A stretch of 52,407 nt of DNA, taken from positions 1 to 52,407 of IMG/VR virus record IMGVR_UViG_3300009008_003239, one strand, 5' to 3'. Within the stretch, counting starts at the first letter, position 1; every line of letters starts with the position of its first letter. The notes below the pieces were generated by a model. It had not been told where the DNA came from. It worked only from the letters and a program-made list of their open reading frames with translations, and did no database searches. This stretch comes from a virus. Below, one piece after another: positions 1 through 52,407 of the stretch. The translations under genes and the position numbers were made by a program.

Positions 1-2539
1 AATTATACAATATGCCAGGTGCAAATGTAGGCTCCAAAAATGCTTGAAGATCTTTTGCTGTGTTTGAGTCTGGGGACAGGTTTTCACTAATCAAATTTTT
101 AAAATCATTTCCTATCTCCACTGTCTTGGTTACTGGATAGAAATCTTTACTCAAGCGTGGTTTTTTAACTGCTTTTACTTTAAACTTTATTCGTGATGGT
201 ATTGTATGTACACCATTGTCAAATGGCCGGCCAATAATATTGGCGGCGTCACTCATACCTTCGGTGTGAGAATATTTCTCACTGAACACCACAGAAGCAC
301 TATCCTGAGTCCAATGTATGTCGATTTTAGGAAGTAGAGACGCGGTCACTAGTTGCGTCAATGGAACAAACGTGAACGAGTCTTTTGTTGCTGACGCGCT
401 AACGAAAGATTCAACTCCGGCGGATGATGAAGCCGCAATTCCGTCAATTAAAAGATTATTTACTTTTGTCTTGCGACTTGCGTTGTTTCCTAGGCCAAGT
501 GAAACATTTCTAAGTATTTTTCTTTTTTGGGAGCCCAGGGACACTCCCTCCGCGGTCTTCGATTGCGCTTTCATTGACGCAACTGCATGAGCCAACGCGT
601 CGACTTCCAATCCTCCCGTATTTTTTTCTTTATATAGCGGCTCGTCCAGCTTGTCCTTCATGTATAAGGAGAGATAATCATCCAAGTTTTCAGCTACTCT
701 ATATTCTGGGACTATAGAATACTCTCTTGCAACATATCCCAAGCTAGATGCATAATCGGAGTATAAGTTGAAGGACGGGTTCTTACCTCGGATCCTATTT
801 GTTGCATAAAATGGTGTATTATATGGAAAAGTATGTCTATTAAACTGAAGAGAGGCTGTCGGATTTAAATACCCTTCCAACTCTGTGTCGTATTGCGCTT
901 TCGTGTACCATATTGTCGGTTTAGTGCTATATACCAATTCGCCGGCGGTGCCAGTAAGGATGTTTACAAATTGAGAATATGCTGCAGTGGAGTTGGTGAC
1001 GAGATCGAATGAGGCCGTGGAGCTCAACGGATCCTCGCCAGCGCCGGAGAGTTTGTAACCAAGCGCCGAAGAGCTTAATGACGACGTAAAATACGGAGAA
1101 TCAGTTATATGCAGTGATGCGTCTGCCGTATCGAACTCTTTCATCCTGTGTGGAGTAACCCCAATTTGCAGGCCTCGGCCGCCGATACTAGAGGTTAGAT
1201 ACTCTGGTTTATCATAAATGTCTGGTCGAGGATCAAGTGGCCACATGCTTGTTAGGGATATCGGATAAGGCTGGTAGGCTTCAAGCGGAACGAAAGCGCC
1301 ATAAGGCGCTATAGTTGGTATACCATCGGCGCCAGGGGAGCCAGTTACTGTGGCTTGTACGCTGTGTGCTATAATGCCATTCTGTATGAATGATTGAGTA
1401 AAATTCCAATCAACCGGAGTCTCAGTACTGGTGGGGTTTATCAAAGGTCGTACACCCTCTATCAGGGTTGGAGTACCGGAGGCGGCATAGACGCCCCAAT
1501 TTCCGCTAAGATACATAGATTGTGTGATATCTTGAGAGTTGAGGGCAGCACCCACTGTTCTAGCTCGTGTCGTTCCGTCAGAGCCTATGTTTTGTGCTAA
1601 TGCAGGTTGTGAATCTTTCCAAAAACTACGGTTTATGGTCCTATCATAGCCATTTGACCCAGTTCCTGCAATCTCCTCATAGGTGGGTCTTTCTAACTTA
1701 TATGTGCGGAAGGTGTTTATGCTCTTTGGGAATATTGTTTGCGAATATATAAAATTAGTCGCGCCCATGTCCTTTGCCACGTCTATAAGTTTATAATATT
1801 GTTGTTTTGATTTTTTAAATCCCTGAAATGTTCCAGTTAATTGGTCTCCGGCTGCTAATTTAAGCAAGTTGTTCATTTCTTTGTTTTCAAAGTACACCAT
1901 TTGGTTCATGAGTGTTGAACGAACTTTGGCTGTCGAGCCAAACAAAGACACACTGTATATAAACGGCTTATGCTTCTTGATAACAGACGGCTCATAATAC
2001 TGACTTAGTGTGCTCTCCGGTGGTGTGCTAGTTTTGAGATATTTAACATCCGAACCAAGAGGATACACTTGCTCTTCTAAGTAACGATCTCGCAATATTC
2101 TTTTGTTTCTGACGATAGGATCCGGATCTGATGGATCGATCGACATCGTGTTGTTAAGGCGAAGTTTTCTCGCGACGGGATGTTCGGCGCCTCTGTATTG
2201 CTTCCACGAAGGGTGCTGATATGGCCCATTGCGATGGTGGAGAAGGCCATTTAAAACATATGTCAGTTCAGGGAACGGTGCGGCGTAGGTAATAAGGCCA
2301 CCTTGATAGGGATAGTCGTAACCAGTTGGACCATGGGCGTTTTCGTGGCCTAGGGTGTTTTGGCTAGCAGTTATGGGATCATTAACGTTCGTGTTCAACC
2401 CAACAAAGTCATTCTTAATAAACTGAGTTGATCCAGCATGCTGGTCTGGCCCATAAACGCGCACGTAACCAGGGACTGGCTGGTCATAGCTTCCAAAATC
2501 ACTCGCACTAATAAAATTTAATGATCCACTTGTTGCCAT
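1..2539 (-). CDS. Large virion structural protein, baseplate/tail region (3' end missing)
   Basis: The reading frame opens at an ATG complementary to 2537-2539 and runs off the left edge with 846 codons and no stop. The start has a GAGG six bases upstream. The N-terminus reads MATSGSLNFISASDFGSYDQ. The protein is rich in Ser, Thr, Tyr, Asn and Gly with many short beta-type stretches, typical of phage fibre or baseplate-periphery proteins. I see no enzyme motif and recognise no named domain. It lies 36 bases downstream of the 2,196-residue adhesin-like gene and shares its composition, so it is probably a late gene of the same operon encoding another baseplate-attached or fibre component. The virion role is inferred from composition and context only. 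Confidence 0.75.
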   Translation of the reverse strand, partial: MATSGSLNFISASDFGSYDQPVPGYVRVYGPDQHAGSTQFIKNDFVGLNTNVNDPITASQNTLGHENAHGPTGYDYPYQGGLITYAAPFPELTYVLNGLLHHRNGPYQHPSWKQYRGAEHPVARKLRLNNTMSIDPSDPDPIVRNKRILRDRYLEEQVYPLGSDVKYLKTSTPPESTLSQYYEPSVIKKHKPFIYSVSLFGSTAKVRSTLMNQMVYFENKEMNNLLKLAAGDQLTGTFQGFKKSKQQYYKLIDVAKDMGATNFIYSQTIFPKSINTFRTYKLERPTYEEIAGTGSNGYDRTINRSFWKDSQPALAQNIGSDGTTRARTVGAALNSQDITQSMYLSGNWGVYAASGTPTLIEGVRPLINPTSTETPVDWNFTQSFIQNGIIAHSVQATVTGSPGADGIPTIAPYGAFVPLEAYQPYPISLTSMWPLDPRPDIYDKPEYLTSSIGGRGLQIGVTPHRMKEFDTADASLHITDSPYFTSSLSSSALGYKLSGAGEDPLSSTASFDLVTNSTAAYSQFVNILTGTAGELVYSTKPTIWYTKAQYDTELEGYLNPTASLQFNRHTFPYNTPFYATNRIRGKNPSFNLYSDYASSLGYVAREYSIVPEYRVAENLDDYLSLYMKDKLDEPLYKEKNTGGLEVDALAHAVASMKAQSKTAEGVSLGSQKRKILRNVSLGLGNNASRKTKVNNLLIDGIAASSSAGVESFVSASATKDSFTFVPLTQLVTASLLPKIDIHWTQDSASVVFSEKYSHTEGMSDAANIIGRPFDNGVHTIPSRIKFKVKAVKKPRLSKDFYPVTKTVEIGNDFKNLISENLSPDSNTAKDLQAFLEPTFAPGILYN

Positions 2540-2575
2540 TTTTGCCTCATTCCTGCCTTATAATTAGATTATACC

Positions 2576-5500
2576 CTAAATTAATGATGCTGTTATCCAT
2601 CTTGTTTGATTATCTGTTCTCGGAATCATATGCGATACAAACGCATTGTCATAAAAAGACGCAGTGTTGGTGGAGAGGATAGGATCATGAGCCACTCCAA
2701 CACTAGTGCCAGCAGATGCAGTTGTTCTGGTTGGTCGGCTGGAGGAGCCCGACAGATGATTGTTGCCCTTCCTATCTAATGTCAGATGTACATCATCTCC
2801 TGATAACGTGTCTCCCGTATCTCCAAGCCTCCACCATGAAACTAGATCAGAATATTTTGGATGATTTGTTAAATCCCCAGGCGCAGGGGTGAAGCTAGAA
2901 GAATATCCAGGATCAGTGCTGGATCCTAAGTAGATCTTCTGTACGTCGTCGGCGGTTAGTTCCGTGCCCCATAAACTCACTTCGTCTACACAGCCATCAG
3001 CATATTGGTATGTTATTGAGCCGTCGAGGCGCCCTATATATATCGGCGCATCACTATTATGCATCGCAGTGTAAGACCCGAAGTCGCTACGCGTTGCTGA
3101 TTGTGAAACTCCATTCAGATATAGCGTCATGACCTTATCCTCGCCTTGGGCGTCAGCTGTCGCGCAAATATGTATCCACTGCCCCTCATAAGCAGTCAGT
3201 GAACCTGTCATGATCGCCTGCTCGTAGACGCTTACGTTGTTATCGTATGTACGAAAATACAATTGATCTCCAGCAGTGGTCGCTAATCTATATTCAATAT
3301 GGGTGAGGTCGGACTGAACATCTCTTTTTTCGAAAATACAGAATGAGGATGCATCACCCATTTTAACCCAACCGCTGATTGAAAACGCAGAGTCGGACGA
3401 CGCGTCGCCGAAAGACAAGCTATCATCATCAGAACCAGAAAAATACTGGGATGTACCATCGAAGCACGATGCGTAAGTGTTGGAAAATGTGCCGGGCTGT
3501 GGGTCATAAGGGGTTGGAACGTCATTTTCCAACCTTTCAATGTTGTTTCTGTGGTATTTGTGTTTTGCAGCATCACCAGCTAGTGTATAATCTAGCGCGT
3601 TGATGGAGCCAGTTTGCTCAAGCATGGAACCAGTTCCCAGGATGCGGGCGGAGGTCGATCCAAGGCCATGGGTGCTAACACCATATTGCCCCTGGTGGGC
3701 CTGGAGTTGAGTGTTGTATACAATCCTAGAAGACATATTTCTATACGATATCGCGTTATAAACAGAATATGTCTCATGCTCAGGGTCTAAAAAGCCCCTA
3801 GAGAGTGTTTCAAATCCGCCCGGGGAGCTAAATTTTGTCTTTATTCGTGTTTTATTGCGTGTTGAGCCAGTCAAAAATGACCGATCAGGGAGAGTGTAGT
3901 CAATAAACGTGCCCAATGAGCGAGGAATTCCTGGTGTCGCAGATAAGAGGCCTTGGATTGGTAAAGATCGCAGTAATTCCGGCCCAGAGGTTGGAATTTG
4001 ATCTATATTTTTAACAAAATATGGGTCATTAGCTTCGGGACTAGTGGTGTTAGCATATTCGTATTTGTTCAAATAATTTCCTGCAATTGTAGGAGAATTT
4101 CCAACCATTTGAATATTTCTAATGTTAACTGGGCGCTTCGCAATTGTGTCGCGGGTGTAGATGGCGCCGGGTCTGTTGTGGTTGTCGTGTGTCGGTGATA
4201 GAAACTTTATAGAATTCTGATCCCACGAACCAGGGGAAGCCACGGGCGCCCGATTGTAGATATAAATACCGTCAACAGCTGCATCGCTCAAGTACGTACC
4301 GCCGGCGGTGTAGAAAAATCTAATATAGAATCTTCTATTTTTAAAATTAGCTAAAGTTTTACTACCGGTAGCACTACCTAAGCCAGTGTTGTGGCCATCT
4401 GTATCAACATACACACTGTTAAATGGATCGGTATCGGCGGTTTGCACTTGGCCAGAAAGTATTACGATGTCTTCTGTTGCATCCGCGGGAAAATCTGGGT
4501 CTATTGACGCCTGGACCTTCAGTTCGTTGATCGCCGTGCCGTACATGTGGTATGTGAATATCATCGCCACTGTCGAATCAACGTCCAGGGCGTCAATCAA
4601 CGGCGTGACCAAGCCGAAAGTCTCACCAGCATATGAAGGGATAACCTCGCAATACGCGTACTTACCAGAAGCAGGGCCTGTGCCTGCGGATGGGGTTGCT
4701 CCCGCTAAAAATGTCCATGGGTGATCGGCGCCCACACCGTTGCGCCAGCGCTCATGAGGACTTGGATCGCCAGCGGCCGACCCCGCGGGGGGGTCAAGAA
4801 TAGAAACGTCCGTTGATCCGCCCGAATCAGCTCCGTTAAAGGATTCCAGCAAAACAGTCTCGGCGCTGGTTGTCGTGCCGAAGTGCTCCAGGTGCCAGCC
4901 TTCTGGTCTTGTGGCGTTAGTGTCGGTGCCCAAATTAAGGCCGACATGTCTATGCTGCATTCCGCCAACATATTTTTCTGTAAATGGCCCTTGGAGGGGT
5001 ATCTCCTGGTCTCTGCCGTACTTGTCTTCGTGGAGGGCGTTAATACCAAATTTAAAATCGTCCGCATGCTGGCCTTGGTATCCAGTCGTCAGTGACGAAG
5101 AATGCATAGTAAAAGGCAACAGAAGATCCGCGTCAGCGTCTGTGTATTTGAGATCATTAGCAAAACTACCAAAAGCATCAGAATCGGTCGTCTCAGTAGC
5201 GGGCATTGTCAGTGCTTTTACTCTAAATTTCTTTTTTTGTAATTCTGGGGGAGTTACTTGGTCATTGCAGACAGTCTGCTGAACTTCGTTGTCGACGTCT
5301 ATATAGATAAAATCATCGTCGCTGCCCCATTTAACAATATTTTTATAAAAACCGTGAATCTTGTTGTTTTGTGGGTTCGCTCCACCTTTTAGTTTTAAAG
5401 ACCTGTGAGTCACCAAATCTACTGGCCTTGCTAGACTTCTGTTGTGATAATAACTTCTTGAGTATCTGGTGCCAGCGATAGTCTGGAGGGTTACAGGGGA

Positions 5501-8500
5501 CCCAGACACCTCAGTGATTGTAGTTTTTAATATGACTTCTTTGTTATCGTCAATATTGGAGTCTCCAGAAGACAATACATCGTCACGCTCTGCTCGTTGT
5601 TTCCACCACAGACAATTAATGTCTTGATTCGTATTTTCATCCGGGGAGACCGGCGCATGACCAAATTTCCAATTATATTTAAGCTCTTCAATGGCACTTA
5701 TAGAAGATACCAACTCTGGTACTTTTCCTTCTAATGTCGGGAACTTAGTCCAATATTTGTTTCTTTCAAGTACGTGGCTCTCCACCATGTTGCGCAGCAG
5801 ACCGACGGTGTTAGAAGACACTGGAATAAGCTGCATTATCATTATCGTTACAGCATCATCGATCCACTTGAAATATTCTATAAACTTCTCTAGATCCAAT
5901 ATTTCATTTTCAACATTTTCAAAGAAAAGTTGTCTTAATTTCTCCAGTTTTTTATAATGTTGCCGATATCTGTTGACCGGCTCACCGACGAGATTGTTGA
6001 AATCCACCACTGTTGCGAACATGCGAAGCATCTCTTCAGATACAGTCTGGTACATGCTCTTTTCTACTGATAAAATGTGCTGCACATACGTTGTGTCTCT
6101 AGTGAACACAACATCATCTTGCTTGTTCAGGATCTTCACCATATCATCGCTATTAGCTATCTCTGGTAGCTTCTGCTTCGCAGTCTGAACAAATTCAATA
6201 TCTACGGCTTGGTCAGAATTAGCAACGAAATTGTCGCCCAAACCAGAATAATTATAGCGACTCAAAGGGCTAGCCCAATAATCGCCAAACTTCTTGTTGT
6301 CGTCTGTCGAGCCTGATGCAAAATCTTCTATTAAAAACTGTCCTGTGGTGCTTGAACTAACAACATTGTCCATGGTCCAGTTCATTATTAGTGATGAGGC
6401 CTGTGGTACGTAATTGCTATTTAAAGAATCATTAGTATTTCTAAGAGGTTGAAGCGACCCATGAGAATCTGCATTCCTTGCGTGTGCGCGGACGACTTCA
6501 TCCGATAGATAATCCAGCCATACACGCGTTGATGTGATTTTTACATCAGAGTGCCTCGTAACAGAACCAGTATAGTTAGTTCTTGCTGCTCCTAGGAATA
6601 TTCTCTTCGGCTTTGTGAAGAATGTCTCAGCATCAGACAAACTCATTGTACCAGATAACGTAAATTCATTTTGTAATATATTAGAAACGTAATTTACACC
6701 ATAAAGTTCGTAAGTATAGGCGCTGTCTGCGGGCTCAAAGTATCCAACAGAAGTGTTTAATGTTGCATTTGTGTCTGTTCTCGCCTTTGTCGGACGCAGG
6801 CGAAATGCTAAATTCCATTTTTCATTATCATATATAGCAGGGAACGAAGTAGAATTTTCTAGTTCTGTAAAGACAGAAGATCCAGTAGTTTTTAATGCAA
6901 ATTTTGCATTTCTAAGATCATTATCTGATTTTTCTACAATAACATTGAAGTTTACTGTGTCATCAGTATCAAATGTCATGTCTGTATTGGACTCTGTTAC
7001 GGCATGAAGCCCAAAAAGAGAAGATTCTGTACTTGGGAACATTTGGTAGTTCACGTCACCGACGATTGATCGCTTGGGGAAAAACACTTCTGTTTCAATT
7101 GTCATCATTGCGCCGGTCAGGAGGGAAGCCGTGGCAGCAGGTATATAAGAAATAGAGTTCGAATCAGTTGAAGAAGTCGCCTGATACGCGTTCGCGGTGT
7201 AAATGTTGGCATAGTTACCATTTGCAGCAAACCTGGTTTCAGCGTCGTCAAAATCCACATATTTCTTCTGGATGTGGCCGTGAGTTTCATTATTCTTAAA
7301 CTCGTGAACCCCGTCGACAGAATAGATATTTAATTTAATTAACTCTTCGTCAACGCCGAAGCAACGAAGGAAGTTTCTTAGGGACTTGAAAGTACCCTTT
7401 GACTTCTGTATGAACGATAAGTTGTTGTAAATGTTCTGATATATTATGTTTTTAACTTCATAGAGTTTCTTCTCGAACAGCTTCTTCTCATCGCGCTCTA
7501 GATATTTAGCCAAATCAGAAGCGCCGGCAAAAAGCTCCGGTGCATCATACCCCCTCGACGATAAGAGTCTACTTGCAAATGGCAACGGCTTTTCATAGCT
7601 GTTATCATCTGGATAGTTTATATCTTTTAAGGTTGGTAATTTCTCAATCTGGAGGTATAAATCATCGAAATAGCTAGCCAATATTTGAGTTAAATACTTT
7701 AAATTATTAGATTTTTCTTCGTCTTCTTCGGCAATCCAACCAGGAAGTGATTTGTATATAGAAGAAACATTATTGTGATCATGTTCACGACCAGTAGACT
7801 GTTTTGATGCGGCGAGGGCGATAACATCCGGATGATTAGAGTAAATTATTGGATCTTTGAATTCTTTTGTTGCGGCATTAGAGATCACAATAGCAGAGTC
7901 AGTAGATCTACACTCCGAAGAGTAATTTATAAAAGTACCGTTTGAGATCCGACCTGAGTAATCTAGAATCGACGCGTCTGTCGTTGAATCTGTCGTGATA
8001 CCTTCATTAAATTTGTAATAAACACCCAAGTCGACCTTGTTTACTATTTCATTATATTTTGCGTTGTCTGTGTTAGTTCCGCCCCCTATTTGGTCTCTAT
8101 AAAAGCGGCCAATCTGCTGTGCGTCTCTTTCTGTTTTCCAATATCTAAATTCATCAAACGATGAAGAAACTATGTTAGACCAACCAGCACCATATTCTTC
8201 TGTGCCTGTGAATACGATACCATTAGGTAAAGCGCCGAGGCCTGCGGATAGAGACCCCGTAGGGGCAGTTAAAGTTTTTGATGTCTCTGTATGTTTAAAC
8301 ACATGTGCACCATCGACATACAAGTTTACAACGGTATCAGAGCCATATGTTTTAGAAGTAACTGCATAATGATGCCACGTGTCGTCGGCTACCGTAGACA
8401 AACCAGTGTCGAGAAATTGAAACACCTCCGTACCCGAGCTGTCGCGGGCCCGAACAGCAAGCGCGCTTGGTAAAGACGGAGTTGTAAATATCCACAAAAA

Positions 8501-9166
8501 TGAATCATTCGTTGTGGATCCAGTAGTGGTGTTCATGAAGATAGTCTCTATTGAGCTAGCCTCTGCAAAACCACCCTTTTTCATCCAAAACTCAACAGTG
8601 ACGCCCTTGTCCATGTCCATTTCTAGATTGTTGGTGCGCTGCGACGCTGTATGGTATATGTTGGCTTTAGAGATGCCAGTTTTAGACGGGCCCGGCGCAA
8701 AATCTGATTTATAATCACCTGAGGGATCTGCATGCGGACCGCCCTGAAAATAAACATATTGTGGTGCAGATGAGCTATATATTGAGCTAGCAACGTTAGA
8801 AGTGTATGTGTGAGAAGAGCTGTTAAAGGTTATAAAGCCGTTTGTTCTTGGATACTCGTTTTCGAACAAAAATAGGTCTAAATATGTACTATTGTTCTCC
8901 CATTCAATCTTTTCTGCTTGGGAACCATCGTAAGGATATGTTTGATAAATCCGCTTAATGGCAGTATCATAATATTCTTCAGCTAAACCAAATTTTGCAA
9001 AATTCGATGCCGTGGTAAAATCTACATCTGGTATAAAACGATCACGTCGCGTACTATAGACATCAATATACTTATGAGATTCTACATCCTCAGCTAATTT
9101 TTCTTGAGTTTTGTTTTTAACGGACTTTAATGAAAGTCCCTTGTCGAATAAGTCTTTTATGCCCAT
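2576..9166 (-). CDS. Giant tail/baseplate adhesin with LamG and MAM-like domains (2196 aa)
   Basis: The N-terminus (about residues 1-110) is polar with no signal peptide and probably docks to the baseplate. Residues about 165-360 form a LamG/concanavalin-like domain (VTVEFWMKKGG, WHHYAVTS, VNLYVDGAHV, SSFDEFRYWKTERDAQQIG). Residues about 1439-1642 resemble a MAM domain (HPWTFLAG, TGPASGKYAYCEV, FTYHMYG, INELKVQAS). Residues about 1902-2085 form a second LamG-like domain (FSISGWVKMGD, WIHICATAD, MTLYLNGVS, CVDEVSLWG). Such domains bind glycans or proteins on cell surfaces, so a receptor-binding or cell-adhesion role at the tail tip is likely. The gene follows the gp6-like wedge gene and a 501-residue wedge-position protein. 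Domain calls rest on motif recognition; attachment to the baseplate is inferred from gene order. Confidence 0.8.
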   Translation of the reverse strand: MGIKDLFDKGLSLKSVKNKTQEKLAEDVESHKYIDVYSTRRDRFIPDVDFTTASNFAKFGLAEEYYDTAIKRIYQTYPYDGSQAEKIEWENNSTYLDLFLFENEYPRTNGFITFNSSSHTYTSNVASSIYSSSAPQYVYFQGGPHADPSGDYKSDFAPGPSKTGISKANIYHTASQRTNNLEMDMDKGVTVEFWMKKGGFAEASSIETIFMNTTTGSTTNDSFLWIFTTPSLPSALAVRARDSSGTEVFQFLDTGLSTVADDTWHHYAVTSKTYGSDTVVNLYVDGAHVFKHTETSKTLTAPTGSLSAGLGALPNGIVFTGTEEYGAGWSNIVSSSFDEFRYWKTERDAQQIGRFYRDQIGGGTNTDNAKYNEIVNKVDLGVYYKFNEGITTDSTTDASILDYSGRISNGTFINYSSECRSTDSAIVISNAATKEFKDPIIYSNHPDVIALAASKQSTGREHDHNNVSSIYKSLPGWIAEEDEEKSNNLKYLTQILASYFDDLYLQIEKLPTLKDINYPDDNSYEKPLPFASRLLSSRGYDAPELFAGASDLAKYLERDEKKLFEKKLYEVKNIIYQNIYNNLSFIQKSKGTFKSLRNFLRCFGVDEELIKLNIYSVDGVHEFKNNETHGHIQKKYVDFDDAETRFAANGNYANIYTANAYQATSSTDSNSISYIPAATASLLTGAMMTIETEVFFPKRSIVGDVNYQMFPSTESSLFGLHAVTESNTDMTFDTDDTVNFNVIVEKSDNDLRNAKFALKTTGSSVFTELENSTSFPAIYDNEKWNLAFRLRPTKARTDTNATLNTSVGYFEPADSAYTYELYGVNYVSNILQNEFTLSGTMSLSDAETFFTKPKRIFLGAARTNYTGSVTRHSDVKITSTRVWLDYLSDEVVRAHARNADSHGSLQPLRNTNDSLNSNYVPQASSLIMNWTMDNVVSSSTTGQFLIEDFASGSTDDNKKFGDYWASPLSRYNYSGLGDNFVANSDQAVDIEFVQTAKQKLPEIANSDDMVKILNKQDDVVFTRDTTYVQHILSVEKSMYQTVSEEMLRMFATVVDFNNLVGEPVNRYRQHYKKLEKLRQLFFENVENEILDLEKFIEYFKWIDDAVTIMIMQLIPVSSNTVGLLRNMVESHVLERNKYWTKFPTLEGKVPELVSSISAIEELKYNWKFGHAPVSPDENTNQDINCLWWKQRAERDDVLSSGDSNIDDNKEVILKTTITEVSGSPVTLQTIAGTRYSRSYYHNRSLARPVDLVTHRSLKLKGGANPQNNKIHGFYKNIVKWGSDDDFIYIDVDNEVQQTVCNDQVTPPELQKKKFRVKALTMPATETTDSDAFGSFANDLKYTDADADLLLPFTMHSSSLTTGYQGQHADDFKFGINALHEDKYGRDQEIPLQGPFTEKYVGGMQHRHVGLNLGTDTNATRPEGWHLEHFGTTTSAETVLLESFNGADSGGSTDVSILDPPAGSAAGDPSPHERWRNGVGADHPWTFLAGATPSAGTGPASGKYAYCEVIPSYAGETFGLVTPLIDALDVDSTVAMIFTYHMYGTAINELKVQASIDPDFPADATEDIVILSGQVQTADTDPFNSVYVDTDGHNTGLGSATGSKTLANFKNRRFYIRFFYTAGGTYLSDAAVDGIYIYNRAPVASPGSWDQNSIKFLSPTHDNHNRPGAIYTRDTIAKRPVNIRNIQMVGNSPTIAGNYLNKYEYANTTSPEANDPYFVKNIDQIPTSGPELLRSLPIQGLLSATPGIPRSLGTFIDYTLPDRSFLTGSTRNKTRIKTKFSSPGGFETLSRGFLDPEHETYSVYNAISYRNMSSRIVYNTQLQAHQGQYGVSTHGLGSTSARILGTGSMLEQTGSINALDYTLAGDAAKHKYHRNNIERLENDVPTPYDPQPGTFSNTYASCFDGTSQYFSGSDDDSLSFGDASSDSAFSISGWVKMGDASSFCIFEKRDVQSDLTHIEYRLATTAGDQLYFRTYDNNVSVYEQAIMTGSLTAYEGQWIHICATADAQGEDKVMTLYLNGVSQSATRSDFGSYTAMHNSDAPIYIGRLDGSITYQYADGCVDEVSLWGTELTADDVQKIYLGSSTDPGYSSSFTPAPGDLTNHPKYSDLVSWWRLGDTGDTLSGDDVHLTLDRKGNNHLSGSSSRPTRTTASAGTSVGVAHDPILSTNTASFYDNAFVSHMIPRTDNQTRWITASLI

Positions 9167-9187
9167 GTTTTGGTCCAGCCATCTAAA

Positions 9188-10693
9188 TTAATTATCTTCG
9201 ACTCTAAATTTGAACACTTCTTCTTGTTCGCGCCAATCTTCAGAAGAGTGGAAAGCGAATTTAATCCCGTACATATATCCAGGCTCCAACAAGGACATGT
9301 CCAAATCAAAATAGCTGCCGGATGCATCATATGACAAATAAGTGTGATAAGTCGTACTACCAGTTGAGTTGTTGATGATAGTCCTCTCGTCCGCCATTCT
9401 TATAACCTCGTAGGACGCGCTGGGAATAGTCACATTTTCTATGTCCGTACTGGCTACTGTGTAGATAGTGGGGCTAAAATTGCGCGGACGCGTGAAAACC
9501 CTAAATCTTGCGATTTCTTCTTTAGAATATCGTGGCTTTAGATTTGTTATTTTTGTTACATACTGGTTATAGTCATTTGATACTAGTACACTAGAATCAT
9601 TAAAGTTTTTGACAGAAATAGATCCCGTCTTGTACTCTCCGCCAATCGACCCAGACCATACATCGTGGATTAAAGAAGCTGTAGTGTTGATGGAGAGTTC
9701 TGCTTTGTAAACACCAGTACTAGTCTTTGTAGCTGTCGCTGAAGTTAGTATAGAGCCGGTTGGCACGTCATCAGAGCTATCGTACAGATTAACAGTTAAA
9801 GTTTCGGTATGTGGAATATCAACCAATCGCCCCCTAATGTAGTTATATAAGAAAAGATTGTTCAAGTTATCAGAAGCAGGAGCTATAGATGAACTGGAGT
9901 AGAAATTACCACGATCGTCTGTAACTCTAGAGTCCCAGCGCGCTTCTATCGCAGGGCGCTTGAAGAAGAATTCGCTGCTTCTTGAGAAAAAGCGCTTTGT
10001 ATAGTAACTTTTTTCCTGACCGGACGGATTGTGTATTACATTGTCTTCATCTTGTCCAGAAGAGTTAGATGCGTAGCCCTCTTGGCTAGAGGTTAAAAAT
10101 ATTCCAAATCCGTTGTTGTCTTGTGTGCCAGTTAGCCACTCCTCAACTGCAGATGTCACATCCAACAACATATCCTCATAGCCGTTTTCAAAAGTAAATG
10201 TATAATTTGGCATGGTCTCGCCGGCAACGTACGAGGAGGAATGATAATCTCCACCTATCTTAGTCCAAGCAGACGCTGAGAGTCTATTAATCCAGTTCGA
10301 GCCTTCGATTTTTTCTTTTGTCTCGTCCTTATATGTCTCCATGTCCAAGCCGGAACCCTCTTGCCAAGACTGTGACACGGCCAGAACGTTTACAGTGAAA
10401 TTTTCAGGTAATTGCTCGGAATGGCGCGCGTTGAACACCCTTAAATAAAAATTCACGCTCCCTGAATCGGGGATTTTGCCTGATGATCGATCTGATGATA
10501 TGTCGTCTACCGGAAATTCTACTAATATTCGCGATAATTCAACAGATGACGTCGTTTGTAACCCATATATTGAGAATGTTTCCAGTATATCTGAGGCTCC
10601 CATGTTAGAGCCCGTTGCGCGAGTAGATAAGTCAATACCATACGCGTTCGTAATGGTGTTATCTTTAGTAGCAATATATTTCTTTATACCCAT
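9188..10693 (-). CDS. Baseplate-associated structural protein with DNRLRE-like region (501 aa)
   Basis: The ATG shares one base with the stop of the gp6-like gene (TAATG junction), so the two are translationally coupled. Residues about 30-210 have the look of a DNRLRE-type beta-sandwich: an N-terminal segment with LSRILVEFPVDDI, a middle piece with SWQEGSG and NWINRL, and a C-terminal piece with LDVTSAVEEWL and NGFGIFL. DNRLRE domains are found in surface-exposed, cell-wall-associated proteins. The C-terminal half is beta-rich and ends with SSEDWREQEEVFKFRVEDN. Its position just downstream of gp25-like and gp6-like genes is where T4 relatives encode other wedge components, but I see no specific similarity to gp7 or gp8. 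Function is inferred from position and composition. Confidence 0.7.
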   Translation of the reverse strand: MGIKKYIATKDNTITNAYGIDLSTRATGSNMGASDILETFSIYGLQTTSSVELSRILVEFPVDDISSDRSSGKIPDSGSVNFYLRVFNARHSEQLPENFTVNVLAVSQSWQEGSGLDMETYKDETKEKIEGSNWINRLSASAWTKIGGDYHSSSYVAGETMPNYTFTFENGYEDMLLDVTSAVEEWLTGTQDNNGFGIFLTSSQEGYASNSSGQDEDNVIHNPSGQEKSYYTKRFFSRSSEFFFKRPAIEARWDSRVTDDRGNFYSSSSIAPASDNLNNLFLYNYIRGRLVDIPHTETLTVNLYDSSDDVPTGSILTSATATKTSTGVYKAELSINTTASLIHDVWSGSIGGEYKTGSISVKNFNDSSVLVSNDYNQYVTKITNLKPRYSKEEIARFRVFTRPRNFSPTIYTVASTDIENVTIPSASYEVIRMADERTIINNSTGSTTYHTYLSYDASGSYFDLDMSLLEPGYMYGIKFAFHSSEDWREQEEVFKFRVEDN

Positions 10694-12492
10694 TATTTGA
10701 TCGTTCCCTTGATGTCCAGGCTAGGATACTTAAGTTCGTAAATAACGTTCTCAGGTGCATATAATATGCGACCATCTGCGGACATGTATTGTTTAATGTT
10801 TATTGTCTCGTCAGAGTATAACCCTCCGGACTCATTGATTATTTCAACATTTGTGACATCGACGATCTCATCTAAATTATTCAGTATATCGTACATTTTT
10901 GTGATATAAATTGGCTGGCCGATATCTAACTTTTGCGAGAAGATCTCCTCTATTTCAGATATTGCGACGTTCAAGGCTTCTAGCTTGTCCTGCGAGTAAT
11001 CAACAACTGCCGAGAAATTAATTCTAATATTAATAATTCTTGGATCCAGCATGTCTATGGTGTCATTGATCATCCTGTGTTGATTGAGCCATGTTTTCAC
11101 GTTATTTTTCAATACTTGATTAGATGTAATTAAATTACCATCATCGTCTTCTGACAGGATATATAAGTTCAAATTTCTCTTAAAGGAATCGTGATCTCTA
11201 ACAATTTTTGCTCTCTTGATAGCGCCAAAACGGGGAGGCATTCTGTAAACGAGAGCTTCATAGTCATCTGCTGTGACTGCTCTGTTCTGAGATGCGAACA
11301 CATCGTTAACTCGTTGTTTTAATTCAGAAACTGTTGGTATGCTCACATCTCCAACAATGGGCGATTCATTGGTAACTTCTAAACTGTCTCTAGCAAATGT
11401 AATTTTTGAATTATTGGTAGCATCAGACTTAAAAACAAACAATGGGCCTGAGATGCCGGACAATCCGCGTGTTGCGACATTAACATTTTCTGTTGTATTG
11501 GTTCGGTATGTCACTGTGAGTGTGGTATTCGCGGGTGCGATTCCAAATTTATCAGTTTCAAGTAGCTTTGAGGGGTCAAACGATGTGTCAGTCTCATAGT
11601 CTCTGCCGTGCATCTTTAATACAACATTTGAAGGGTGTGTCGTATTATCTGTTTTCAAAGAGGACTCCGAGCCATAGCCAAACTTGAGAAAAATAGTGCC
11701 ATTCCTATTGAAAACAGTGTATCTTCTAGGAACTGATACTGCTGTCATGACGCTTGGTGCGTGTTGTCTAGTCTCAGAATCTTTGTTTGTCACAGACCTG
11801 TATACAGTATCTTGCGAAAGGTATTCTACTTGAAAATACTCATGTCCTTCGGAATCTATGACTGAGACTATTTCTGTTATATTTGGATCAGACAAGGAGG
11901 TTGTAAAAAACCTAGTAAAATCACCAACATTTATTGATTGTTTATTTAACTCTCCAGAAATGACGCGGCCGTGGCCCTTTACAGCAAAAGAAGTTGGCGA
12001 TCCATCTTGAGTGTTGGACGTCGCAACAATAACTTCGTTATCTGGGTTTGCGAAATCAACATCGTCAATCAATGTAAAAATTTGCCCAGTATCCGAAGTG
12101 AATTTGGTGTCCTTAGCCAAGATGGGTAAATATGCGGCATCTGGGCCGGTCCCGTTTGCCTCAATCGGAGCTAAGATGTACAGAGTAACCACACCAAAAG
12201 AATTGGATCTTAAAGGCTGTTTATAACCGACTTGTTCACCCAATCTTATTATGTTGTCATACTCGACTGCAGTATCTAAAAAAGATTCGTTTGTTTGATA
12301 ATCTAAATAAAACGAAAGTATATCTCCAACATATGAAACAGTATCAAGCATTAATGAACCAAAAGAGGCCTCTGAGAAGTCTTTATAAATGTCAGGATAG
12401 TATCTCTTGGTATATTCTACTAGGCCCTGTTTAATGGTGTTGAATTCTCTGTTGGTGTACTTTATTATCTTTTTACTTTTCTTTGTCGACAT
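10693..12492 (-). CDS. Baseplate wedge protein, T4 gp6 / baseplate J-like (599 aa)
   Basis: This matches the gp6/baseplate-J family in length, order and sequence style. The N-terminus has YTNREFNTIKQGLVEYTKRY followed by SFGSLMLDTVSYVGDILSFY and a NESFLDTA segment, the characteristic start of T4-like gp6. A central stretch has FKFGYGSES-type beta strands. The C-terminal part carries the AVTADDYEALVYRMP element, then a region ending in a KMYDILNNLDEIVDVTNVEI stretch, both typical of baseplate J proteins. In T4, gp6 dimers form the ring that joins the wedges around the hub. The gene directly follows the gp25-like gene, the same gp25-gp6 order as in T4, with a two-base gap. Confidence 0.93.
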   Translation of the reverse strand: MSTKKSKKIIKYTNREFNTIKQGLVEYTKRYYPDIYKDFSEASFGSLMLDTVSYVGDILSFYLDYQTNESFLDTAVEYDNIIRLGEQVGYKQPLRSNSFGVVTLYILAPIEANGTGPDAAYLPILAKDTKFTSDTGQIFTLIDDVDFANPDNEVIVATSNTQDGSPTSFAVKGHGRVISGELNKQSINVGDFTRFFTTSLSDPNITEIVSVIDSEGHEYFQVEYLSQDTVYRSVTNKDSETRQHAPSVMTAVSVPRRYTVFNRNGTIFLKFGYGSESSLKTDNTTHPSNVVLKMHGRDYETDTSFDPSKLLETDKFGIAPANTTLTVTYRTNTTENVNVATRGLSGISGPLFVFKSDATNNSKITFARDSLEVTNESPIVGDVSIPTVSELKQRVNDVFASQNRAVTADDYEALVYRMPPRFGAIKRAKIVRDHDSFKRNLNLYILSEDDDGNLITSNQVLKNNVKTWLNQHRMINDTIDMLDPRIINIRINFSAVVDYSQDKLEALNVAISEIEEIFSQKLDIGQPIYITKMYDILNNLDEIVDVTNVEIINESGGLYSDETINIKQYMSADGRILYAPENVIYELKYPSLDIKGTIK

Positions 12493-12494
12493 CT

Positions 12495-12890
12495 TTAATT
12501 GGTACCTTCTGTGTCAAGCGATAGTGACGAAAACAGGTTCAAACTAGGGACCTCATACTCTATTCGTATTGACAGGATATTTGAATCATTTGCCAGGGCC
12601 TCTTCTTTATCATGATTAAATTGTAATTTATTTATACGTATAAATGGCATATACCTGTTAATCTGGCTGTTTAGTCGTTGGCGTATTTTTGGTATTGCTT
12701 GGCCCGCGGGTTCGAAAAGAAAATTTCGCACCCCAACACCAAAATCCGGATTCATCATCCGTTCGCCGGGAGAAGTTAATATCAAATTTTTAAAATTCTG
12801 CTTTACTTCATCCGCATAAGAGTCTATAAGGGCATAGTTTCCGAAACTCGCATCTCTAAAAAGTGGAAGTGCTGGTCCTATACCTTTCAT
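12495..12890 (-). CDS. Baseplate wedge protein, T4 gp25-like (131 aa)
   Basis: A 131-residue protein of the GPW/gp25 family. The diagnostic stretch ILTSPGERMMNPDFGVGVRN lies at about residues 37-56 and is followed by FLFEP and a helix with IPKIRQRLNSQINRY. The C-terminal LSIRIEYEVP strand also fits. In T4 gp25 joins the wedge to the tail tube and sheath near the hub, and the EPR core motif of this family contacts gp6. The length equals T4 gp25. The gene lies 10 bases downstream of the 3,439-residue giant gene and two bases before the gp6-like gene, so the order is giant, gp25, gp6. Confidence 0.95.
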   Translation of the reverse strand: MKGIGPALPLFRDASFGNYALIDSYADEVKQNFKNLILTSPGERMMNPDFGVGVRNFLFEPAGQAIPKIRQRLNSQINRYMPFIRINKLQFNHDKEEALANDSNILSIRIEYEVPSLNLFSSLSLDTEGTN

Positions 12891-12900
12891 AACCTATCCC

Positions 12901-15900
12901 CTATAACTGGTCTTCACACGACGAATCTAGCTTCTGCATGTCATCATGAATCTTCTCTTCATATGCATCTATAAGTAGTAACGCAAGATAAATCATACCA
13001 GGAACTGTACTAGGAGGTCCACCCACGAATGGTGGCGGAACTAAGCCGCCGCCGTAAGGTAGAATTGAAGGCATCATTGCGGCCCACATTCCAGGCAATA
13101 AGAATGGAGAAGAAAATACATCTTTCATTATTTCTTCAGCTTCTGCAATTTTCTTTCCTGCTGTTGCTTCTAGATCCGATAGATCACTCTCTAACTCTTT
13201 TAATTCTTTGTGGACAGTGCCATATTCCTCTAGATCTTTTTTCGCGTCTGCAAGGAGTTTCTTAAAGTTGTCCCATTCAGCTAGCTGATCTTCAGAAAGT
13301 TTTGATCTTTCGTCTGGGGTTAGCGATTTGGCCTCAATTTGCCACCGCAGCGTATTAGTACCTTCATCGATAATCGAACCATCAGTGTTCAAAGTTACCT
13401 TCTCGCTAAGATCTAAATCTCCTACTTTTGGTAAAGCTGTTTTTTGAGCGTTTAAAGTACCGGCTGCAATTCCAAGCGATAATTCCAAATTAAGCAATAC
13501 GTTCTTAGAACCGTCAATGCCAGATTGAAGTGTTTGTTTTGCAATAGCGATGCCTTTTTTAATAGCAGCAATAGTTGCAGCTTGAATAGCATTTGCTATA
13601 TCAATAATATTCTTTGCTATTATAATAGCCGGGTCAGTCATCTCGACAAAGCCCTTTAGAATCATCAATGACGTTCTCCAGATTATTCTCAGGATCTCCT
13701 TTGTCATATCCGGATCTTTACCGGAGGTACCTCCATTAGACCGAATTAATCTCTGAGCTAGCATATTTGCTATCGGGTCTGGTAAATGCTTATAATCTAC
13801 TGAATTTACTAAGGAATCGATAATACTTTTCAAAGAATCTTTAGTTCTGTCTAGAACGTCTGTCGGCTCTGGAATAAATTTCGAGAGGCCGTCGGATGCA
13901 ACAACAAACGAAAGTGCCATGTATCTCTTCATTGGGAAGAGGTAGTCGTACATCAATTTAAACTCTGGTGAATTCTTTATTTCAAGCAACATATCATTTG
14001 CTAAGTTTTTGTAGAAAAACTGACTGTGATTGTTGACAAGACTACCAACATAAGATTTGTTCCCCAAATCCAATAACTTTTTCTTGTCTGAATTTGTCGA
14101 CAGGTTAGCGTGATTTGGATGCCAATACCCTAAATCAGAAAGCTTATACACATCGCGACCTATTTCAAATAACTGTAGGCCCTGGATGAACTCTAACTTT
14201 CTCTCGACTTCAACGATGGGTACCTGCAGCTCTCTTAAAACTTTCTTGTGCGTATCGGATTGAGAATATATACTATATGGTCGGTGGCCGAGCATACACT
14301 TTGAAGCTTTAAGGGCCCGCGGATTGTTCTTGAAGGCTGTGTTCATGAAGGTAACAAAGTTATCGCTGTCGTCTATCTCCCCATCAACAGGATAAGCAGT
14401 AGAATATACCATTCTCATCCCAAAGCTCACCTCTTTGAAGAATGGCTTTAAGCCGTGCTCGTTGTATAAAGCTATGAGTGGATTTAATCCCGACGCGTCA
14501 GTATACTCAAACACCATCTTCATAAAAATATTATTAAAATAATAATTCCAAGCGGTAAGAGGAATACAATCATGCATATGGCATTTAAATATATTGTTAG
14601 TGTCTTCGCGCGGGAGCATCATAGAGTGATAAATATCTATATCATTAATATTGACTTCACCAATTTCTACGGCGCCTTCACAGGGTTTTCCATTCGGCAA
14701 CACTTCACTATATATTTTCGCTACATATGGTCGAACTTCCCCAGGTGCATAATCTACAATTCGCACATACGGCTGGAAGGTTACGTTGCCAAGTTTAGCA
14801 TTTAAATTGTTGCCTGGTGTTGTCTCTAGGAAGTTTTCTTTAGAAAACGGATCTGCGAATCCCAACAACCCTCTCTGATGACCGACAATATCATTAATTT
14901 GTGGTGTTGTAGGGTCTTTATCCGCCCAATGTGCGCGGGCGGCCCAATTGCTGTTTTTTGTGTCGTTGGGCTTCCCTGCATAATTTTGAGTTGTTCGATT
15001 GTCGTCATTATCGTTGGGGTCGCGATAAAAACTCATAGGAGGAGAGTGCAAATAGTTCTTGTTGTTTTTATCTTGTCCGCTTAGGCCAAAAATATCACTT
15101 TTAACACCGTTATTCGCACCGGCTCGGGAGAAGTCCACATTGACGAGATCATTGTGATCGGCAGATCCGTAATTCATTGTATAAATATTATTCTTCAGTC
15201 TTGCGTCGACAACATACTCAAAATTACCAGTTGCAAATAGAGCAGAATAGATGTGTGTTGGATACAAATCAATGTTATTATTGATATTTTCTGCGAATTC
15301 ATTTATAAAATCTGCATCTGAGTTTTTTAGTAAATCTATTTGCAGATCTGTCGTTAGCGGGTTGCTATTGCTAAACATCTCTTTTATTATAGCAGCAATG
15401 TTCCCTGATTCTCTTTTAATCAAGTACTCCAAGCTGCTTTGTTTTTGTTTTATCTCCGCAAATTCCACTTCCGAAAGTGTTTGTTCTTTTTTAAGGATGT
15501 TGTTTGCAGCGTGCAACAGGCGTTCATAGTCAGGAAAATCTTTTAAGATGTTCTCGATCACAATACCTATGGTTAAATCGTCTTCAAACACGTCTTCTAG
15601 ATCCAGACTATCCCAAGATATCACCGCAGCTAGACACAATTCTAAAATATAAACCTTTATTACAAGAAGCACCATACCCTCAAGCAACGAAACTCTTACG
15701 GCGTTTTCGTCAGCGCTGCCGTTTTCGAAAACATCACGACATAGCGCACTTTCATAGTATTCCAATATTTTTGTCTTTACATCTTCTATTTTAAAGAAAT
15801 CAGAAACGGTCTCATTTAACTCCTGCATGGACGGCGCGTCTAGTGTTCTAAACAAATCTTGGCACTTAGCGTCGACAGCGTTGCTTGTTATCGGACTTTG

Positions 15901-18900
15901 CAAGACTTTTTTCCAAATCTGCTTCATGAACCCACGCTCATGCAGTCTAGAACTCTTCAGCTTTGAAAAGAATTGTGTCGAGTAGGCGTATTGCAAGCTA
16001 GAATATCCATATGTCGAGAGAACAAACCGCAACTTCTTTTTAAAGCCGTTCAGGTTTTCGTCAATCCAAGTCTTGTCATCGTTTGTCTGTGTTCCTGAAT
16101 CGTAGTATTTATCAAATTTTTCAAAGAATTTATGTAATAAAAGCTCACCAAAAACTTGAGCCTTAAAGTTATATTGATCTAGAGAATAGACTGACACATC
16201 TTCTTTATCGGGTCCCTGGATTTCATCAATAACGATGTCACTATGTGTTTCATTGTAGATATCAAGCAGTGTCTCAGCCGTTGCTCCTGAGTATATTGTG
16301 TCCAAGAGAGATTTCACGTCTTCATCCAATTTGGAACCAAAATTAAAATTAAATATTTTTTTGTATATATTTGATGTTTCTGTTATCGCGTTGGGTGGCA
16401 CTTTTGCTGTCGCGTTGTCGATGTTTATCGCCGCTTTTATAACTTTTGAAACATTTTTCAATCCACCTATTTGACTAGTCAGATTTTCTTCGATTGGAAC
16501 ACTTATATTCTGGTTTATTAGACTTCTATTTAAATTAACAACTTCTAATTGTTCTGCTAAAGAATTTAGTTGTTCGTTCGTGTTGGTGCCTGAAAACAAG
16601 TCGACAATTTCTTTCGTCTTAGCTTGGCCGTCGAGGCCTGCTGTGCTCTTGGACGTGACTTCAGCAAATGGAAGTTCATATTTCAAAATATTCGGATTAA
16701 AGTTATCCTGTGTTTCAAGTTTAGTTATTTGTTTTCTCAAGTCTAACGACTGATTTTGTGGGCTATCGTCGAAACCCATATATGCCGGAAATGGAGCAAA
16801 GAAGTCCTCATATAACTCTTTATTGACCTTTTCCTTGTTAAGAGAGAAATGTTCAGTCATGCTTTTGGAATCAGCGTTTAAAGGGCTCTCGGGGTCTCGA
16901 AATTGCTTTTCGATAACAAGAAAACGGGGAAAATATTGTGGGAAATCCTGGGCGTACTCATCGGCGGTAACTTTGAAATCGTCCGTGCCGAAGAATCCTT
17001 CACCCCACCATGGCGAGCGGCCTGTTATATCCTCTGGTGGCGCCATCTCGGTATTGGGTGCTGAAATTTTCTTTACAACATTTGTATATATGTTCTCGGA
17101 CGAAAATCCCAAAACAACGCCGAGGGACATAGAAATCTCATCTCCCATATTTGGAAATATTTTTGAAAGCCTATCGGAAGTAAGGCCCAAGGCCTCGCCA
17201 AGTGTAAGCTCCATAAACGCGCGTGTTAGTCGAACATTCGAGGTGCCTTCTTGACTTTGACTCAAATCAAATAGTATCGGCAAAAGTCGTCGGAGACCCG
17301 GAGAAATGCGCATCCAATTATACCAATGCCGATTATTGTCCTGAATCGCACTGCCGCCGGCGTTTGCTGGACTCAAGCGCTCTTCAAATTCTTCATAAAA
17401 TTTGGTGGGATTCTCAGGATCAAGTGTGTTCGAGCTGAACAGTTTGATGTTCGTGTCGGACTGTATTCCCGCGTTTAGCCAACTAAAAGGGAAATATTCG
17501 ACAGTCGTTTCATTGAACCTGATATCACACCCAGTAAAATTCCTCAGCATTGCGTACCATGTTGTTTCGTCAGTTCCTGTAGCTATACCAGTGGGCTGCA
17601 TAACGCCAATATCTTTTAGTTTTGTGCTTAGCGGCCATACTTTGCGCAAATTTTGGTGATTATAAATATTATCCTTATTTATGTGACCAGGAAACGCTTC
17701 AATAGTGTTGCCGCCATTTTCAACAGAATATATAGGACTGTTTATAACCTGGTTAAAGCTCAATGCCATTCTATCCAAAATAAGAGGCTTTATCGGCTTA
17801 GTAAATTCCTGATCTATTTGTCGTATCAATGGGGGTCCGGCGACCTGCGCGACGAGAGAGTCTTCAAGATATGTTTTTACTTCCTGGTCGCTGCCAATAA
17901 GACCAGCCATGTTGCCGATTGATATGTGGGTGGCCGCGCCTTCAAAGAAGACGTTGTCAGGTTGTAAATACCCAATGTGGACAGGCACAAAATCCGTTGA
18001 TTCGAAGAAGTCATCAGGCTTGTATGTCGACGACGAAACAAAATATTCTTTCAATTTTTGGACGTGCCCATCATCGTCAAAGATAAAACCACCACCCTCT
18101 GCAGCCGTCTTTAAAGTTATATTAGCTTGGCCGGCCTGCGCGGCGAGTGCGTCGACATATTCGTTGTATTTGCTTGTTGCGTACTCGTCAGCAGAAGAAG
18201 GAATGTCTTGATAATTCTGAATTTGCGCAGCCAGCGCATCGTTCCCCTCTTGCACTGCAAGAAGGCCTACAGACAACATGAGTAAGTCAGCTTCCCCATC
18301 GAGAAGACCCGGCTTGGAAACTTCAGCTATTAAGTCATCAATTAGTTCATAACTCGGTTCAAGAGAGGCCCAGTCATATATTGGAGCACTCAGATTATCA
18401 ACAAACACAGGGTCGGAGCCCTTGAACGCGTTTGGCTGGACCATTTGTTCGTAGCCAATTATTGGTGGAACAAGACCATCTTTTAAATCAGATAGGCCGG
18501 AGATAAATTCGTTCTCTAGCTCTGTTACTTTGTTGTCATAATTCTCTTGTTTTACCTTTTCTGCTTCTTCGTATTGCGCGTCAGTTAGAGTTTGTGCTAG
18601 TGTTACTGGGTCATCTGTTTTGAAAGTAGAAAAATTGCCATAATGAATGTGTTCATTGTATGTTATTGGATACAAAAGTGTGCTATAGGACGTCAGTTCG
18701 AACTGTTCCCAGTGATTGTTGGGGTCTCCAATGAAAACCAAGCATTCTCTTTTGTGTGGGTTACGTACTGCATCAACAAACATCTTGTGCGCAGATTCTA
18801 ATTCTTTTGGATCCGATAAGGCCAGAAGGGCTCTTGGTGGCGCAGAAAAGAACTTCAGTCCTTCCATGTCGATCATCAAAGATCCTTTAACATTTAAAAG

Positions 18901-21900
18901 AATATTATCTGTTATTCTCTCCATCGTGTCTTTCACGCCTGGGGGGATGACAAAATTACCATTTTCCCCACACATAGATGGGAAAGAGTTGGCAAGAGGA
19001 TTAGCGCCGAGGAGGCCTACGTTTGTCAATCCAATTACCTTATTTTTTAAATCCTCGATTTCTTTATTTATTTGCTCTTCGCACTCTTCCTCTGTTAGGC
19101 CAGCGTTCGCAAGCTCCAAGCATCTTGCATTTCTGTCAAAAGATGCGCTGCACAAGTCGTCCACATAGCTAGCCGGAGGTGACTCTACAAAATCACAAAT
19201 TTCTAAATCTAGCTGTTCTCCAAGTTGTTGAAAAATATTACGAATTTCATATTGTGTGTCAATGCCGGCAGCAAAAATATCCTTCCAGTGCCAACTAGTT
19301 CGTACAAGGCAATCTTTTAGAGTCTTCTTGGTTGCGTCTCCCCTTAATAATGCGCATAATTGTGCTGGTGAAACATTGTCTATTATATCTTTCATCCAAG
19401 CGATTAGACGAGCATCTTCGACTCCGGATATGCTCGGAAGGTCTGCCCTCTCTATAGTTGGAATCGGGATGTCTGGTGGTAGGATTTTCGATGGATTGTA
19501 TGCAGATCCAATATCGCTGTCTTCCTCCAGGCACTGTTCCAGAGCATTTTTAATTAACATGCTAACAATTTGACCTAATATAGAACCAACTAGAGTTAAG
19601 AACGTCTTAAATAACATCTCTCCATAATTGCCCATATGATTGTCAGTCACCAAAGAAGTTGGGAACTTCATAGATATTGTTGGACCGGTGAACTGGCGCC
19701 TGAGGCTTTCCTTGAAGCTTCGCCACCAACTTGTGGAACCTCCACCTGCCAGAAATCCCCCCGGGTCTCGCAGAAGGTCTTGAAGGCCGTCGAGGGCTGT
19801 ACCGACTAACAACTCACATATAGAAGCTAACCCAATAGAATCTTTCATAAAATTGAGCCAGTTCTGAGCGCCTGCGGCAGAAGCACGGAGATCTTGAGTT
19901 CCAGAATATGAACTGGCGCCATAAATGCTTTGTGACGGCATATTGGCTTGTATGCGATAAGACTCTGCAAAGTCGTCTGAGCCTAGAAAGTCCTCGTATT
20001 GTTGCGGATTTGGTACTAGATGGCCGGAGGCTACCAATAATGATTTTGCTTCTTCCTCTGTGTAGCCCCTCTCTAATAACCTTTGTTTTTCTTCATCAAT
20101 TTCTTTTTGTGCGTAAGTCTCTTCTACAAAGACGTTCCCGCCGCCAAACTTATTAGCAACAAAAGTACCAGGAGTGCCATCTGGAACTGTAACAAACTTT
20201 CCACCATCTGGCCTCTTTCCTGGTATCAATTCTACCGGGACACCACTTTTTTCTAGCGATTTGACCGTCAAGACATTAGAAGGTGGCTCTTTCTCCGACA
20301 TCAACATTGCGGTGGCCAAAGGAGCATTATTATAGCTTCTGTCGAGAGTTAGTGCATTGTTTCCATAAAATGGGGGACTCGCTCCAAGGGATTCCATAAA
20401 TTTTTGTGATGCCGGCGAATCTGGCGACACCAGCGCATTGGCAATCATTATCTTTTCTACTGTCGAGGCGCCAGAATTCTCTACTAGCTTAATAATCGCG
20501 GCTTCACATATTGCTTCTGCGGTTATCTCCAGGCCAAGCTTCTTTTGCAGGCATGCCATAATCATTGAAATAATAGCTTCTGTGTCGATCGCATTGAAAA
20601 ATTGCGTATAAAGCGCTTTTACATATTGATTTTGCAATATGCTGCCGCCGGGTTGTGATATAGCTTGTGATTTTCTTTCTAATTCTTGCTTTGTCAATTC
20701 AGGGCTAACGGCTGGCGTGTCTTTTTTGAACTGTTCAAAGTATTTTGCTTTACATTTTGGACTACTATAAAGTTTTTCCTGCAATAAGCGTTCTTCCAGG
20801 CCGGCTGAAGGAGACGTCTGATTTAATCTTTCTATTATCTCATCGCAATCAAGCTCATCTGGCTCAATGAGAGACGGATCTTTCGATGGCCAAATTCTTA
20901 CAGGCGGGACCATATAAGAGTGCATGAATTTCATCCACTTTTGCTGCAAATCTTTGGGGCCTGACCCTAGGCGTTTTTTGATCTTGTCGTAAGCTAGGAA
21001 CAGATGCAGCGTTCTAGAACTATATACCCCTTCAAGTTCTTGCCGTAGATATGGAAGCGCAATTCTTAGCGGGAGCGCGCTTCTTTTAAGTTCTTTTTGG
21101 CCTGATAGCTCATCATCTGTCAAATACGGATCGAAATAGAACAAATTCGAATCTTTTTTGTCCACATCCTTTAGACTATTTGGATCAGGAGAGAAGATTA
21201 CATACGAAATTGTTTCTCTTACGTCTCCTCCGATCTCACCATTGTCTTTGACACCAATCTGTATGAGGTGGTCAGATTCTGTTTCAACACTCTCCTGGAC
21301 TAAATCATACACAAAACTACGATTCGTCGAGGCAGGAAACGATTGGCGCCTGAAGAATTCGTCCATTAAAACAGGGAAATCAGTCATAGAGTCGATTTGT
21401 GCTTGAATATCATAAGCCAAGCCATTAGCATTTTCTATCGTCGCTTTTGATTTATTTATGGCATTTTGAAGAGGAATTAACACTTCGTCAACAAGATATT
21501 TTGATCTCTCGCGTACGTCTTTCATAGTAAGAGCAACAGCGTAGTTATTGCCGTTTAAAAACGGAGATCCTGGCTCGAAATCACTTATATAGGGGCGGCG
21601 AACATCAGGCAGGGAATCAACATATGACGCTCGAATGGCAAACAAGACTTTCTGATTGTTTGGATTCGCAGTGTTCGTGTTCGTCATCTGCGAGGCCGGA
21701 ATGAAATACTTTTTGTATAATTGGTTGTATGTGTTGGAATTACCGCCGACGGTATTTTTTCCAAGATAATTTAAAAGATTATTCCAAGCTTCCTGTTTGA
21801 TTGTTTCTGTGTTTATAATAGACGAAGAAGATTTCGCACTATCCATTTTAGCCGTATCTTCCTCTAGGTGCGGGTCGCCAGACTCATTAATCAACTCCGC

Positions 21901-23220
21901 TTCTGTTTTTCTAGGCGCGTGGCCAAGAATGAAATAGTAATAACCCTCTGAATATCTTAGTGAGGGCGCTTCATTCAACGAACTCTCATTAAAGAATAGA
22001 TCTTCTTTGTCTCCGCCGGCAATAGTTTGTAGATTGTGCTTGCCGAAGTTGTAATACAACAAGCGAACGTCAACAGGATCCATTGTGATCCAATTATTAT
22101 TCTCCATTGGATTAATAGTTTGACTTCCAGGTACTGGTCGTGACGCTACAGACTCTAAATCAATAAGTTTTGCTCTTTCTGATATGTATGGATCCGGCTG
22201 GAGGCGCATTTTGCCTTCACGGATGCGAACATACTTGGCCTTTGTATACAAGACTCTATGTTGATTTTTGGTTATTTCATCCCATCTGGATTGCAATTGG
22301 CCGCCGACGGCGATGGGCTGCAAATCAGCCAATTTGGGGTCTACAGACACAAAACCAACCCACATGCCCGTCTCAGAAGGAACAATCTCTGTGATTGTTA
22401 TTTCTAGCCCTAGGGGTACTTCAACACCATTGCTTTCTTTATTGTCAGGCTTCCTTAGCATGCCCTTGTTGTCGACTAAAGAGTAATTTTTATCGTTCCA
22501 GCCACCTTGAAGGTCTTCTTCGTGAGGGGCTAGCCTGACTGGTAAATATGGATTTGATCTCGCACCGTCAGACATCTTCTCATTCATCAAAAAGCCAACA
22601 TAATGTACCTTGTTGCCAGTAGAGAAGTCAATAGAGTTTTCTAGGTTTATATCGCTGAAAATGGGTGTTGGGCCTAGGCCTTCGGTTTGAGCCAGCGGAA
22701 GGACATCTGCCTTTAAAGGCACTGCAAATTCTGGGAAGCTATCAAAAAACTCCGGCATAGCGTCCAAAACAAGGTCTAGCTGGTCACTAAGATCGTCCGG
22801 GGGCCCAAAGCCAAGAAGGTAGAGAGGGCCGTACTCAGAAGGTAGTGAAACTAAAGGATTTTCTTGTATAACCTTTATTTCTTCTACTATGTCTGCGACA
22901 ACAGAAGCAGCTTGATTTAGTTCAAGCTCGTCATATGGTTTTGGTGGCCACTGCTCAGAATTTTGTAATGCTGTTCCGCCCTCGCCCGATAGAGAATACG
23001 CCCTATCGGGGGTGAAATTTTCATCCACCCTTTGAACTGTGTCAAATTGTCCGTGGAGGTTGTTAATTTGCTGAGCTAATTTGACAGCATCAGGAAAATA
23101 AATCTCCGCGGAGGCGTCAGTGTCTGCTTTTACTTCGTCTTCCAGCACCTCCGAATAGAATTCATCTAGAACTGTACGAAGTTTATTCCAGGCTGTTGTT
23201 TTTTTTGCTAAATTAGCCAT
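12901..23220 (-). CDS. Giant baseplate-region virion protein (3439 aa)
   Basis: A single uninterrupted reading frame of 3,439 codons, the longest gene in the window, between the spike-like gene and the gp25-like gene. I cannot assign it to a named T4 protein. Most of the sequence is mixed alpha/beta and polar with no signal peptide. A Cys-containing segment (DLCSASFDRNARCLEL, then EEECEEQ) lies near the middle. The last 300 residues are mostly helical with alanine-rich stretches (IANAIQAATIAAIKKGIAIA) and a coiled coil (KKDLEEYGTVHKELKELESD), followed by a Pro/Gly-rich hydrophobic tail (YGGGLVPPPFVGGPPS). It does not sit where a tape measure would and lacks long heptad or tape repeats. The best inference is a baseplate hub/wedge scaffold or peripheral baseplate component. 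Confidence 0.8.
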   Translation of the reverse strand: MANLAKKTTAWNKLRTVLDEFYSEVLEDEVKADTDASAEIYFPDAVKLAQQINNLHGQFDTVQRVDENFTPDRAYSLSGEGGTALQNSEQWPPKPYDELELNQAASVVADIVEEIKVIQENPLVSLPSEYGPLYLLGFGPPDDLSDQLDLVLDAMPEFFDSFPEFAVPLKADVLPLAQTEGLGPTPIFSDINLENSIDFSTGNKVHYVGFLMNEKMSDGARSNPYLPVRLAPHEEDLQGGWNDKNYSLVDNKGMLRKPDNKESNGVEVPLGLEITITEIVPSETGMWVGFVSVDPKLADLQPIAVGGQLQSRWDEITKNQHRVLYTKAKYVRIREGKMRLQPDPYISERAKLIDLESVASRPVPGSQTINPMENNNWITMDPVDVRLLYYNFGKHNLQTIAGGDKEDLFFNESSLNEAPSLRYSEGYYYFILGHAPRKTEAELINESGDPHLEEDTAKMDSAKSSSSIINTETIKQEAWNNLLNYLGKNTVGGNSNTYNQLYKKYFIPASQMTNTNTANPNNQKVLFAIRASYVDSLPDVRRPYISDFEPGSPFLNGNNYAVALTMKDVRERSKYLVDEVLIPLQNAINKSKATIENANGLAYDIQAQIDSMTDFPVLMDEFFRRQSFPASTNRSFVYDLVQESVETESDHLIQIGVKDNGEIGGDVRETISYVIFSPDPNSLKDVDKKDSNLFYFDPYLTDDELSGQKELKRSALPLRIALPYLRQELEGVYSSRTLHLFLAYDKIKKRLGSGPKDLQQKWMKFMHSYMVPPVRIWPSKDPSLIEPDELDCDEIIERLNQTSPSAGLEERLLQEKLYSSPKCKAKYFEQFKKDTPAVSPELTKQELERKSQAISQPGGSILQNQYVKALYTQFFNAIDTEAIISMIMACLQKKLGLEITAEAICEAAIIKLVENSGASTVEKIMIANALVSPDSPASQKFMESLGASPPFYGNNALTLDRSYNNAPLATAMLMSEKEPPSNVLTVKSLEKSGVPVELIPGKRPDGGKFVTVPDGTPGTFVANKFGGGNVFVEETYAQKEIDEEKQRLLERGYTEEEAKSLLVASGHLVPNPQQYEDFLGSDDFAESYRIQANMPSQSIYGASSYSGTQDLRASAAGAQNWLNFMKDSIGLASICELLVGTALDGLQDLLRDPGGFLAGGGSTSWWRSFKESLRRQFTGPTISMKFPTSLVTDNHMGNYGEMLFKTFLTLVGSILGQIVSMLIKNALEQCLEEDSDIGSAYNPSKILPPDIPIPTIERADLPSISGVEDARLIAWMKDIIDNVSPAQLCALLRGDATKKTLKDCLVRTSWHWKDIFAAGIDTQYEIRNIFQQLGEQLDLEICDFVESPPASYVDDLCSASFDRNARCLELANAGLTEEECEEQINKEIEDLKNKVIGLTNVGLLGANPLANSFPSMCGENGNFVIPPGVKDTMERITDNILLNVKGSLMIDMEGLKFFSAPPRALLALSDPKELESAHKMFVDAVRNPHKRECLVFIGDPNNHWEQFELTSYSTLLYPITYNEHIHYGNFSTFKTDDPVTLAQTLTDAQYEEAEKVKQENYDNKVTELENEFISGLSDLKDGLVPPIIGYEQMVQPNAFKGSDPVFVDNLSAPIYDWASLEPSYELIDDLIAEVSKPGLLDGEADLLMLSVGLLAVQEGNDALAAQIQNYQDIPSSADEYATSKYNEYVDALAAQAGQANITLKTAAEGGGFIFDDDGHVQKLKEYFVSSSTYKPDDFFESTDFVPVHIGYLQPDNVFFEGAATHISIGNMAGLIGSDQEVKTYLEDSLVAQVAGPPLIRQIDQEFTKPIKPLILDRMALSFNQVINSPIYSVENGGNTIEAFPGHINKDNIYNHQNLRKVWPLSTKLKDIGVMQPTGIATGTDETTWYAMLRNFTGCDIRFNETTVEYFPFSWLNAGIQSDTNIKLFSSNTLDPENPTKFYEEFEERLSPANAGGSAIQDNNRHWYNWMRISPGLRRLLPILFDLSQSQEGTSNVRLTRAFMELTLGEALGLTSDRLSKIFPNMGDEISMSLGVVLGFSSENIYTNVVKKISAPNTEMAPPEDITGRSPWWGEGFFGTDDFKVTADEYAQDFPQYFPRFLVIEKQFRDPESPLNADSKSMTEHFSLNKEKVNKELYEDFFAPFPAYMGFDDSPQNQSLDLRKQITKLETQDNFNPNILKYELPFAEVTSKSTAGLDGQAKTKEIVDLFSGTNTNEQLNSLAEQLEVVNLNRSLINQNISVPIEENLTSQIGGLKNVSKVIKAAINIDNATAKVPPNAITETSNIYKKIFNFNFGSKLDEDVKSLLDTIYSGATAETLLDIYNETHSDIVIDEIQGPDKEDVSVYSLDQYNFKAQVFGELLLHKFFEKFDKYYDSGTQTNDDKTWIDENLNGFKKKLRFVLSTYGYSSLQYAYSTQFFSKLKSSRLHERGFMKQIWKKVLQSPITSNAVDAKCQDLFRTLDAPSMQELNETVSDFFKIEDVKTKILEYYESALCRDVFENGSADENAVRVSLLEGMVLLVIKVYILELCLAAVISWDSLDLEDVFEDDLTIGIVIENILKDFPDYERLLHAANNILKKEQTLSEVEFAEIKQKQSSLEYLIKRESGNIAAIIKEMFSNSNPLTTDLQIDLLKNSDADFINEFAENINNNIDLYPTHIYSALFATGNFEYVVDARLKNNIYTMNYGSADHNDLVNVDFSRAGANNGVKSDIFGLSGQDKNNKNYLHSPPMSFYRDPNDNDDNRTTQNYAGKPNDTKNSNWAARAHWADKDPTTPQINDIVGHQRGLLGFADPFSKENFLETTPGNNLNAKLGNVTFQPYVRIVDYAPGEVRPYVAKIYSEVLPNGKPCEGAVEIGEVNINDIDIYHSMMLPREDTNNIFKCHMHDCIPLTAWNYYFNNIFMKMVFEYTDASGLNPLIALYNEHGLKPFFKEVSFGMRMVYSTAYPVDGEIDDSDNFVTFMNTAFKNNPRALKASKCMLGHRPYSIYSQSDTHKKVLRELQVPIVEVERKLEFIQGLQLFEIGRDVYKLSDLGYWHPNHANLSTNSDKKKLLDLGNKSYVGSLVNNHSQFFYKNLANDMLLEIKNSPEFKLMYDYLFPMKRYMALSFVVASDGLSKFIPEPTDVLDRTKDSLKSIIDSLVNSVDYKHLPDPIANMLAQRLIRSNGGTSGKDPDMTKEILRIIWRTSLMILKGFVEMTDPAIIIAKNIIDIANAIQAATIAAIKKGIAIAKQTLQSGIDGSKNVLLNLELSLGIAAGTLNAQKTALPKVGDLDLSEKVTLNTDGSIIDEGTNTLRWQIEAKSLTPDERSKLSEDQLAEWDNFKKLLADAKKDLEEYGTVHKELKELESDLSDLEATAGKKIAEAEEIMKDVFSSPFLLPGMWAAMMPSILPYGGGLVPPPFVGGPPSTVPGMIYLALLLIDAYEEKIHDDMQKLDSSCEDQL

Positions 23221-23227
23221 TATTTTT

Positions 23228-24607
23228 TTAATTAACCTTGTTTAAACGACTATTGATGAAGCTCTCGCCACTCTCCGAAAGGAAGTTGTGCTTCACACCT
23301 TGTATATTGGTTATGTGCTTCAAGATAGATAATTCAGTTCTTGCTGCAGATTCAATATCAACCTTTATGCCGCCCAAAACTGTTTCCGCGGAAGGAAGAT
23401 CTCGAAGAGCGTAGAACGGAGACACGTGTGTGTGCTGCGCAACTGCTTGATTATACTTCATTTGATATTTCACGTAACCGTGCATTATTTTGGCCAAAGC
23501 TTCCACATTTTGCAATATAGTAATTAATGCTAATTGCAAATTATCACCCAAAACTATTGGCTGCAATGTCGTTGTGTCGTTCATGGCCACAAGTTCGATG
23601 CCGCTCTTTGCTAGAGATGCTCCATTCTGGGAGTTTTTTCTATCAGTACCTGTAACCAGTCTAATACTCTCCCTACCTATGACTCTAATATTGTCAGCCT
23701 TCAAAGCAATGCCAGACTTGGCGCCATATTTTCCAATATATTTCTCGTCTAAAGTTTTGCTTTCTTGACCTTGTGATTCTTGATTGCCAAATTCACCAAT
23801 CTGAAAATTCTTGTCGATATCTGTCTTTTGCGAAACATATATTCTAGCCGCGTCTATTTCAAAACTAGGGCTTTGTTCTTCCATCTCGTTAGGCGATGGG
23901 CCACCTAGGCCGGCGACGATATCGATAGCGTCACACTGAGTATGGCCTTTACCGCCATAGCCTGTGTGTAGTTTGTCAACTCGGTCATTTCCGATAACTA
24001 TAAATGCGTTATTATCCACGCCGCGGCGCACGTCCTCGCAGGCGGCTTTTTTCCGCGGAACCAGAGCCTGCAAGCGGAGATCACCAAAAACACCACTGAT
24101 TCCGCGTTCAGCTTTTTGCTCTTCAGTTAGTTTTTCATATTCTGCGCGGCGCGCCGGTGATACGCCAGATATGTCACGAGCAGGTTTTGTTGTTTTTGTA
24201 GCCTGCGCGCGCTTGGTGTGTTTCTTTTCGTAAAGGGAGCTTCCGGGTGTGTCAAAAGCCCTAATATCTTTTTCATTGTATAGTTGATCCGTACCAGATG
24301 TGTCAGTAACGCCACCAACAACACTTTTATCTTCAGCGGCGCCCTTAAAGCCTCCCACTTCGTAATCAGTCTGCGCCTTAAACGTACCATCTTCAAACGG
24401 ATTTTTCCCCTTCTCGCCGTTGACTGTTGATTTAGGGTACTGAGACTTTAATTTCTCATAATGAGCTTTTGCGTCATTGGGGTCTGTGGTGTTGAATGAT
24501 TCTTTTATTTGTCCAGAGCCAAGATCTACAACATCGAAACTAAAATATGTCTTTTCTCCAGATGATGCTCCAACTTTTACTGTGCTTACCGTTATGTCTG
24601 TTGCCAT
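23228..24607 (-). CDS. Baseplate spike-like structural protein (459 aa)
   Basis: The ATG shares one base with the TAA of the hub-peptidase gene. The N-terminal half is polar and low-complexity, with Lys/Thr-rich linkers (KKHTKRAQATKTTKPARDIS). Residues about 200-370 contain short beta repeats (NNAFIVIGNDRVDKLHTG, GIALKADNIRVIGRESIRLV, GIELVAMND) reminiscent of the beta-helical needle at the C-terminus of gp5 and VgrG spikes, where layers of strands carry metal or ion-binding residues. A segment with QPIVLGDNLQLALITILQN follows. The position immediately after the hub gene fits a central spike split off as its own gene. Similarity to spikes is by pattern, not by a clear family signature. Confidence 0.65.
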   Translation of the reverse strand: MATDITVSTVKVGASSGEKTYFSFDVVDLGSGQIKESFNTTDPNDAKAHYEKLKSQYPKSTVNGEKGKNPFEDGTFKAQTDYEVGGFKGAAEDKSVVGGVTDTSGTDQLYNEKDIRAFDTPGSSLYEKKHTKRAQATKTTKPARDISGVSPARRAEYEKLTEEQKAERGISGVFGDLRLQALVPRKKAACEDVRRGVDNNAFIVIGNDRVDKLHTGYGGKGHTQCDAIDIVAGLGGPSPNEMEEQSPSFEIDAARIYVSQKTDIDKNFQIGEFGNQESQGQESKTLDEKYIGKYGAKSGIALKADNIRVIGRESIRLVTGTDRKNSQNGASLAKSGIELVAMNDTTTLQPIVLGDNLQLALITILQNVEALAKIMHGYVKYQMKYNQAVAQHTHVSPFYALRDLPSAETVLGGIKVDIESAARTELSILKHITNIQGVKHNFLSESGESFINSRLNKVN

Positions 24608-27600
24608 TATAATTCTCCGGGCTCATCTGGCTTTTTGATCTCTTTCCACCTAATAACAGAGCCGCCGGCCCAATAGTGGAAATGCATGTGGTCTTCTATT
24701 CTGGAATTCCAAGAAATTGCCTTAACTCGATCAACAATGTTATCAATACCAAAAATAGTCGATATTCTCTTTTTTTCCTCTTCTGACCATACTTTACCAC
24801 CTCGCCAGCGTTTTTTTAAGAAAGAGCCGTTGCCCCACTTCATGCCAGACTTTTCGCAAAACAGTATAACCCAAGAAACTGGGTCTGATCCTGGCGGCAC
24901 TATGATCGATCCTTTCGATTTTTCCATTATTTTTATGTATTTTTTTCGTCCTGTTTGCGATTCTCCACCACCTTTATAACTGCTAGGCGCCGCTTTCCAA
25001 TTTTCAGCCATTCTTGGCCTATTTTCACCCTCGTAGGCGTTCTTTAACAGTAAAGAGGGGCTGTGTTTGTAGACGCCGAGGCGCCACAACTCAAGACCAT
25101 GCTTGTCGAGAAAGCCTGGAGACCAAGCGCCTGTAAAAACACTATTAAGTGCTTCATCTTTCTTTTTGTAGCCAGTTATATAAGGATCTACGTCAAAAGC
25201 CATGCCGAACGCGTGCAAGGACACACCAGCTATATAAGCCGTAGTCCCCGGTGGACCGTCTTGAAAGCCGCGAATACCTGTAGCCACTTCAAATGGGTGA
25301 TATTTCGTCTCATTTGAAGCTTCTTTCCATGCTTTCTCTATTTTTGGCGCCAAACAGGCCCAGATCGGAGGACTCTCCTTCGTAGTTATTTGTCCATTTG
25401 CCCCTCGGGCTGGATATTTAAATCCAACTGTTTTATATCCTTCAATAAGGTGGATTTTTGTTTTGGTCTTCGAACTTCTACCAGTAAAAGAAAACTCTGA
25501 TTTTTGTGGATAGTACTTAATCATTGTTTGTAATTCTTGGAATGTTGCAGGAGTTACTGGAAGGGGATCCAAACACACAGCGTCTGGTGCAGGGGGTGTT
25601 TTTGTGGGGGTCGGTGGCGCTTCTACCAAATCGGCGCGACGCGTTGGTTGTGGCTCACATTCTTTGGGTTTTTTGATTTCTTCAGGTTTAATCCTATTAA
25701 TGGCGTATTCAATTTTCTTCTTAATCTTAACATACGCATGTTGTGCAGATATCAAACCAGCATTAACTGCCAATGTTCCAGAATTCGGAGCTTCGCCAAA
25801 AATTTCTGCTGTATTTTGAAAATTTGAAATCTTAAATTCTTTTTTATAATTGTCCCACATGCTTTGCCAAGAAACACCAGCGGCATTTGTCTTTTTGATA
25901 TCAACTTTGCTAGATTTTAAAAGCTTGTCAACTTGATTTTTTAATTTTATAAGTTCGTCTCTATTGCTAATAATTGCCTGGATGTCTCTCTCAAATGAAT
26001 CGAGTAAGAATGTCTCCATGTAGTCTTTTTTCTTCTCTAAATAATCTATGTAACTCTTAAAAAACAGACTGCTAGTGTCTAACTTGAACTCACCATCTTT
26101 GCAGTACACGGAGTATCTCTCTATGTTGCAAACATCATCAGAGCCTTTTACCAACTCTTTAATCAATATCTCAAAATCTTTTATGGCCGGCTCCAAAGTT
26201 GCTCTCTTTTTGAGAATCTTTTCTCGATCTGATAGCGATGGCTTTGTAGAGAGGGCATATGCATGATCCGGAACACCGTCAAAAGATGGCTTAAGTTTTG
26301 TATTTGCATCAGGCTTCATAGGGTACTTTCTAAAGCTAGCTAAAAAGTCATTAACCATCGAAAAAGCATAACCAGCCCTAGTTCGTTTTGTCCCTGAATC
26401 TGGCGGAGACACGTGCATACTTATAAAGGATTCACCAGAGAAACCTTCCTTCGCAAAAAAAGAAAACTTTCTTTGGCCCAAACCAGATGCACTCTTGGAG
26501 TGTGTTTTATATTGTTCTATCTTGCCAACATTATTAAAAAAAGAACTCCATTCTTTTGTAGTTGGCGACATGACATAATTAAATTCTGTGTATTTGTCGT
26601 CGGTCCTTTCCTGCAGAAAGTCTCTCCACAAAGTAGTAGACGGAGAGGTACCCTGGCCGAAAAAATAGTCATATGGCCCAGGTGAATCCAATAGTTCATC
26701 CGTAATATAATCTATTCTAACTCTCCGACCGACGAGTGCACTTTTAAACGATGTCGTTGCTTTTGAGTGTGTTTCACTGTTTGGTATCTTCTTTACTATG
26801 GATGCTAATGCCAATGCCCCCAAGCCATCGGCGACGAAAGAGATCAGGCCGTCTTCATGCATCACCTTATCAGATATCGTTCCCAAATGCTCATCCAATA
26901 CCTCAAGTACTTCCCGGTGGAAATCGCCAAAACGACCTCCCGTAAAACTACCGTCAAAAGTTGCGAACTCGCGCTCTCTAATCGGTGTTATGTTCAACAA
27001 GTTTTTTGTAGCCTCTATTTTCAAAGACGATAAATAGTTTTTCATTGCTGGGCGTATAGCAGAAGACGAATTTGTTCTTATTGTGATACCACTCTTCTTT
27101 CCATGTAGGACCGGTTCACCTGATATCATCTTATTGATCCTATTGGTGCCACCGTTTCCATTGCCAAATCCTCTCGAATATGCCATCTCTGGGATTACCA
27201 GCACATAATTTCGGCCAGCGCGATTTAAGTCCTTGATGGCCGGGCCTATTTTCTCTCTAAAATCATTCCCAGGGACAACTGCATTGCTCCTGGCTTGCTC
27301 AATGGTTGTATTGGGCCCATGAATATGCGCGTGTCCGAAGCCAGCCATGTCGTGAAAATAGTATTTTATTTCTATAGGAGCAGTCAAATCTAGTGTCATT
27401 GGCGCATATATGATGGTCTCCCTACCTTGACCAAGTGGACGGTCTAAAAGGTCCATATATCCATTGTTTTTTAATGTGCCAGTCCAAATAAACGCGTTTG
27501 TATCTCCAGGGGCTGGGCCTGGAATCGAATGCTTTAAAGAGATCGTGGATTCCTTAAGCGCTTCGACAAAGTGTGCTTTTGTTTGAGCAGTTCCGGCGCC

Positions 27601-28350
27601 ATAAACGCCAGTTTTGATGTGCCCTTTGATTTTTCTTATTGGCGGACCTATAGAAACATTTGGATCCGGCTCTGTGTGGCCGATGAACAAGCCACCAGCC
27701 AAGCCGACGTTCCTGGCGGTCTTACAATCTGGGGATAACGACTTTCTCGGAGATAATTTTGTAAGTATTTCAGACGCGGCGCCAATACTATGTACACCAA
27801 TAATCTTTCCGGCGGGGCGGCCATTAAAACCAGTAAGGTTTTCAGTATTCGAATATTGAACATAGATGACTGAACCTACTGTGATCTTCTCCAACTCAGC
27901 ATCAGGGAAGTGCATCTGGTGGAATTCAGCATGCGCATCGATACGTGCGCGGTCTTCTTTGTCTTTGGGCCAGTCAATATCAACATCAAACTCCGGAATT
28001 TTTGCTATTACTTTTATCGGCGGCCTTTCATTGGCCTTTTCTTTTGTTTCAGTTAGTGGATTGGGATGGCTCTTTATATTGACTGTTTTTGTTTTTTGAC
28101 CTCCACGCGTGGCGGCTTCATTTTGCAATTGAGGTCCGGACAGCACCTCAAGAACCACAGCAGCATACGGACCAGTACCATCTACTATATCGTAGCTATA
28201 GTGTTTGCCGAACACAGATGCCAAAGTAGTGGTGAAGCTTTGTGATTCGCTATATCTAGACTCAAAAATACTGCGATTTATTTCGTTGAGTTCGCCGATA
28301 TCAAGATTGCGAAAGCGTTCCCAATTTTCTGCTGGCTTTGTGTTCGACAT
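24607..28350 (-). CDS. Baseplate hub protein with C-terminal M15-type peptidoglycan peptidase (1247 aa)
   Basis: Residues about 50-200 look like a gp5-type OB-fold region (YSYDIVDGTGPYAAVVLEVL, KITVGSVIYVQYSN). The centre (about 290-520) is unassigned; its FVADGLGALALAS segment is faintly hydrolase-like. A Pro-rich linker at about 900-930 precedes a C-terminal peptidase of the M15 (VanY/D-Ala-D-Ala carboxypeptidase) type. SLHAFGMAFDVD at about 1044-1055 gives the first zinc ligands H1046 and D1053, and IEDHMHFHYW near 1218-1227 supplies the catalytic acid and last His. T4 uses a gp5 lysozyme here; this phage appears to cut peptide cross-links instead. Such a hub enzyme would act in the periplasm to open the wall during injection. 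The peptidase call is firm; the hub assignment rests on context. Confidence 0.85.
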   Translation of the reverse strand: MSNTKPAENWERFRNLDIGELNEINRSIFESRYSESQSFTTTLASVFGKHYSYDIVDGTGPYAAVVLEVLSGPQLQNEAATRGGQKTKTVNIKSHPNPLTETKEKANERPPIKVIAKIPEFDVDIDWPKDKEDRARIDAHAEFHQMHFPDAELEKITVGSVIYVQYSNTENLTGFNGRPAGKIIGVHSIGAASEILTKLSPRKSLSPDCKTARNVGLAGGLFIGHTEPDPNVSIGPPIRKIKGHIKTGVYGAGTAQTKAHFVEALKESTISLKHSIPGPAPGDTNAFIWTGTLKNNGYMDLLDRPLGQGRETIIYAPMTLDLTAPIEIKYYFHDMAGFGHAHIHGPNTTIEQARSNAVVPGNDFREKIGPAIKDLNRAGRNYVLVIPEMAYSRGFGNGNGGTNRINKMISGEPVLHGKKSGITIRTNSSSAIRPAMKNYLSSLKIEATKNLLNITPIREREFATFDGSFTGGRFGDFHREVLEVLDEHLGTISDKVMHEDGLISFVADGLGALALASIVKKIPNSETHSKATTSFKSALVGRRVRIDYITDELLDSPGPYDYFFGQGTSPSTTLWRDFLQERTDDKYTEFNYVMSPTTKEWSSFFNNVGKIEQYKTHSKSASGLGQRKFSFFAKEGFSGESFISMHVSPPDSGTKRTRAGYAFSMVNDFLASFRKYPMKPDANTKLKPSFDGVPDHAYALSTKPSLSDREKILKKRATLEPAIKDFEILIKELVKGSDDVCNIERYSVYCKDGEFKLDTSSLFFKSYIDYLEKKKDYMETFLLDSFERDIQAIISNRDELIKLKNQVDKLLKSSKVDIKKTNAAGVSWQSMWDNYKKEFKISNFQNTAEIFGEAPNSGTLAVNAGLISAQHAYVKIKKKIEYAINRIKPEEIKKPKECEPQPTRRADLVEAPPTPTKTPPAPDAVCLDPLPVTPATFQELQTMIKYYPQKSEFSFTGRSSKTKTKIHLIEGYKTVGFKYPARGANGQITTKESPPIWACLAPKIEKAWKEASNETKYHPFEVATGIRGFQDGPPGTTAYIAGVSLHAFGMAFDVDPYITGYKKKDEALNSVFTGAWSPGFLDKHGLELWRLGVYKHSPSLLLKNAYEGENRPRMAENWKAAPSSYKGGGESQTGRKKYIKIMEKSKGSIIVPPGSDPVSWVILFCEKSGMKWGNGSFLKKRWRGGKVWSEEEKKRISTIFGIDNIVDRVKAISWNSRIEDHMHFHYWAGGSVIRWKEIKKPDEPGEL

Positions 28351-28365
28351 TAATTTTGGGCCTCG

Positions 28366-28665
28366 CTATTCTTCGTCTTTTATCATCTCATAAATATCTG
28401 ACTTTTCTAGTGCGCTGAGTCCTTGTGAGACACCCTCTTTTTTACTTAAAAGGGCTGCCAGCTTAACCATTTGTTCATTGGATCTTTGCAGAGTTTCCAA
28501 GTATTTTGCGGCAACAGGGCCGGAATACTGGTGCTTTGTCTCATCTTGTTTAAGAATTTTCATTAGTTCCACCAAAAGTGTGGCTGCCATGGCTCGGTCG
28601 TCGCGACAGTTCGAGATAGCCTCTTCAATGAATTCTTGTGATTTTAAAAGTTTCCCTTTTCCCAT
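28366..28665 (-). CDS. Conserved small phage protein of unknown function (99 aa)
   Basis: A 99-residue, helix-rich acidic protein with no Cys cluster, signal or membrane segment. It begins MGKGKLLKSQEFIEEAISNC and has a central helical stretch YLETLQRSNEQMVKLAALLS. It overlaps the end of the sigma-factor gene by 22 bases and ends 16 bases before the hub gene, so it belongs to the same transcript. A small helical protein beside late regulators could be a terminase small subunit or an assembly factor, but nothing in the sequence decides this and I do not assign a function. Confidence 0.75.
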   Translation of the reverse strand: MGKGKLLKSQEFIEEAISNCRDDRAMAATLLVELMKILKQDETKHQYSGPVAAKYLETLQRSNEQMVKLAALLSKKEGVSQGLSALEKSDIYEMIKDEE

Positions 28666-29345
28666 TCGGTTTTAAATGTCCTATATCTTTTTCTTATGCG
28701 GTTGAGGTTGTTGACGATTTGTTTAGTATTTAACCCAGTAATTTCCCGCATGTACAAATAAATAGCTTTTTTGTTAAAAATTTCTATTTCTTCAATGCTG
28801 TTGAAAAGAATGCGAATGGCATCAAGAACCTTTTTTTCATTATCTTTTAATTTTAACTTTTCCCAACCATCGATCTCTTTGAACAGGAGCGTCCAGAACT
28901 CAAACCGTTCTCTATCGTCTAAATACGTGTTATGTGATATTAAACAGGTTTGCGCTTCTTGCCCGTTAAGATCTTCATATTGTACGTCTCTTTTGAGTCT
29001 CTTGGAATTTTGTTTTACTTTGTGAATAAACCAGTTTTTTGTAATAACGCTAAAATACGAGAACGCCTTAGATTTTCGATTTGGATCATACTTGTCAAGA
29101 ATTGTTATCAACCACAACTTGCAATCATCTTTTAAATAATCGATGTTTGGCAAAGTTGTAAACTTGTATGTATAGACTATCTTATCCACCATCTCATCAA
29201 ACGCTGGACCTATCAAGCCTATGTAAAGTTCTGTTCTTTCTTTTTTGCAGTCTGACAAAGCATAATTTATGATTGCCTTCTCGTGGACCTTGGTAAAATA
29301 ATCGTTTTTACGCCTCGGTCGCCTCTTCCTCTTCACTTGAGTCAT
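28644..29345 (-). CDS. Late-transcription sigma factor, T4 gp55-like (233 aa)
   Basis: The sequence matches the divergent sigma-70-type factors of T4-like marine phages. The basic N-terminus has KRKRRPRRKND. Residues about 60-120 hold a region-2-like segment (DDCKLWLITILDKYDP, then SKAFSYFSVITKNWFIHKVK and LKRDV) that in sigma factors contacts the core polymerase clamp and the -10 element. The C-terminal third is helical with TGLNTKQIVNNLNRIRKRYR, resembling a helix-turn-helix. In T4, gp55 directs host polymerase to TATAAATA late promoters together with the sliding clamp. I chose the ATG at 29345, preceded by GAGGTTGAGG; the frame also opens at an upstream TTG. It overlaps the preceding membrane-protein gene by 38 bases and heads the baseplate block. 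Confidence 0.85.
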   Translation of the reverse strand: MTQVKRKRRPRRKNDYFTKVHEKAIINYALSDCKKERTELYIGLIGPAFDEMVDKIVYTYKFTTLPNIDYLKDDCKLWLITILDKYDPNRKSKAFSYFSVITKNWFIHKVKQNSKRLKRDVQYEDLNGQEAQTCLISHNTYLDDRERFEFWTLLFKEIDGWEKLKLKDNEKKVLDAIRILFNSIEEIEIFNKKAIYLYMREITGLNTKQIVNNLNRIRKRYRTFKTEWEKGNF

Positions 29346-29691
29346 CCTCAACCTCTACGTCAAAATACACTTCTTGGAAATCAATAAATTCATTTATAAG
29401 CTCTTTCGAATGTGTTAATAAGTTTTGCAAATCTTCATCGCCGTAATATGTCTCTAGGCCATAAAGATTTTCTAAATGATCGGAGAATCGTTCTATCTTG
29501 TCGGACATGTCAACGATATTTCCTTCTATGTTGTTTTTCTCAACCAACAACCTTTGTACCCACCAGCATAAAAATACAATAGTTAAAATACTAATATACA
29601 ACAACAATGGGAGTAGTCCAACTACAAAAGCTAAAAGCACCCCGTTTAGAACAAGGGACACGCCAAGTAGGATTTTATTTATTTGGGTCAT
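29308..29691 (-). CDS. Small membrane protein with acidic tail (127 aa)
   Basis: Starting at the ATG at 29691, the protein has a strongly hydrophobic segment at about residues 5-45 (ILLGVSLVLNGVLLAFVVGL, then a second run ending in LCWW) that gives two membrane helices. A cytoplasmic helical region (DMSDKIERFSDHLENLYGLE) and a very acidic C-terminus (DSSEEEEATEA) follow. A TTG lies further upstream in frame, but the ATG sits right before the hydrophobic region and has AAGGA upstream. It overlaps the zinc-ribbon gene by 17 bases and the sigma gene by 38. I do not recognise the family. Confidence 0.7.
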   Translation of the reverse strand: MTQINKILLGVSLVLNGVLLAFVVGLLPLLLYISILTIVFLCWWVQRLLVEKNNIEGNIVDMSDKIERFSDHLENLYGLETYYGDEDLQNLLTHSKELINEFIDFQEVYFDVEVEDDSSEEEEATEA

Positions 29692-29932
29692 GTTCACTTT
29701 GTAATTCCTTCTTTTGTTGGACAAGTTCTTCTTGTAGTTCTTTAATGGTACTCTTTACCAACGAGCCAACTTCATTGACGGTGTTCTCTTTTTGAACATT
29801 AAAGCTTGTAGGTAGGCGTTCTAAAGCACCTGTTTTGTTGCACCGATCGCAATCAACCAATTCCTCTGTCATTGAATGGAAGGCTTCAAATTTTTCGCTG
29901 CAGCGTGTGCACCTATAGACATACTTAGGCAT
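29675..29932 (-). CDS. FmdB-like zinc-ribbon protein (85 aa)
   Basis: An N-terminal zinc ribbon of the FmdB/CxxC_CXXC_SSSS type: MPKYVYRCTRC, with the Cys pair at 8 and 11, followed by VDCDRCNK carrying the second pair about 17 residues later. After the ribbon comes a charged helical tail (ELQEELVQQKKELQSEHD), likely a coiled coil. Proteins of this family are often called regulators, but their function is uncertain. The start overlaps the end of the 57-residue gene by eight bases. It is co-transcribed with small late genes next to the sigma factor and may bind nucleic acid or polymerase; that role is a guess. Confidence 0.8.
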   Translation of the reverse strand: MPKYVYRCTRCSEKFEAFHSMTEELVDCDRCNKTGALERLPTSFNVQKENTVNEVGSLVKSTIKELQEELVQQKKELQSEHDPNK

Positions 29933-30098
29933 GTTCTCTTAAAAGCCTCTTCATCTTGTCGCGCAATCTAACAAGAAGATCCAACTTCATGTGCTCATTC
30001 CAAAAGTCATATTCAGCCGGCGTGGTTTCGAAATATTTCAAGTGCCTGTTTAAAAAATTATATACGGCGCTCGTCTCTTCCTTGTTGATGTCTATCAT
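29925..30098 (-). CDS. Small hypothetical phage protein (57 aa)
   Basis: A short frame beginning MIDINKEETSAVYNFLNRHL and ending KMKRLLREHA, encoded between two other small genes. Its ATG overlaps the stop of the 68-residue gene as ATGA, and its stop lies inside the start of the zinc-ribbon gene. This tight coupling and the well-formed amphipathic helical sequence (YDFWNEHMKLDLLVRLRDKM) support a real gene. No known family is recognised. Confidence 0.7.
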   Translation of the reverse strand: MIDINKEETSAVYNFLNRHLKYFETTPAEYDFWNEHMKLDLLVRLRDKMKRLLREHA

Positions 30099-30301
30099 TC
30101 GTTAGAACCCGGCGGATATTCGTCGTCGTGGCCATTGTTGTTTAATTTAAAAACCGGAGGGTTCATTATGTAGAGTTCTTCTTTCTCGTTTACTCTGAAG
30201 TTGAACCCCTTTAGTATTGGAACGATATCCGATTGTTCTAAGAGAGACTTTTGTAGGGCTAACATAATTGCGCCGAGGGCTTCATCCGAAAGTTTTAACA
30301 T
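30095..30301 (-). CDS. Small conserved phage protein (68 aa)
   Basis: A 68-residue protein beginning MLKLSDEALGAIMLALQKSL and ending in a polar Asn/Pro/Gly/Glu tail. The middle has DIVPILKGFNFRVNEKEEL and a MNPPVFKLNNNG segment. I recall similarly built small proteins (helical N-terminus, LKGF motif, NPP motif) in marine T4-like phages, always without known function. Its stop overlaps the next start as ATGA. No membrane segment or enzyme motif is seen. Confidence 0.75.
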   Translation of the reverse strand: MLKLSDEALGAIMLALQKSLLEQSDIVPILKGFNFRVNEKEELYIMNPPVFKLNNNGHDDEYPPGSNE

Positions 30302-30314
30302 TATTTCATCCTTT

Positions 30315-31148
30315 TTATGTTATAGCTCCATCAATTTGAAGCCAGTCTTTGTTCTTGCGAATTTCTAAATTCTTTTTCCAAGCAGATTCTAATAATACAG
30401 GATTAATATCATTTTGTTTAGCTAATTTTATCAATGATTGTATATCTTTTGGAAAACATTTACCGCCGAAGCCATAATCGCCATCAGGGCCGGGCACTTT
30501 CATGTGCATACTGTTGACCCAACCAGAAGACAACATACCTGTAGTGGCCGTTTCCCAATCTACACCTAGCGATGACGCCATTTGATAAAATTCGTTCATT
30601 ATGCTTATTTTTGTAGCATAAAAACAATTACAAAAATATTTCGTAAACTCGCTGGTAATATAATCAGTTATAATAATTGGGACATTTGAAAAATGTTTTT
30701 TAAAAAAAGATGTTAACATCTCTATTCCAAGATTGCTCTTATTAAACCCAAGTATAATTCTAGTTGGATTTAAAAAATCTTCGTTAGCCGTTCGTTCTGT
30801 TAAAAATTCAGGACTAAAAATAATATTTAAATTTGAGTACTCTTCTTGCAACCTTTTACAAGTTCCTGGTATTACTGTTGATTTTATGATCACATGTGCT
30901 GACGTGTTGTTGTCGGATAGGCATTTTAATACTGAATTGATAATCGTCGCATCAAACTCTTGCTTAGCAGAATTATAGGGGGTTGGAACACAAACAAAAA
31001 TAATATCGGACTGCCTAATCACTTGATTAATCGTGTTTCTACTTCTACTCGGATCAACATCATAAACAAATGTTTCGACGCCTTTCACTGCCATGCCATT
31101 GTCGATAGCATGTCCAACAAACCCGTTTCCTATAATACCTACTTTCAC
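30315..31148 (-). CDS. UDP-glucose/UDP-ManNAc-type dehydrogenase, short form (277 aa)
   Basis: An NAD-dependent nucleotide-sugar dehydrogenase that would oxidise the C6 hydroxyl of a UDP-hexose to the uronate. The start VKVGIIGNGFVGHA is the Rossmann GxGxxG; FSPEFLTERTA and TSEFTKYFCNCFYATKIS are family motifs. FGGKCFPKD carries the catalytic Cys. I chose the GTG at 31148, which has a strong GGAGGGG five bases upstream, over the in-frame ATG at 31163 and a TTG at 31172. The enzyme is much shorter than the usual 400-450 residues and ends soon after the central dimerisation helix, so the C-terminal UDP-binding domain is missing. With the UDP-GlcNAc 2-epimerase in the same cluster, a WecC-like role making UDP-ManNAc uronate is plausible. 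Confidence 0.85.
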   Translation of the reverse strand: MKVGIIGNGFVGHAIDNGMAVKGVETFVYDVDPSRSRNTINQVIRQSDIIFVCVPTPYNSAKQEFDATIINSVLKCLSDNNTSAHVIIKSTVIPGTCKRLQEEYSNLNIIFSPEFLTERTANEDFLNPTRIILGFNKSNLGIEMLTSFFKKHFSNVPIIITDYITSEFTKYFCNCFYATKISIMNEFYQMASSLGVDWETATTGMLSSGWVNSMHMKVPGPDGDYGFGGKCFPKDIQSLIKLAKQNDINPVLLESAWKKNLEIRKNKDWLQIDGAIT

Positions 31149-31165
31149 TTTTTCCCCTCCCATGA

Positions 31166-31810
31166 TCAACAATAGTGGTTAATTACTCTAAAGCTTTCAA
31201 ACTTAAACAAGCCTTTTTTGCTTTCTGCAAAATTTGAGTGAAACAATTCAATACAATAATTTGAAAAGTAGCTACTATCTGCTTGGGTTTTAAAATGTCT
31301 CATAAGGCACTCTGACTTAAGTGTATAGTTCTCGTTTATGTCTACAAGCAAGTTTGGTGTCCAGGTATTTAAAGTGCTGGGCGTCTTATATTCTACAAGA
31401 GAAGCTAGTGTGGCGCGCCCGAGGGCGTACATCAGGCGATTGCAAAGTTGGTGCTCAAAATGGGAGTCTTCGCTTGGAGTGCAAAATATTGCGTCATATT
31501 GTTTTGTATTAAGAAAAGATTCTATTTTCGAAACCCACTCAGCTTCATTTAGATCTTCAAAGCTTTGCTTTTCGTGATTGAGAAGGCAATTGACATTATC
31601 TAGCTTCAAGCTTCTCCAAAAATCTTGAGATTCTTTATATCGCAAACTTGTACTAGTATTGTCGGTAGACGTGCCGGTTGTCAAACACAAAACATCGAAT
31701 GAAGTATCCTTGTGCGCCATAACAACTCCAGACATAGAATACTCAACGTCATCTGGATGAGGGCTAATACACAACACTTTATCAAAATTTAAAAACTTTC
31801 GTGTCTTCAT
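31166..31810 (-). CDS. PIG-L/LmbE-family deacetylase (214 aa)
   Basis: A zinc-dependent N-acetylglucosaminyl deacetylase-like protein. The family start VLCISPHPDDVE carries the metal-binding H18, D20 and D21, and HFEH at about 117-120 gives the further His ligands. Family members remove acetyl groups from GlcNAc-containing lipids, thiols or sugars. The ATG overlaps the stop of the acyltransferase gene as ATGA. In this glycan cluster it could deacetylate an N-acetyl sugar, with the neighbouring acyltransferase re-acylating it. The pairing is inferred from gene order; the substrate is unknown. Confidence 0.88.
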   Translation of the reverse strand: MKTRKFLNFDKVLCISPHPDDVEYSMSGVVMAHKDTSFDVLCLTTGTSTDNTSTSLRYKESQDFWRSLKLDNVNCLLNHEKQSFEDLNEAEWVSKIESFLNTKQYDAIFCTPSEDSHFEHQLCNRLMYALGRATLASLVEYKTPSTLNTWTPNLLVDINENYTLKSECLMRHFKTQADSSYFSNYCIELFHSNFAESKKGLFKFESFRVINHYC

Positions 31811-32676
31811 ATTGATTTGAACCTCATTCCATTATAAATTTTAATTCCGTTTCTACGTAAAAAATCTCTTAAATCCTCTGATACTGAATTAAAATATCCC
31901 GATATAGTTTTATTTCCTATATCAAAAATTGTATCTTCTATTCCTGAACTGCTTTTCTGTTTTATGATTAATATCTTATTCTCTTGATTATAGTCATAAT
32001 TGATATCAAAATTGGCGATTTTCAATGGCATCAACACATTCGACCATCTATCCAGCAGTTGATTAATAATTCTAGCTAGTTCTTCATTTGTTGCTTCTTT
32101 AGGATATACATCTTGCTTTATTACTTTACAGGGGTTCCCTGCAGCTAAACAGCCTGCGGGTATATTCTTGTTGACTAAACTACCTATGCCAATTACAGTG
32201 TTGTCTCCTATCGAAGTATTCGGCAACATAATGCATCTCGGAGGAAGCCAGACGCTGTCCCCTATTGTAATGGGGCCAAAAGAGGCAGGAAAGCCAGAAG
32301 TCACATCGAGCCAGGCGCCATGAGTCCATAACATTGATTCTGCTCCAATTCCAACATCATCTCCTATAGTAATAGGACTATTGGGATTAATTATTGTATT
32401 CTCGAATATTCCAACATGATCTCCAATCTTGACATTAGCTTCCGGATTTTTGCTTCCGCCTCGACCAATTTCTACGCCTTTAGCTAAAAACAAGTACTCA
32501 CCGGCAATAAAATTTTGACATTCAATTTGCACATTATCCAAAATTGTTGAACACCGACCTAGGATAAAATTTCCTCTCACTTTTATTGAGACATTTTTTC
32601 CTATTACACAATTTTCACCTATCGATATTTCCTTCGCCTCGATACTAGAATTTTGATATATAAATTCTTTTTTCAT
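31807..32676 (-). CDS. Left-handed beta-helix (hexapeptide) acyltransferase (289 aa)
   Basis: The first two thirds consist of imperfect hexapeptide repeats with I/V/L-G-x-x patterns (SIGENCVIGKNVSIKVRG, VKIGDHVGIFENTIINP, ITIGDDVGIGAESMLW). A loop with WTHGAWLDVTS carries the conserved His, and SIGDNTVIGIGSLVNKNIPA follows. The segment ends LAAGNPCKVIKQD, typical of the WbbJ/maltose acetyltransferase family. These trimeric enzymes transfer acetyl or other acyl groups from acyl-CoA to sugars. The last 90 residues form a separate small region with no assignment. It sits between the epimerase and deacetylase genes, so the likely substrate is a sugar of the glycan made by this island. Confidence 0.88.
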   Translation of the reverse strand: MKKEFIYQNSSIEAKEISIGENCVIGKNVSIKVRGNFILGRCSTILDNVQIECQNFIAGEYLFLAKGVEIGRGGSKNPEANVKIGDHVGIFENTIINPNSPITIGDDVGIGAESMLWTHGAWLDVTSGFPASFGPITIGDSVWLPPRCIMLPNTSIGDNTVIGIGSLVNKNIPAGCLAAGNPCKVIKQDVYPKEATNEELARIINQLLDRWSNVLMPLKIANFDINYDYNQENKILIIKQKSSSGIEDTIFDIGNKTISGYFNSVSEDLRDFLRRNGIKIYNGMRFKSI

Positions 32677-32677
32677 T

Positions 32678-33538
32678 TTAACTTTGTTTTATTCGTTCTA
32701 TCCAATCTGTTACTTCTTTAGTAGTTTGCCAACCTAACACCTCTCTAGCTTTATTACTTTCTACTGCTACGGAGACGCGATCGCCCGGTCGGGCAGGGAC
32801 GAAAGCGATATCAGTTTCAAACATTTTTGCAATTTCTAGTATACTATAAGTCTTGTGATTGTTTAATTCAAACTCATCATTTTTGTCATATTTCCAAGAC
32901 CTTATTAGTCCATCTACTATGTCTCCAACATACGTGAAGGCTCTTTTTTGTTTCCCGCTGCCGCATATTGTTAGCGGCAAATTTGACTTATATTGTTTTT
33001 CAAAGACGCTTATCACTGATTCATAGCCTGGTGTCGGAGATGAATCGTATTTTGGGCCAAATGCGTTATAGAAATAACAAATAGCATATTTTAGCCCGTA
33101 CCAATCGGCGTAGCTTTTAATTAAATCAACAGACTTGCTCTTTGTGAAAGAGTACGGAGAATGCCCCACTCCCTCACTAGCAAAACGAGTGCTTGATGCA
33201 CCATATACTATTTTTTTAATATTATTTTGTCGACAATATTCAAGGACCGAAAAGGTACCTAGCGAGTTGGATTCCCACACTTTTTTGATATCTTCGAATG
33301 AAGTAGCTATTCTAGAATACTCTCCCAGATGAAAGACAGCGTCATAGTTTTCACCTTTCAATACCTGTTTCATGTCTTTTGTGTGCCCTTTTACATACTG
33401 CACACCTTCTATGTGGTTTTCTTCCTTGCCAGAACTATAATTGTCTATAGAGGTAATTTCATGCTGGTCTAAAAACAATCTCTCTATCAGATTGGTGCCA
33501 ATAAAGCCTGCTCCGCCAGTTACTAAAATCCTGCTCAT
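32678..33538 (-). CDS. NAD-dependent sugar epimerase/dehydratase, extended SDR (286 aa)
   Basis: A Rossmann-fold SDR that starts MSRILVTGGAGFIGTNLIE with the TGGxGFIG cofactor motif. The catalytic triad is visible as GASST (about 114-118) and Y129-S-F-T-K133. The middle and end show SRIATSFEDIKKVW and RAFTYVGDIVDGLI, common in UDP-glucose/GlcNAc 4-epimerases and related enzymes. At 286 residues it is slightly short. It likely changes the stereochemistry of a UDP- or dTDP-sugar. The exact reaction cannot be read from the sequence. It ends one base before the acyltransferase start. Confidence 0.88.
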   Translation of the reverse strand: MSRILVTGGAGFIGTNLIERLFLDQHEITSIDNYSSGKEENHIEGVQYVKGHTKDMKQVLKGENYDAVFHLGEYSRIATSFEDIKKVWESNSLGTFSVLEYCRQNNIKKIVYGASSTRFASEGVGHSPYSFTKSKSVDLIKSYADWYGLKYAICYFYNAFGPKYDSSPTPGYESVISVFEKQYKSNLPLTICGSGKQKRAFTYVGDIVDGLIRSWKYDKNDEFELNNHKTYSILEIAKMFETDIAFVPARPGDRVSVAVESNKAREVLGWQTTKEVTDWIERIKQS

Positions 33539-34263
33539 AGTTTATAGCTCTTGTATCTGTTGTGATATCCTCTGCTCTTTATATTGACGTACGGATCCCA
33601 TATAGAACCAAAGCTAATCATCCAACAATTTCGGCCTATCACAGGATATAACTCGTCCTGTATTGGTAAAGTTGGCATGCCAGCAGACATCCCAAAGACC
33701 ACATCATCATACTTTTCATATACATCCAACATATCACTAATTATTTGATCTTTCTTTGTCCAGCAATCAACTGCTGGGATATCTACGTAGTCAACATACT
33801 TAATGTTCAGATCTCTTTTTCTAGGTTCCGATACTATTACAAAGTTCATTTTTTCAAGTTGCTTCTTTAGATCTCCAAGTTTTCCTTTTTCTGCACAATC
33901 ATACAGTGAATCCTCAATCTCAACATCATGAAGGTTCAATGAACTTAGGTTGTATTTTTCGATATATTTCTTAAATAATTTACTAGTGTGTCTGCCGTTG
34001 CCGTGCCCAGTGTACCAATCCTTGCTACATATTTTAGGATATTTTTTTTCAACAACAAACGTGTTGTGTATTGCCTCCCCTAGGGATTGAAAATACTGAT
34101 GTTTATCAGCGTTAACGCTACCTAAGTAATTTTTAGGCATCCACCCCAAGGCTTTAAAAAGCGCAAAAAGTTCGCCGTCACCGAACTTGCCAAGCGTATA
34201 GTAGTCTCCTTTTTCTAACAAGTCAATGTAATCATACATGGTGTAATTTTTAAAAGTTATCAT
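33535..34263 (-). CDS. GT-D-like glycosyltransferase candidate (242 aa)
   Basis: Starts MITFKNYTMYDYIDLLEKGD and soon shows YYTLGKFGDGELFALF, matching the R/KFGDGE motif of GT-D (DUF1792) glycosyltransferases, where the acidic residues bind metal and sugar nucleotide. Later segments include KDWYTGHGNGRHTSKLF, FVIVSEPRKRDL, DDVVFGMSAGMPTLPIQDEL and NCWMISFGSIWDPYV, in line with the second Rossmann-like half. It overlaps the epimerase gene by four bases and follows the remains of a methyltransferase. The GT-D assignment is motif-based; the acceptor is unknown. Confidence 0.6.
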   Translation of the reverse strand: MITFKNYTMYDYIDLLEKGDYYTLGKFGDGELFALFKALGWMPKNYLGSVNADKHQYFQSLGEAIHNTFVVEKKYPKICSKDWYTGHGNGRHTSKLFKKYIEKYNLSSLNLHDVEIEDSLYDCAEKGKLGDLKKQLEKMNFVIVSEPRKRDLNIKYVDYVDIPAVDCWTKKDQIISDMLDVYEKYDDVVFGMSAGMPTLPIQDELYPVIGRNCWMISFGSIWDPYVNIKSRGYHNRYKSYKL

Positions 34264-34279
34264 ACAGCCTTATTCCTTA

Positions 34280-34567
34280 TCATATCAGCTTATACAGCAC
34301 AATACATTCTTCATCGTTGATGTACAACTGTTCTGCTTTAAAAAGTTTTAAAAACGTTTCTTTAAAGTCATAGTGGCTGTGATCATCGATAAATACATGA
34401 CTACCGGGTTTGAGATGCCCCATCATATGCAGGAAAGCAATATTTCGGCCGTTGCCATTTGGCCCGTCTAATATCATCAAGTCATAATCGCCAACTATGT
34501 CGTTCTCTTGAACGTCATAAAAATTATTTTTTGCAAAATCCCTAAAGATAGTTTGCCCAGTGTCCAA
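34280..34567 (-). pseudogene. C-terminal remnant of a sugar-cluster methyltransferase
   Basis: A frame of 95 codons opening with TTG two codons after a TAA. It contains the back half of a class I methyltransferase-type fold: VGDYDLMILDGPNGNGRNIA is the strand holding the DGP motif, then HLKPGSHVFIDDHSHYDF, and the end YINDEECIVLYKLI. The SAM-binding first half (GxGxG motif) is absent. Upstream in another frame lies MLTNEKIQQYNTNGW, which reads like the proper N-terminus but runs into stop codons. An internal deletion plus frameshift of a host-derived glycan methyltransferase explains this best; a functional short protein is possible but less likely. Confidence 0.55.
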
Positions 34568-34609
34568 CCATTAGTGTTGTATTGTTGAATTTTTTCATTT
34601 GTTAACATA

Positions 34610-34753
34610 TCATTTCCGCTTGCTGTCTTTTCTTAAAACCAAATCAAGCACTAGAGGGTATTCATATACTCTTGACCAAGAATTATAAATCGGATTTGAT
34701 TTTTCTTCTGTCAAAATTTTTCTAAATTCTAAAACTTTAAATTTATTTTGCAC
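34610..34753 (-). pseudogene. N-terminal remnant of a second glycan-cluster protein
   Basis: A 47-codon frame starting at GTG inside the end of the epimerase gene and stopping at 34610-34612. It reads QNKFKVLEFRKILTEEKSNP followed by IYNSWSRVYEYPLVLDLVL. This resembles the opening of sugar-cluster methyltransferases found near glycosyltransferases, in which the SRVYEYPLVLD segment precedes a missing SAM-binding domain. The frame ends abruptly at RKDSKRK. Together with the downstream fragment it suggests that one or two methyltransferase genes have been deleted in place. Similarity to methyltransferases is from memory of the family and is modest. Confidence 0.45.
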
Positions 34754-35762
34754 TTATTTCTCCCCGGTCAAAATTCGTAGAAAGAATTTTTAAAACTCTA
34801 TCTGCTGATCTTCCATCCCCATACGGGGACCTACATTCTATCACATAATCTTTAATATGTTGATTAAAAACATCTTTTAAATTTTGTGGATCAGCAACCA
34901 TAAAGCTGCTAGTATTAACAGCCTCTGGTCTTTCTGTCGTCTCTCTACAGACTAAGCACTTTTTATTAAAAAAAGAACATTCTTCTTGAAGACCACCACT
35001 GTCTGTTATGACCATGCGACACTTAACAAGAACCCTCATGAGTTCGTCATGAGCCATTGGTTTCACAACGCGGACATCAGATAAAATATGTTTATTTTTC
35101 TGAACATTTGGATTAGGGTGTAGGGGTAGAATAAAGTCTAAATCCTTATTTCTTTTAGCTAATTCGTTTATTGACTTAAACCAAGAATGCAATGTTGCAT
35201 GATTTTCGCGGCGGTGCATTGTCACCAATACTTTATCTGCATACTCACAACTCGCCTTATAGTGTAGTAAGTTGTCTAAGACTGTATTTCCCACAACATG
35301 AATAGGGGCAGTAACTCCCTCTCTTAATAAATTTGCCTTGTTTGTGTTGGTCGGACACAGATGCACAGAAGCTATAGCAGAAACAATCTTTCTATTGTAT
35401 TCTTCGGGATATGGATTGTTTACATCTTGTGTGCGCAGGCCTGCTTCGAGATGAACAACCTCGATTTTCCTATGCATTGCTGCTATGGCGAGGCCCACAA
35501 CAGAACTTGTGTCCCCTTGGACTATTACATGAGTTATGTTTTCAAAACACTCATCTGGTATGGAAAGGCAGTTTTTAATAACTGAATCTAAACGGTTACC
35601 CGGATAATCAACCATTTTCAGCTTAAAGTCTGCTTTCTTGGGGGCAATATCCTGATGCTGTCCAGTAAACAGTGTCTTATATGGAATTCTACCTCTAAAA
35701 GTCTCTATCAATGGTTTGACCTTAATATATTCAGGTCTTGTGCCAAAAGTTATTAATATCAT
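34743..35762 (-). CDS. wecB: UDP-N-acetylglucosamine 2-epimerase (non-hydrolysing) (339 aa)
   Basis: A WecB/MnaA-family enzyme that interconverts UDP-GlcNAc and UDP-ManNAc. It starts MILITFGTRPEYIKVKPLIE and shows TGQHQD. The catalytic acids are in VIVQGDTSS, VVHLEAGLRT and NPYPEEYNRK, and the catalytic His in MHRRENH. The C-terminal MVITDSGGLQEECSFF and CLVCRETTERPEA segments bind UDP. All key residues appear intact. The ATG overlaps the stop of the methyltransferase gene by four bases. At 339 residues it is slightly shorter than the usual 370. Together with the dehydrogenase at 30.3 kb it could supply UDP-ManNAc uronate. Confidence 0.92.
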   Translation of the reverse strand: MILITFGTRPEYIKVKPLIETFRGRIPYKTLFTGQHQDIAPKKADFKLKMVDYPGNRLDSVIKNCLSIPDECFENITHVIVQGDTSSVVGLAIAAMHRKIEVVHLEAGLRTQDVNNPYPEEYNRKIVSAIASVHLCPTNTNKANLLREGVTAPIHVVGNTVLDNLLHYKASCEYADKVLVTMHRRENHATLHSWFKSINELAKRNKDLDFILPLHPNPNVQKNKHILSDVRVVKPMAHDELMRVLVKCRMVITDSGGLQEECSFFNKKCLVCRETTERPEAVNTSSFMVADPQNLKDVFNQHIKDYVIECRSPYGDGRSADRVLKILSTNFDRGEISAK

Positions 35763-36328
35763 TTTGTTTTTTTATAAAAATAAAATTTTGCTTTAGTTTG
35801 CTCTTCAAAAGGATTTTCTAAAATTTTAAAATTCTCAAAATTATACTTTTCTACATCAGTAGTAAATTTTCTGTGGCACACGTGGCCAGCCGGGCATGCG
35901 TCAAAATTAGTACTATAAATAATGACATATTGCTCAGAAGACAAAAACAAGTTCTCTAAATGCTGATGATAGGTTTCTTTTTCAGTCAGATGGTATATAA
36001 CATCTAGTGAAATAGTTAGCTCTGCTTTATGTGACATGGTAAACTCTTCCAATAATCTAAACTTAAGATGCGGCTTGTCGCCATGGCGATTGTTGCAAAT
36101 GTCAACTGCGGATTGATAATCATACCCAGTATAATTTTTATATTTGATATTGGATAGCTGTATTCCATCTCCGCAACCAAGCTCTATTACTGATTCCGGG
36201 GCATAATCAGTCAAGAATTTGTTAATAACTTCCTGCTTATATACACACAGATCACCACGAGAGCCGGCGCCGGGGCCCAGATTACCTTTTAAATATCTAT
36301 TTTGCCAATATTCCCTACTGTCAAGCAT
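35759..36328 (-). CDS. SAM-dependent methyltransferase (189 aa)
   Basis: A class I methyltransferase. MLDSREYWQNRYLKGNLGPG opens the protein, and SVIELGCGDGIQLSNIKYKN is motif I (ELGCGDG binds SAM). YTGYDYQSAVDIC is the motif II acidic strand. ELTISLDVIYHLTEKETYHQ is the motif IV region with the characteristic SLDVIYHL. The end FYFYKKTK is a final strand. It lies within the glycan island directly downstream of the fused glycosyltransferase gene and probably methylates a sugar or terminal group; the substrate is inferred from context. Confidence 0.87.
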   Translation of the reverse strand: MLDSREYWQNRYLKGNLGPGAGSRGDLCVYKQEVINKFLTDYAPESVIELGCGDGIQLSNIKYKNYTGYDYQSAVDICNNRHGDKPHLKFRLLEEFTMSHKAELTISLDVIYHLTEKETYHQHLENLFLSSEQYVIIYSTNFDACPAGHVCHRKFTTDVEKYNFENFKILENPFEEQTKAKFYFYKKTK

Positions 36329-36329
36329 G

Positions 36330-37919
36330 TTATTCCCTCCTGATACGTATAGGTTTCCAGCCGTTTTTTATTGAGTATTTCACAGCCTCATTGCGTTCTT
36401 CATAAAACACATTGTGATTTCTGCTAGCGCTACTGGCGCAGGCGTCTACACCATATTCGTATCCTTTAAGCGAACTATGAAAATCAAGCTGGTCGGCCGG
36501 GTGAGGCGGACAAAAAGAAGATATATTTCCGTATTTTTGTGCCGTATAGGCGAAGTGTATGTCCTCTCCATTATCCCAAGTTAAAGGATCTTCCATCCAC
36601 ATGTATTTAAGCCATGCGCGCTTAAAAAACCAGGCATGCCCAACTAGATCAACTTCTATTATTTCTTCATTTTTAGAAGACCAGCCGTGGCGAGTGTGCC
36701 CAGTGTACGCGTCGTTGTTTAATACGACGCCGGCGCCGCCATATATCCCCTCTCGCTCTTTCATTGATTTTAAGCAATTTTCAACCCAACGCTTTCCTGG
36801 TATTGTATCGTCGTCAAAGAAAGCCACATATTCTGTTTTAGCTAACATTGCTGCAGCAAATCGACCAAAATACTTCCAATTGTGATCATTTTCAAATACT
36901 CTTTCCACATTTAATTCAGAAAAATCAAATTTTTCGTTGTCTTCGTGGTGGTTAACCCACAACCAAATTTCAGTGGGAGCAATTGTCTGTGATCTTAGCG
37001 ACTGTATTTGCTCCTTCAGATACTCAGGTCGTCTATAACAGTTCAAAATAACTGTTACTTTATCAAGTTTAGCATCATTTATAGCCTCTTTGAAGACGTT
37101 ACAAGCTGATTGGGTGCGTTTCCGAATAGCTTCTATTAGTTCTTTACCGCCAAGGCTAGCCAAATCTGTTTCACTAAAAAATCCAATTAGTTTTGGCGTT
37201 GTTTTTATTTTGCAGTTCATCATTCTTGCTTCTGCGACGACGCGACAGAACGTTTCTAGAACTTGAGGAAGGAAGAGTATTTCTTCTGTTTCACTAATTT
37301 GCTGCAAAAATTCTTCTTCTGGCGCGGGGAGAATGAAATCATGCTCAATATTATTACTTTTACAGTAATTAACCGCTTGTGTAGTTCCTTTTATTGGGTT
37401 ACTTGACTTTATGATTGAAAGCTTTTTATTTTTCTGATTATTAGATTTCTGCTCAATAAGATCAAGCCTTTCGTCTGACCATAAGCTAGTACCTATATTG
37501 ACCACATTTGTTAAATTTAAGTTTTCTTTTAATACGAGACTGCATATCTCACTTAAAACAAATACTTTTCTTGCATTCTTATAAAAATTTACATTTATTA
37601 AATTCTCTATAGGTATAGAAAAGTTTTTAAACTTTGAAGGATCGCGGGTCGTACAATATTTGTGATCATGTTCATAAATTATATAATCTAAATTTTCAAC
37701 AAGATATTTTTTACAAGCCTGCGATAAGGCAATAAAATTACTAATAATAAAACAGCTGTTTTTGTACTCTCTCAAAAACTGCAAGGTACACTTAGAAGAT
37801 TGTTTTTTTGTGATTAAAAAACCTTCTTTTTCTAAAAAATCAATTAATACCGAATCATTAGACTCTGCTCCCCCCAATATATGATCAGAGAAAAAATCAG
37901 CTATAAAAACGACACTCAT
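36330..37919 (-). CDS. Bifunctional glycosyltransferase: GT-B (GT4-like) fused to GT2 (529 aa)
   Basis: I use the ATG at 37919, two bases after the upstream stop, because the protein then starts MSVVFIADFFSDHILGGAES, a normal glycosyltransferase N-terminus. The longer frame uses an upstream GTG and adds an unlikely basic leader. The first half is GT-B/GT4-like: LGGAES near the start, YIIYEHDHKYC, ARKVFVLSEIC, then KSSNPIKGTTQAVNYC and ETEEILFLPQVLETFCRVVA, where the E-x7-E-like acidic region is partly degenerate. The second half, from about residue 285, is GT2: KVTVILNCYRRPEYLKEQIQ, then YVAFFDDDTIPGKRWVENCL with the metal-binding DDD, and LTWDNGEDIHFAYTAQKYG. It probably adds two successive sugars or has one inactive half. 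Confidence 0.82.
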   Translation of the reverse strand: MSVVFIADFFSDHILGGAESNDSVLIDFLEKEGFLITKKQSSKCTLQFLREYKNSCFIISNFIALSQACKKYLVENLDYIIYEHDHKYCTTRDPSKFKNFSIPIENLINVNFYKNARKVFVLSEICSLVLKENLNLTNVVNIGTSLWSDERLDLIEQKSNNQKNKKLSIIKSSNPIKGTTQAVNYCKSNNIEHDFILPAPEEEFLQQISETEEILFLPQVLETFCRVVAEARMMNCKIKTTPKLIGFFSETDLASLGGKELIEAIRKRTQSACNVFKEAINDAKLDKVTVILNCYRRPEYLKEQIQSLRSQTIAPTEIWLWVNHHEDNEKFDFSELNVERVFENDHNWKYFGRFAAAMLAKTEYVAFFDDDTIPGKRWVENCLKSMKEREGIYGGAGVVLNNDAYTGHTRHGWSSKNEEIIEVDLVGHAWFFKRAWLKYMWMEDPLTWDNGEDIHFAYTAQKYGNISSFCPPHPADQLDFHSSLKGYEYGVDACASSASRNHNVFYEERNEAVKYSIKNGWKPIRIRRE

Positions 37920-37921
37920 TG

Positions 37922-39181
37922 TCAAAGCGCTTCTATCTTTTCTAATTCTTCTTTCCACGAATCGTCAACAGTCAAAATTGAATTTATTTGGTCAACATAT
38001 TCGGCGTATTGTTTTTCTTCATTGAAGTTTTCACAAACCCAAGCTTGTAGTTGTTTGGCTTGCTTCTTGAAACGGCCGTGATCTTTGTATACATCACTCA
38101 AGCACGTCTTTATAGAGCCTTGTTCTGGGTAGGCCCAGGCAGAGCCTTCGACTAAGATGTCTTTCCATACTACGTCTTTCGAAATCTCACTCAATGTATA
38201 ACTAACCCGGCTGAACATTGGCTTTGTCTTTATCTTGCCACTCTTTTGTTTTGTTGGCATGTATAAAAAGTCTAAGTGGCCACTCCAATCAGTAGCAATT
38301 ACAGGCAGGCCATAATATGCAGCTTCAAATAGTGGTAGCCCAAAGCCTTCTCCATGTGTGGTAGAGACAATCGCTTTGATGTCGGGGTGTGTGTAAAGGC
38401 CGGCCATCTCGCTGTCGTTCAAATATCCATGCAATAGGTAAATTTTGCACTTTCTATCGGGATATTTTGACATTATAGCCTTAAAGTTATGTAGGGTCTG
38501 TCTACGATCAATAAGTGAGTTTTTTGCCATATTTGCCTTAACAATCAGGCCAACATCTTCATTATCACCAAATTCCTCTATAAATGCTTCAAACAGCTGG
38601 CCAGCATTTTTTCGTGGACTTATCTGTGAAACCGCTAAAAAATTGAATTTTGTTGTTAAATTTAGGTCTAATTCGGTCGTTTCATGCTTCAAAACGGGGT
38701 ATGACACGCATTCTACCGGTTTTTGTACTCTAAAATCTACTCTTTCGCCAGTTTGGTTGTTTGTCGCCTCATAGACAGTATTAACGTAAGTATCGACAGA
38801 ATGCTTGCTAATTGTAAGAATTTTATCCATTAAAAAGGACTTTTCGATCCAATTTGCTGATACCTTTGTTGTTTCAATGCCGGCAGTTACACCAATATTG
38901 ATCGGAGCTAGCTTTTCCCACTCGTTAGGGATTGTCACCTGAATGGACGCATCATACGTGCCACCTTGGGAGGCGTGTTCTATTGTTTTTTCAAGAAGTG
39001 CATCGATTTCTCGCCTCTCCTCGTTGTCTTCCCATAACCAACTGGTTTTACCCCATGGTATCGGATGCAAATAGATATCAAACAAATCAGGTCTTGTCTT
39101 CAAAGCCCGTAAAACAGTGCGAGCGTGGTGCCCATACCCAGATTGTGTCAAAAAAGGACCCTTTAGGTATACTTTCTTCAT
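37922..39181 (-). CDS. GT4-family glycosyltransferase (419 aa)
   Basis: A GT-B fold transferase. The N-terminus KKVYLKGPFLTQSGYGHHAR carries the Gly-rich loop for the acceptor domain. The donor-binding domain shows FNFLAVSQISPRKNAGQLFE, VGLIVKANMAKNS, CKIYLLHGYLNDSEMAGLY and THGEGFGLPLFEAAYYGLPV, the last holding the E-x7-E motif (EGFGLPLFE). It would transfer a sugar from a nucleotide-sugar donor to a glycan or protein. It is preceded by a second GT4 gene whose stop lies one base from its start, suggesting that the two act in sequence. Confidence 0.9.
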   Translation of the reverse strand: MKKVYLKGPFLTQSGYGHHARTVLRALKTRPDLFDIYLHPIPWGKTSWLWEDNEERREIDALLEKTIEHASQGGTYDASIQVTIPNEWEKLAPINIGVTAGIETTKVSANWIEKSFLMDKILTISKHSVDTYVNTVYEATNNQTGERVDFRVQKPVECVSYPVLKHETTELDLNLTTKFNFLAVSQISPRKNAGQLFEAFIEEFGDNEDVGLIVKANMAKNSLIDRRQTLHNFKAIMSKYPDRKCKIYLLHGYLNDSEMAGLYTHPDIKAIVSTTHGEGFGLPLFEAAYYGLPVIATDWSGHLDFLYMPTKQKSGKIKTKPMFSRVSYTLSEISKDVVWKDILVEGSAWAYPEQGSIKTCLSDVYKDHGRFKKQAKQLQAWVCENFNEEKQYAEYVDQINSILTVDDSWKEELEKIEAL

Positions 39182-39182
39182 A

Positions 39183-40436
39183 TTAAACCTCTAATAATTC
39201 CCAGTGGTTATGATCTTCCTTGCGCGTAGGCCAGGAACCGTACCTCTCGTGTACTTCTCTAAGTAAAACTTCCCATTGTACAGTAAACTTCTTAAAATTA
39301 TAGTTTTCCTTTACATGGTTCAAACCGCCGTCGATCATCTTCTGGCGTTCTTCATCAGGCATATTGTACATCTTCTCTAGCGCGGAGATGAAATCTTCTT
39401 TATTAAGCCTGTCCTCGTATATGTACGGAATTTCTTGAGATCCGATGACTGCCTTGGATGCTGGCTCAATTCCGATGCCAAACCAGTCCTCTCCATTGGT
39501 TACCTGCTCCTGCAAGCCGCCTGTCATGTTGACAACAATTGGAGTACCGCATGAGAGAGACTCTAGTGTTGCTAAGCCAAAGCCCTCAGCATCAGAAATA
39601 TTAACAGTGACATCCGCAACGTTATAGAGAGTTGCCATCTGCTCTGCTTCGAATTTATTCACTGAGAACTGTACCTCTCCATTGGTTAGGCCCAGGTTGC
39701 TTATTATTGCGCCTAGATTTGGCCCATTCGGGTCCTTTGGATCAGTATGCATGACTAATACGGCCTTATCGTGGCCGACGCGATCCAAGAATTCCTTAAA
39801 CCAATGTATCAAAGTACCAGGCTGCTTGCGCCTTGCGTTCCTATTGTTCCAAAAAATAACAAACTTATCAGTTAAGTTCGATGATTCACGAACTTCTTTT
39901 ATGCGCTCAGGATCTTGTGGTTTAAAAACCTCGTCATTCACAGCGTGTGGTACATAATGCGTCTCTGTTTCAGGAGACACAGTTTGCACTATATCATGCG
40001 TAACCTTAGAAATTGCAGCAACAACATCCGTAGAGTCATACCAGACTTTATTGAAATCCGGATAAGGATAATTATCCCACACATGATAATAAACCATTGG
40101 TATCAAGGATCTAACTTCGTCTTCTATTTCCCAGAGCCAGCCAAAAAATCGCGGATCAGTCATAAACCACAACATATCAGGCTTCTCAGTCCTGAGGATG
40201 GAGCGGATAGCTTCTTGCGTCCCATATCCGTCTACAGGATAGACAACTAGATCATCGCCATACTCCTTAAACTTTTGTGGTTTATAGTCATTGTGGCGTA
40301 CAGCACCACCAAAACATACAAATGAAAAATCTCCAGTCTTAAGAAGGCTCTCAACAACATACCGTGTTTGGGTACCGACTCCAGATGGAGAAAATGGGTG
40401 ATCCGATAATACCAGGACCTTGATTTTTTCTGACAT
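39183..40436 (-). CDS. GT4-family glycosyltransferase (417 aa)
   Basis: A GT-B fold transferase beginning MSEKIKVLVLSDHPFSPSGV with GTQTRYVVESLL. The C-terminal domain shows KFVIFWNNRNARRKQPGTLI, AVLVMHTDPKDPNGPN, ATLYNVADVTVNISDAEGFG and LATLESLSCGTPIVVNMTGG; the EGFGLATLE stretch is the E-x7-E nucleotide-sugar motif. It is the first gene of the glycan island in transcription order, three bases after the nuclease gene. The island is thus transcribed together with the preceding DNA-metabolism genes. Donor and acceptor are unknown. Confidence 0.9.
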   Translation of the reverse strand: MSEKIKVLVLSDHPFSPSGVGTQTRYVVESLLKTGDFSFVCFGGAVRHNDYKPQKFKEYGDDLVVYPVDGYGTQEAIRSILRTEKPDMLWFMTDPRFFGWLWEIEDEVRSLIPMVYYHVWDNYPYPDFNKVWYDSTDVVAAISKVTHDIVQTVSPETETHYVPHAVNDEVFKPQDPERIKEVRESSNLTDKFVIFWNNRNARRKQPGTLIHWFKEFLDRVGHDKAVLVMHTDPKDPNGPNLGAIISNLGLTNGEVQFSVNKFEAEQMATLYNVADVTVNISDAEGFGLATLESLSCGTPIVVNMTGGLQEQVTNGEDWFGIGIEPASKAVIGSQEIPYIYEDRLNKEDFISALEKMYNMPDEERQKMIDGGLNHVKENYNFKKFTVQWEVLLREVHERYGSWPTRKEDHNHWELLEV

Positions 40437-40439
40437 GCT

Positions 40440-41231
40440 TCACCTTTTACAGAATTCAGTGTTATAAAACTCACATCCGAAGCCACTAGTGCAGGATAAT
40501 CTGTTCTTTATAAACACATTGTTTTCTATATTATAAAGCGCATTATTCAAAAGTTTAAGAGAATTTTCAATTTTCTTTGGCCCAGAAGTTACTTTAAAGA
40601 TCTCGACCCTGTTGCTCTTTGCTGTTCTCTTAAGGAGGGCGAAGTATGTATGTACCTTGTTTATATCAATTTTATTTTTCTGGCTAAAAAACTTCTTGTA
40701 ATACGCTAGCTGGTATCCTGTCATTCGATCAGCTTTGCGACGAGAGTCCCACCCCCAAGAGCAGGTTTTCCAGTCTATCACATGATAATCACCATCTTCT
40801 GTCTTGATGACTAAATCGATGAAACCCTTAAACGTCTTGGTGTGGCCCTCTATTGGTTCATACAACTGTTCCTCTGCCGAAACTACTTCGTATTTACCAA
40901 AAAAATTCTTTAGCTCTGGGATGATATGTACGACAATATCTGCTGCCTGTGCTCTCATCTCAGTAATCATCTTTTTGTTTAATTCAACCTCGTTGCTTTT
41001 CAAGGCTTGTATTTCTTCTAAGAATTTTATATTGAAGCACTCCAACAAATCAGCCTTTTCATTAGGAATTTCTCCTAAAACTGATTTCTCACACACTTCG
41101 TGCAGTGCGGTGCCAAAAGCAGTGTATTCGTTACCTAGGAACTCCTTTACATTATCTATATAAGCGAGCTTGTGCTTGTACGCACATTCATCCCAGGTTT
41201 TTACTTCAGAAAAAGATATGTGCTCTCTCAC
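40440..41231 (-). CDS. RecB/Cas4-type PD-(D/E)XK nuclease with four-Cys iron-sulfur pattern (263 aa)
   Basis: Starts at GTG in a GTGA overlap with the previous stop, with GAGG upstream. The fold features appear in order: SFSEVKTWDECAYKHKLAYI, FGTALHEVCEK with the motif-I His, FKGFIDLVIKTEDGDYHVID with D139, DWKTC with D153 and K155, and GYQLAYYKKFF as the Gln motif. Cys16 together with Cys247, Cys253 and Cys261 (CTSGFGCEFYNTEFC) follows the one-plus-three arrangement that binds a 4Fe-4S cluster in AddB and Cas4. It would resect or process DNA ends in phage recombination or replication. It stands alone, without any CRISPR locus. Confidence 0.85.
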   Translation of the reverse strand: MREHISFSEVKTWDECAYKHKLAYIDNVKEFLGNEYTAFGTALHEVCEKSVLGEIPNEKADLLECFNIKFLEEIQALKSNEVELNKKMITEMRAQAADIVVHIIPELKNFFGKYEVVSAEEQLYEPIEGHTKTFKGFIDLVIKTEDGDYHVIDWKTCSWGWDSRRKADRMTGYQLAYYKKFFSQKNKIDINKVHTYFALLKRTAKSNRVEIFKVTSGPKKIENSLKLLNNALYNIENNVFIKNRLSCTSGFGCEFYNTEFCKR

Positions 41232-41626
41232 TTTTTCCTCGTAATTGTCTTTCGCGTCGACTTTGTTGTCTTCTTGGAATTTGTAGTCTTTGTTGCACTA
41301 GTTGTTTTTCTAGGCGCCGCACTCTTAGTCGTGCGCGGTGGTGGAGTTGGATCCGGAGTTTTGGTGCGCTTTTGTCTTACCGGCACTAAATCAAATTCCC
41401 AAGTAGCTGTGCAGCCATTGATGTAGTTGTTATCGATAACCTTGTACTTCTCCTTGCACTCACCAAGCACGTGTGATGATGGAGGGACATACTCAGTATT
41501 GACTATGTTCTTTACATCATTCCACTTGACGCGGATGCGTGGATGGTGCACCCTCGAACGATGCTTCAAGGTTATGGTCACCTTCATCGTTCCGCTGGCT
41601 AGATCATTTTTAAATTTACATTCCAT
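41228..41626 (-). CDS. Hypothetical protein with Pro/Thr/Lys-rich basic tail (132 aa)
   Basis: I start at the ATG at 41626 (MECKFKNDLASGTMKVTITL), preceded by GAGG nine bases upstream; the frame also extends to 41680. The first 90 residues form a beta-rich domain (VTITLKHRSRVHHPRIRVKW, YINGCTATWEFDLVPV) with three Cys. The last 45 residues are a disordered, highly basic tail: TPDPTPPPRTTKSAAPRKTT, then repeats of KTT/KST. Such tails bind nucleic acid in histone H1-like and AlgP-type proteins. No family is recognised. It lies between the HExxH protein and the nuclease gene, with an 11-base overlap upstream. Confidence 0.65.
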   Translation of the reverse strand: MECKFKNDLASGTMKVTITLKHRSRVHHPRIRVKWNDVKNIVNTEYVPPSSHVLGECKEKYKVIDNNYINGCTATWEFDLVPVRQKRTKTPDPTPPPRTTKSAAPRKTTSATKTTNSKKTTKSTRKTITRKK

Positions 41627-42314
41627 ATTGGTCATCCTCAGGCTTGTCATTACACAATAACAACAATTTCTTATAAACATAGGGACATAATGTCTTTAAG
41701 AAAGTGTGATTTCCTAAATAATACTCTTCAAACCCTCTCGCAAAGTATTCTCGCAAAGAAACAACTGAATATGGTGCAAGAAAAAGATCAACGGCTATAA
41801 GACGCAAAGCATCATACCCCACCTCGTCATACATAGCGTTGTCAAACGCCTCATCATATTCGATATTCATGAAGTCCAAACCTGCGATATCGTAGCCTTC
41901 ACTTTCTAGAAGGTTTTTTAATTTCTTTCGCTTATATAAAAATTCCTGTTCTATTGAGGAATCTCCATAGATGTTGTAGCCGTATTTGTCCTCTACTGCA
42001 TGAGCTATTTCATGAATAATGTCGTCTTTTAGATCATCTTCATCGTCTTGAACATTGGAAATGTATATAGCGCCGTCTGAGTACGTAGCGTTCATTTCTC
42101 GCTCGTCCAAGAAAGAAAATTTACCTATGTATATGACGTCGACTTGTTCTAAAAAGTGCTCCGGTATTATATTGACAATATCATTAAAAACACTTGATAT
42201 GTTTATGTTTTCAGAAATATTATCTTGTATAAAAACAGACAAAGGACCAAAATGATATTCAGGTAGTGTTCTATTTTTCTTTTTTACATGCTTTACTACA
42301 TTCTCTCTCTTCAT
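41616..42314 (-). CDS. HExxH zinc metallopeptidase-like protein (232 aa)
   Basis: The core is DDIIHEIAHAVEDKYG, with the HExxH zinc signature at about residue 100. A downstream REYFARGFEEYYLG could supply the third ligand (Glu), as in gluzincins such as the lethal-factor-like family. No signal peptide is seen, so it should act in the cytoplasm. The basic N-terminus reads MKRENVVKHVKKKNR. The start has GGAG seven bases upstream and overlaps the 97-residue gene by 44 bases. The target is unknown; proteolysis of a host regulator or processing of a phage protein are both possible. Confidence 0.72.
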   Translation of the reverse strand: MKRENVVKHVKKKNRTLPEYHFGPLSVFIQDNISENINISSVFNDIVNIIPEHFLEQVDVIYIGKFSFLDEREMNATYSDGAIYISNVQDDEDDLKDDIIHEIAHAVEDKYGYNIYGDSSIEQEFLYKRKKLKNLLESEGYDIAGLDFMNIEYDEAFDNAMYDEVGYDALRLIAVDLFLAPYSVVSLREYFARGFEEYYLGNHTFLKTLCPYVYKKLLLLCNDKPEDDQYGM

Positions 42315-42564
42315 TTTGATTCTCCAGAGCTAACCGGCCGACCTCTACATCATCTAAGCCTTGTTGGTAGCCCCTAATCCAATTTTCTTCTGCGACTGCA
42401 AAAAGAAATTCCGGAAACTCTTCAGCTAGAATATCGATTATCATCTCAATTGTGACATTTCCGTCCTCTGGGGCGTGCTTGACACCAACATACTGTACTA
42501 GCATGTCTTTCAACTCGTTGTCTGGTTCAATTGATTGATCTAGTGTTGAATTAAATTCATTCAT
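42271..42564 (-). CDS. Conserved acidic phage protein of unknown function (97 aa)
   Basis: A 97-residue acidic protein (MNEFNSTLDQSIEPDNELKD) with a helical core (TIEMIIDILAEEFPEFLFAV, then AEENWIRGYQQGLDDVE) and a short Cys/Lys-rich end (CSKACKKEK). The WIRGYQQGLDD type of motif recurs in small proteins of marine T4-like phages as I recall them. The start follows the lipoprotein gene by two bases. The family is not named and no function is assigned. Confidence 0.7.
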   Translation of the reverse strand: MNEFNSTLDQSIEPDNELKDMLVQYVGVKHAPEDGNVTIEMIIDILAEEFPEFLFAVAEENWIRGYQQGLDDVEVGRLALENQNEERECSKACKKEK

Positions 42565-42566
42565 AA

Positions 42567-43349
42567 TTATTCAAATGGTATATTTGGCACATCGCTGTAC
42601 AATACAAGGGTTATCTTATTATTCATGAGTGCTGACCAATACCCCTCCTCGACTAAACGCACTCCCATGTCCTTTGTTGTGACTAAAATAGAAAGTGGCC
42701 ATGCATGGTTTGGCATATATGCAGCAATTTCTCTATTCAAATCAGCATACATCTTGTAATTTAATTTTTTCTTCGCTTCTTCTTCTGTCATGGCAATCCA
42801 ATTTTCCATAAATAGCAAATCGGACTTGTACGCAATGCTATTTGGATCTTCGTATTCCCTATTAAAAGGCACATCACCGGGGATGTTGGTGTTTCCAAGA
42901 GTGTAAATTATCTCTAAGCCGTCAGGGTTGTACTTTTCATACAACTCAACCAGGGCAGCTGCTTCTTTCAAACACGGACCACACCATCCAGCAGAACTTA
43001 CCAAAAGAAATGCTTTATGCTCATTATGCTGATAAAGATCAGATAATTTTATCCATTCTTGGGCCCATGGGTCAAAAAAAGACATGTTTGGTAGTACTTT
43101 AAACTTTTCTATAGCATACGGCCCACTTGGATATGGCAATATTTCGACAACATGCGGCACAACAATGGGGTGGAACGAGAATGCATCTATCTGAGCGTCA
43201 GCGCGGACAGAATCACCTTTTTTGGTTATAGCTGTACCGTATATATCAGGATTCTCATCAATATACTCAGAACTCGTGCAACCCATCATTGCAGCGAATA
43301 TAAACAAGATCACAATTATAAATAATACATATTTTCTTACATTTACCAT
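42567..43349 (-). CDS. Thioredoxin/TlpA-like lipoprotein (260 aa)
   Basis: I use the ATG at 43349, preceded by GGTGACG; the frame also extends upstream into the histone-like gene. The N-terminus is a lipoprotein signal: MVNVRKYVLFIIVILFIFAA followed by MMGC, with the lipid-bearing Cys24. The mature part has a thioredoxin fold signature, FLLVSSAGWCGPCLKEAAAL, with the redox pair C123 and C126, then DGLEIIYTLGNTNIPG and a cis-Pro-like segment NHAWPLSILV. It would sit in the outer or inner membrane facing the periplasm. It could reduce disulfides or act on heme-protein maturation; in a phage it may remodel the host envelope. The redox role is inferred from the motif. Confidence 0.85.
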   Translation of the reverse strand: MVNVRKYVLFIIVILFIFAAMMGCTSSEYIDENPDIYGTAITKKGDSVRADAQIDAFSFHPIVVPHVVEILPYPSGPYAIEKFKVLPNMSFFDPWAQEWIKLSDLYQHNEHKAFLLVSSAGWCGPCLKEAAALVELYEKYNPDGLEIIYTLGNTNIPGDVPFNREYEDPNSIAYKSDLLFMENWIAMTEEEAKKKLNYKMYADLNREIAAYMPNHAWPLSILVTTKDMGVRLVEEGYWSALMNNKITLVLYSDVPNIPFE

Positions 43350-43362
43350 TTCGTCACCAATC

Positions 43363-43542
43363 TTACCCTTCGCGTTCCTTTTTAGTTGTCTGTACCTCTG
43401 TTCTGACATCTTGGGCGAGGGTCTTTACCTCTTGCATGGCTTTACGAAGACGTGTTCCTGCAGCCTTATTGCCATTATTAAACTTTTCGACATCCGGCAG
43501 GACCGAATTCAGTACTTCTTGGATTTTTTCAAAATTTGTCAT
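43363..43542 (-). CDS. Histone H1-like DNA-binding protein (59 aa)
   Basis: A short gene not obvious by length: MTNFEKIQEVLNSVLPDVEK, then FNNGNKAAGTRLRKAMQEVK and TLAQDVRTEVQTTKKEREG. The GNKAAGTRxRKAxQ core and the basic helix after it match the histone H1-like proteins of Bacteroidota and of marine phages and large viruses as I recall them. It has an excellent AAAGGAG seven bases before the ATG and lies 12 bases after the PhoH gene. It probably binds DNA non-specifically, to compact phage DNA or displace host nucleoid proteins. Confidence 0.85.
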   Translation of the reverse strand: MTNFEKIQEVLNSVLPDVEKFNNGNKAAGTRLRKAMQEVKTLAQDVRTEVQTTKKEREG

Positions 43543-43554
43543 TTTTTTCTCCTT

Positions 43555-44859
43555 TTACAAAATTTTTGAAGCTAATGTCGCTACTTTTGAGCGTTCACCC
43601 TTTGTGAGTGTAACGTGACCAGCGATGCTGTGGTCTTTAAATTTCTCTACTGCATATGACAAGCCATTGGATGTGGCGTCTAAGTAAATACTATCTATTT
43701 GATCAATATCACCTGTTAAAATTATTTTAGTATTTTCACCAACTCTAGTGATTATAGTCTTTAATTCGTGAGTTGTTAAATTTTGTGATTCATCAATGAT
43801 TATAAAGGCATTCGAGATTGATCGTCCGCGTATATAAGTTAGCGCTTCAACCTGAATAGTGTTATCTTCAAACAAGTGTTCCATATGCTTGGCTTTGCCA
43901 TTTAGCAGAAAATCTAAGTTATCCTGAATTGGCATCAACCATGGAGACATCTTCTCTTCCATGGTGCCCGGCAAATATCCAATGTCTTTGCCAAGTGGCT
44001 GTACAGGACGAGAAACTACTAATTTTTTATATTGAGAAGTCTCTAAAACTTGTTCTAAACCAGAAGCTAATGCAATTAACGTTTTCCCAGTACCGGCTTG
44101 TCCAACAAGCGTAATTATTGGAATTTCTGGATTATTTAATAGATTTAAAGCAAACATCTGCTCTTTATTCCTAGGTCGTAACCCCCAGATGCCGTCTTTA
44201 TAATCGATCATTTTGCTTAATTTGGTATTATGATCGGTGAACCGGGCGAGTGCAGTCTTTTTCTCATTGCAATTAGACACCAACATAACAAATTGGTTTG
44301 CAAAGAGGTTAGCCTCGCCCTCTTCAATATAAATTTCATCTCCAGCATAAAATCTATCTATCACTTGATCGTCCACAAGGTGTGTAACGAAGCCAGTGTA
44401 TAGTTCCTTCTGATCGGATATCACCCTATCAGTAGAGTAATCTTCTGTCATTATACCTAGAGAATCGCATTTCACGCGCATATTAATGTCACGCGTAACG
44501 AGGATGACTTTTCTTTTTGTTTTTGTCATCTCAGTTAACGCAGTGGTGACAATTTCGTTGTCAGCGCTCTCAACATCACAACCAACAGGGAGATCTGCTA
44601 TATTATAACCGCGGACGGATAATATCCCTTTACCTTTGGCAATACGTACGCCCTTATGTAGATTACCCTTACTACGAAGCTCATCTAGTATACGAATAGT
44701 AGTTCTCGCTTGAAGGCCCACACCGTCTTGACGCTTCTTGTGTTTGTCAATTTCGTCAAGTACTTTTATTGGTACAATGATATCATTGTTTTGATACTCA
44801 AATATCGATCCGGCGTTGGTTAAAAAGACATTAGTATCAAGCACATATGTTTTTTTCAT
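43555..44859 (-). CDS. phoH: PIN domain-PhoH ATPase (434 aa)
   Basis: Two domains. Residues 1-135 form a PIN ribonuclease domain with acidic residues D8 (YVLDTNVFL), D100 (ESADNEIV) and D124 (VTRDINM). Residues about 230-434 form a PhoH-type ATPase: Walker A GQAGTGKT at 253-260, VSRPVQPLGKDIGYLPGTME, Walker B AFIIIDESQN and IILTGDIDQID. This is the PhoH2/YlaK architecture, in which an RNA-unwinding ATPase is coupled to an RNase; many phages carry only the short PhoH. It would act on RNA in the host cytoplasm. It starts 31 bases from the divergent protease gene and leads the block with the histone-like and lipoprotein genes. Confidence 0.92.
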   Translation of the reverse strand: MKKTYVLDTNVFLTNAGSIFEYQNNDIIVPIKVLDEIDKHKKRQDGVGLQARTTIRILDELRSKGNLHKGVRIAKGKGILSVRGYNIADLPVGCDVESADNEIVTTALTEMTKTKRKVILVTRDINMRVKCDSLGIMTEDYSTDRVISDQKELYTGFVTHLVDDQVIDRFYAGDEIYIEEGEANLFANQFVMLVSNCNEKKTALARFTDHNTKLSKMIDYKDGIWGLRPRNKEQMFALNLLNNPEIPIITLVGQAGTGKTLIALASGLEQVLETSQYKKLVVSRPVQPLGKDIGYLPGTMEEKMSPWLMPIQDNLDFLLNGKAKHMEHLFEDNTIQVEALTYIRGRSISNAFIIIDESQNLTTHELKTIITRVGENTKIILTGDIDQIDSIYLDATSNGLSYAVEKFKDHSIAGHVTLTKGERSKVATLASKIL

Positions 44860-44890
44860 ATTTTACCTGCTGTTAAATTCTATTTATCAC
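44860..44890. promoter_or_regulatory. Divergent intergenic region with candidate late-type -10
   Basis: These 31 bases separate the PhoH gene (minus) from the lipoprotein protease (plus). On the minus strand 44881-44888 read GATAAATA, one base from the T4 late consensus TATAAATA and 22 bases before the PhoH start, so the gp55-like factor may act here. No clear -35 or Shine-Dalgarno is seen for the plus-strand gene, whose leader is only AT-rich. The assignment is weak. Confidence 0.3.
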
Positions 44891-45610
44891 ATGGTTAGAA
44901 TTTTTATAAACGCTTTATTGATTTGTTTTTTACTAACACTAACTAGTTGTGGCCACCAATTAAATTCGAATAGGCAGTTAGCTGTTACAAAAAATTCAGT
45001 CTTAAAGTTAGAAACATGGGTGCAGCAAGTAGGTGGGTGTGACCCAGCGCAACAAACATGCACTAAGGACGAAACAAAGGAATTTTTATATTCTTCCGGA
45101 AGCGGTTCTATAGTCCTCTGGCGTGGTAAAAAAGTAGTATTAACGGCTGCTCACGTTTGTGACGTAAGTGATATACAGAGACAAGCAACAATGCATTATG
45201 CAAAAGTCTCAATACACGCATTAGACAGGACCGGACGTATAATAAACATACGCACGATAAAGCTTGATCACAGATTAGACGTCTGTATAATGGCAATAAA
45301 AGAAAATATTGATCTTCGTCCTATCAGATTATCGACCAAGGGTGTAGAATACGCCGAGCGTGTTTACTACATTGGTGCACCTTTAGGTATTGCAGAACGC
45401 GCGATGATGCCAGTGTTTGAGGGCTTCTTCTTTGGAGATGATAGTCGACATGCTTTGTACGGAGTACCAGTTGCTGGTGGAGCTTCAGGTTCGCCTATCG
45501 TAAATTCTACAGGGCAGCTGGTTGGTTTGGTGCACTCAGTACATTACCGGTTCCACCACATAGCCCTATCGGTTCGTTACTCTGATTTGTGGAATTTTTT
45601 AAAAAAGTAA
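44891..45610 (+). CDS. Trypsin-like serine protease lipoprotein (239 aa)
   Basis: The only plus-strand gene. I use the ATG at 44891 because it gives a lipoprotein signal (MVRIFINALLICFLLTLTSC, lipidated Cys20); an in-frame upstream ATG would lie inside the PhoH gene. The mature protein is a chymotrypsin-fold protease with an intact triad: H88 in LTAAHVCD, D130 in LDHRLDVCI, and S199 in GGASGSPIVN. SGSGSIVLW before the His and QLVGLVHSVH after the Ser are typical S1 strands. It should be anchored in the cell envelope. Its 3' end overlaps the convergent TrmH gene by 104 bases, and I see no terminator. It could degrade envelope proteins, for example to block superinfection; that is a hypothesis. 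Confidence 0.87.
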   Translation: MVRIFINALLICFLLTLTSCGHQLNSNRQLAVTKNSVLKLETWVQQVGGCDPAQQTCTKDETKEFLYSSGSGSIVLWRGKKVVLTAAHVCDVSDIQRQATMHYAKVSIHALDRTGRIINIRTIKLDHRLDVCIMAIKENIDLRPIRLSTKGVEYAERVYYIGAPLGIAERAMMPVFEGFFFGDDSRHALYGVPVAGGASGSPIVNSTGQLVGLVHSVHYRFHHIALSVRYSDLWNFLKK

Positions 45611-46139
45611 CGTATTGATGCATGATAATTCCGGAGCACGTACCGACATTCATGCTTCTTACGGATCCATACTGCTCAATTTCTATACTATAGTCGGCCA
45701 AATTTAATAGCTGCTCCGTCAAGCCTACCGACTCCTCACCAAAAAGCATTAATGGTGGTTTTTCTAGCATATTCCAATCAAATTCATGCAATTTGTGGGT
45801 ATCTGCAATATTGTTGTCGATTGCAATAAAGGTATACGAGTCTTTAAGGCTTACCAATTCAGATATATCGTGGCCGAGATGCACAAGATCAACATAATGA
45901 TGTGCACCAACTGTTCCGCGGCGATCAAATTGTTTTTTACCAAAGTAATATACTTTTTCAATATTGAATGCATTTGCGTTCCTTATAAGTGTGCTGATGT
46001 TGAAGTCGCCTTTCCAGTGCTCCATACAAACTGCCATTTTGTTTGCGCTTTTCTTTAAATCCGCGCGGATCATCTCGTCCGGCATGGACTTATACTTATC
46101 GACGACGTTTCTCTTCCAAAGTGTCCAGTCAATTGACAT
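45507..46139 (-). CDS. SpoU/TrmH-family RNA 2'-O-methyltransferase (210 aa)
   Basis: A SPOUT (trefoil-knot) methyltransferase that would methylate ribose 2'-hydroxyls of tRNA or rRNA using SAM. Motif 1 is FNISTLIRNANAFNIEKVYY, motif 2 LMLFGEESVGLTEQLLNLAD and motif 3 VRSMNVGTCSGIIMHQYVTF. All three are well preserved and the conserved Asn and Arg of motif 1 are present. The C-terminal 30 residues after HQYVTFLKNS are low in similarity and coincide with the overlap with the opposite protease gene. It starts one base after the PurA stop. It may adjust host or phage tRNA during infection. Confidence 0.9.
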   Translation of the reverse strand: MSIDWTLWKRNVVDKYKSMPDEMIRADLKKSANKMAVCMEHWKGDFNISTLIRNANAFNIEKVYYFGKKQFDRRGTVGAHHYVDLVHLGHDISELVSLKDSYTFIAIDNNIADTHKLHEFDWNMLEKPPLMLFGEESVGLTEQLLNLADYSIEIEQYGSVRSMNVGTCSGIIMHQYVTFLKNSTNQSNEPIGLCGGTGNVLSAPNQPAAL

Positions 46140-46140
46140 T

Positions 46141-47145
46141 TTAGCTTATACTGTCTTTGTTTCCAGAGAAATGTATTTCTTTCAACTTAGGGATAGAAGA
46201 ATGATCATCGATGTAGCTTGTTATATACTTTAGCATTTCTGCTAAGTTGTCAAAATCTTTAGTTTTTTTGCTCTCATAAAGAGAAAATTGCTCAGCCTGC
46301 TCTAGGACATCAGTCTTATTTAGGACAAGATGGGTAACTCCATTAACATTAATGGAGCGCATCAAATTCTCTATATTCAACCAATTGCACTGCCTGGGCC
46401 TTCCAGTGGTAGCGCCATATTCCTCGCCAATATCACGAAGTTTTTGAAATATCTCTTTCTTAGGCTCGAAAGCTTTTGCGCCAACATAGGTGTCATAAAC
46501 TTTTCCAACACCCCAAACGTTTCTTACTGCGCTGGGAGGGATACCGTTTAGAAGCGCGCTGGCTGATGTACAATGACTAGAAGTTACATACGGATAATCT
46601 CCCCAATCAATGTCTAGTTCAAAACCCTGCGCGCCTTCGCAAAGCACCTTTGCATCAGGATTGTTATGTAACTCGTCGTATAAATCAACCAGCAATGGCT
46701 TAAGCTCTAGCGCGTCGCTAGCGCGGATCCCAGTTCTATTATACTTGTTTCTATAAGCTGGACCGGTACCTCTCTTCGTTGTACCAATTTTCTGGTCTTC
46801 CTCATCCTCTGACAAATGATCTCTTGTTATTATATGACAATTTTTTGCTATTTTTACCAAAGATGTGTCGATCCCCGCTCTACGAAGCTCTTCCAGTTCC
46901 TTAAAAAAGTGGCTAACATTCAATACACAGCCGGCGCCGATAATGCTCTTAATCCCATAAAACACTCCAGCTGGGATATAGTGTGTAACAAACTTCTTGC
47001 CATTGTGATAAATGGTGTGGCCGGCGTTACCTCCGCCATTAAACCTAATGACGTGTGTGTAATCTCCTTCTTTGCAAAGATGGTGAGTTACTTTGCCCTT
47101 GGCCTCATCTCCGTGTTGTAACCCTACAACGATATCGGCAATCAT
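46141..47145 (-). CDS. purA: Compact adenylosuccinate synthetase-like enzyme (334 aa)
   Basis: A GTP-dependent ligase family member that joins aspartate to a purine nucleotide. The P-loop-like segment IVVGLQHGDEAKGKV holds Asp13, the catalytic base of PurA. FNGGGNAGHT carries the catalytic His43. KIGTTKRGTGPAYRNKYNRT binds the nucleotide phosphate, CEGAQGFELDIDWGDYPYVT is the ligand loop, GATTGRPR is the aspartate loop and NKTD (276-279) recognises guanine. At 334 residues it is near the archaeal short form rather than the 430-residue bacterial form. Asp13 is kept, so it is not a canonical PurZ (which has Ser). It may make adenylosuccinate, or act on dGMP like the PurZ0 type. Confidence 0.9.
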   Translation of the reverse strand: MIADIVVGLQHGDEAKGKVTHHLCKEGDYTHVIRFNGGGNAGHTIYHNGKKFVTHYIPAGVFYGIKSIIGAGCVLNVSHFFKELEELRRAGIDTSLVKIAKNCHIITRDHLSEDEEDQKIGTTKRGTGPAYRNKYNRTGIRASDALELKPLLVDLYDELHNNPDAKVLCEGAQGFELDIDWGDYPYVTSSHCTSASALLNGIPPSAVRNVWGVGKVYDTYVGAKAFEPKKEIFQKLRDIGEEYGATTGRPRQCNWLNIENLMRSINVNGVTHLVLNKTDVLEQAEQFSLYESKKTKDFDNLAEMLKYITSYIDDHSSIPKLKEIHFSGNKDSIS

Positions 47146-47146
47146 T

Positions 47147-47371
47147 TTATTCCTTAATAAGATTTTTTCTGCACCAATGCAGTGTTTTTGTTGCTAGCGC
47201 GCCTGTGTCGATATTCTTGACTCTCGCCACGCGAGCATGTTCATCTAATTCAACTATTTCTAGTTTATTGTCTGAATCTTTCAATGTATACGTCTCATTC
47301 AAGCTGAGTGTGACATCTTTATATTTTTCGTACTCTTGTAAGTACTTCTTCTTGCTCTCTCGTAATTTCAT
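47147..47371 (-). CDS. Small hypothetical protein (74 aa)
   Basis: MKLRESKKKYLQEYEKYKDV begins a short basic helix, followed by a compact beta-rich part (LSLNETYTLKDSDNKLEIVE, RVARVKNIDTGALATKTLHW). The predicted fold suggests a small SH3-like or Tudor-like barrel, but this is only an impression. It has GGAGATATAATTT before the ATG and ends one base before the PurA start. No family is recognised. Confidence 0.65.
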   Translation of the reverse strand: MKLRESKKKYLQEYEKYKDVTLSLNETYTLKDSDNKLEIVELDEHARVARVKNIDTGALATKTLHWCRKNLIKE

Positions 47372-47414
47372 AAATTATATCTCCAATAATACAATAGCGA
47401 CACATACTGAGTTG

Positions 47415-47585
47415 TCAATCTAATAATAATTTAATTTGCTTATCAGACTCTTCGGAGAGGAGACGCTCTTCTCTCATTTCTTCAAATTGCAGTCTAGCCA
47501 AATGAGGATACCTATCAAACACTTGTGGGAGTGTTAGATTCTCCTCCTCCTGTAGTCTTTTTATTTCGTCGTTTACTTTTCCCAT
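47415..47585 (-). CDS. Small hypothetical acidic protein (56 aa)
   Basis: A short gene overlapping the previous one by 71 bases in another frame. It reads MGKVNDEIKRLQEEENLTLP, then QVFDRYPHLARLQFEEMREE and RLLSEESDKQIKLLLD. It has a strong AAAGGAGC eight bases before its ATG, which argues for real translation. The amphipathic helical composition is normal for a small phage protein. Function is unknown. Confidence 0.6.
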   Translation of the reverse strand: MGKVNDEIKRLQEEENLTLPQVFDRYPHLARLQFEEMREERLLSEESDKQIKLLLD

Positions 47586-47787
47586 TCTTTTTTTGCTCCT
47601 TTAGCTTTATTTGATGCTCTGGACTGACTCTAGTCTTTACTACAAACTTACCAGTACTGCGACGTCGAATCTTAGCTTGCATTGTCTCATCTTGCAAGAT
47701 CTCAGTCTTTACAGCAGCTGCAGACGTATAATCATCGTATTTACCGTGTATTTTCCATGACTTATTAAAATTATTATTTACTTCCAC
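47515..47787 (-). CDS. Conserved basic phage protein (90 aa)
   Basis: Starts at GTG with AAGGAG six bases upstream. The SWKIHGKYDDYTSAAAVKTE and KIRRRSTGKFVVKTRVSPE segments are typical of small proteins in marine T4-like phages as I recall them. The end is strongly basic (KEQKKNGKSKRRNKKTTGGG) and may be disordered or nucleic-acid binding. The basic tail coincides with the overlap of the following 56-codon gene, so the tail may be constrained by that other frame. Function is unknown. Confidence 0.65.
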   Translation of the reverse strand: MEVNNNFNKSWKIHGKYDDYTSAAAVKTEILQDETMQAKIRRRSTGKFVVKTRVSPEHQIKLKEQKKNGKSKRRNKKTTGGGESNTPTSV

Positions 47788-47876
47788 TGATTTCTCCTTA
47801 TAATTTAACCAGCTCTCTTTTATAATATAATATAATACGTTAATAAAATACTTAAATAATTTAAGTTAAATTTAAC
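47788..47876 (-). promoter_or_regulatory. AT-rich intergenic region with promoter-like and palindromic elements
   Basis: The 73-base gap between the 90-residue gene and the HETIH gene is unusually AT-rich for this window. It contains TATAATATAATATAATA at 47821-47837, whose complement offers a -10-like TATTATA for minus-strand transcription. CTTAAATAATTTAAG (47851-47865) and GTTAAATTTAAC (47865-47876) are perfect AT palindromes that include the upstream stop codon, followed on the minus strand by a U-rich run. A weak terminator followed by a promoter is possible; the signal is speculative. Confidence 0.3.
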
Positions 47877-48217
47877 CAATTATATCTCTTACGTTCTTTT
47901 AAATAATTAATATTATTCTGGTTTTTAAAAGCTTCCATCTCAAATGGTATGCGCATATACGCTCTTTTCCCGTCTCCACGAAACTTGACATACCAAAATA
48001 GATAAAACGCCAAGTACAAGATCCACTGGCCGATAAATAATAATTCCAGCTGTTGTTGAAAGTGGATCGTTTCATGGCGTCTAGTATTATCATCCAGTTC
48101 ATGTCTAGACCACACCCAAAATCCAAAACTAATAGCCCATATATTGATGGGCGCTAGTTTAGATAATATTTCTGGAATACGACTTGGCGCAATAAACTTA
48201 GGAGTCCAATGTTTCAT
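47861..48217 (-). CDS. Membrane protein with HETIH metallopeptidase-like motif (118 aa)
   Basis: A small membrane protein. Two hydrophobic segments are seen (INIWAISFGFWVW and LELLFIGQWILYLAFYLFWY). RHETIHFQQQLELL contains an HExxH-type motif lying at the start of the second helix, and RIPFEMEAFKNQNNINYLKE carries a conserved Glu in the right place for a third ligand. The arrangement resembles a short membrane-protein family of Flavobacteriia with the pattern HExIHxxQQLE as I recall it. The start is an ATG three bases after the glutamine synthetase stop. Whether it is catalytic is unclear. Confidence 0.7.
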   Translation of the reverse strand: MKHWTPKFIAPSRIPEILSKLAPINIWAISFGFWVWSRHELDDNTRRHETIHFQQQLELLFIGQWILYLAFYLFWYVKFRGDGKRAYMRIPFEMEAFKNQNNINYLKERKRYNWLNLT

Positions 48218-48220
48218 TTT

Positions 48221-49246
48221 TTAAAACCCTGCCATGGCATCAACTATTAACTTTGCTACTACATACGGATCGCAGTTTGAAGCCGGTCTTCGATCTTCTA
48301 CATATCCCTTCCACAATTCAGCTGTCGACGTTGGTACCCGAATTGAAGAGCCTCTGTCGGCCACGCCCCATGAAAATTTCGAAATATGTTGCGTTTCATG
48401 ATCACCAGTTAGTCTATTTTCGTTACCTAGTCCATATCCAGCTATATGTTTATCATGCCTTTTTTCGAAAGATTCGAATACTTTTTCAAAATATTCCTTC
48501 CCACCTACGTTTCGCATGTGAAAGTTGCTGAAATTTGTATGACACCCGGATCCGTTCCAGTCCCCTCTGATTGGCTTGGGGTCTATATTGATATCCCAAC
48601 CATTTTCTTCACACATCTTGTATAGCATGTATCTACTAATCCATAAGTCGTCACATGCTTTTAGTGTATCTGTCGCAAAGCACTGGAATTCCCATTGCCC
48701 TATTGCTACTTCTGCATTAACTCCTGTTAAGTTTATTCCAGAGGAGAGGCATTTTTTTAAATGTGCTTCAACCAGCGGCCTTCCTTTTACTTGGTTCCCA
48801 CCAACACCACAGTAGTACAAACCTTGTGGCTCAGGGTAGCCATCGCTAGGAAAACCAAGTGGCTTGCCATTGACAGTAATAAAGTACTCCTGCTCAAACC
48901 CCCACCAAAAAGTATCTGTATCCAGCAAAGCAAGGCTATTATTCAAAGACGCCCTTTTATTTGACACATGAGTAACACCGTTAGCATCTAAAACTTCGCA
49001 AAGTACAATATAGTGTTTATCGCTATATCGATAATTCCTAACAGGCTGTAAAATGCATTCTGATGAAGCTCCCGGCGCTTGCTTTGTTGAACTTCCATCA
49101 AAATTCCACAGGGGCGTCTCCCCGGTCCAATTGCGCATAGTTCTTATTTTACTTCTTAAATTAGGGGTTTTATAGCCATCCAACCACACATACTCTAAAA
49201 TTGTAAATTCGCTATCATTAGCAGCAGGTTGTTTTAGGTTCTTCAT
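48221..49246 (-). CDS. glnA: Type II glutamine synthetase (341 aa)
   Basis: Makes glutamine from glutamate, ammonia and ATP. The family is type II (eukaryote/Flavobacteria-like), not the 470-residue type I: the N-terminus shows LEYVWLDGYKTPNLRSKIRT, and the beta-grasp end is WNFDGSSTKQAPGASSECIL. Metal and substrate residues are in FEQEYF (117-122), NAEVAIGQWEFQ (177-188) and GDWNGSGCHTNFS (228-240). RLTGDHETQ follows, then WGVADRGSSIRVP (293-305) and EDRRPASNCDPY (317-328). All catalytic segments appear intact. No Shine-Dalgarno is visible. It lies in the non-structural block with a PurA-like enzyme. Confidence 0.95.
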   Translation of the reverse strand: MKNLKQPAANDSEFTILEYVWLDGYKTPNLRSKIRTMRNWTGETPLWNFDGSSTKQAPGASSECILQPVRNYRYSDKHYIVLCEVLDANGVTHVSNKRASLNNSLALLDTDTFWWGFEQEYFITVNGKPLGFPSDGYPEPQGLYYCGVGGNQVKGRPLVEAHLKKCLSSGINLTGVNAEVAIGQWEFQCFATDTLKACDDLWISRYMLYKMCEENGWDINIDPKPIRGDWNGSGCHTNFSNFHMRNVGGKEYFEKVFESFEKRHDKHIAGYGLGNENRLTGDHETQHISKFSWGVADRGSSIRVPTSTAELWKGYVEDRRPASNCDPYVVAKLIVDAMAGF

Positions 49247-49270
49247 AAACGTAATTAGTTGAGTTAGAGA

Positions 49271-50821
49271 TTACTGCTGCTCATACCAGTTAATTGACAG
49301 ATCCCCAGCAATATTCTGGCTTGAACGAAAAGCAATGACTAAATTACTATTGCGTGTAATTACAAATCTCATGTCACTCAAATCAACTGTGGTAGACGAT
49401 TGTGGCGCGACTGCAAAAGTGTAAAATGGCGTTGCCCCCACAGTTGTTATTGTGCTTGTACCAGGAACCAATGTTGAAGTTGAAGCAACACTATTTGTCT
49501 CATTAACGTACTGATAATCGACTTCGCCTCCGATGTCGACACCCTCAAACAGTCCTACAGTAAGAGTTTTTGCAGTGTTCTCATTGGAACAATTGATTGA
49601 TAATATGTCAAACTCCCCATAGCTAACTTTGTTATTAAAAATTGCATCTACTTTCATAGCCAGCACTGGTTGATCTAGAAAGTCATTATCATTTTGGCTA
49701 GAGAAAGTAATAGCTTTACTGTATTGTGGATCCAGATTTGCCGTTTTGCCCTCTACAAATGCTCCAAGAGATCCACCTTTTAAAGTTACATTAGTGGTGT
49801 TGCCTGTGTTGAGGTTCAACAACTTCGGCGACATATTAGGGTTTCTCAAGACAGGAGTTGTTCTGGAATTGGCATTTTTTATTTCATGAACTTTGATAAA
49901 GTTACCAGTATCAGGATCTTCCACACTGAAATGCGCATTGCCAAATCCTAAATATTGATACCCTACTTGGTAGACATTCCCTTTTTGTGGGTCTAAAACC
50001 ATCCCAGAATCACCGGTGCCATCCAACTTGTCACCATTGAAGCTTCCAGATGGAATAAAAGTATCAGTTGGATCAACGCCTGCATTTATTTGAGAAAAAG
50101 TTCCAGCAATCGTGGCTCCGGAAACAGAATAAGTGCCAGTTTTTCCACTTTTAGGTCTAGTTGAGACAAAATACACATCTGAACCGACAGCATCAGCAAA
50201 CCACCCGTCTCCAACTTGAGAATAATCTGCTTTTGATAGTTGATAAGCAGTCTGTGTAGTGTCATTTCCCCCCACTACTGCCACTATGATTGAATTTCCG
50301 TTAAGAGTGACCGTAACATCACCACTATTTGCACCTGAGGTGATTTCAACTTTTCTTACTTCAACCTGTCCAGTTTCGCGGTGAAGAACACCAAAGTCTG
50401 TACCATCATAACCAAAATAATATCCAGATTCATCATTACCAATACCAATTAGCTGTTTATTATTCGCCACTGGAGTATCAAAAATTGCAGTACCTCTCAT
50501 TAGAGAGCCCTGCCCAGGTCTGTATTTTAAACCTCTTCGAGTTCGAACTTCTGCGCAACCTGCAGAATCAGTACCAGTGCTGACTTCAGCCATTCCATTG
50601 CTATTAGATACTGACGCACCAGTGAAACTACCGGTTGTAAAAACCCTGTCGTTAACTCCGTAAACAAAATCGCCCTGAGCTACGGGCATCACATCTGAGG
50701 TTGTGATCTCTCCGAATGCACTCAGTGGGCTTGTAATTGCTGCTTCTTGAACTCCACCAAGTTTTTTTGGCTTATTTAAGTCGGTATATCCCGTTATCCT
50801 ACTCCTATTGAACCAGACCAA
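49271..50821 (-). CDS. Virion surface/fibre-like protein (516 aa)
   Basis: A beta-rich, Gly/Ser/Thr/Asn-rich protein with a distinctive RRGLKYRPGQGSLMRGTAIF, GIGNDESGYYFGYDGTDFGV and LHRETGQVEVRKVEI segment at about 95-165, and a GYQYLGFGNAHFSVEDPDTG segment at about 290-310. I recall this signature from structural proteins of marine phages and of algal DNA viruses. The end (LVIAFRSSQNIAGDLSINWY) suggests a jelly-roll-like C-terminus. The frame opens at TTG (50821) inside the preceding gene, and no canonical ATG with a Shine-Dalgarno exists, so the start is uncertain. It is probably a surface-exposed fibre or capsid-decoration protein. Confidence 0.75.
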   Translation of the reverse strand: MVWFNRSRITGYTDLNKPKKLGGVQEAAITSPLSAFGEITTSDVMPVAQGDFVYGVNDRVFTTGSFTGASVSNSNGMAEVSTGTDSAGCAEVRTRRGLKYRPGQGSLMRGTAIFDTPVANNKQLIGIGNDESGYYFGYDGTDFGVLHRETGQVEVRKVEITSGANSGDVTVTLNGNSIIVAVVGGNDTTQTAYQLSKADYSQVGDGWFADAVGSDVYFVSTRPKSGKTGTYSVSGATIAGTFSQINAGVDPTDTFIPSGSFNGDKLDGTGDSGMVLDPQKGNVYQVGYQYLGFGNAHFSVEDPDTGNFIKVHEIKNANSRTTPVLRNPNMSPKLLNLNTGNTTNVTLKGGSLGAFVEGKTANLDPQYSKAITFSSQNDNDFLDQPVLAMKVDAIFNNKVSYGEFDILSINCSNENTAKTLTVGLFEGVDIGGEVDYQYVNETNSVASTSTLVPGTSTITTVGATPFYTFAVAPQSSTTVDLSDMRFVITRNSNLVIAFRSSQNIAGDLSINWYEQQ

Positions 50822-51234
50822 TTATCGACTAAGCTAGTCTTATTAATTCCGGTTAAGCCGGCGCCTATAGAGGCTGAACATTCATTTACAGAATCGCTCA
50901 TTAAGTAGATGTCTATTACTTTGAATTCTGCTTCAAAACTTTCGCCGTTATTCAAAATTAGATAGTTGTTGTCTACTAAGCCTTTGACACCTACGTCAGA
51001 AAAACCGAATCTTAAAGGCACATTAGTAGCACTACCAGGAAGAGTATTTGTTACAATAATAAACCTTGAAACTGATTCAAACGATATTTTTAATGTCGTA
51101 GAACCAGACGCTGGCACAGCCAAGGATGAGGTAAGATATGGCCGTCCGGAGACTTGATAAGACCCCACATTTCCCAGCCCAACTTTGTGTTGGTTGAAGA
51201 TAGCTTGTCCAGTCTTAGGATCGGTAGTGGCCAT
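50794..51234 (-). CDS. Virion protein, partner of the 516-aa protein (146 aa)
   Basis: MATTDPKTGQAIFNQHKVGL starts the protein. The GNVGSYQVSGRPYLTSSLAV and TLKISFESVSRFIIVTNT stretches form a compact beta-sandwich, and the end is SIGAGLTGINKTSLVDNWSG. The GSYQVSG and LTGI features recall small proteins that accompany the 516-residue-type protein in marine viruses. The two genes overlap by 28 bases (frame difference -1). A paired role in one virion structure is inferred from this arrangement. Confidence 0.75.
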   Translation of the reverse strand: MATTDPKTGQAIFNQHKVGLGNVGSYQVSGRPYLTSSLAVPASGSTTLKISFESVSRFIIVTNTLPGSATNVPLRFGFSDVGVKGLVDNNYLILNNGESFEAEFKVIDIYLMSDSVNECSASIGAGLTGINKTSLVDNWSGSIGVG

Positions 51235-51304
51235 AGAGGACCCTCATATATGCAAAATCTATACAGTCTCTATAAATACTACTTAAAACTTAAAAATTCC
51301 AATA

Positions 51305-51376
51305 TTACTCATCTTTCCATGTGGCATATATTAAACATATTAAGATAATGCCTCCAAAGATTGCTGCTAACTTCAT
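51305..51376 (-). CDS. Candidate 23-aa single-pass membrane peptide
   Basis: The ATG (complement of 51374-51376) overlaps the TGA of the cargo-protein gene as ATGA, the usual coupled arrangement in this genome. It encodes MKLAAIFGGIILICLIYATW followed by KDE: one hydrophobic helix of about 17 residues with a positive N-terminus and acidic C-terminus, the layout of a tiny membrane-spanning peptide. There is no strong Shine-Dalgarno, but coupling to the upstream gene could provide ribosomes. It is too short for database-style certainty. Confidence 0.45.
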   Translation of the reverse strand: MKLAAIFGGIILICLIYATWKDE

Positions 51377-52272
51377 ACACCAGCCCACTCTTTAAGGTCG
51401 CTTAATAGGGAGGCTGATCTTTCTTTAGAGGCAATGTTTAAGCTAGGAGATTTATTAGCATATTTTCCATGCCACCAGACATAATCTCCAGCCTCTACCA
51501 CCATCTCTTCAAAGTCGTCCACTATATTTCGAATTTCACCCTCACCGTTCATGGCCTTTTCCGCTACAGCATATATCCCGGATCCGACCGTCCGCACCCA
51601 CCAGTCCAAGCTATTTTCTAGTTTTCGAGGATCAGCAGCTGGATCTTCTATTATAGCTATATAACTGTGTACATCCTGCATTATACTCTTAAGATCTTCA
51701 GTGATTGGTGAACCTGTCATTTCAGCTAGTTGCAAACCATGTACACCGTTATTTAAAAAAGCATTGAAGATCTTTTCTTCGTCACTTATTTTTGCCTCCA
51801 GGTCATTAGCAATATCACGAAGTTCTGCAGCATCATCTACATCAGAATCTGGGTCCGCTGCTTCGGTTAGGTATATTCGCCAATTTTCAAATAAATTTAG
51901 TTGATGAGGGCTTGTTTCTACACGCCGTAGGAAAGCGTTGAGGTCTTCTTCTTCATCTGATTTAACAGTTGGCCATTTATCTGCCTCATTAGTGCCGTCT
52001 GGTATAGTCGCGCTAAAAATCCACATGCCTAATCCAGTATCATACTCATAGTCAATTATCGGCTGTCTCGGGCTCCAACGATGCTGTGAGCTTTGTGCGG
52101 AATTAAAGCTAGCATCTTGAATTGCATCTTCGATTGCCGATCGATCTAATACTTTTGGTTGTTCGACATCCGCACTAGGATGAATGGCCAACTCTGCTTC
52201 ATCAGATAAGCCGTCATTGTCTGCGTCTGTCTCTTTTAGATATCCTCGCCAATTTTCAAATAGTTTCTGCAT
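51373..52272 (-). CDS. Candidate capsid cargo protein with two capsid-targeting-like motifs (299 aa)
   Basis: The N-terminus is MQKLFENWRGYLKE followed by an acidic DADNDGLSDEAEL. The same pattern recurs at residues 127-137, LFENWRIYLTE, again followed by an acidic stretch (AADPDSDVDDAAEL). In T4, internal proteins start with a capsid-targeting sequence such as MKTYQEFIAE that ends in (L/I)xE, the prohead-protease cut site; both copies here end LKE and LTE in the same position. The two halves (1-126 and 127-299) look like fused, diverged paralogues. This suggests a protein packaged into the prohead and cleaved by the maturation protease. The DxDNDGxSD stretch is a calcium-binding (thrombospondin type 3-like) pattern. 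The comparison to T4 is by motif only. Confidence 0.7.
   Translation of the reverse strand: MQKLFENWRGYLKETDADNDGLSDEAELAIHPSADVEQPKVLDRSAIEDAIQDASFNSAQSSQHRWSPRQPIIDYEYDTGLGMWIFSATIPDGTNEADKWPTVKSDEEEDLNAFLRRVETSPHQLNLFENWRIYLTEAADPDSDVDDAAELRDIANDLEAKISDEEKIFNAFLNNGVHGLQLAEMTGSPITEDLKSIMQDVHSYIAIIEDPAADPRKLENSLDWWVRTVGSGIYAVAEKAMNGEGEIRNIVDDFEEMVVEAGDYVWWHGKYANKSPSLNIASKERSASLLSDLKEWAGV
51879..52262 (-). repeat. 16-base direct repeat encoding the LFENWR motif
   Basis: CGCCAATTTTCAAATA occurs at 51879-51894 and again at 52247-52262. Both copies encode the complement of the LFENWR motif in the same frame. The flanking bases differ. The repeat is part of the coding sequence rather than a mobile or regulatory element and marks the internal duplication in the cargo-like protein. 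Confidence 0.7.
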
Positions 52273-52309
52273 ATTATAAATAGTATATAAATGGTGGAGG
52301 TGCCGGGAG

Positions 52310-52345
52310 TTACAAATTTCCCAACTGGCGTTTTGTGATCTTCAT
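52310..52345 (-). other. Orphan 12-codon ORF with phage leader motif (MKITKRQL)
   Basis: A minus-strand ATG directly after the TAA of the incoming gene reads MKITKRQLGNL and then stops. MKITKRQL followed by a helical basic segment is, as I recall, a common N-terminal leader in marine T4-like phage proteins. Here it is cut off by a stop. It may be a vestige of another capsid-targeting-type leader or chance. Just upstream the minus strand reads GTTATAAATG, close to a late promoter -10. Confidence 0.3.
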
Positions 52346-52407
52346 TTATAACTCTTCTCGATATCTTGGATCAATTGCTACTAACCTTTTATGGCCGGGA
52401 TCTGTTT
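52346..52407 (-). CDS. 3' end of an unidentified gene
   Basis: A reading frame enters from the right edge and ends at TAA (complement of 52346-52348), immediately followed by an ATG. The visible 20 codons read TDPGHKRLVAIDPRYREEL. They are too few for identification; the tight TAA-ATG junction and the direction match the neighbouring genes, which supports it as a real gene end. Confidence 0.35.
   Translation of the reverse strand, partial: TDPGHKRLVAIDPRYREEL

Follow-up and report, generated by a model that had tools for sequence, protein, structure and literature searches.

The window, meaning here the whole stretch of 52,407 bases that was analysed, is a linear virus record that represents a genome fragment of a marine T4-like phage and encodes baseplate wedge, late sigma-like, PhoH and head structural proteins. 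One gene on its minus strand encodes a 299-amino-acid protein with two copies of a 14-residue sequence, here called the W tag, each followed by an acidic stretch and a separate module. The features of this gene and of its neighbours are as follows:

51373..52272 (-), putative two-tag cargo protein of 299 aa, ATG start, stop codon at 51373-51375
52231..52272 (-), tag 1, residues 1-14, MQKLFENWRGYLKE, PWM score 42.8, predicted gp21-type cut after E14
52180..52230 (-), acidic TSP3-like stretch TDADNDGLSDEAELAIH, residues 15-31, sub-threshold match to PF18884
51904..52155 (-), module A, residues 40-123, small alpha/beta fold in the model, homologues behind W tags
51862..51903 (-), tag 2, internal, residues 124-137, QLNLFENWRIYLTE, PWM score 34.3, predicted cut after E137
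51808..51861 (-), acidic linker AADPDSDVDDAAELRDIA behind tag 2, from alignment with L002
51376..51834 (-), module B, residues 147-299, all-helical fold with helices in the model, homologues separately tagged
50794..51234 (-), neighbour gene of 146 aa, head-operon family
49271..50821 (-), head/virion structural protein, phrog_1645, E 1.2e-30

The two motif copies claimed in the earlier note, LFENWRGYLKE at residues 4-14 and LFENWRIYLTE at residues 127-137, are present, as are the acidic stretches that it placed behind them. The direct repeat that it had put at 16 bases also exists, the identical block being 17 bases long (TATTTGAAAATTGGCGA) and lying within a 36-bp direct repeat with 81% identity and 369-bp spacing. 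Several codons differ around the shared block, so tag 2 has not been freshly copied from tag 1. Residues 100-140 of the protein include no in-frame ATG, GTG or TTG codon, and the second half is therefore not separately initiated there. The FENWRxYLxE motif was found in no other gene of the window. The first acidic stretch matches PF18884, the TSP3 calcium-binding repeat, with 18.7 bits, below the 25-bit cut-off, and the same TSP3-like stretch follows the tag in L002 and L056. The tag of L002 is followed by VDTDNDGIDDEKELAI, which aligns with the linker behind tag 2 of the window protein; judged by this alignment, the linker is a degenerate counterpart of the TSP3-like stretch.

Viral contigs and bacterial and archaeal genomes were searched with a degenerate DNA pattern for FENWRxYLxE that had no start-codon anchor. 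At least 91 stretches were matched in viral contigs, compared with two for a control with the same codons permuted, and 257 Gb of bacterial and archaeal genomes gave three matches in small random ORFs. The viral matches nearly all begin four residues behind a start, usually as MKLLFENWRKYLNE, and nearly every one heads a different protein. The motif search over phage sequences that the earlier note had proposed thus revealed not random placement but an N-terminal tag on hundreds of unrelated proteins. Scanning the collected loci with a position matrix identified at least 535 distinct ORFs with a W tag or a second type of tag described below, grouped into about 280 families, and 516 of the 547 tags in these 535 ORFs lie directly behind the start codon. 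Counts of tagged stretches, ORFs and families are lower bounds; a looser, start-anchored pattern matched more. The loci were gathered by means of tag patterns, which inflates the conservation of the tag except where positions free of selection are stated.

The 337 complete W-tagged proteins fall into 143 BLAST families, 87 of them singletons. They align solely over residues 1-14, and an alignment of 121 representatives retains the tag alone. The sequence [LIVM]xE occupies positions 12-14 in 72 of 87 families. Among 323 N termini chosen by M[KQ]x[LI][FLM]ExW alone, with positions 12 and 14 outside the selection, E14 is found in 272 and L, I, V or M at position 12 in 294. On these alignments FENWRxYLxE is the core of a 14-residue tag whose conservation ends at [L/I]xE.

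Phages with the W tag also have a second class of tag, MKITKSQLKQIIKE. This K tag (MKITKSQLKQIIKEEL) was N-terminal in 81 of 84 cases in the first scan and is often accompanied by an additional LxE site near residues 20-22. Its residues L8, I11, I12 and E14 are in register with the W tag, and no DNA sequence is shared between the two. About 150 proteins are K-tagged, in L018, L145, L154, L003, G001, G002, G003, G005 and others. A K-tagged protein of L083 and a W-tagged protein of L145 share 81% identity over 108 aa behind their tags; by this comparison the two tags are interchangeable, some cargoes carrying either. Two K tags are also found on the protein encoded directly downstream of gp21 in the head operon of G005 (G005:C1:37826-38914 (-), L194), which links the tag to head assembly genes.

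The proteins behind the tags are diverse. Pfam identifies about 35 families among W-tagged proteins, each in one or two members, including NUDIX, protein kinase, guanylate kinase, tRNA nucleotidyltransferase, HNH, exonuclease, amidase, SLT, murein endopeptidase, GDSL lipase, HAD and other domains. Their genes tend to be arrayed: G002 has nine W-tagged genes between 10.4 and 19.5 kb and G003 nine W tags between 23.2 and 28.8 kb, and the four genomes that were read each contain some 5-10 W-tagged and several K-tagged genes.

Both modules of the window protein are encountered in such settings. Module A lies directly behind a W tag in L032, L079, L039 and L281, where it is joined to other domains, while module B forms a separate W-tagged protein in L002 and L079 and carries a K tag in L277. 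L079 has A and then B, in the order of the window protein, with other tagged genes in between. In the window protein the conserved end of module A, QLNL, abuts the FENWR of tag 2. The AlphaFold model of the 299-aa protein, built on 8 sequences with a mean pLDDT of 68, falls below a pLDDT of 50 only at residues 1-39 and 122-139, the two tag regions; module A is folded at residues 40-121 and module B consists of helices. According to this model, the tag regions are disordered between folded modules. Neither module has a match in Pfam, PHROGs, PDB or the viral structure library, save the sub-threshold TSP3 match, and a Foldseek search of both gave a best E of 0.09, with no function or known fold. 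As judged from these homologues, the window protein is a fusion whose halves both exist elsewhere as separately tagged proteins, and the fusion probably arose by deletion within a tagged-gene array. Module B was also seen as the C-terminal module of a protein of about 850 aa (ORF from 3877) in L275, a 293-kb contig; this protein contains several internal RxLLxE-like sites (LRDHIRALLAE, ELRKYIRSLLSE and ECVRRILTE), which may represent a third class of tag, in a larger phage.

The earlier note had regarded a repeated, internal tag as an oddity. It is not unique: about 2% of tagged ORFs have two or more tags, and at least ten multi-tag proteins were found besides that of the window. G003 encodes a 730-aa protein with an internal tag, the module downstream of which shares 50% identity (E 4e-81) with a tagged protein encoded separately. 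L115 encodes a protein with two tags, whose module 1 is found separately elsewhere. In a relative of L073, modules are separated by a linker ending in LLNE. W tags at the C terminus are carried by proteins of L008 (612 aa), L178 (334 aa) and L073 (376 aa), the first two without an N-terminal W tag. The L008 protein, by eye, is apparently lysozyme-like plus SGNH-like. An ORF of 1145 codons in L110 (near 8190-13300, minus strand) encodes a long, low-complexity protein with several tags of both classes, the W type at the start, at codon 556 and at the C terminus, and the K type as two identical internal copies; this protein may be core-like or carry multiple cargoes.

A candidate machinery for cutting such tags is present in phages that bear them. 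In answer to the earlier note's call for a prohead protease, gp21 of T4 type was found, together with gp23, in 22 of 30 tag-bearing records, namely all those of about 130 kb or more. The gp23 propeptides of tagged phages end in LL[RK]E in 20 of 20 cases, just before the mature domain, where T4 gp23 has FLTE. Neither gp21 nor gp23 is among the annotated genes of the window, a 52-kb fragment. The family of its neighbour gene at 50794-51234 has tblastn matches (E 2e-10 to 8e-6) in G001, G002, G003 and G005, where it sits between gp21 and gp22/gp23. Cultured phages searched with the 299-aa protein or a 20-residue tag gave no match, short queries being insensitive, and neither tag is found in the parts read of the nearest cultured relatives by gp23, Flavobacterium phage immuto, Microcystis phage Mel-JY01 and Rhodothermus phage RM378 (its positions 80-130 kb).

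The capsid-targeting sequence (CTS) of T4 provides the closest comparison by register. The leader of T4 IPII and IPIII, as read from the T4 genome, is MKTYQEFIAE, in which positions 4 and 7 serve targeting and positions 8 and 10 processing (PMC9026906). Counted back from the cut, Y4/F7/I8/E10 of T4 correspond to W8/Y11 (or F11)/L12/E14 of the W tag, and L8/I11/I12/E14 of the K tag fall on the same positions. On the sequences, this is a match in register and not overall homology. Beyond MK and the four register positions the sequence differs, and the tag has no recognisable overall similarity to MKTYQEFIAE or MKTFKEF of the kind that sequence descent from the T4 CTS would call for. As with the CTS of IPI, IPII, IPIII and Alt, a short N-terminal peptide is common to otherwise unrelated proteins, ends in a gp21-type [LI]xE, has hydrophobic or aromatic residues in register at both mapped targeting positions, and occurs in genomes with gp21 and gp23 of T4 type. 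Unlike the T4 CTS, the tag is 14 rather than 10 residues long, exists as two classes per genome, and is also located inside and at the end of proteins.

Two other systems invite comparison. The ejected head proteins of the giant phages SPN3US and phiKZ likewise possess N-terminal propeptides that a prohead protease cuts, as is predicted here; their propeptides, however, are mostly longer than 100 residues with AxE-type cut motifs, and they have no conserved 14-residue tag across many families. Two diverged paralogues with an identical N terminus are described in SPN3US (PMC5694885). The T-even Ip arsenal resembles the tagged proteins in comprising hypervariable, clustered and (here putatively) injected proteins with the leader as the sole common element, but about 10 Ips are reported, whereas the cargo families found here number some 280, many of which contain enzyme domains. 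GmrSD restriction enzymes are blocked by T4 Ip1-3, a different one by each (PMC12373910).

We consider it likely that the tags form a capsid-targeting system and that the window protein is a two-cargo polyprotein cut by gp21. A large group of T4-like phages, uncultivated and mostly marine, would use a cleavable capsid-targeting sequence of 14 residues to load many different proteins into the prohead core; gp21 would then cut after the terminal L/I-x-E, and the freed cargo would enter the next host together with the DNA. Two cargo genes of a tandem array would have become fused to give the window protein. Tag 1, and possibly tag 2 too, would dock it in the core, and gp21 would probably split it after E14 and E137, yielding a cargo A of 123 aa (residues 15-137) and a cargo B of 162 aa (residues 138-299). 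With a single cut behind E137, tag 2 would remain as the C terminus of cargo A and might retain this cargo in the core. The T4-like targeting logic put forward in the earlier note draws support from the N-terminal tag on hundreds of proteins, the presence of gp21 and gp23, the LxE end and the T4 register, and its two-cargo reading from the occurrence of both halves elsewhere as separate, individually tagged proteins. Packaging, cleavage, injection and effector function are what we infer for tagged proteins from their sequences.

The main rival accepts the tag as real but takes tag 2 as a harmless relic of fusion: a deletion joined two neighbouring tagged genes, and the product is one two-domain protein, packaged via tag 1, in which a cut at E137 is either absent or without consequence. 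Such fusions arise easily in tandem arrays of tagged genes, the order of A and B with other tagged genes between them in L079 fits a deletion, the join falls where QLNL meets the tag, and the share of multi-tag ORFs is small. Tag 2, however, retains all consensus positions including W, Y, L and E, and proteins with several tags recur, with various modules and with tags of either class; in the relative of L073, an LLNE-ending linker likewise separates modules. We hold this explanation to be unlikely, though not to be neglected.

Less probable still is an uncleaved peptide for docking or localisation, to a scaffold, membrane or host factor, with a coincidental LxE end. About 16% of W tags have no E at position 14, and at a C-terminal tag a cut would free no N terminus; C-terminal tags nevertheless also fit cleavage, as T4 Alt has propeptides at both ends (PMC9026906). 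The sharp end of conservation at E14, the same [LI]xE register in the unrelated K tag, and the LxE end of the gp23 propeptide in the same phages argue for a cleaved tag. That the double tag is an assembly artefact, two genes having been joined at the repeated tag, appears very improbable. The 17 bases identical in both tags and the position of the gene 135 bp from the contig end would permit it, and a second contig with the same fusion was looked for and none was found, but the k-mers usual in assembly are longer than 17 bases, the reading frame is intact across the join, and G003, L115 and others contain similar fusions. Chance, or a DNA-level repeat acting as a recombination or promoter element without peptide function, has a negligible probability: a direct repeat does exist in the DNA, but the controls yielded just two and three matches, the K tag keeps the W-tag register without a shared DNA sequence, and codons vary synonymously at the conserved residues (six codons each at L and R), which indicates selection on the peptide and led to the rejection of the DNA-level reading.

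Extended from the two-cargo polyprotein to the whole group of phages, a widespread lineage, the capsid-targeting reading describes a modular loading of the head, in which at least two interchangeable 14-residue tags would bring in ten or more proteins per phage, some of them encoded as polyproteins with several tags, from which the protease would release separate injected effectors at fixed stoichiometry. To this wider proposal we give slightly better than even chances. Its principle is already known from T4. Searches of the open-access literature brought up no paper about FENWR or about arrays of CTS-bearing genes in marine T4-like phages, and in the literature searched no description was found of the tag sequences and their two classes, of how large and enzymatically varied the cargo set is, or of the recurrent multi-tag proteins.

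To our knowledge, it is mostly in a few model phages that the proteins carried in the head and injected have been identified. A tag of 14 residues that can be read in DNA would offer a lookup of candidate injected effectors: every gene behind a W or K tag is such a candidate, including dozens of families of unknown function. All three T4 proteins with leaders of this kind are anti-restriction factors (PMC12373910), and tagged arrays may therefore be rich in counter-defence genes. Two interchangeable classes together with internal tags would, moreover, demonstrate a portable targeting signal, a property useful for loading chosen proteins into phage heads.

Other genes of the window were also noted. 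A phage-borne glutamine synthetase (PF00120) is encoded at 48221-49246 and an adenylosuccinate synthetase (PF00709) at 46141-47145, the latter being encoded also downstream of the tagged gene of L073. Positions 41616-42314 encode a putative zinc metallopeptidase with an HEIAH motif (sub-threshold Pfam match, E 0.0025). A sugar-modification island at 31166-40436 contains UDP-GlcNAc 2-epimerase, NAD-dependent epimerase, PIG-L deacetylase, hexapeptide transferase and several glycosyltransferases, and a single ORF of 3439 aa occupies 12901-23220 in the tail/baseplate region.
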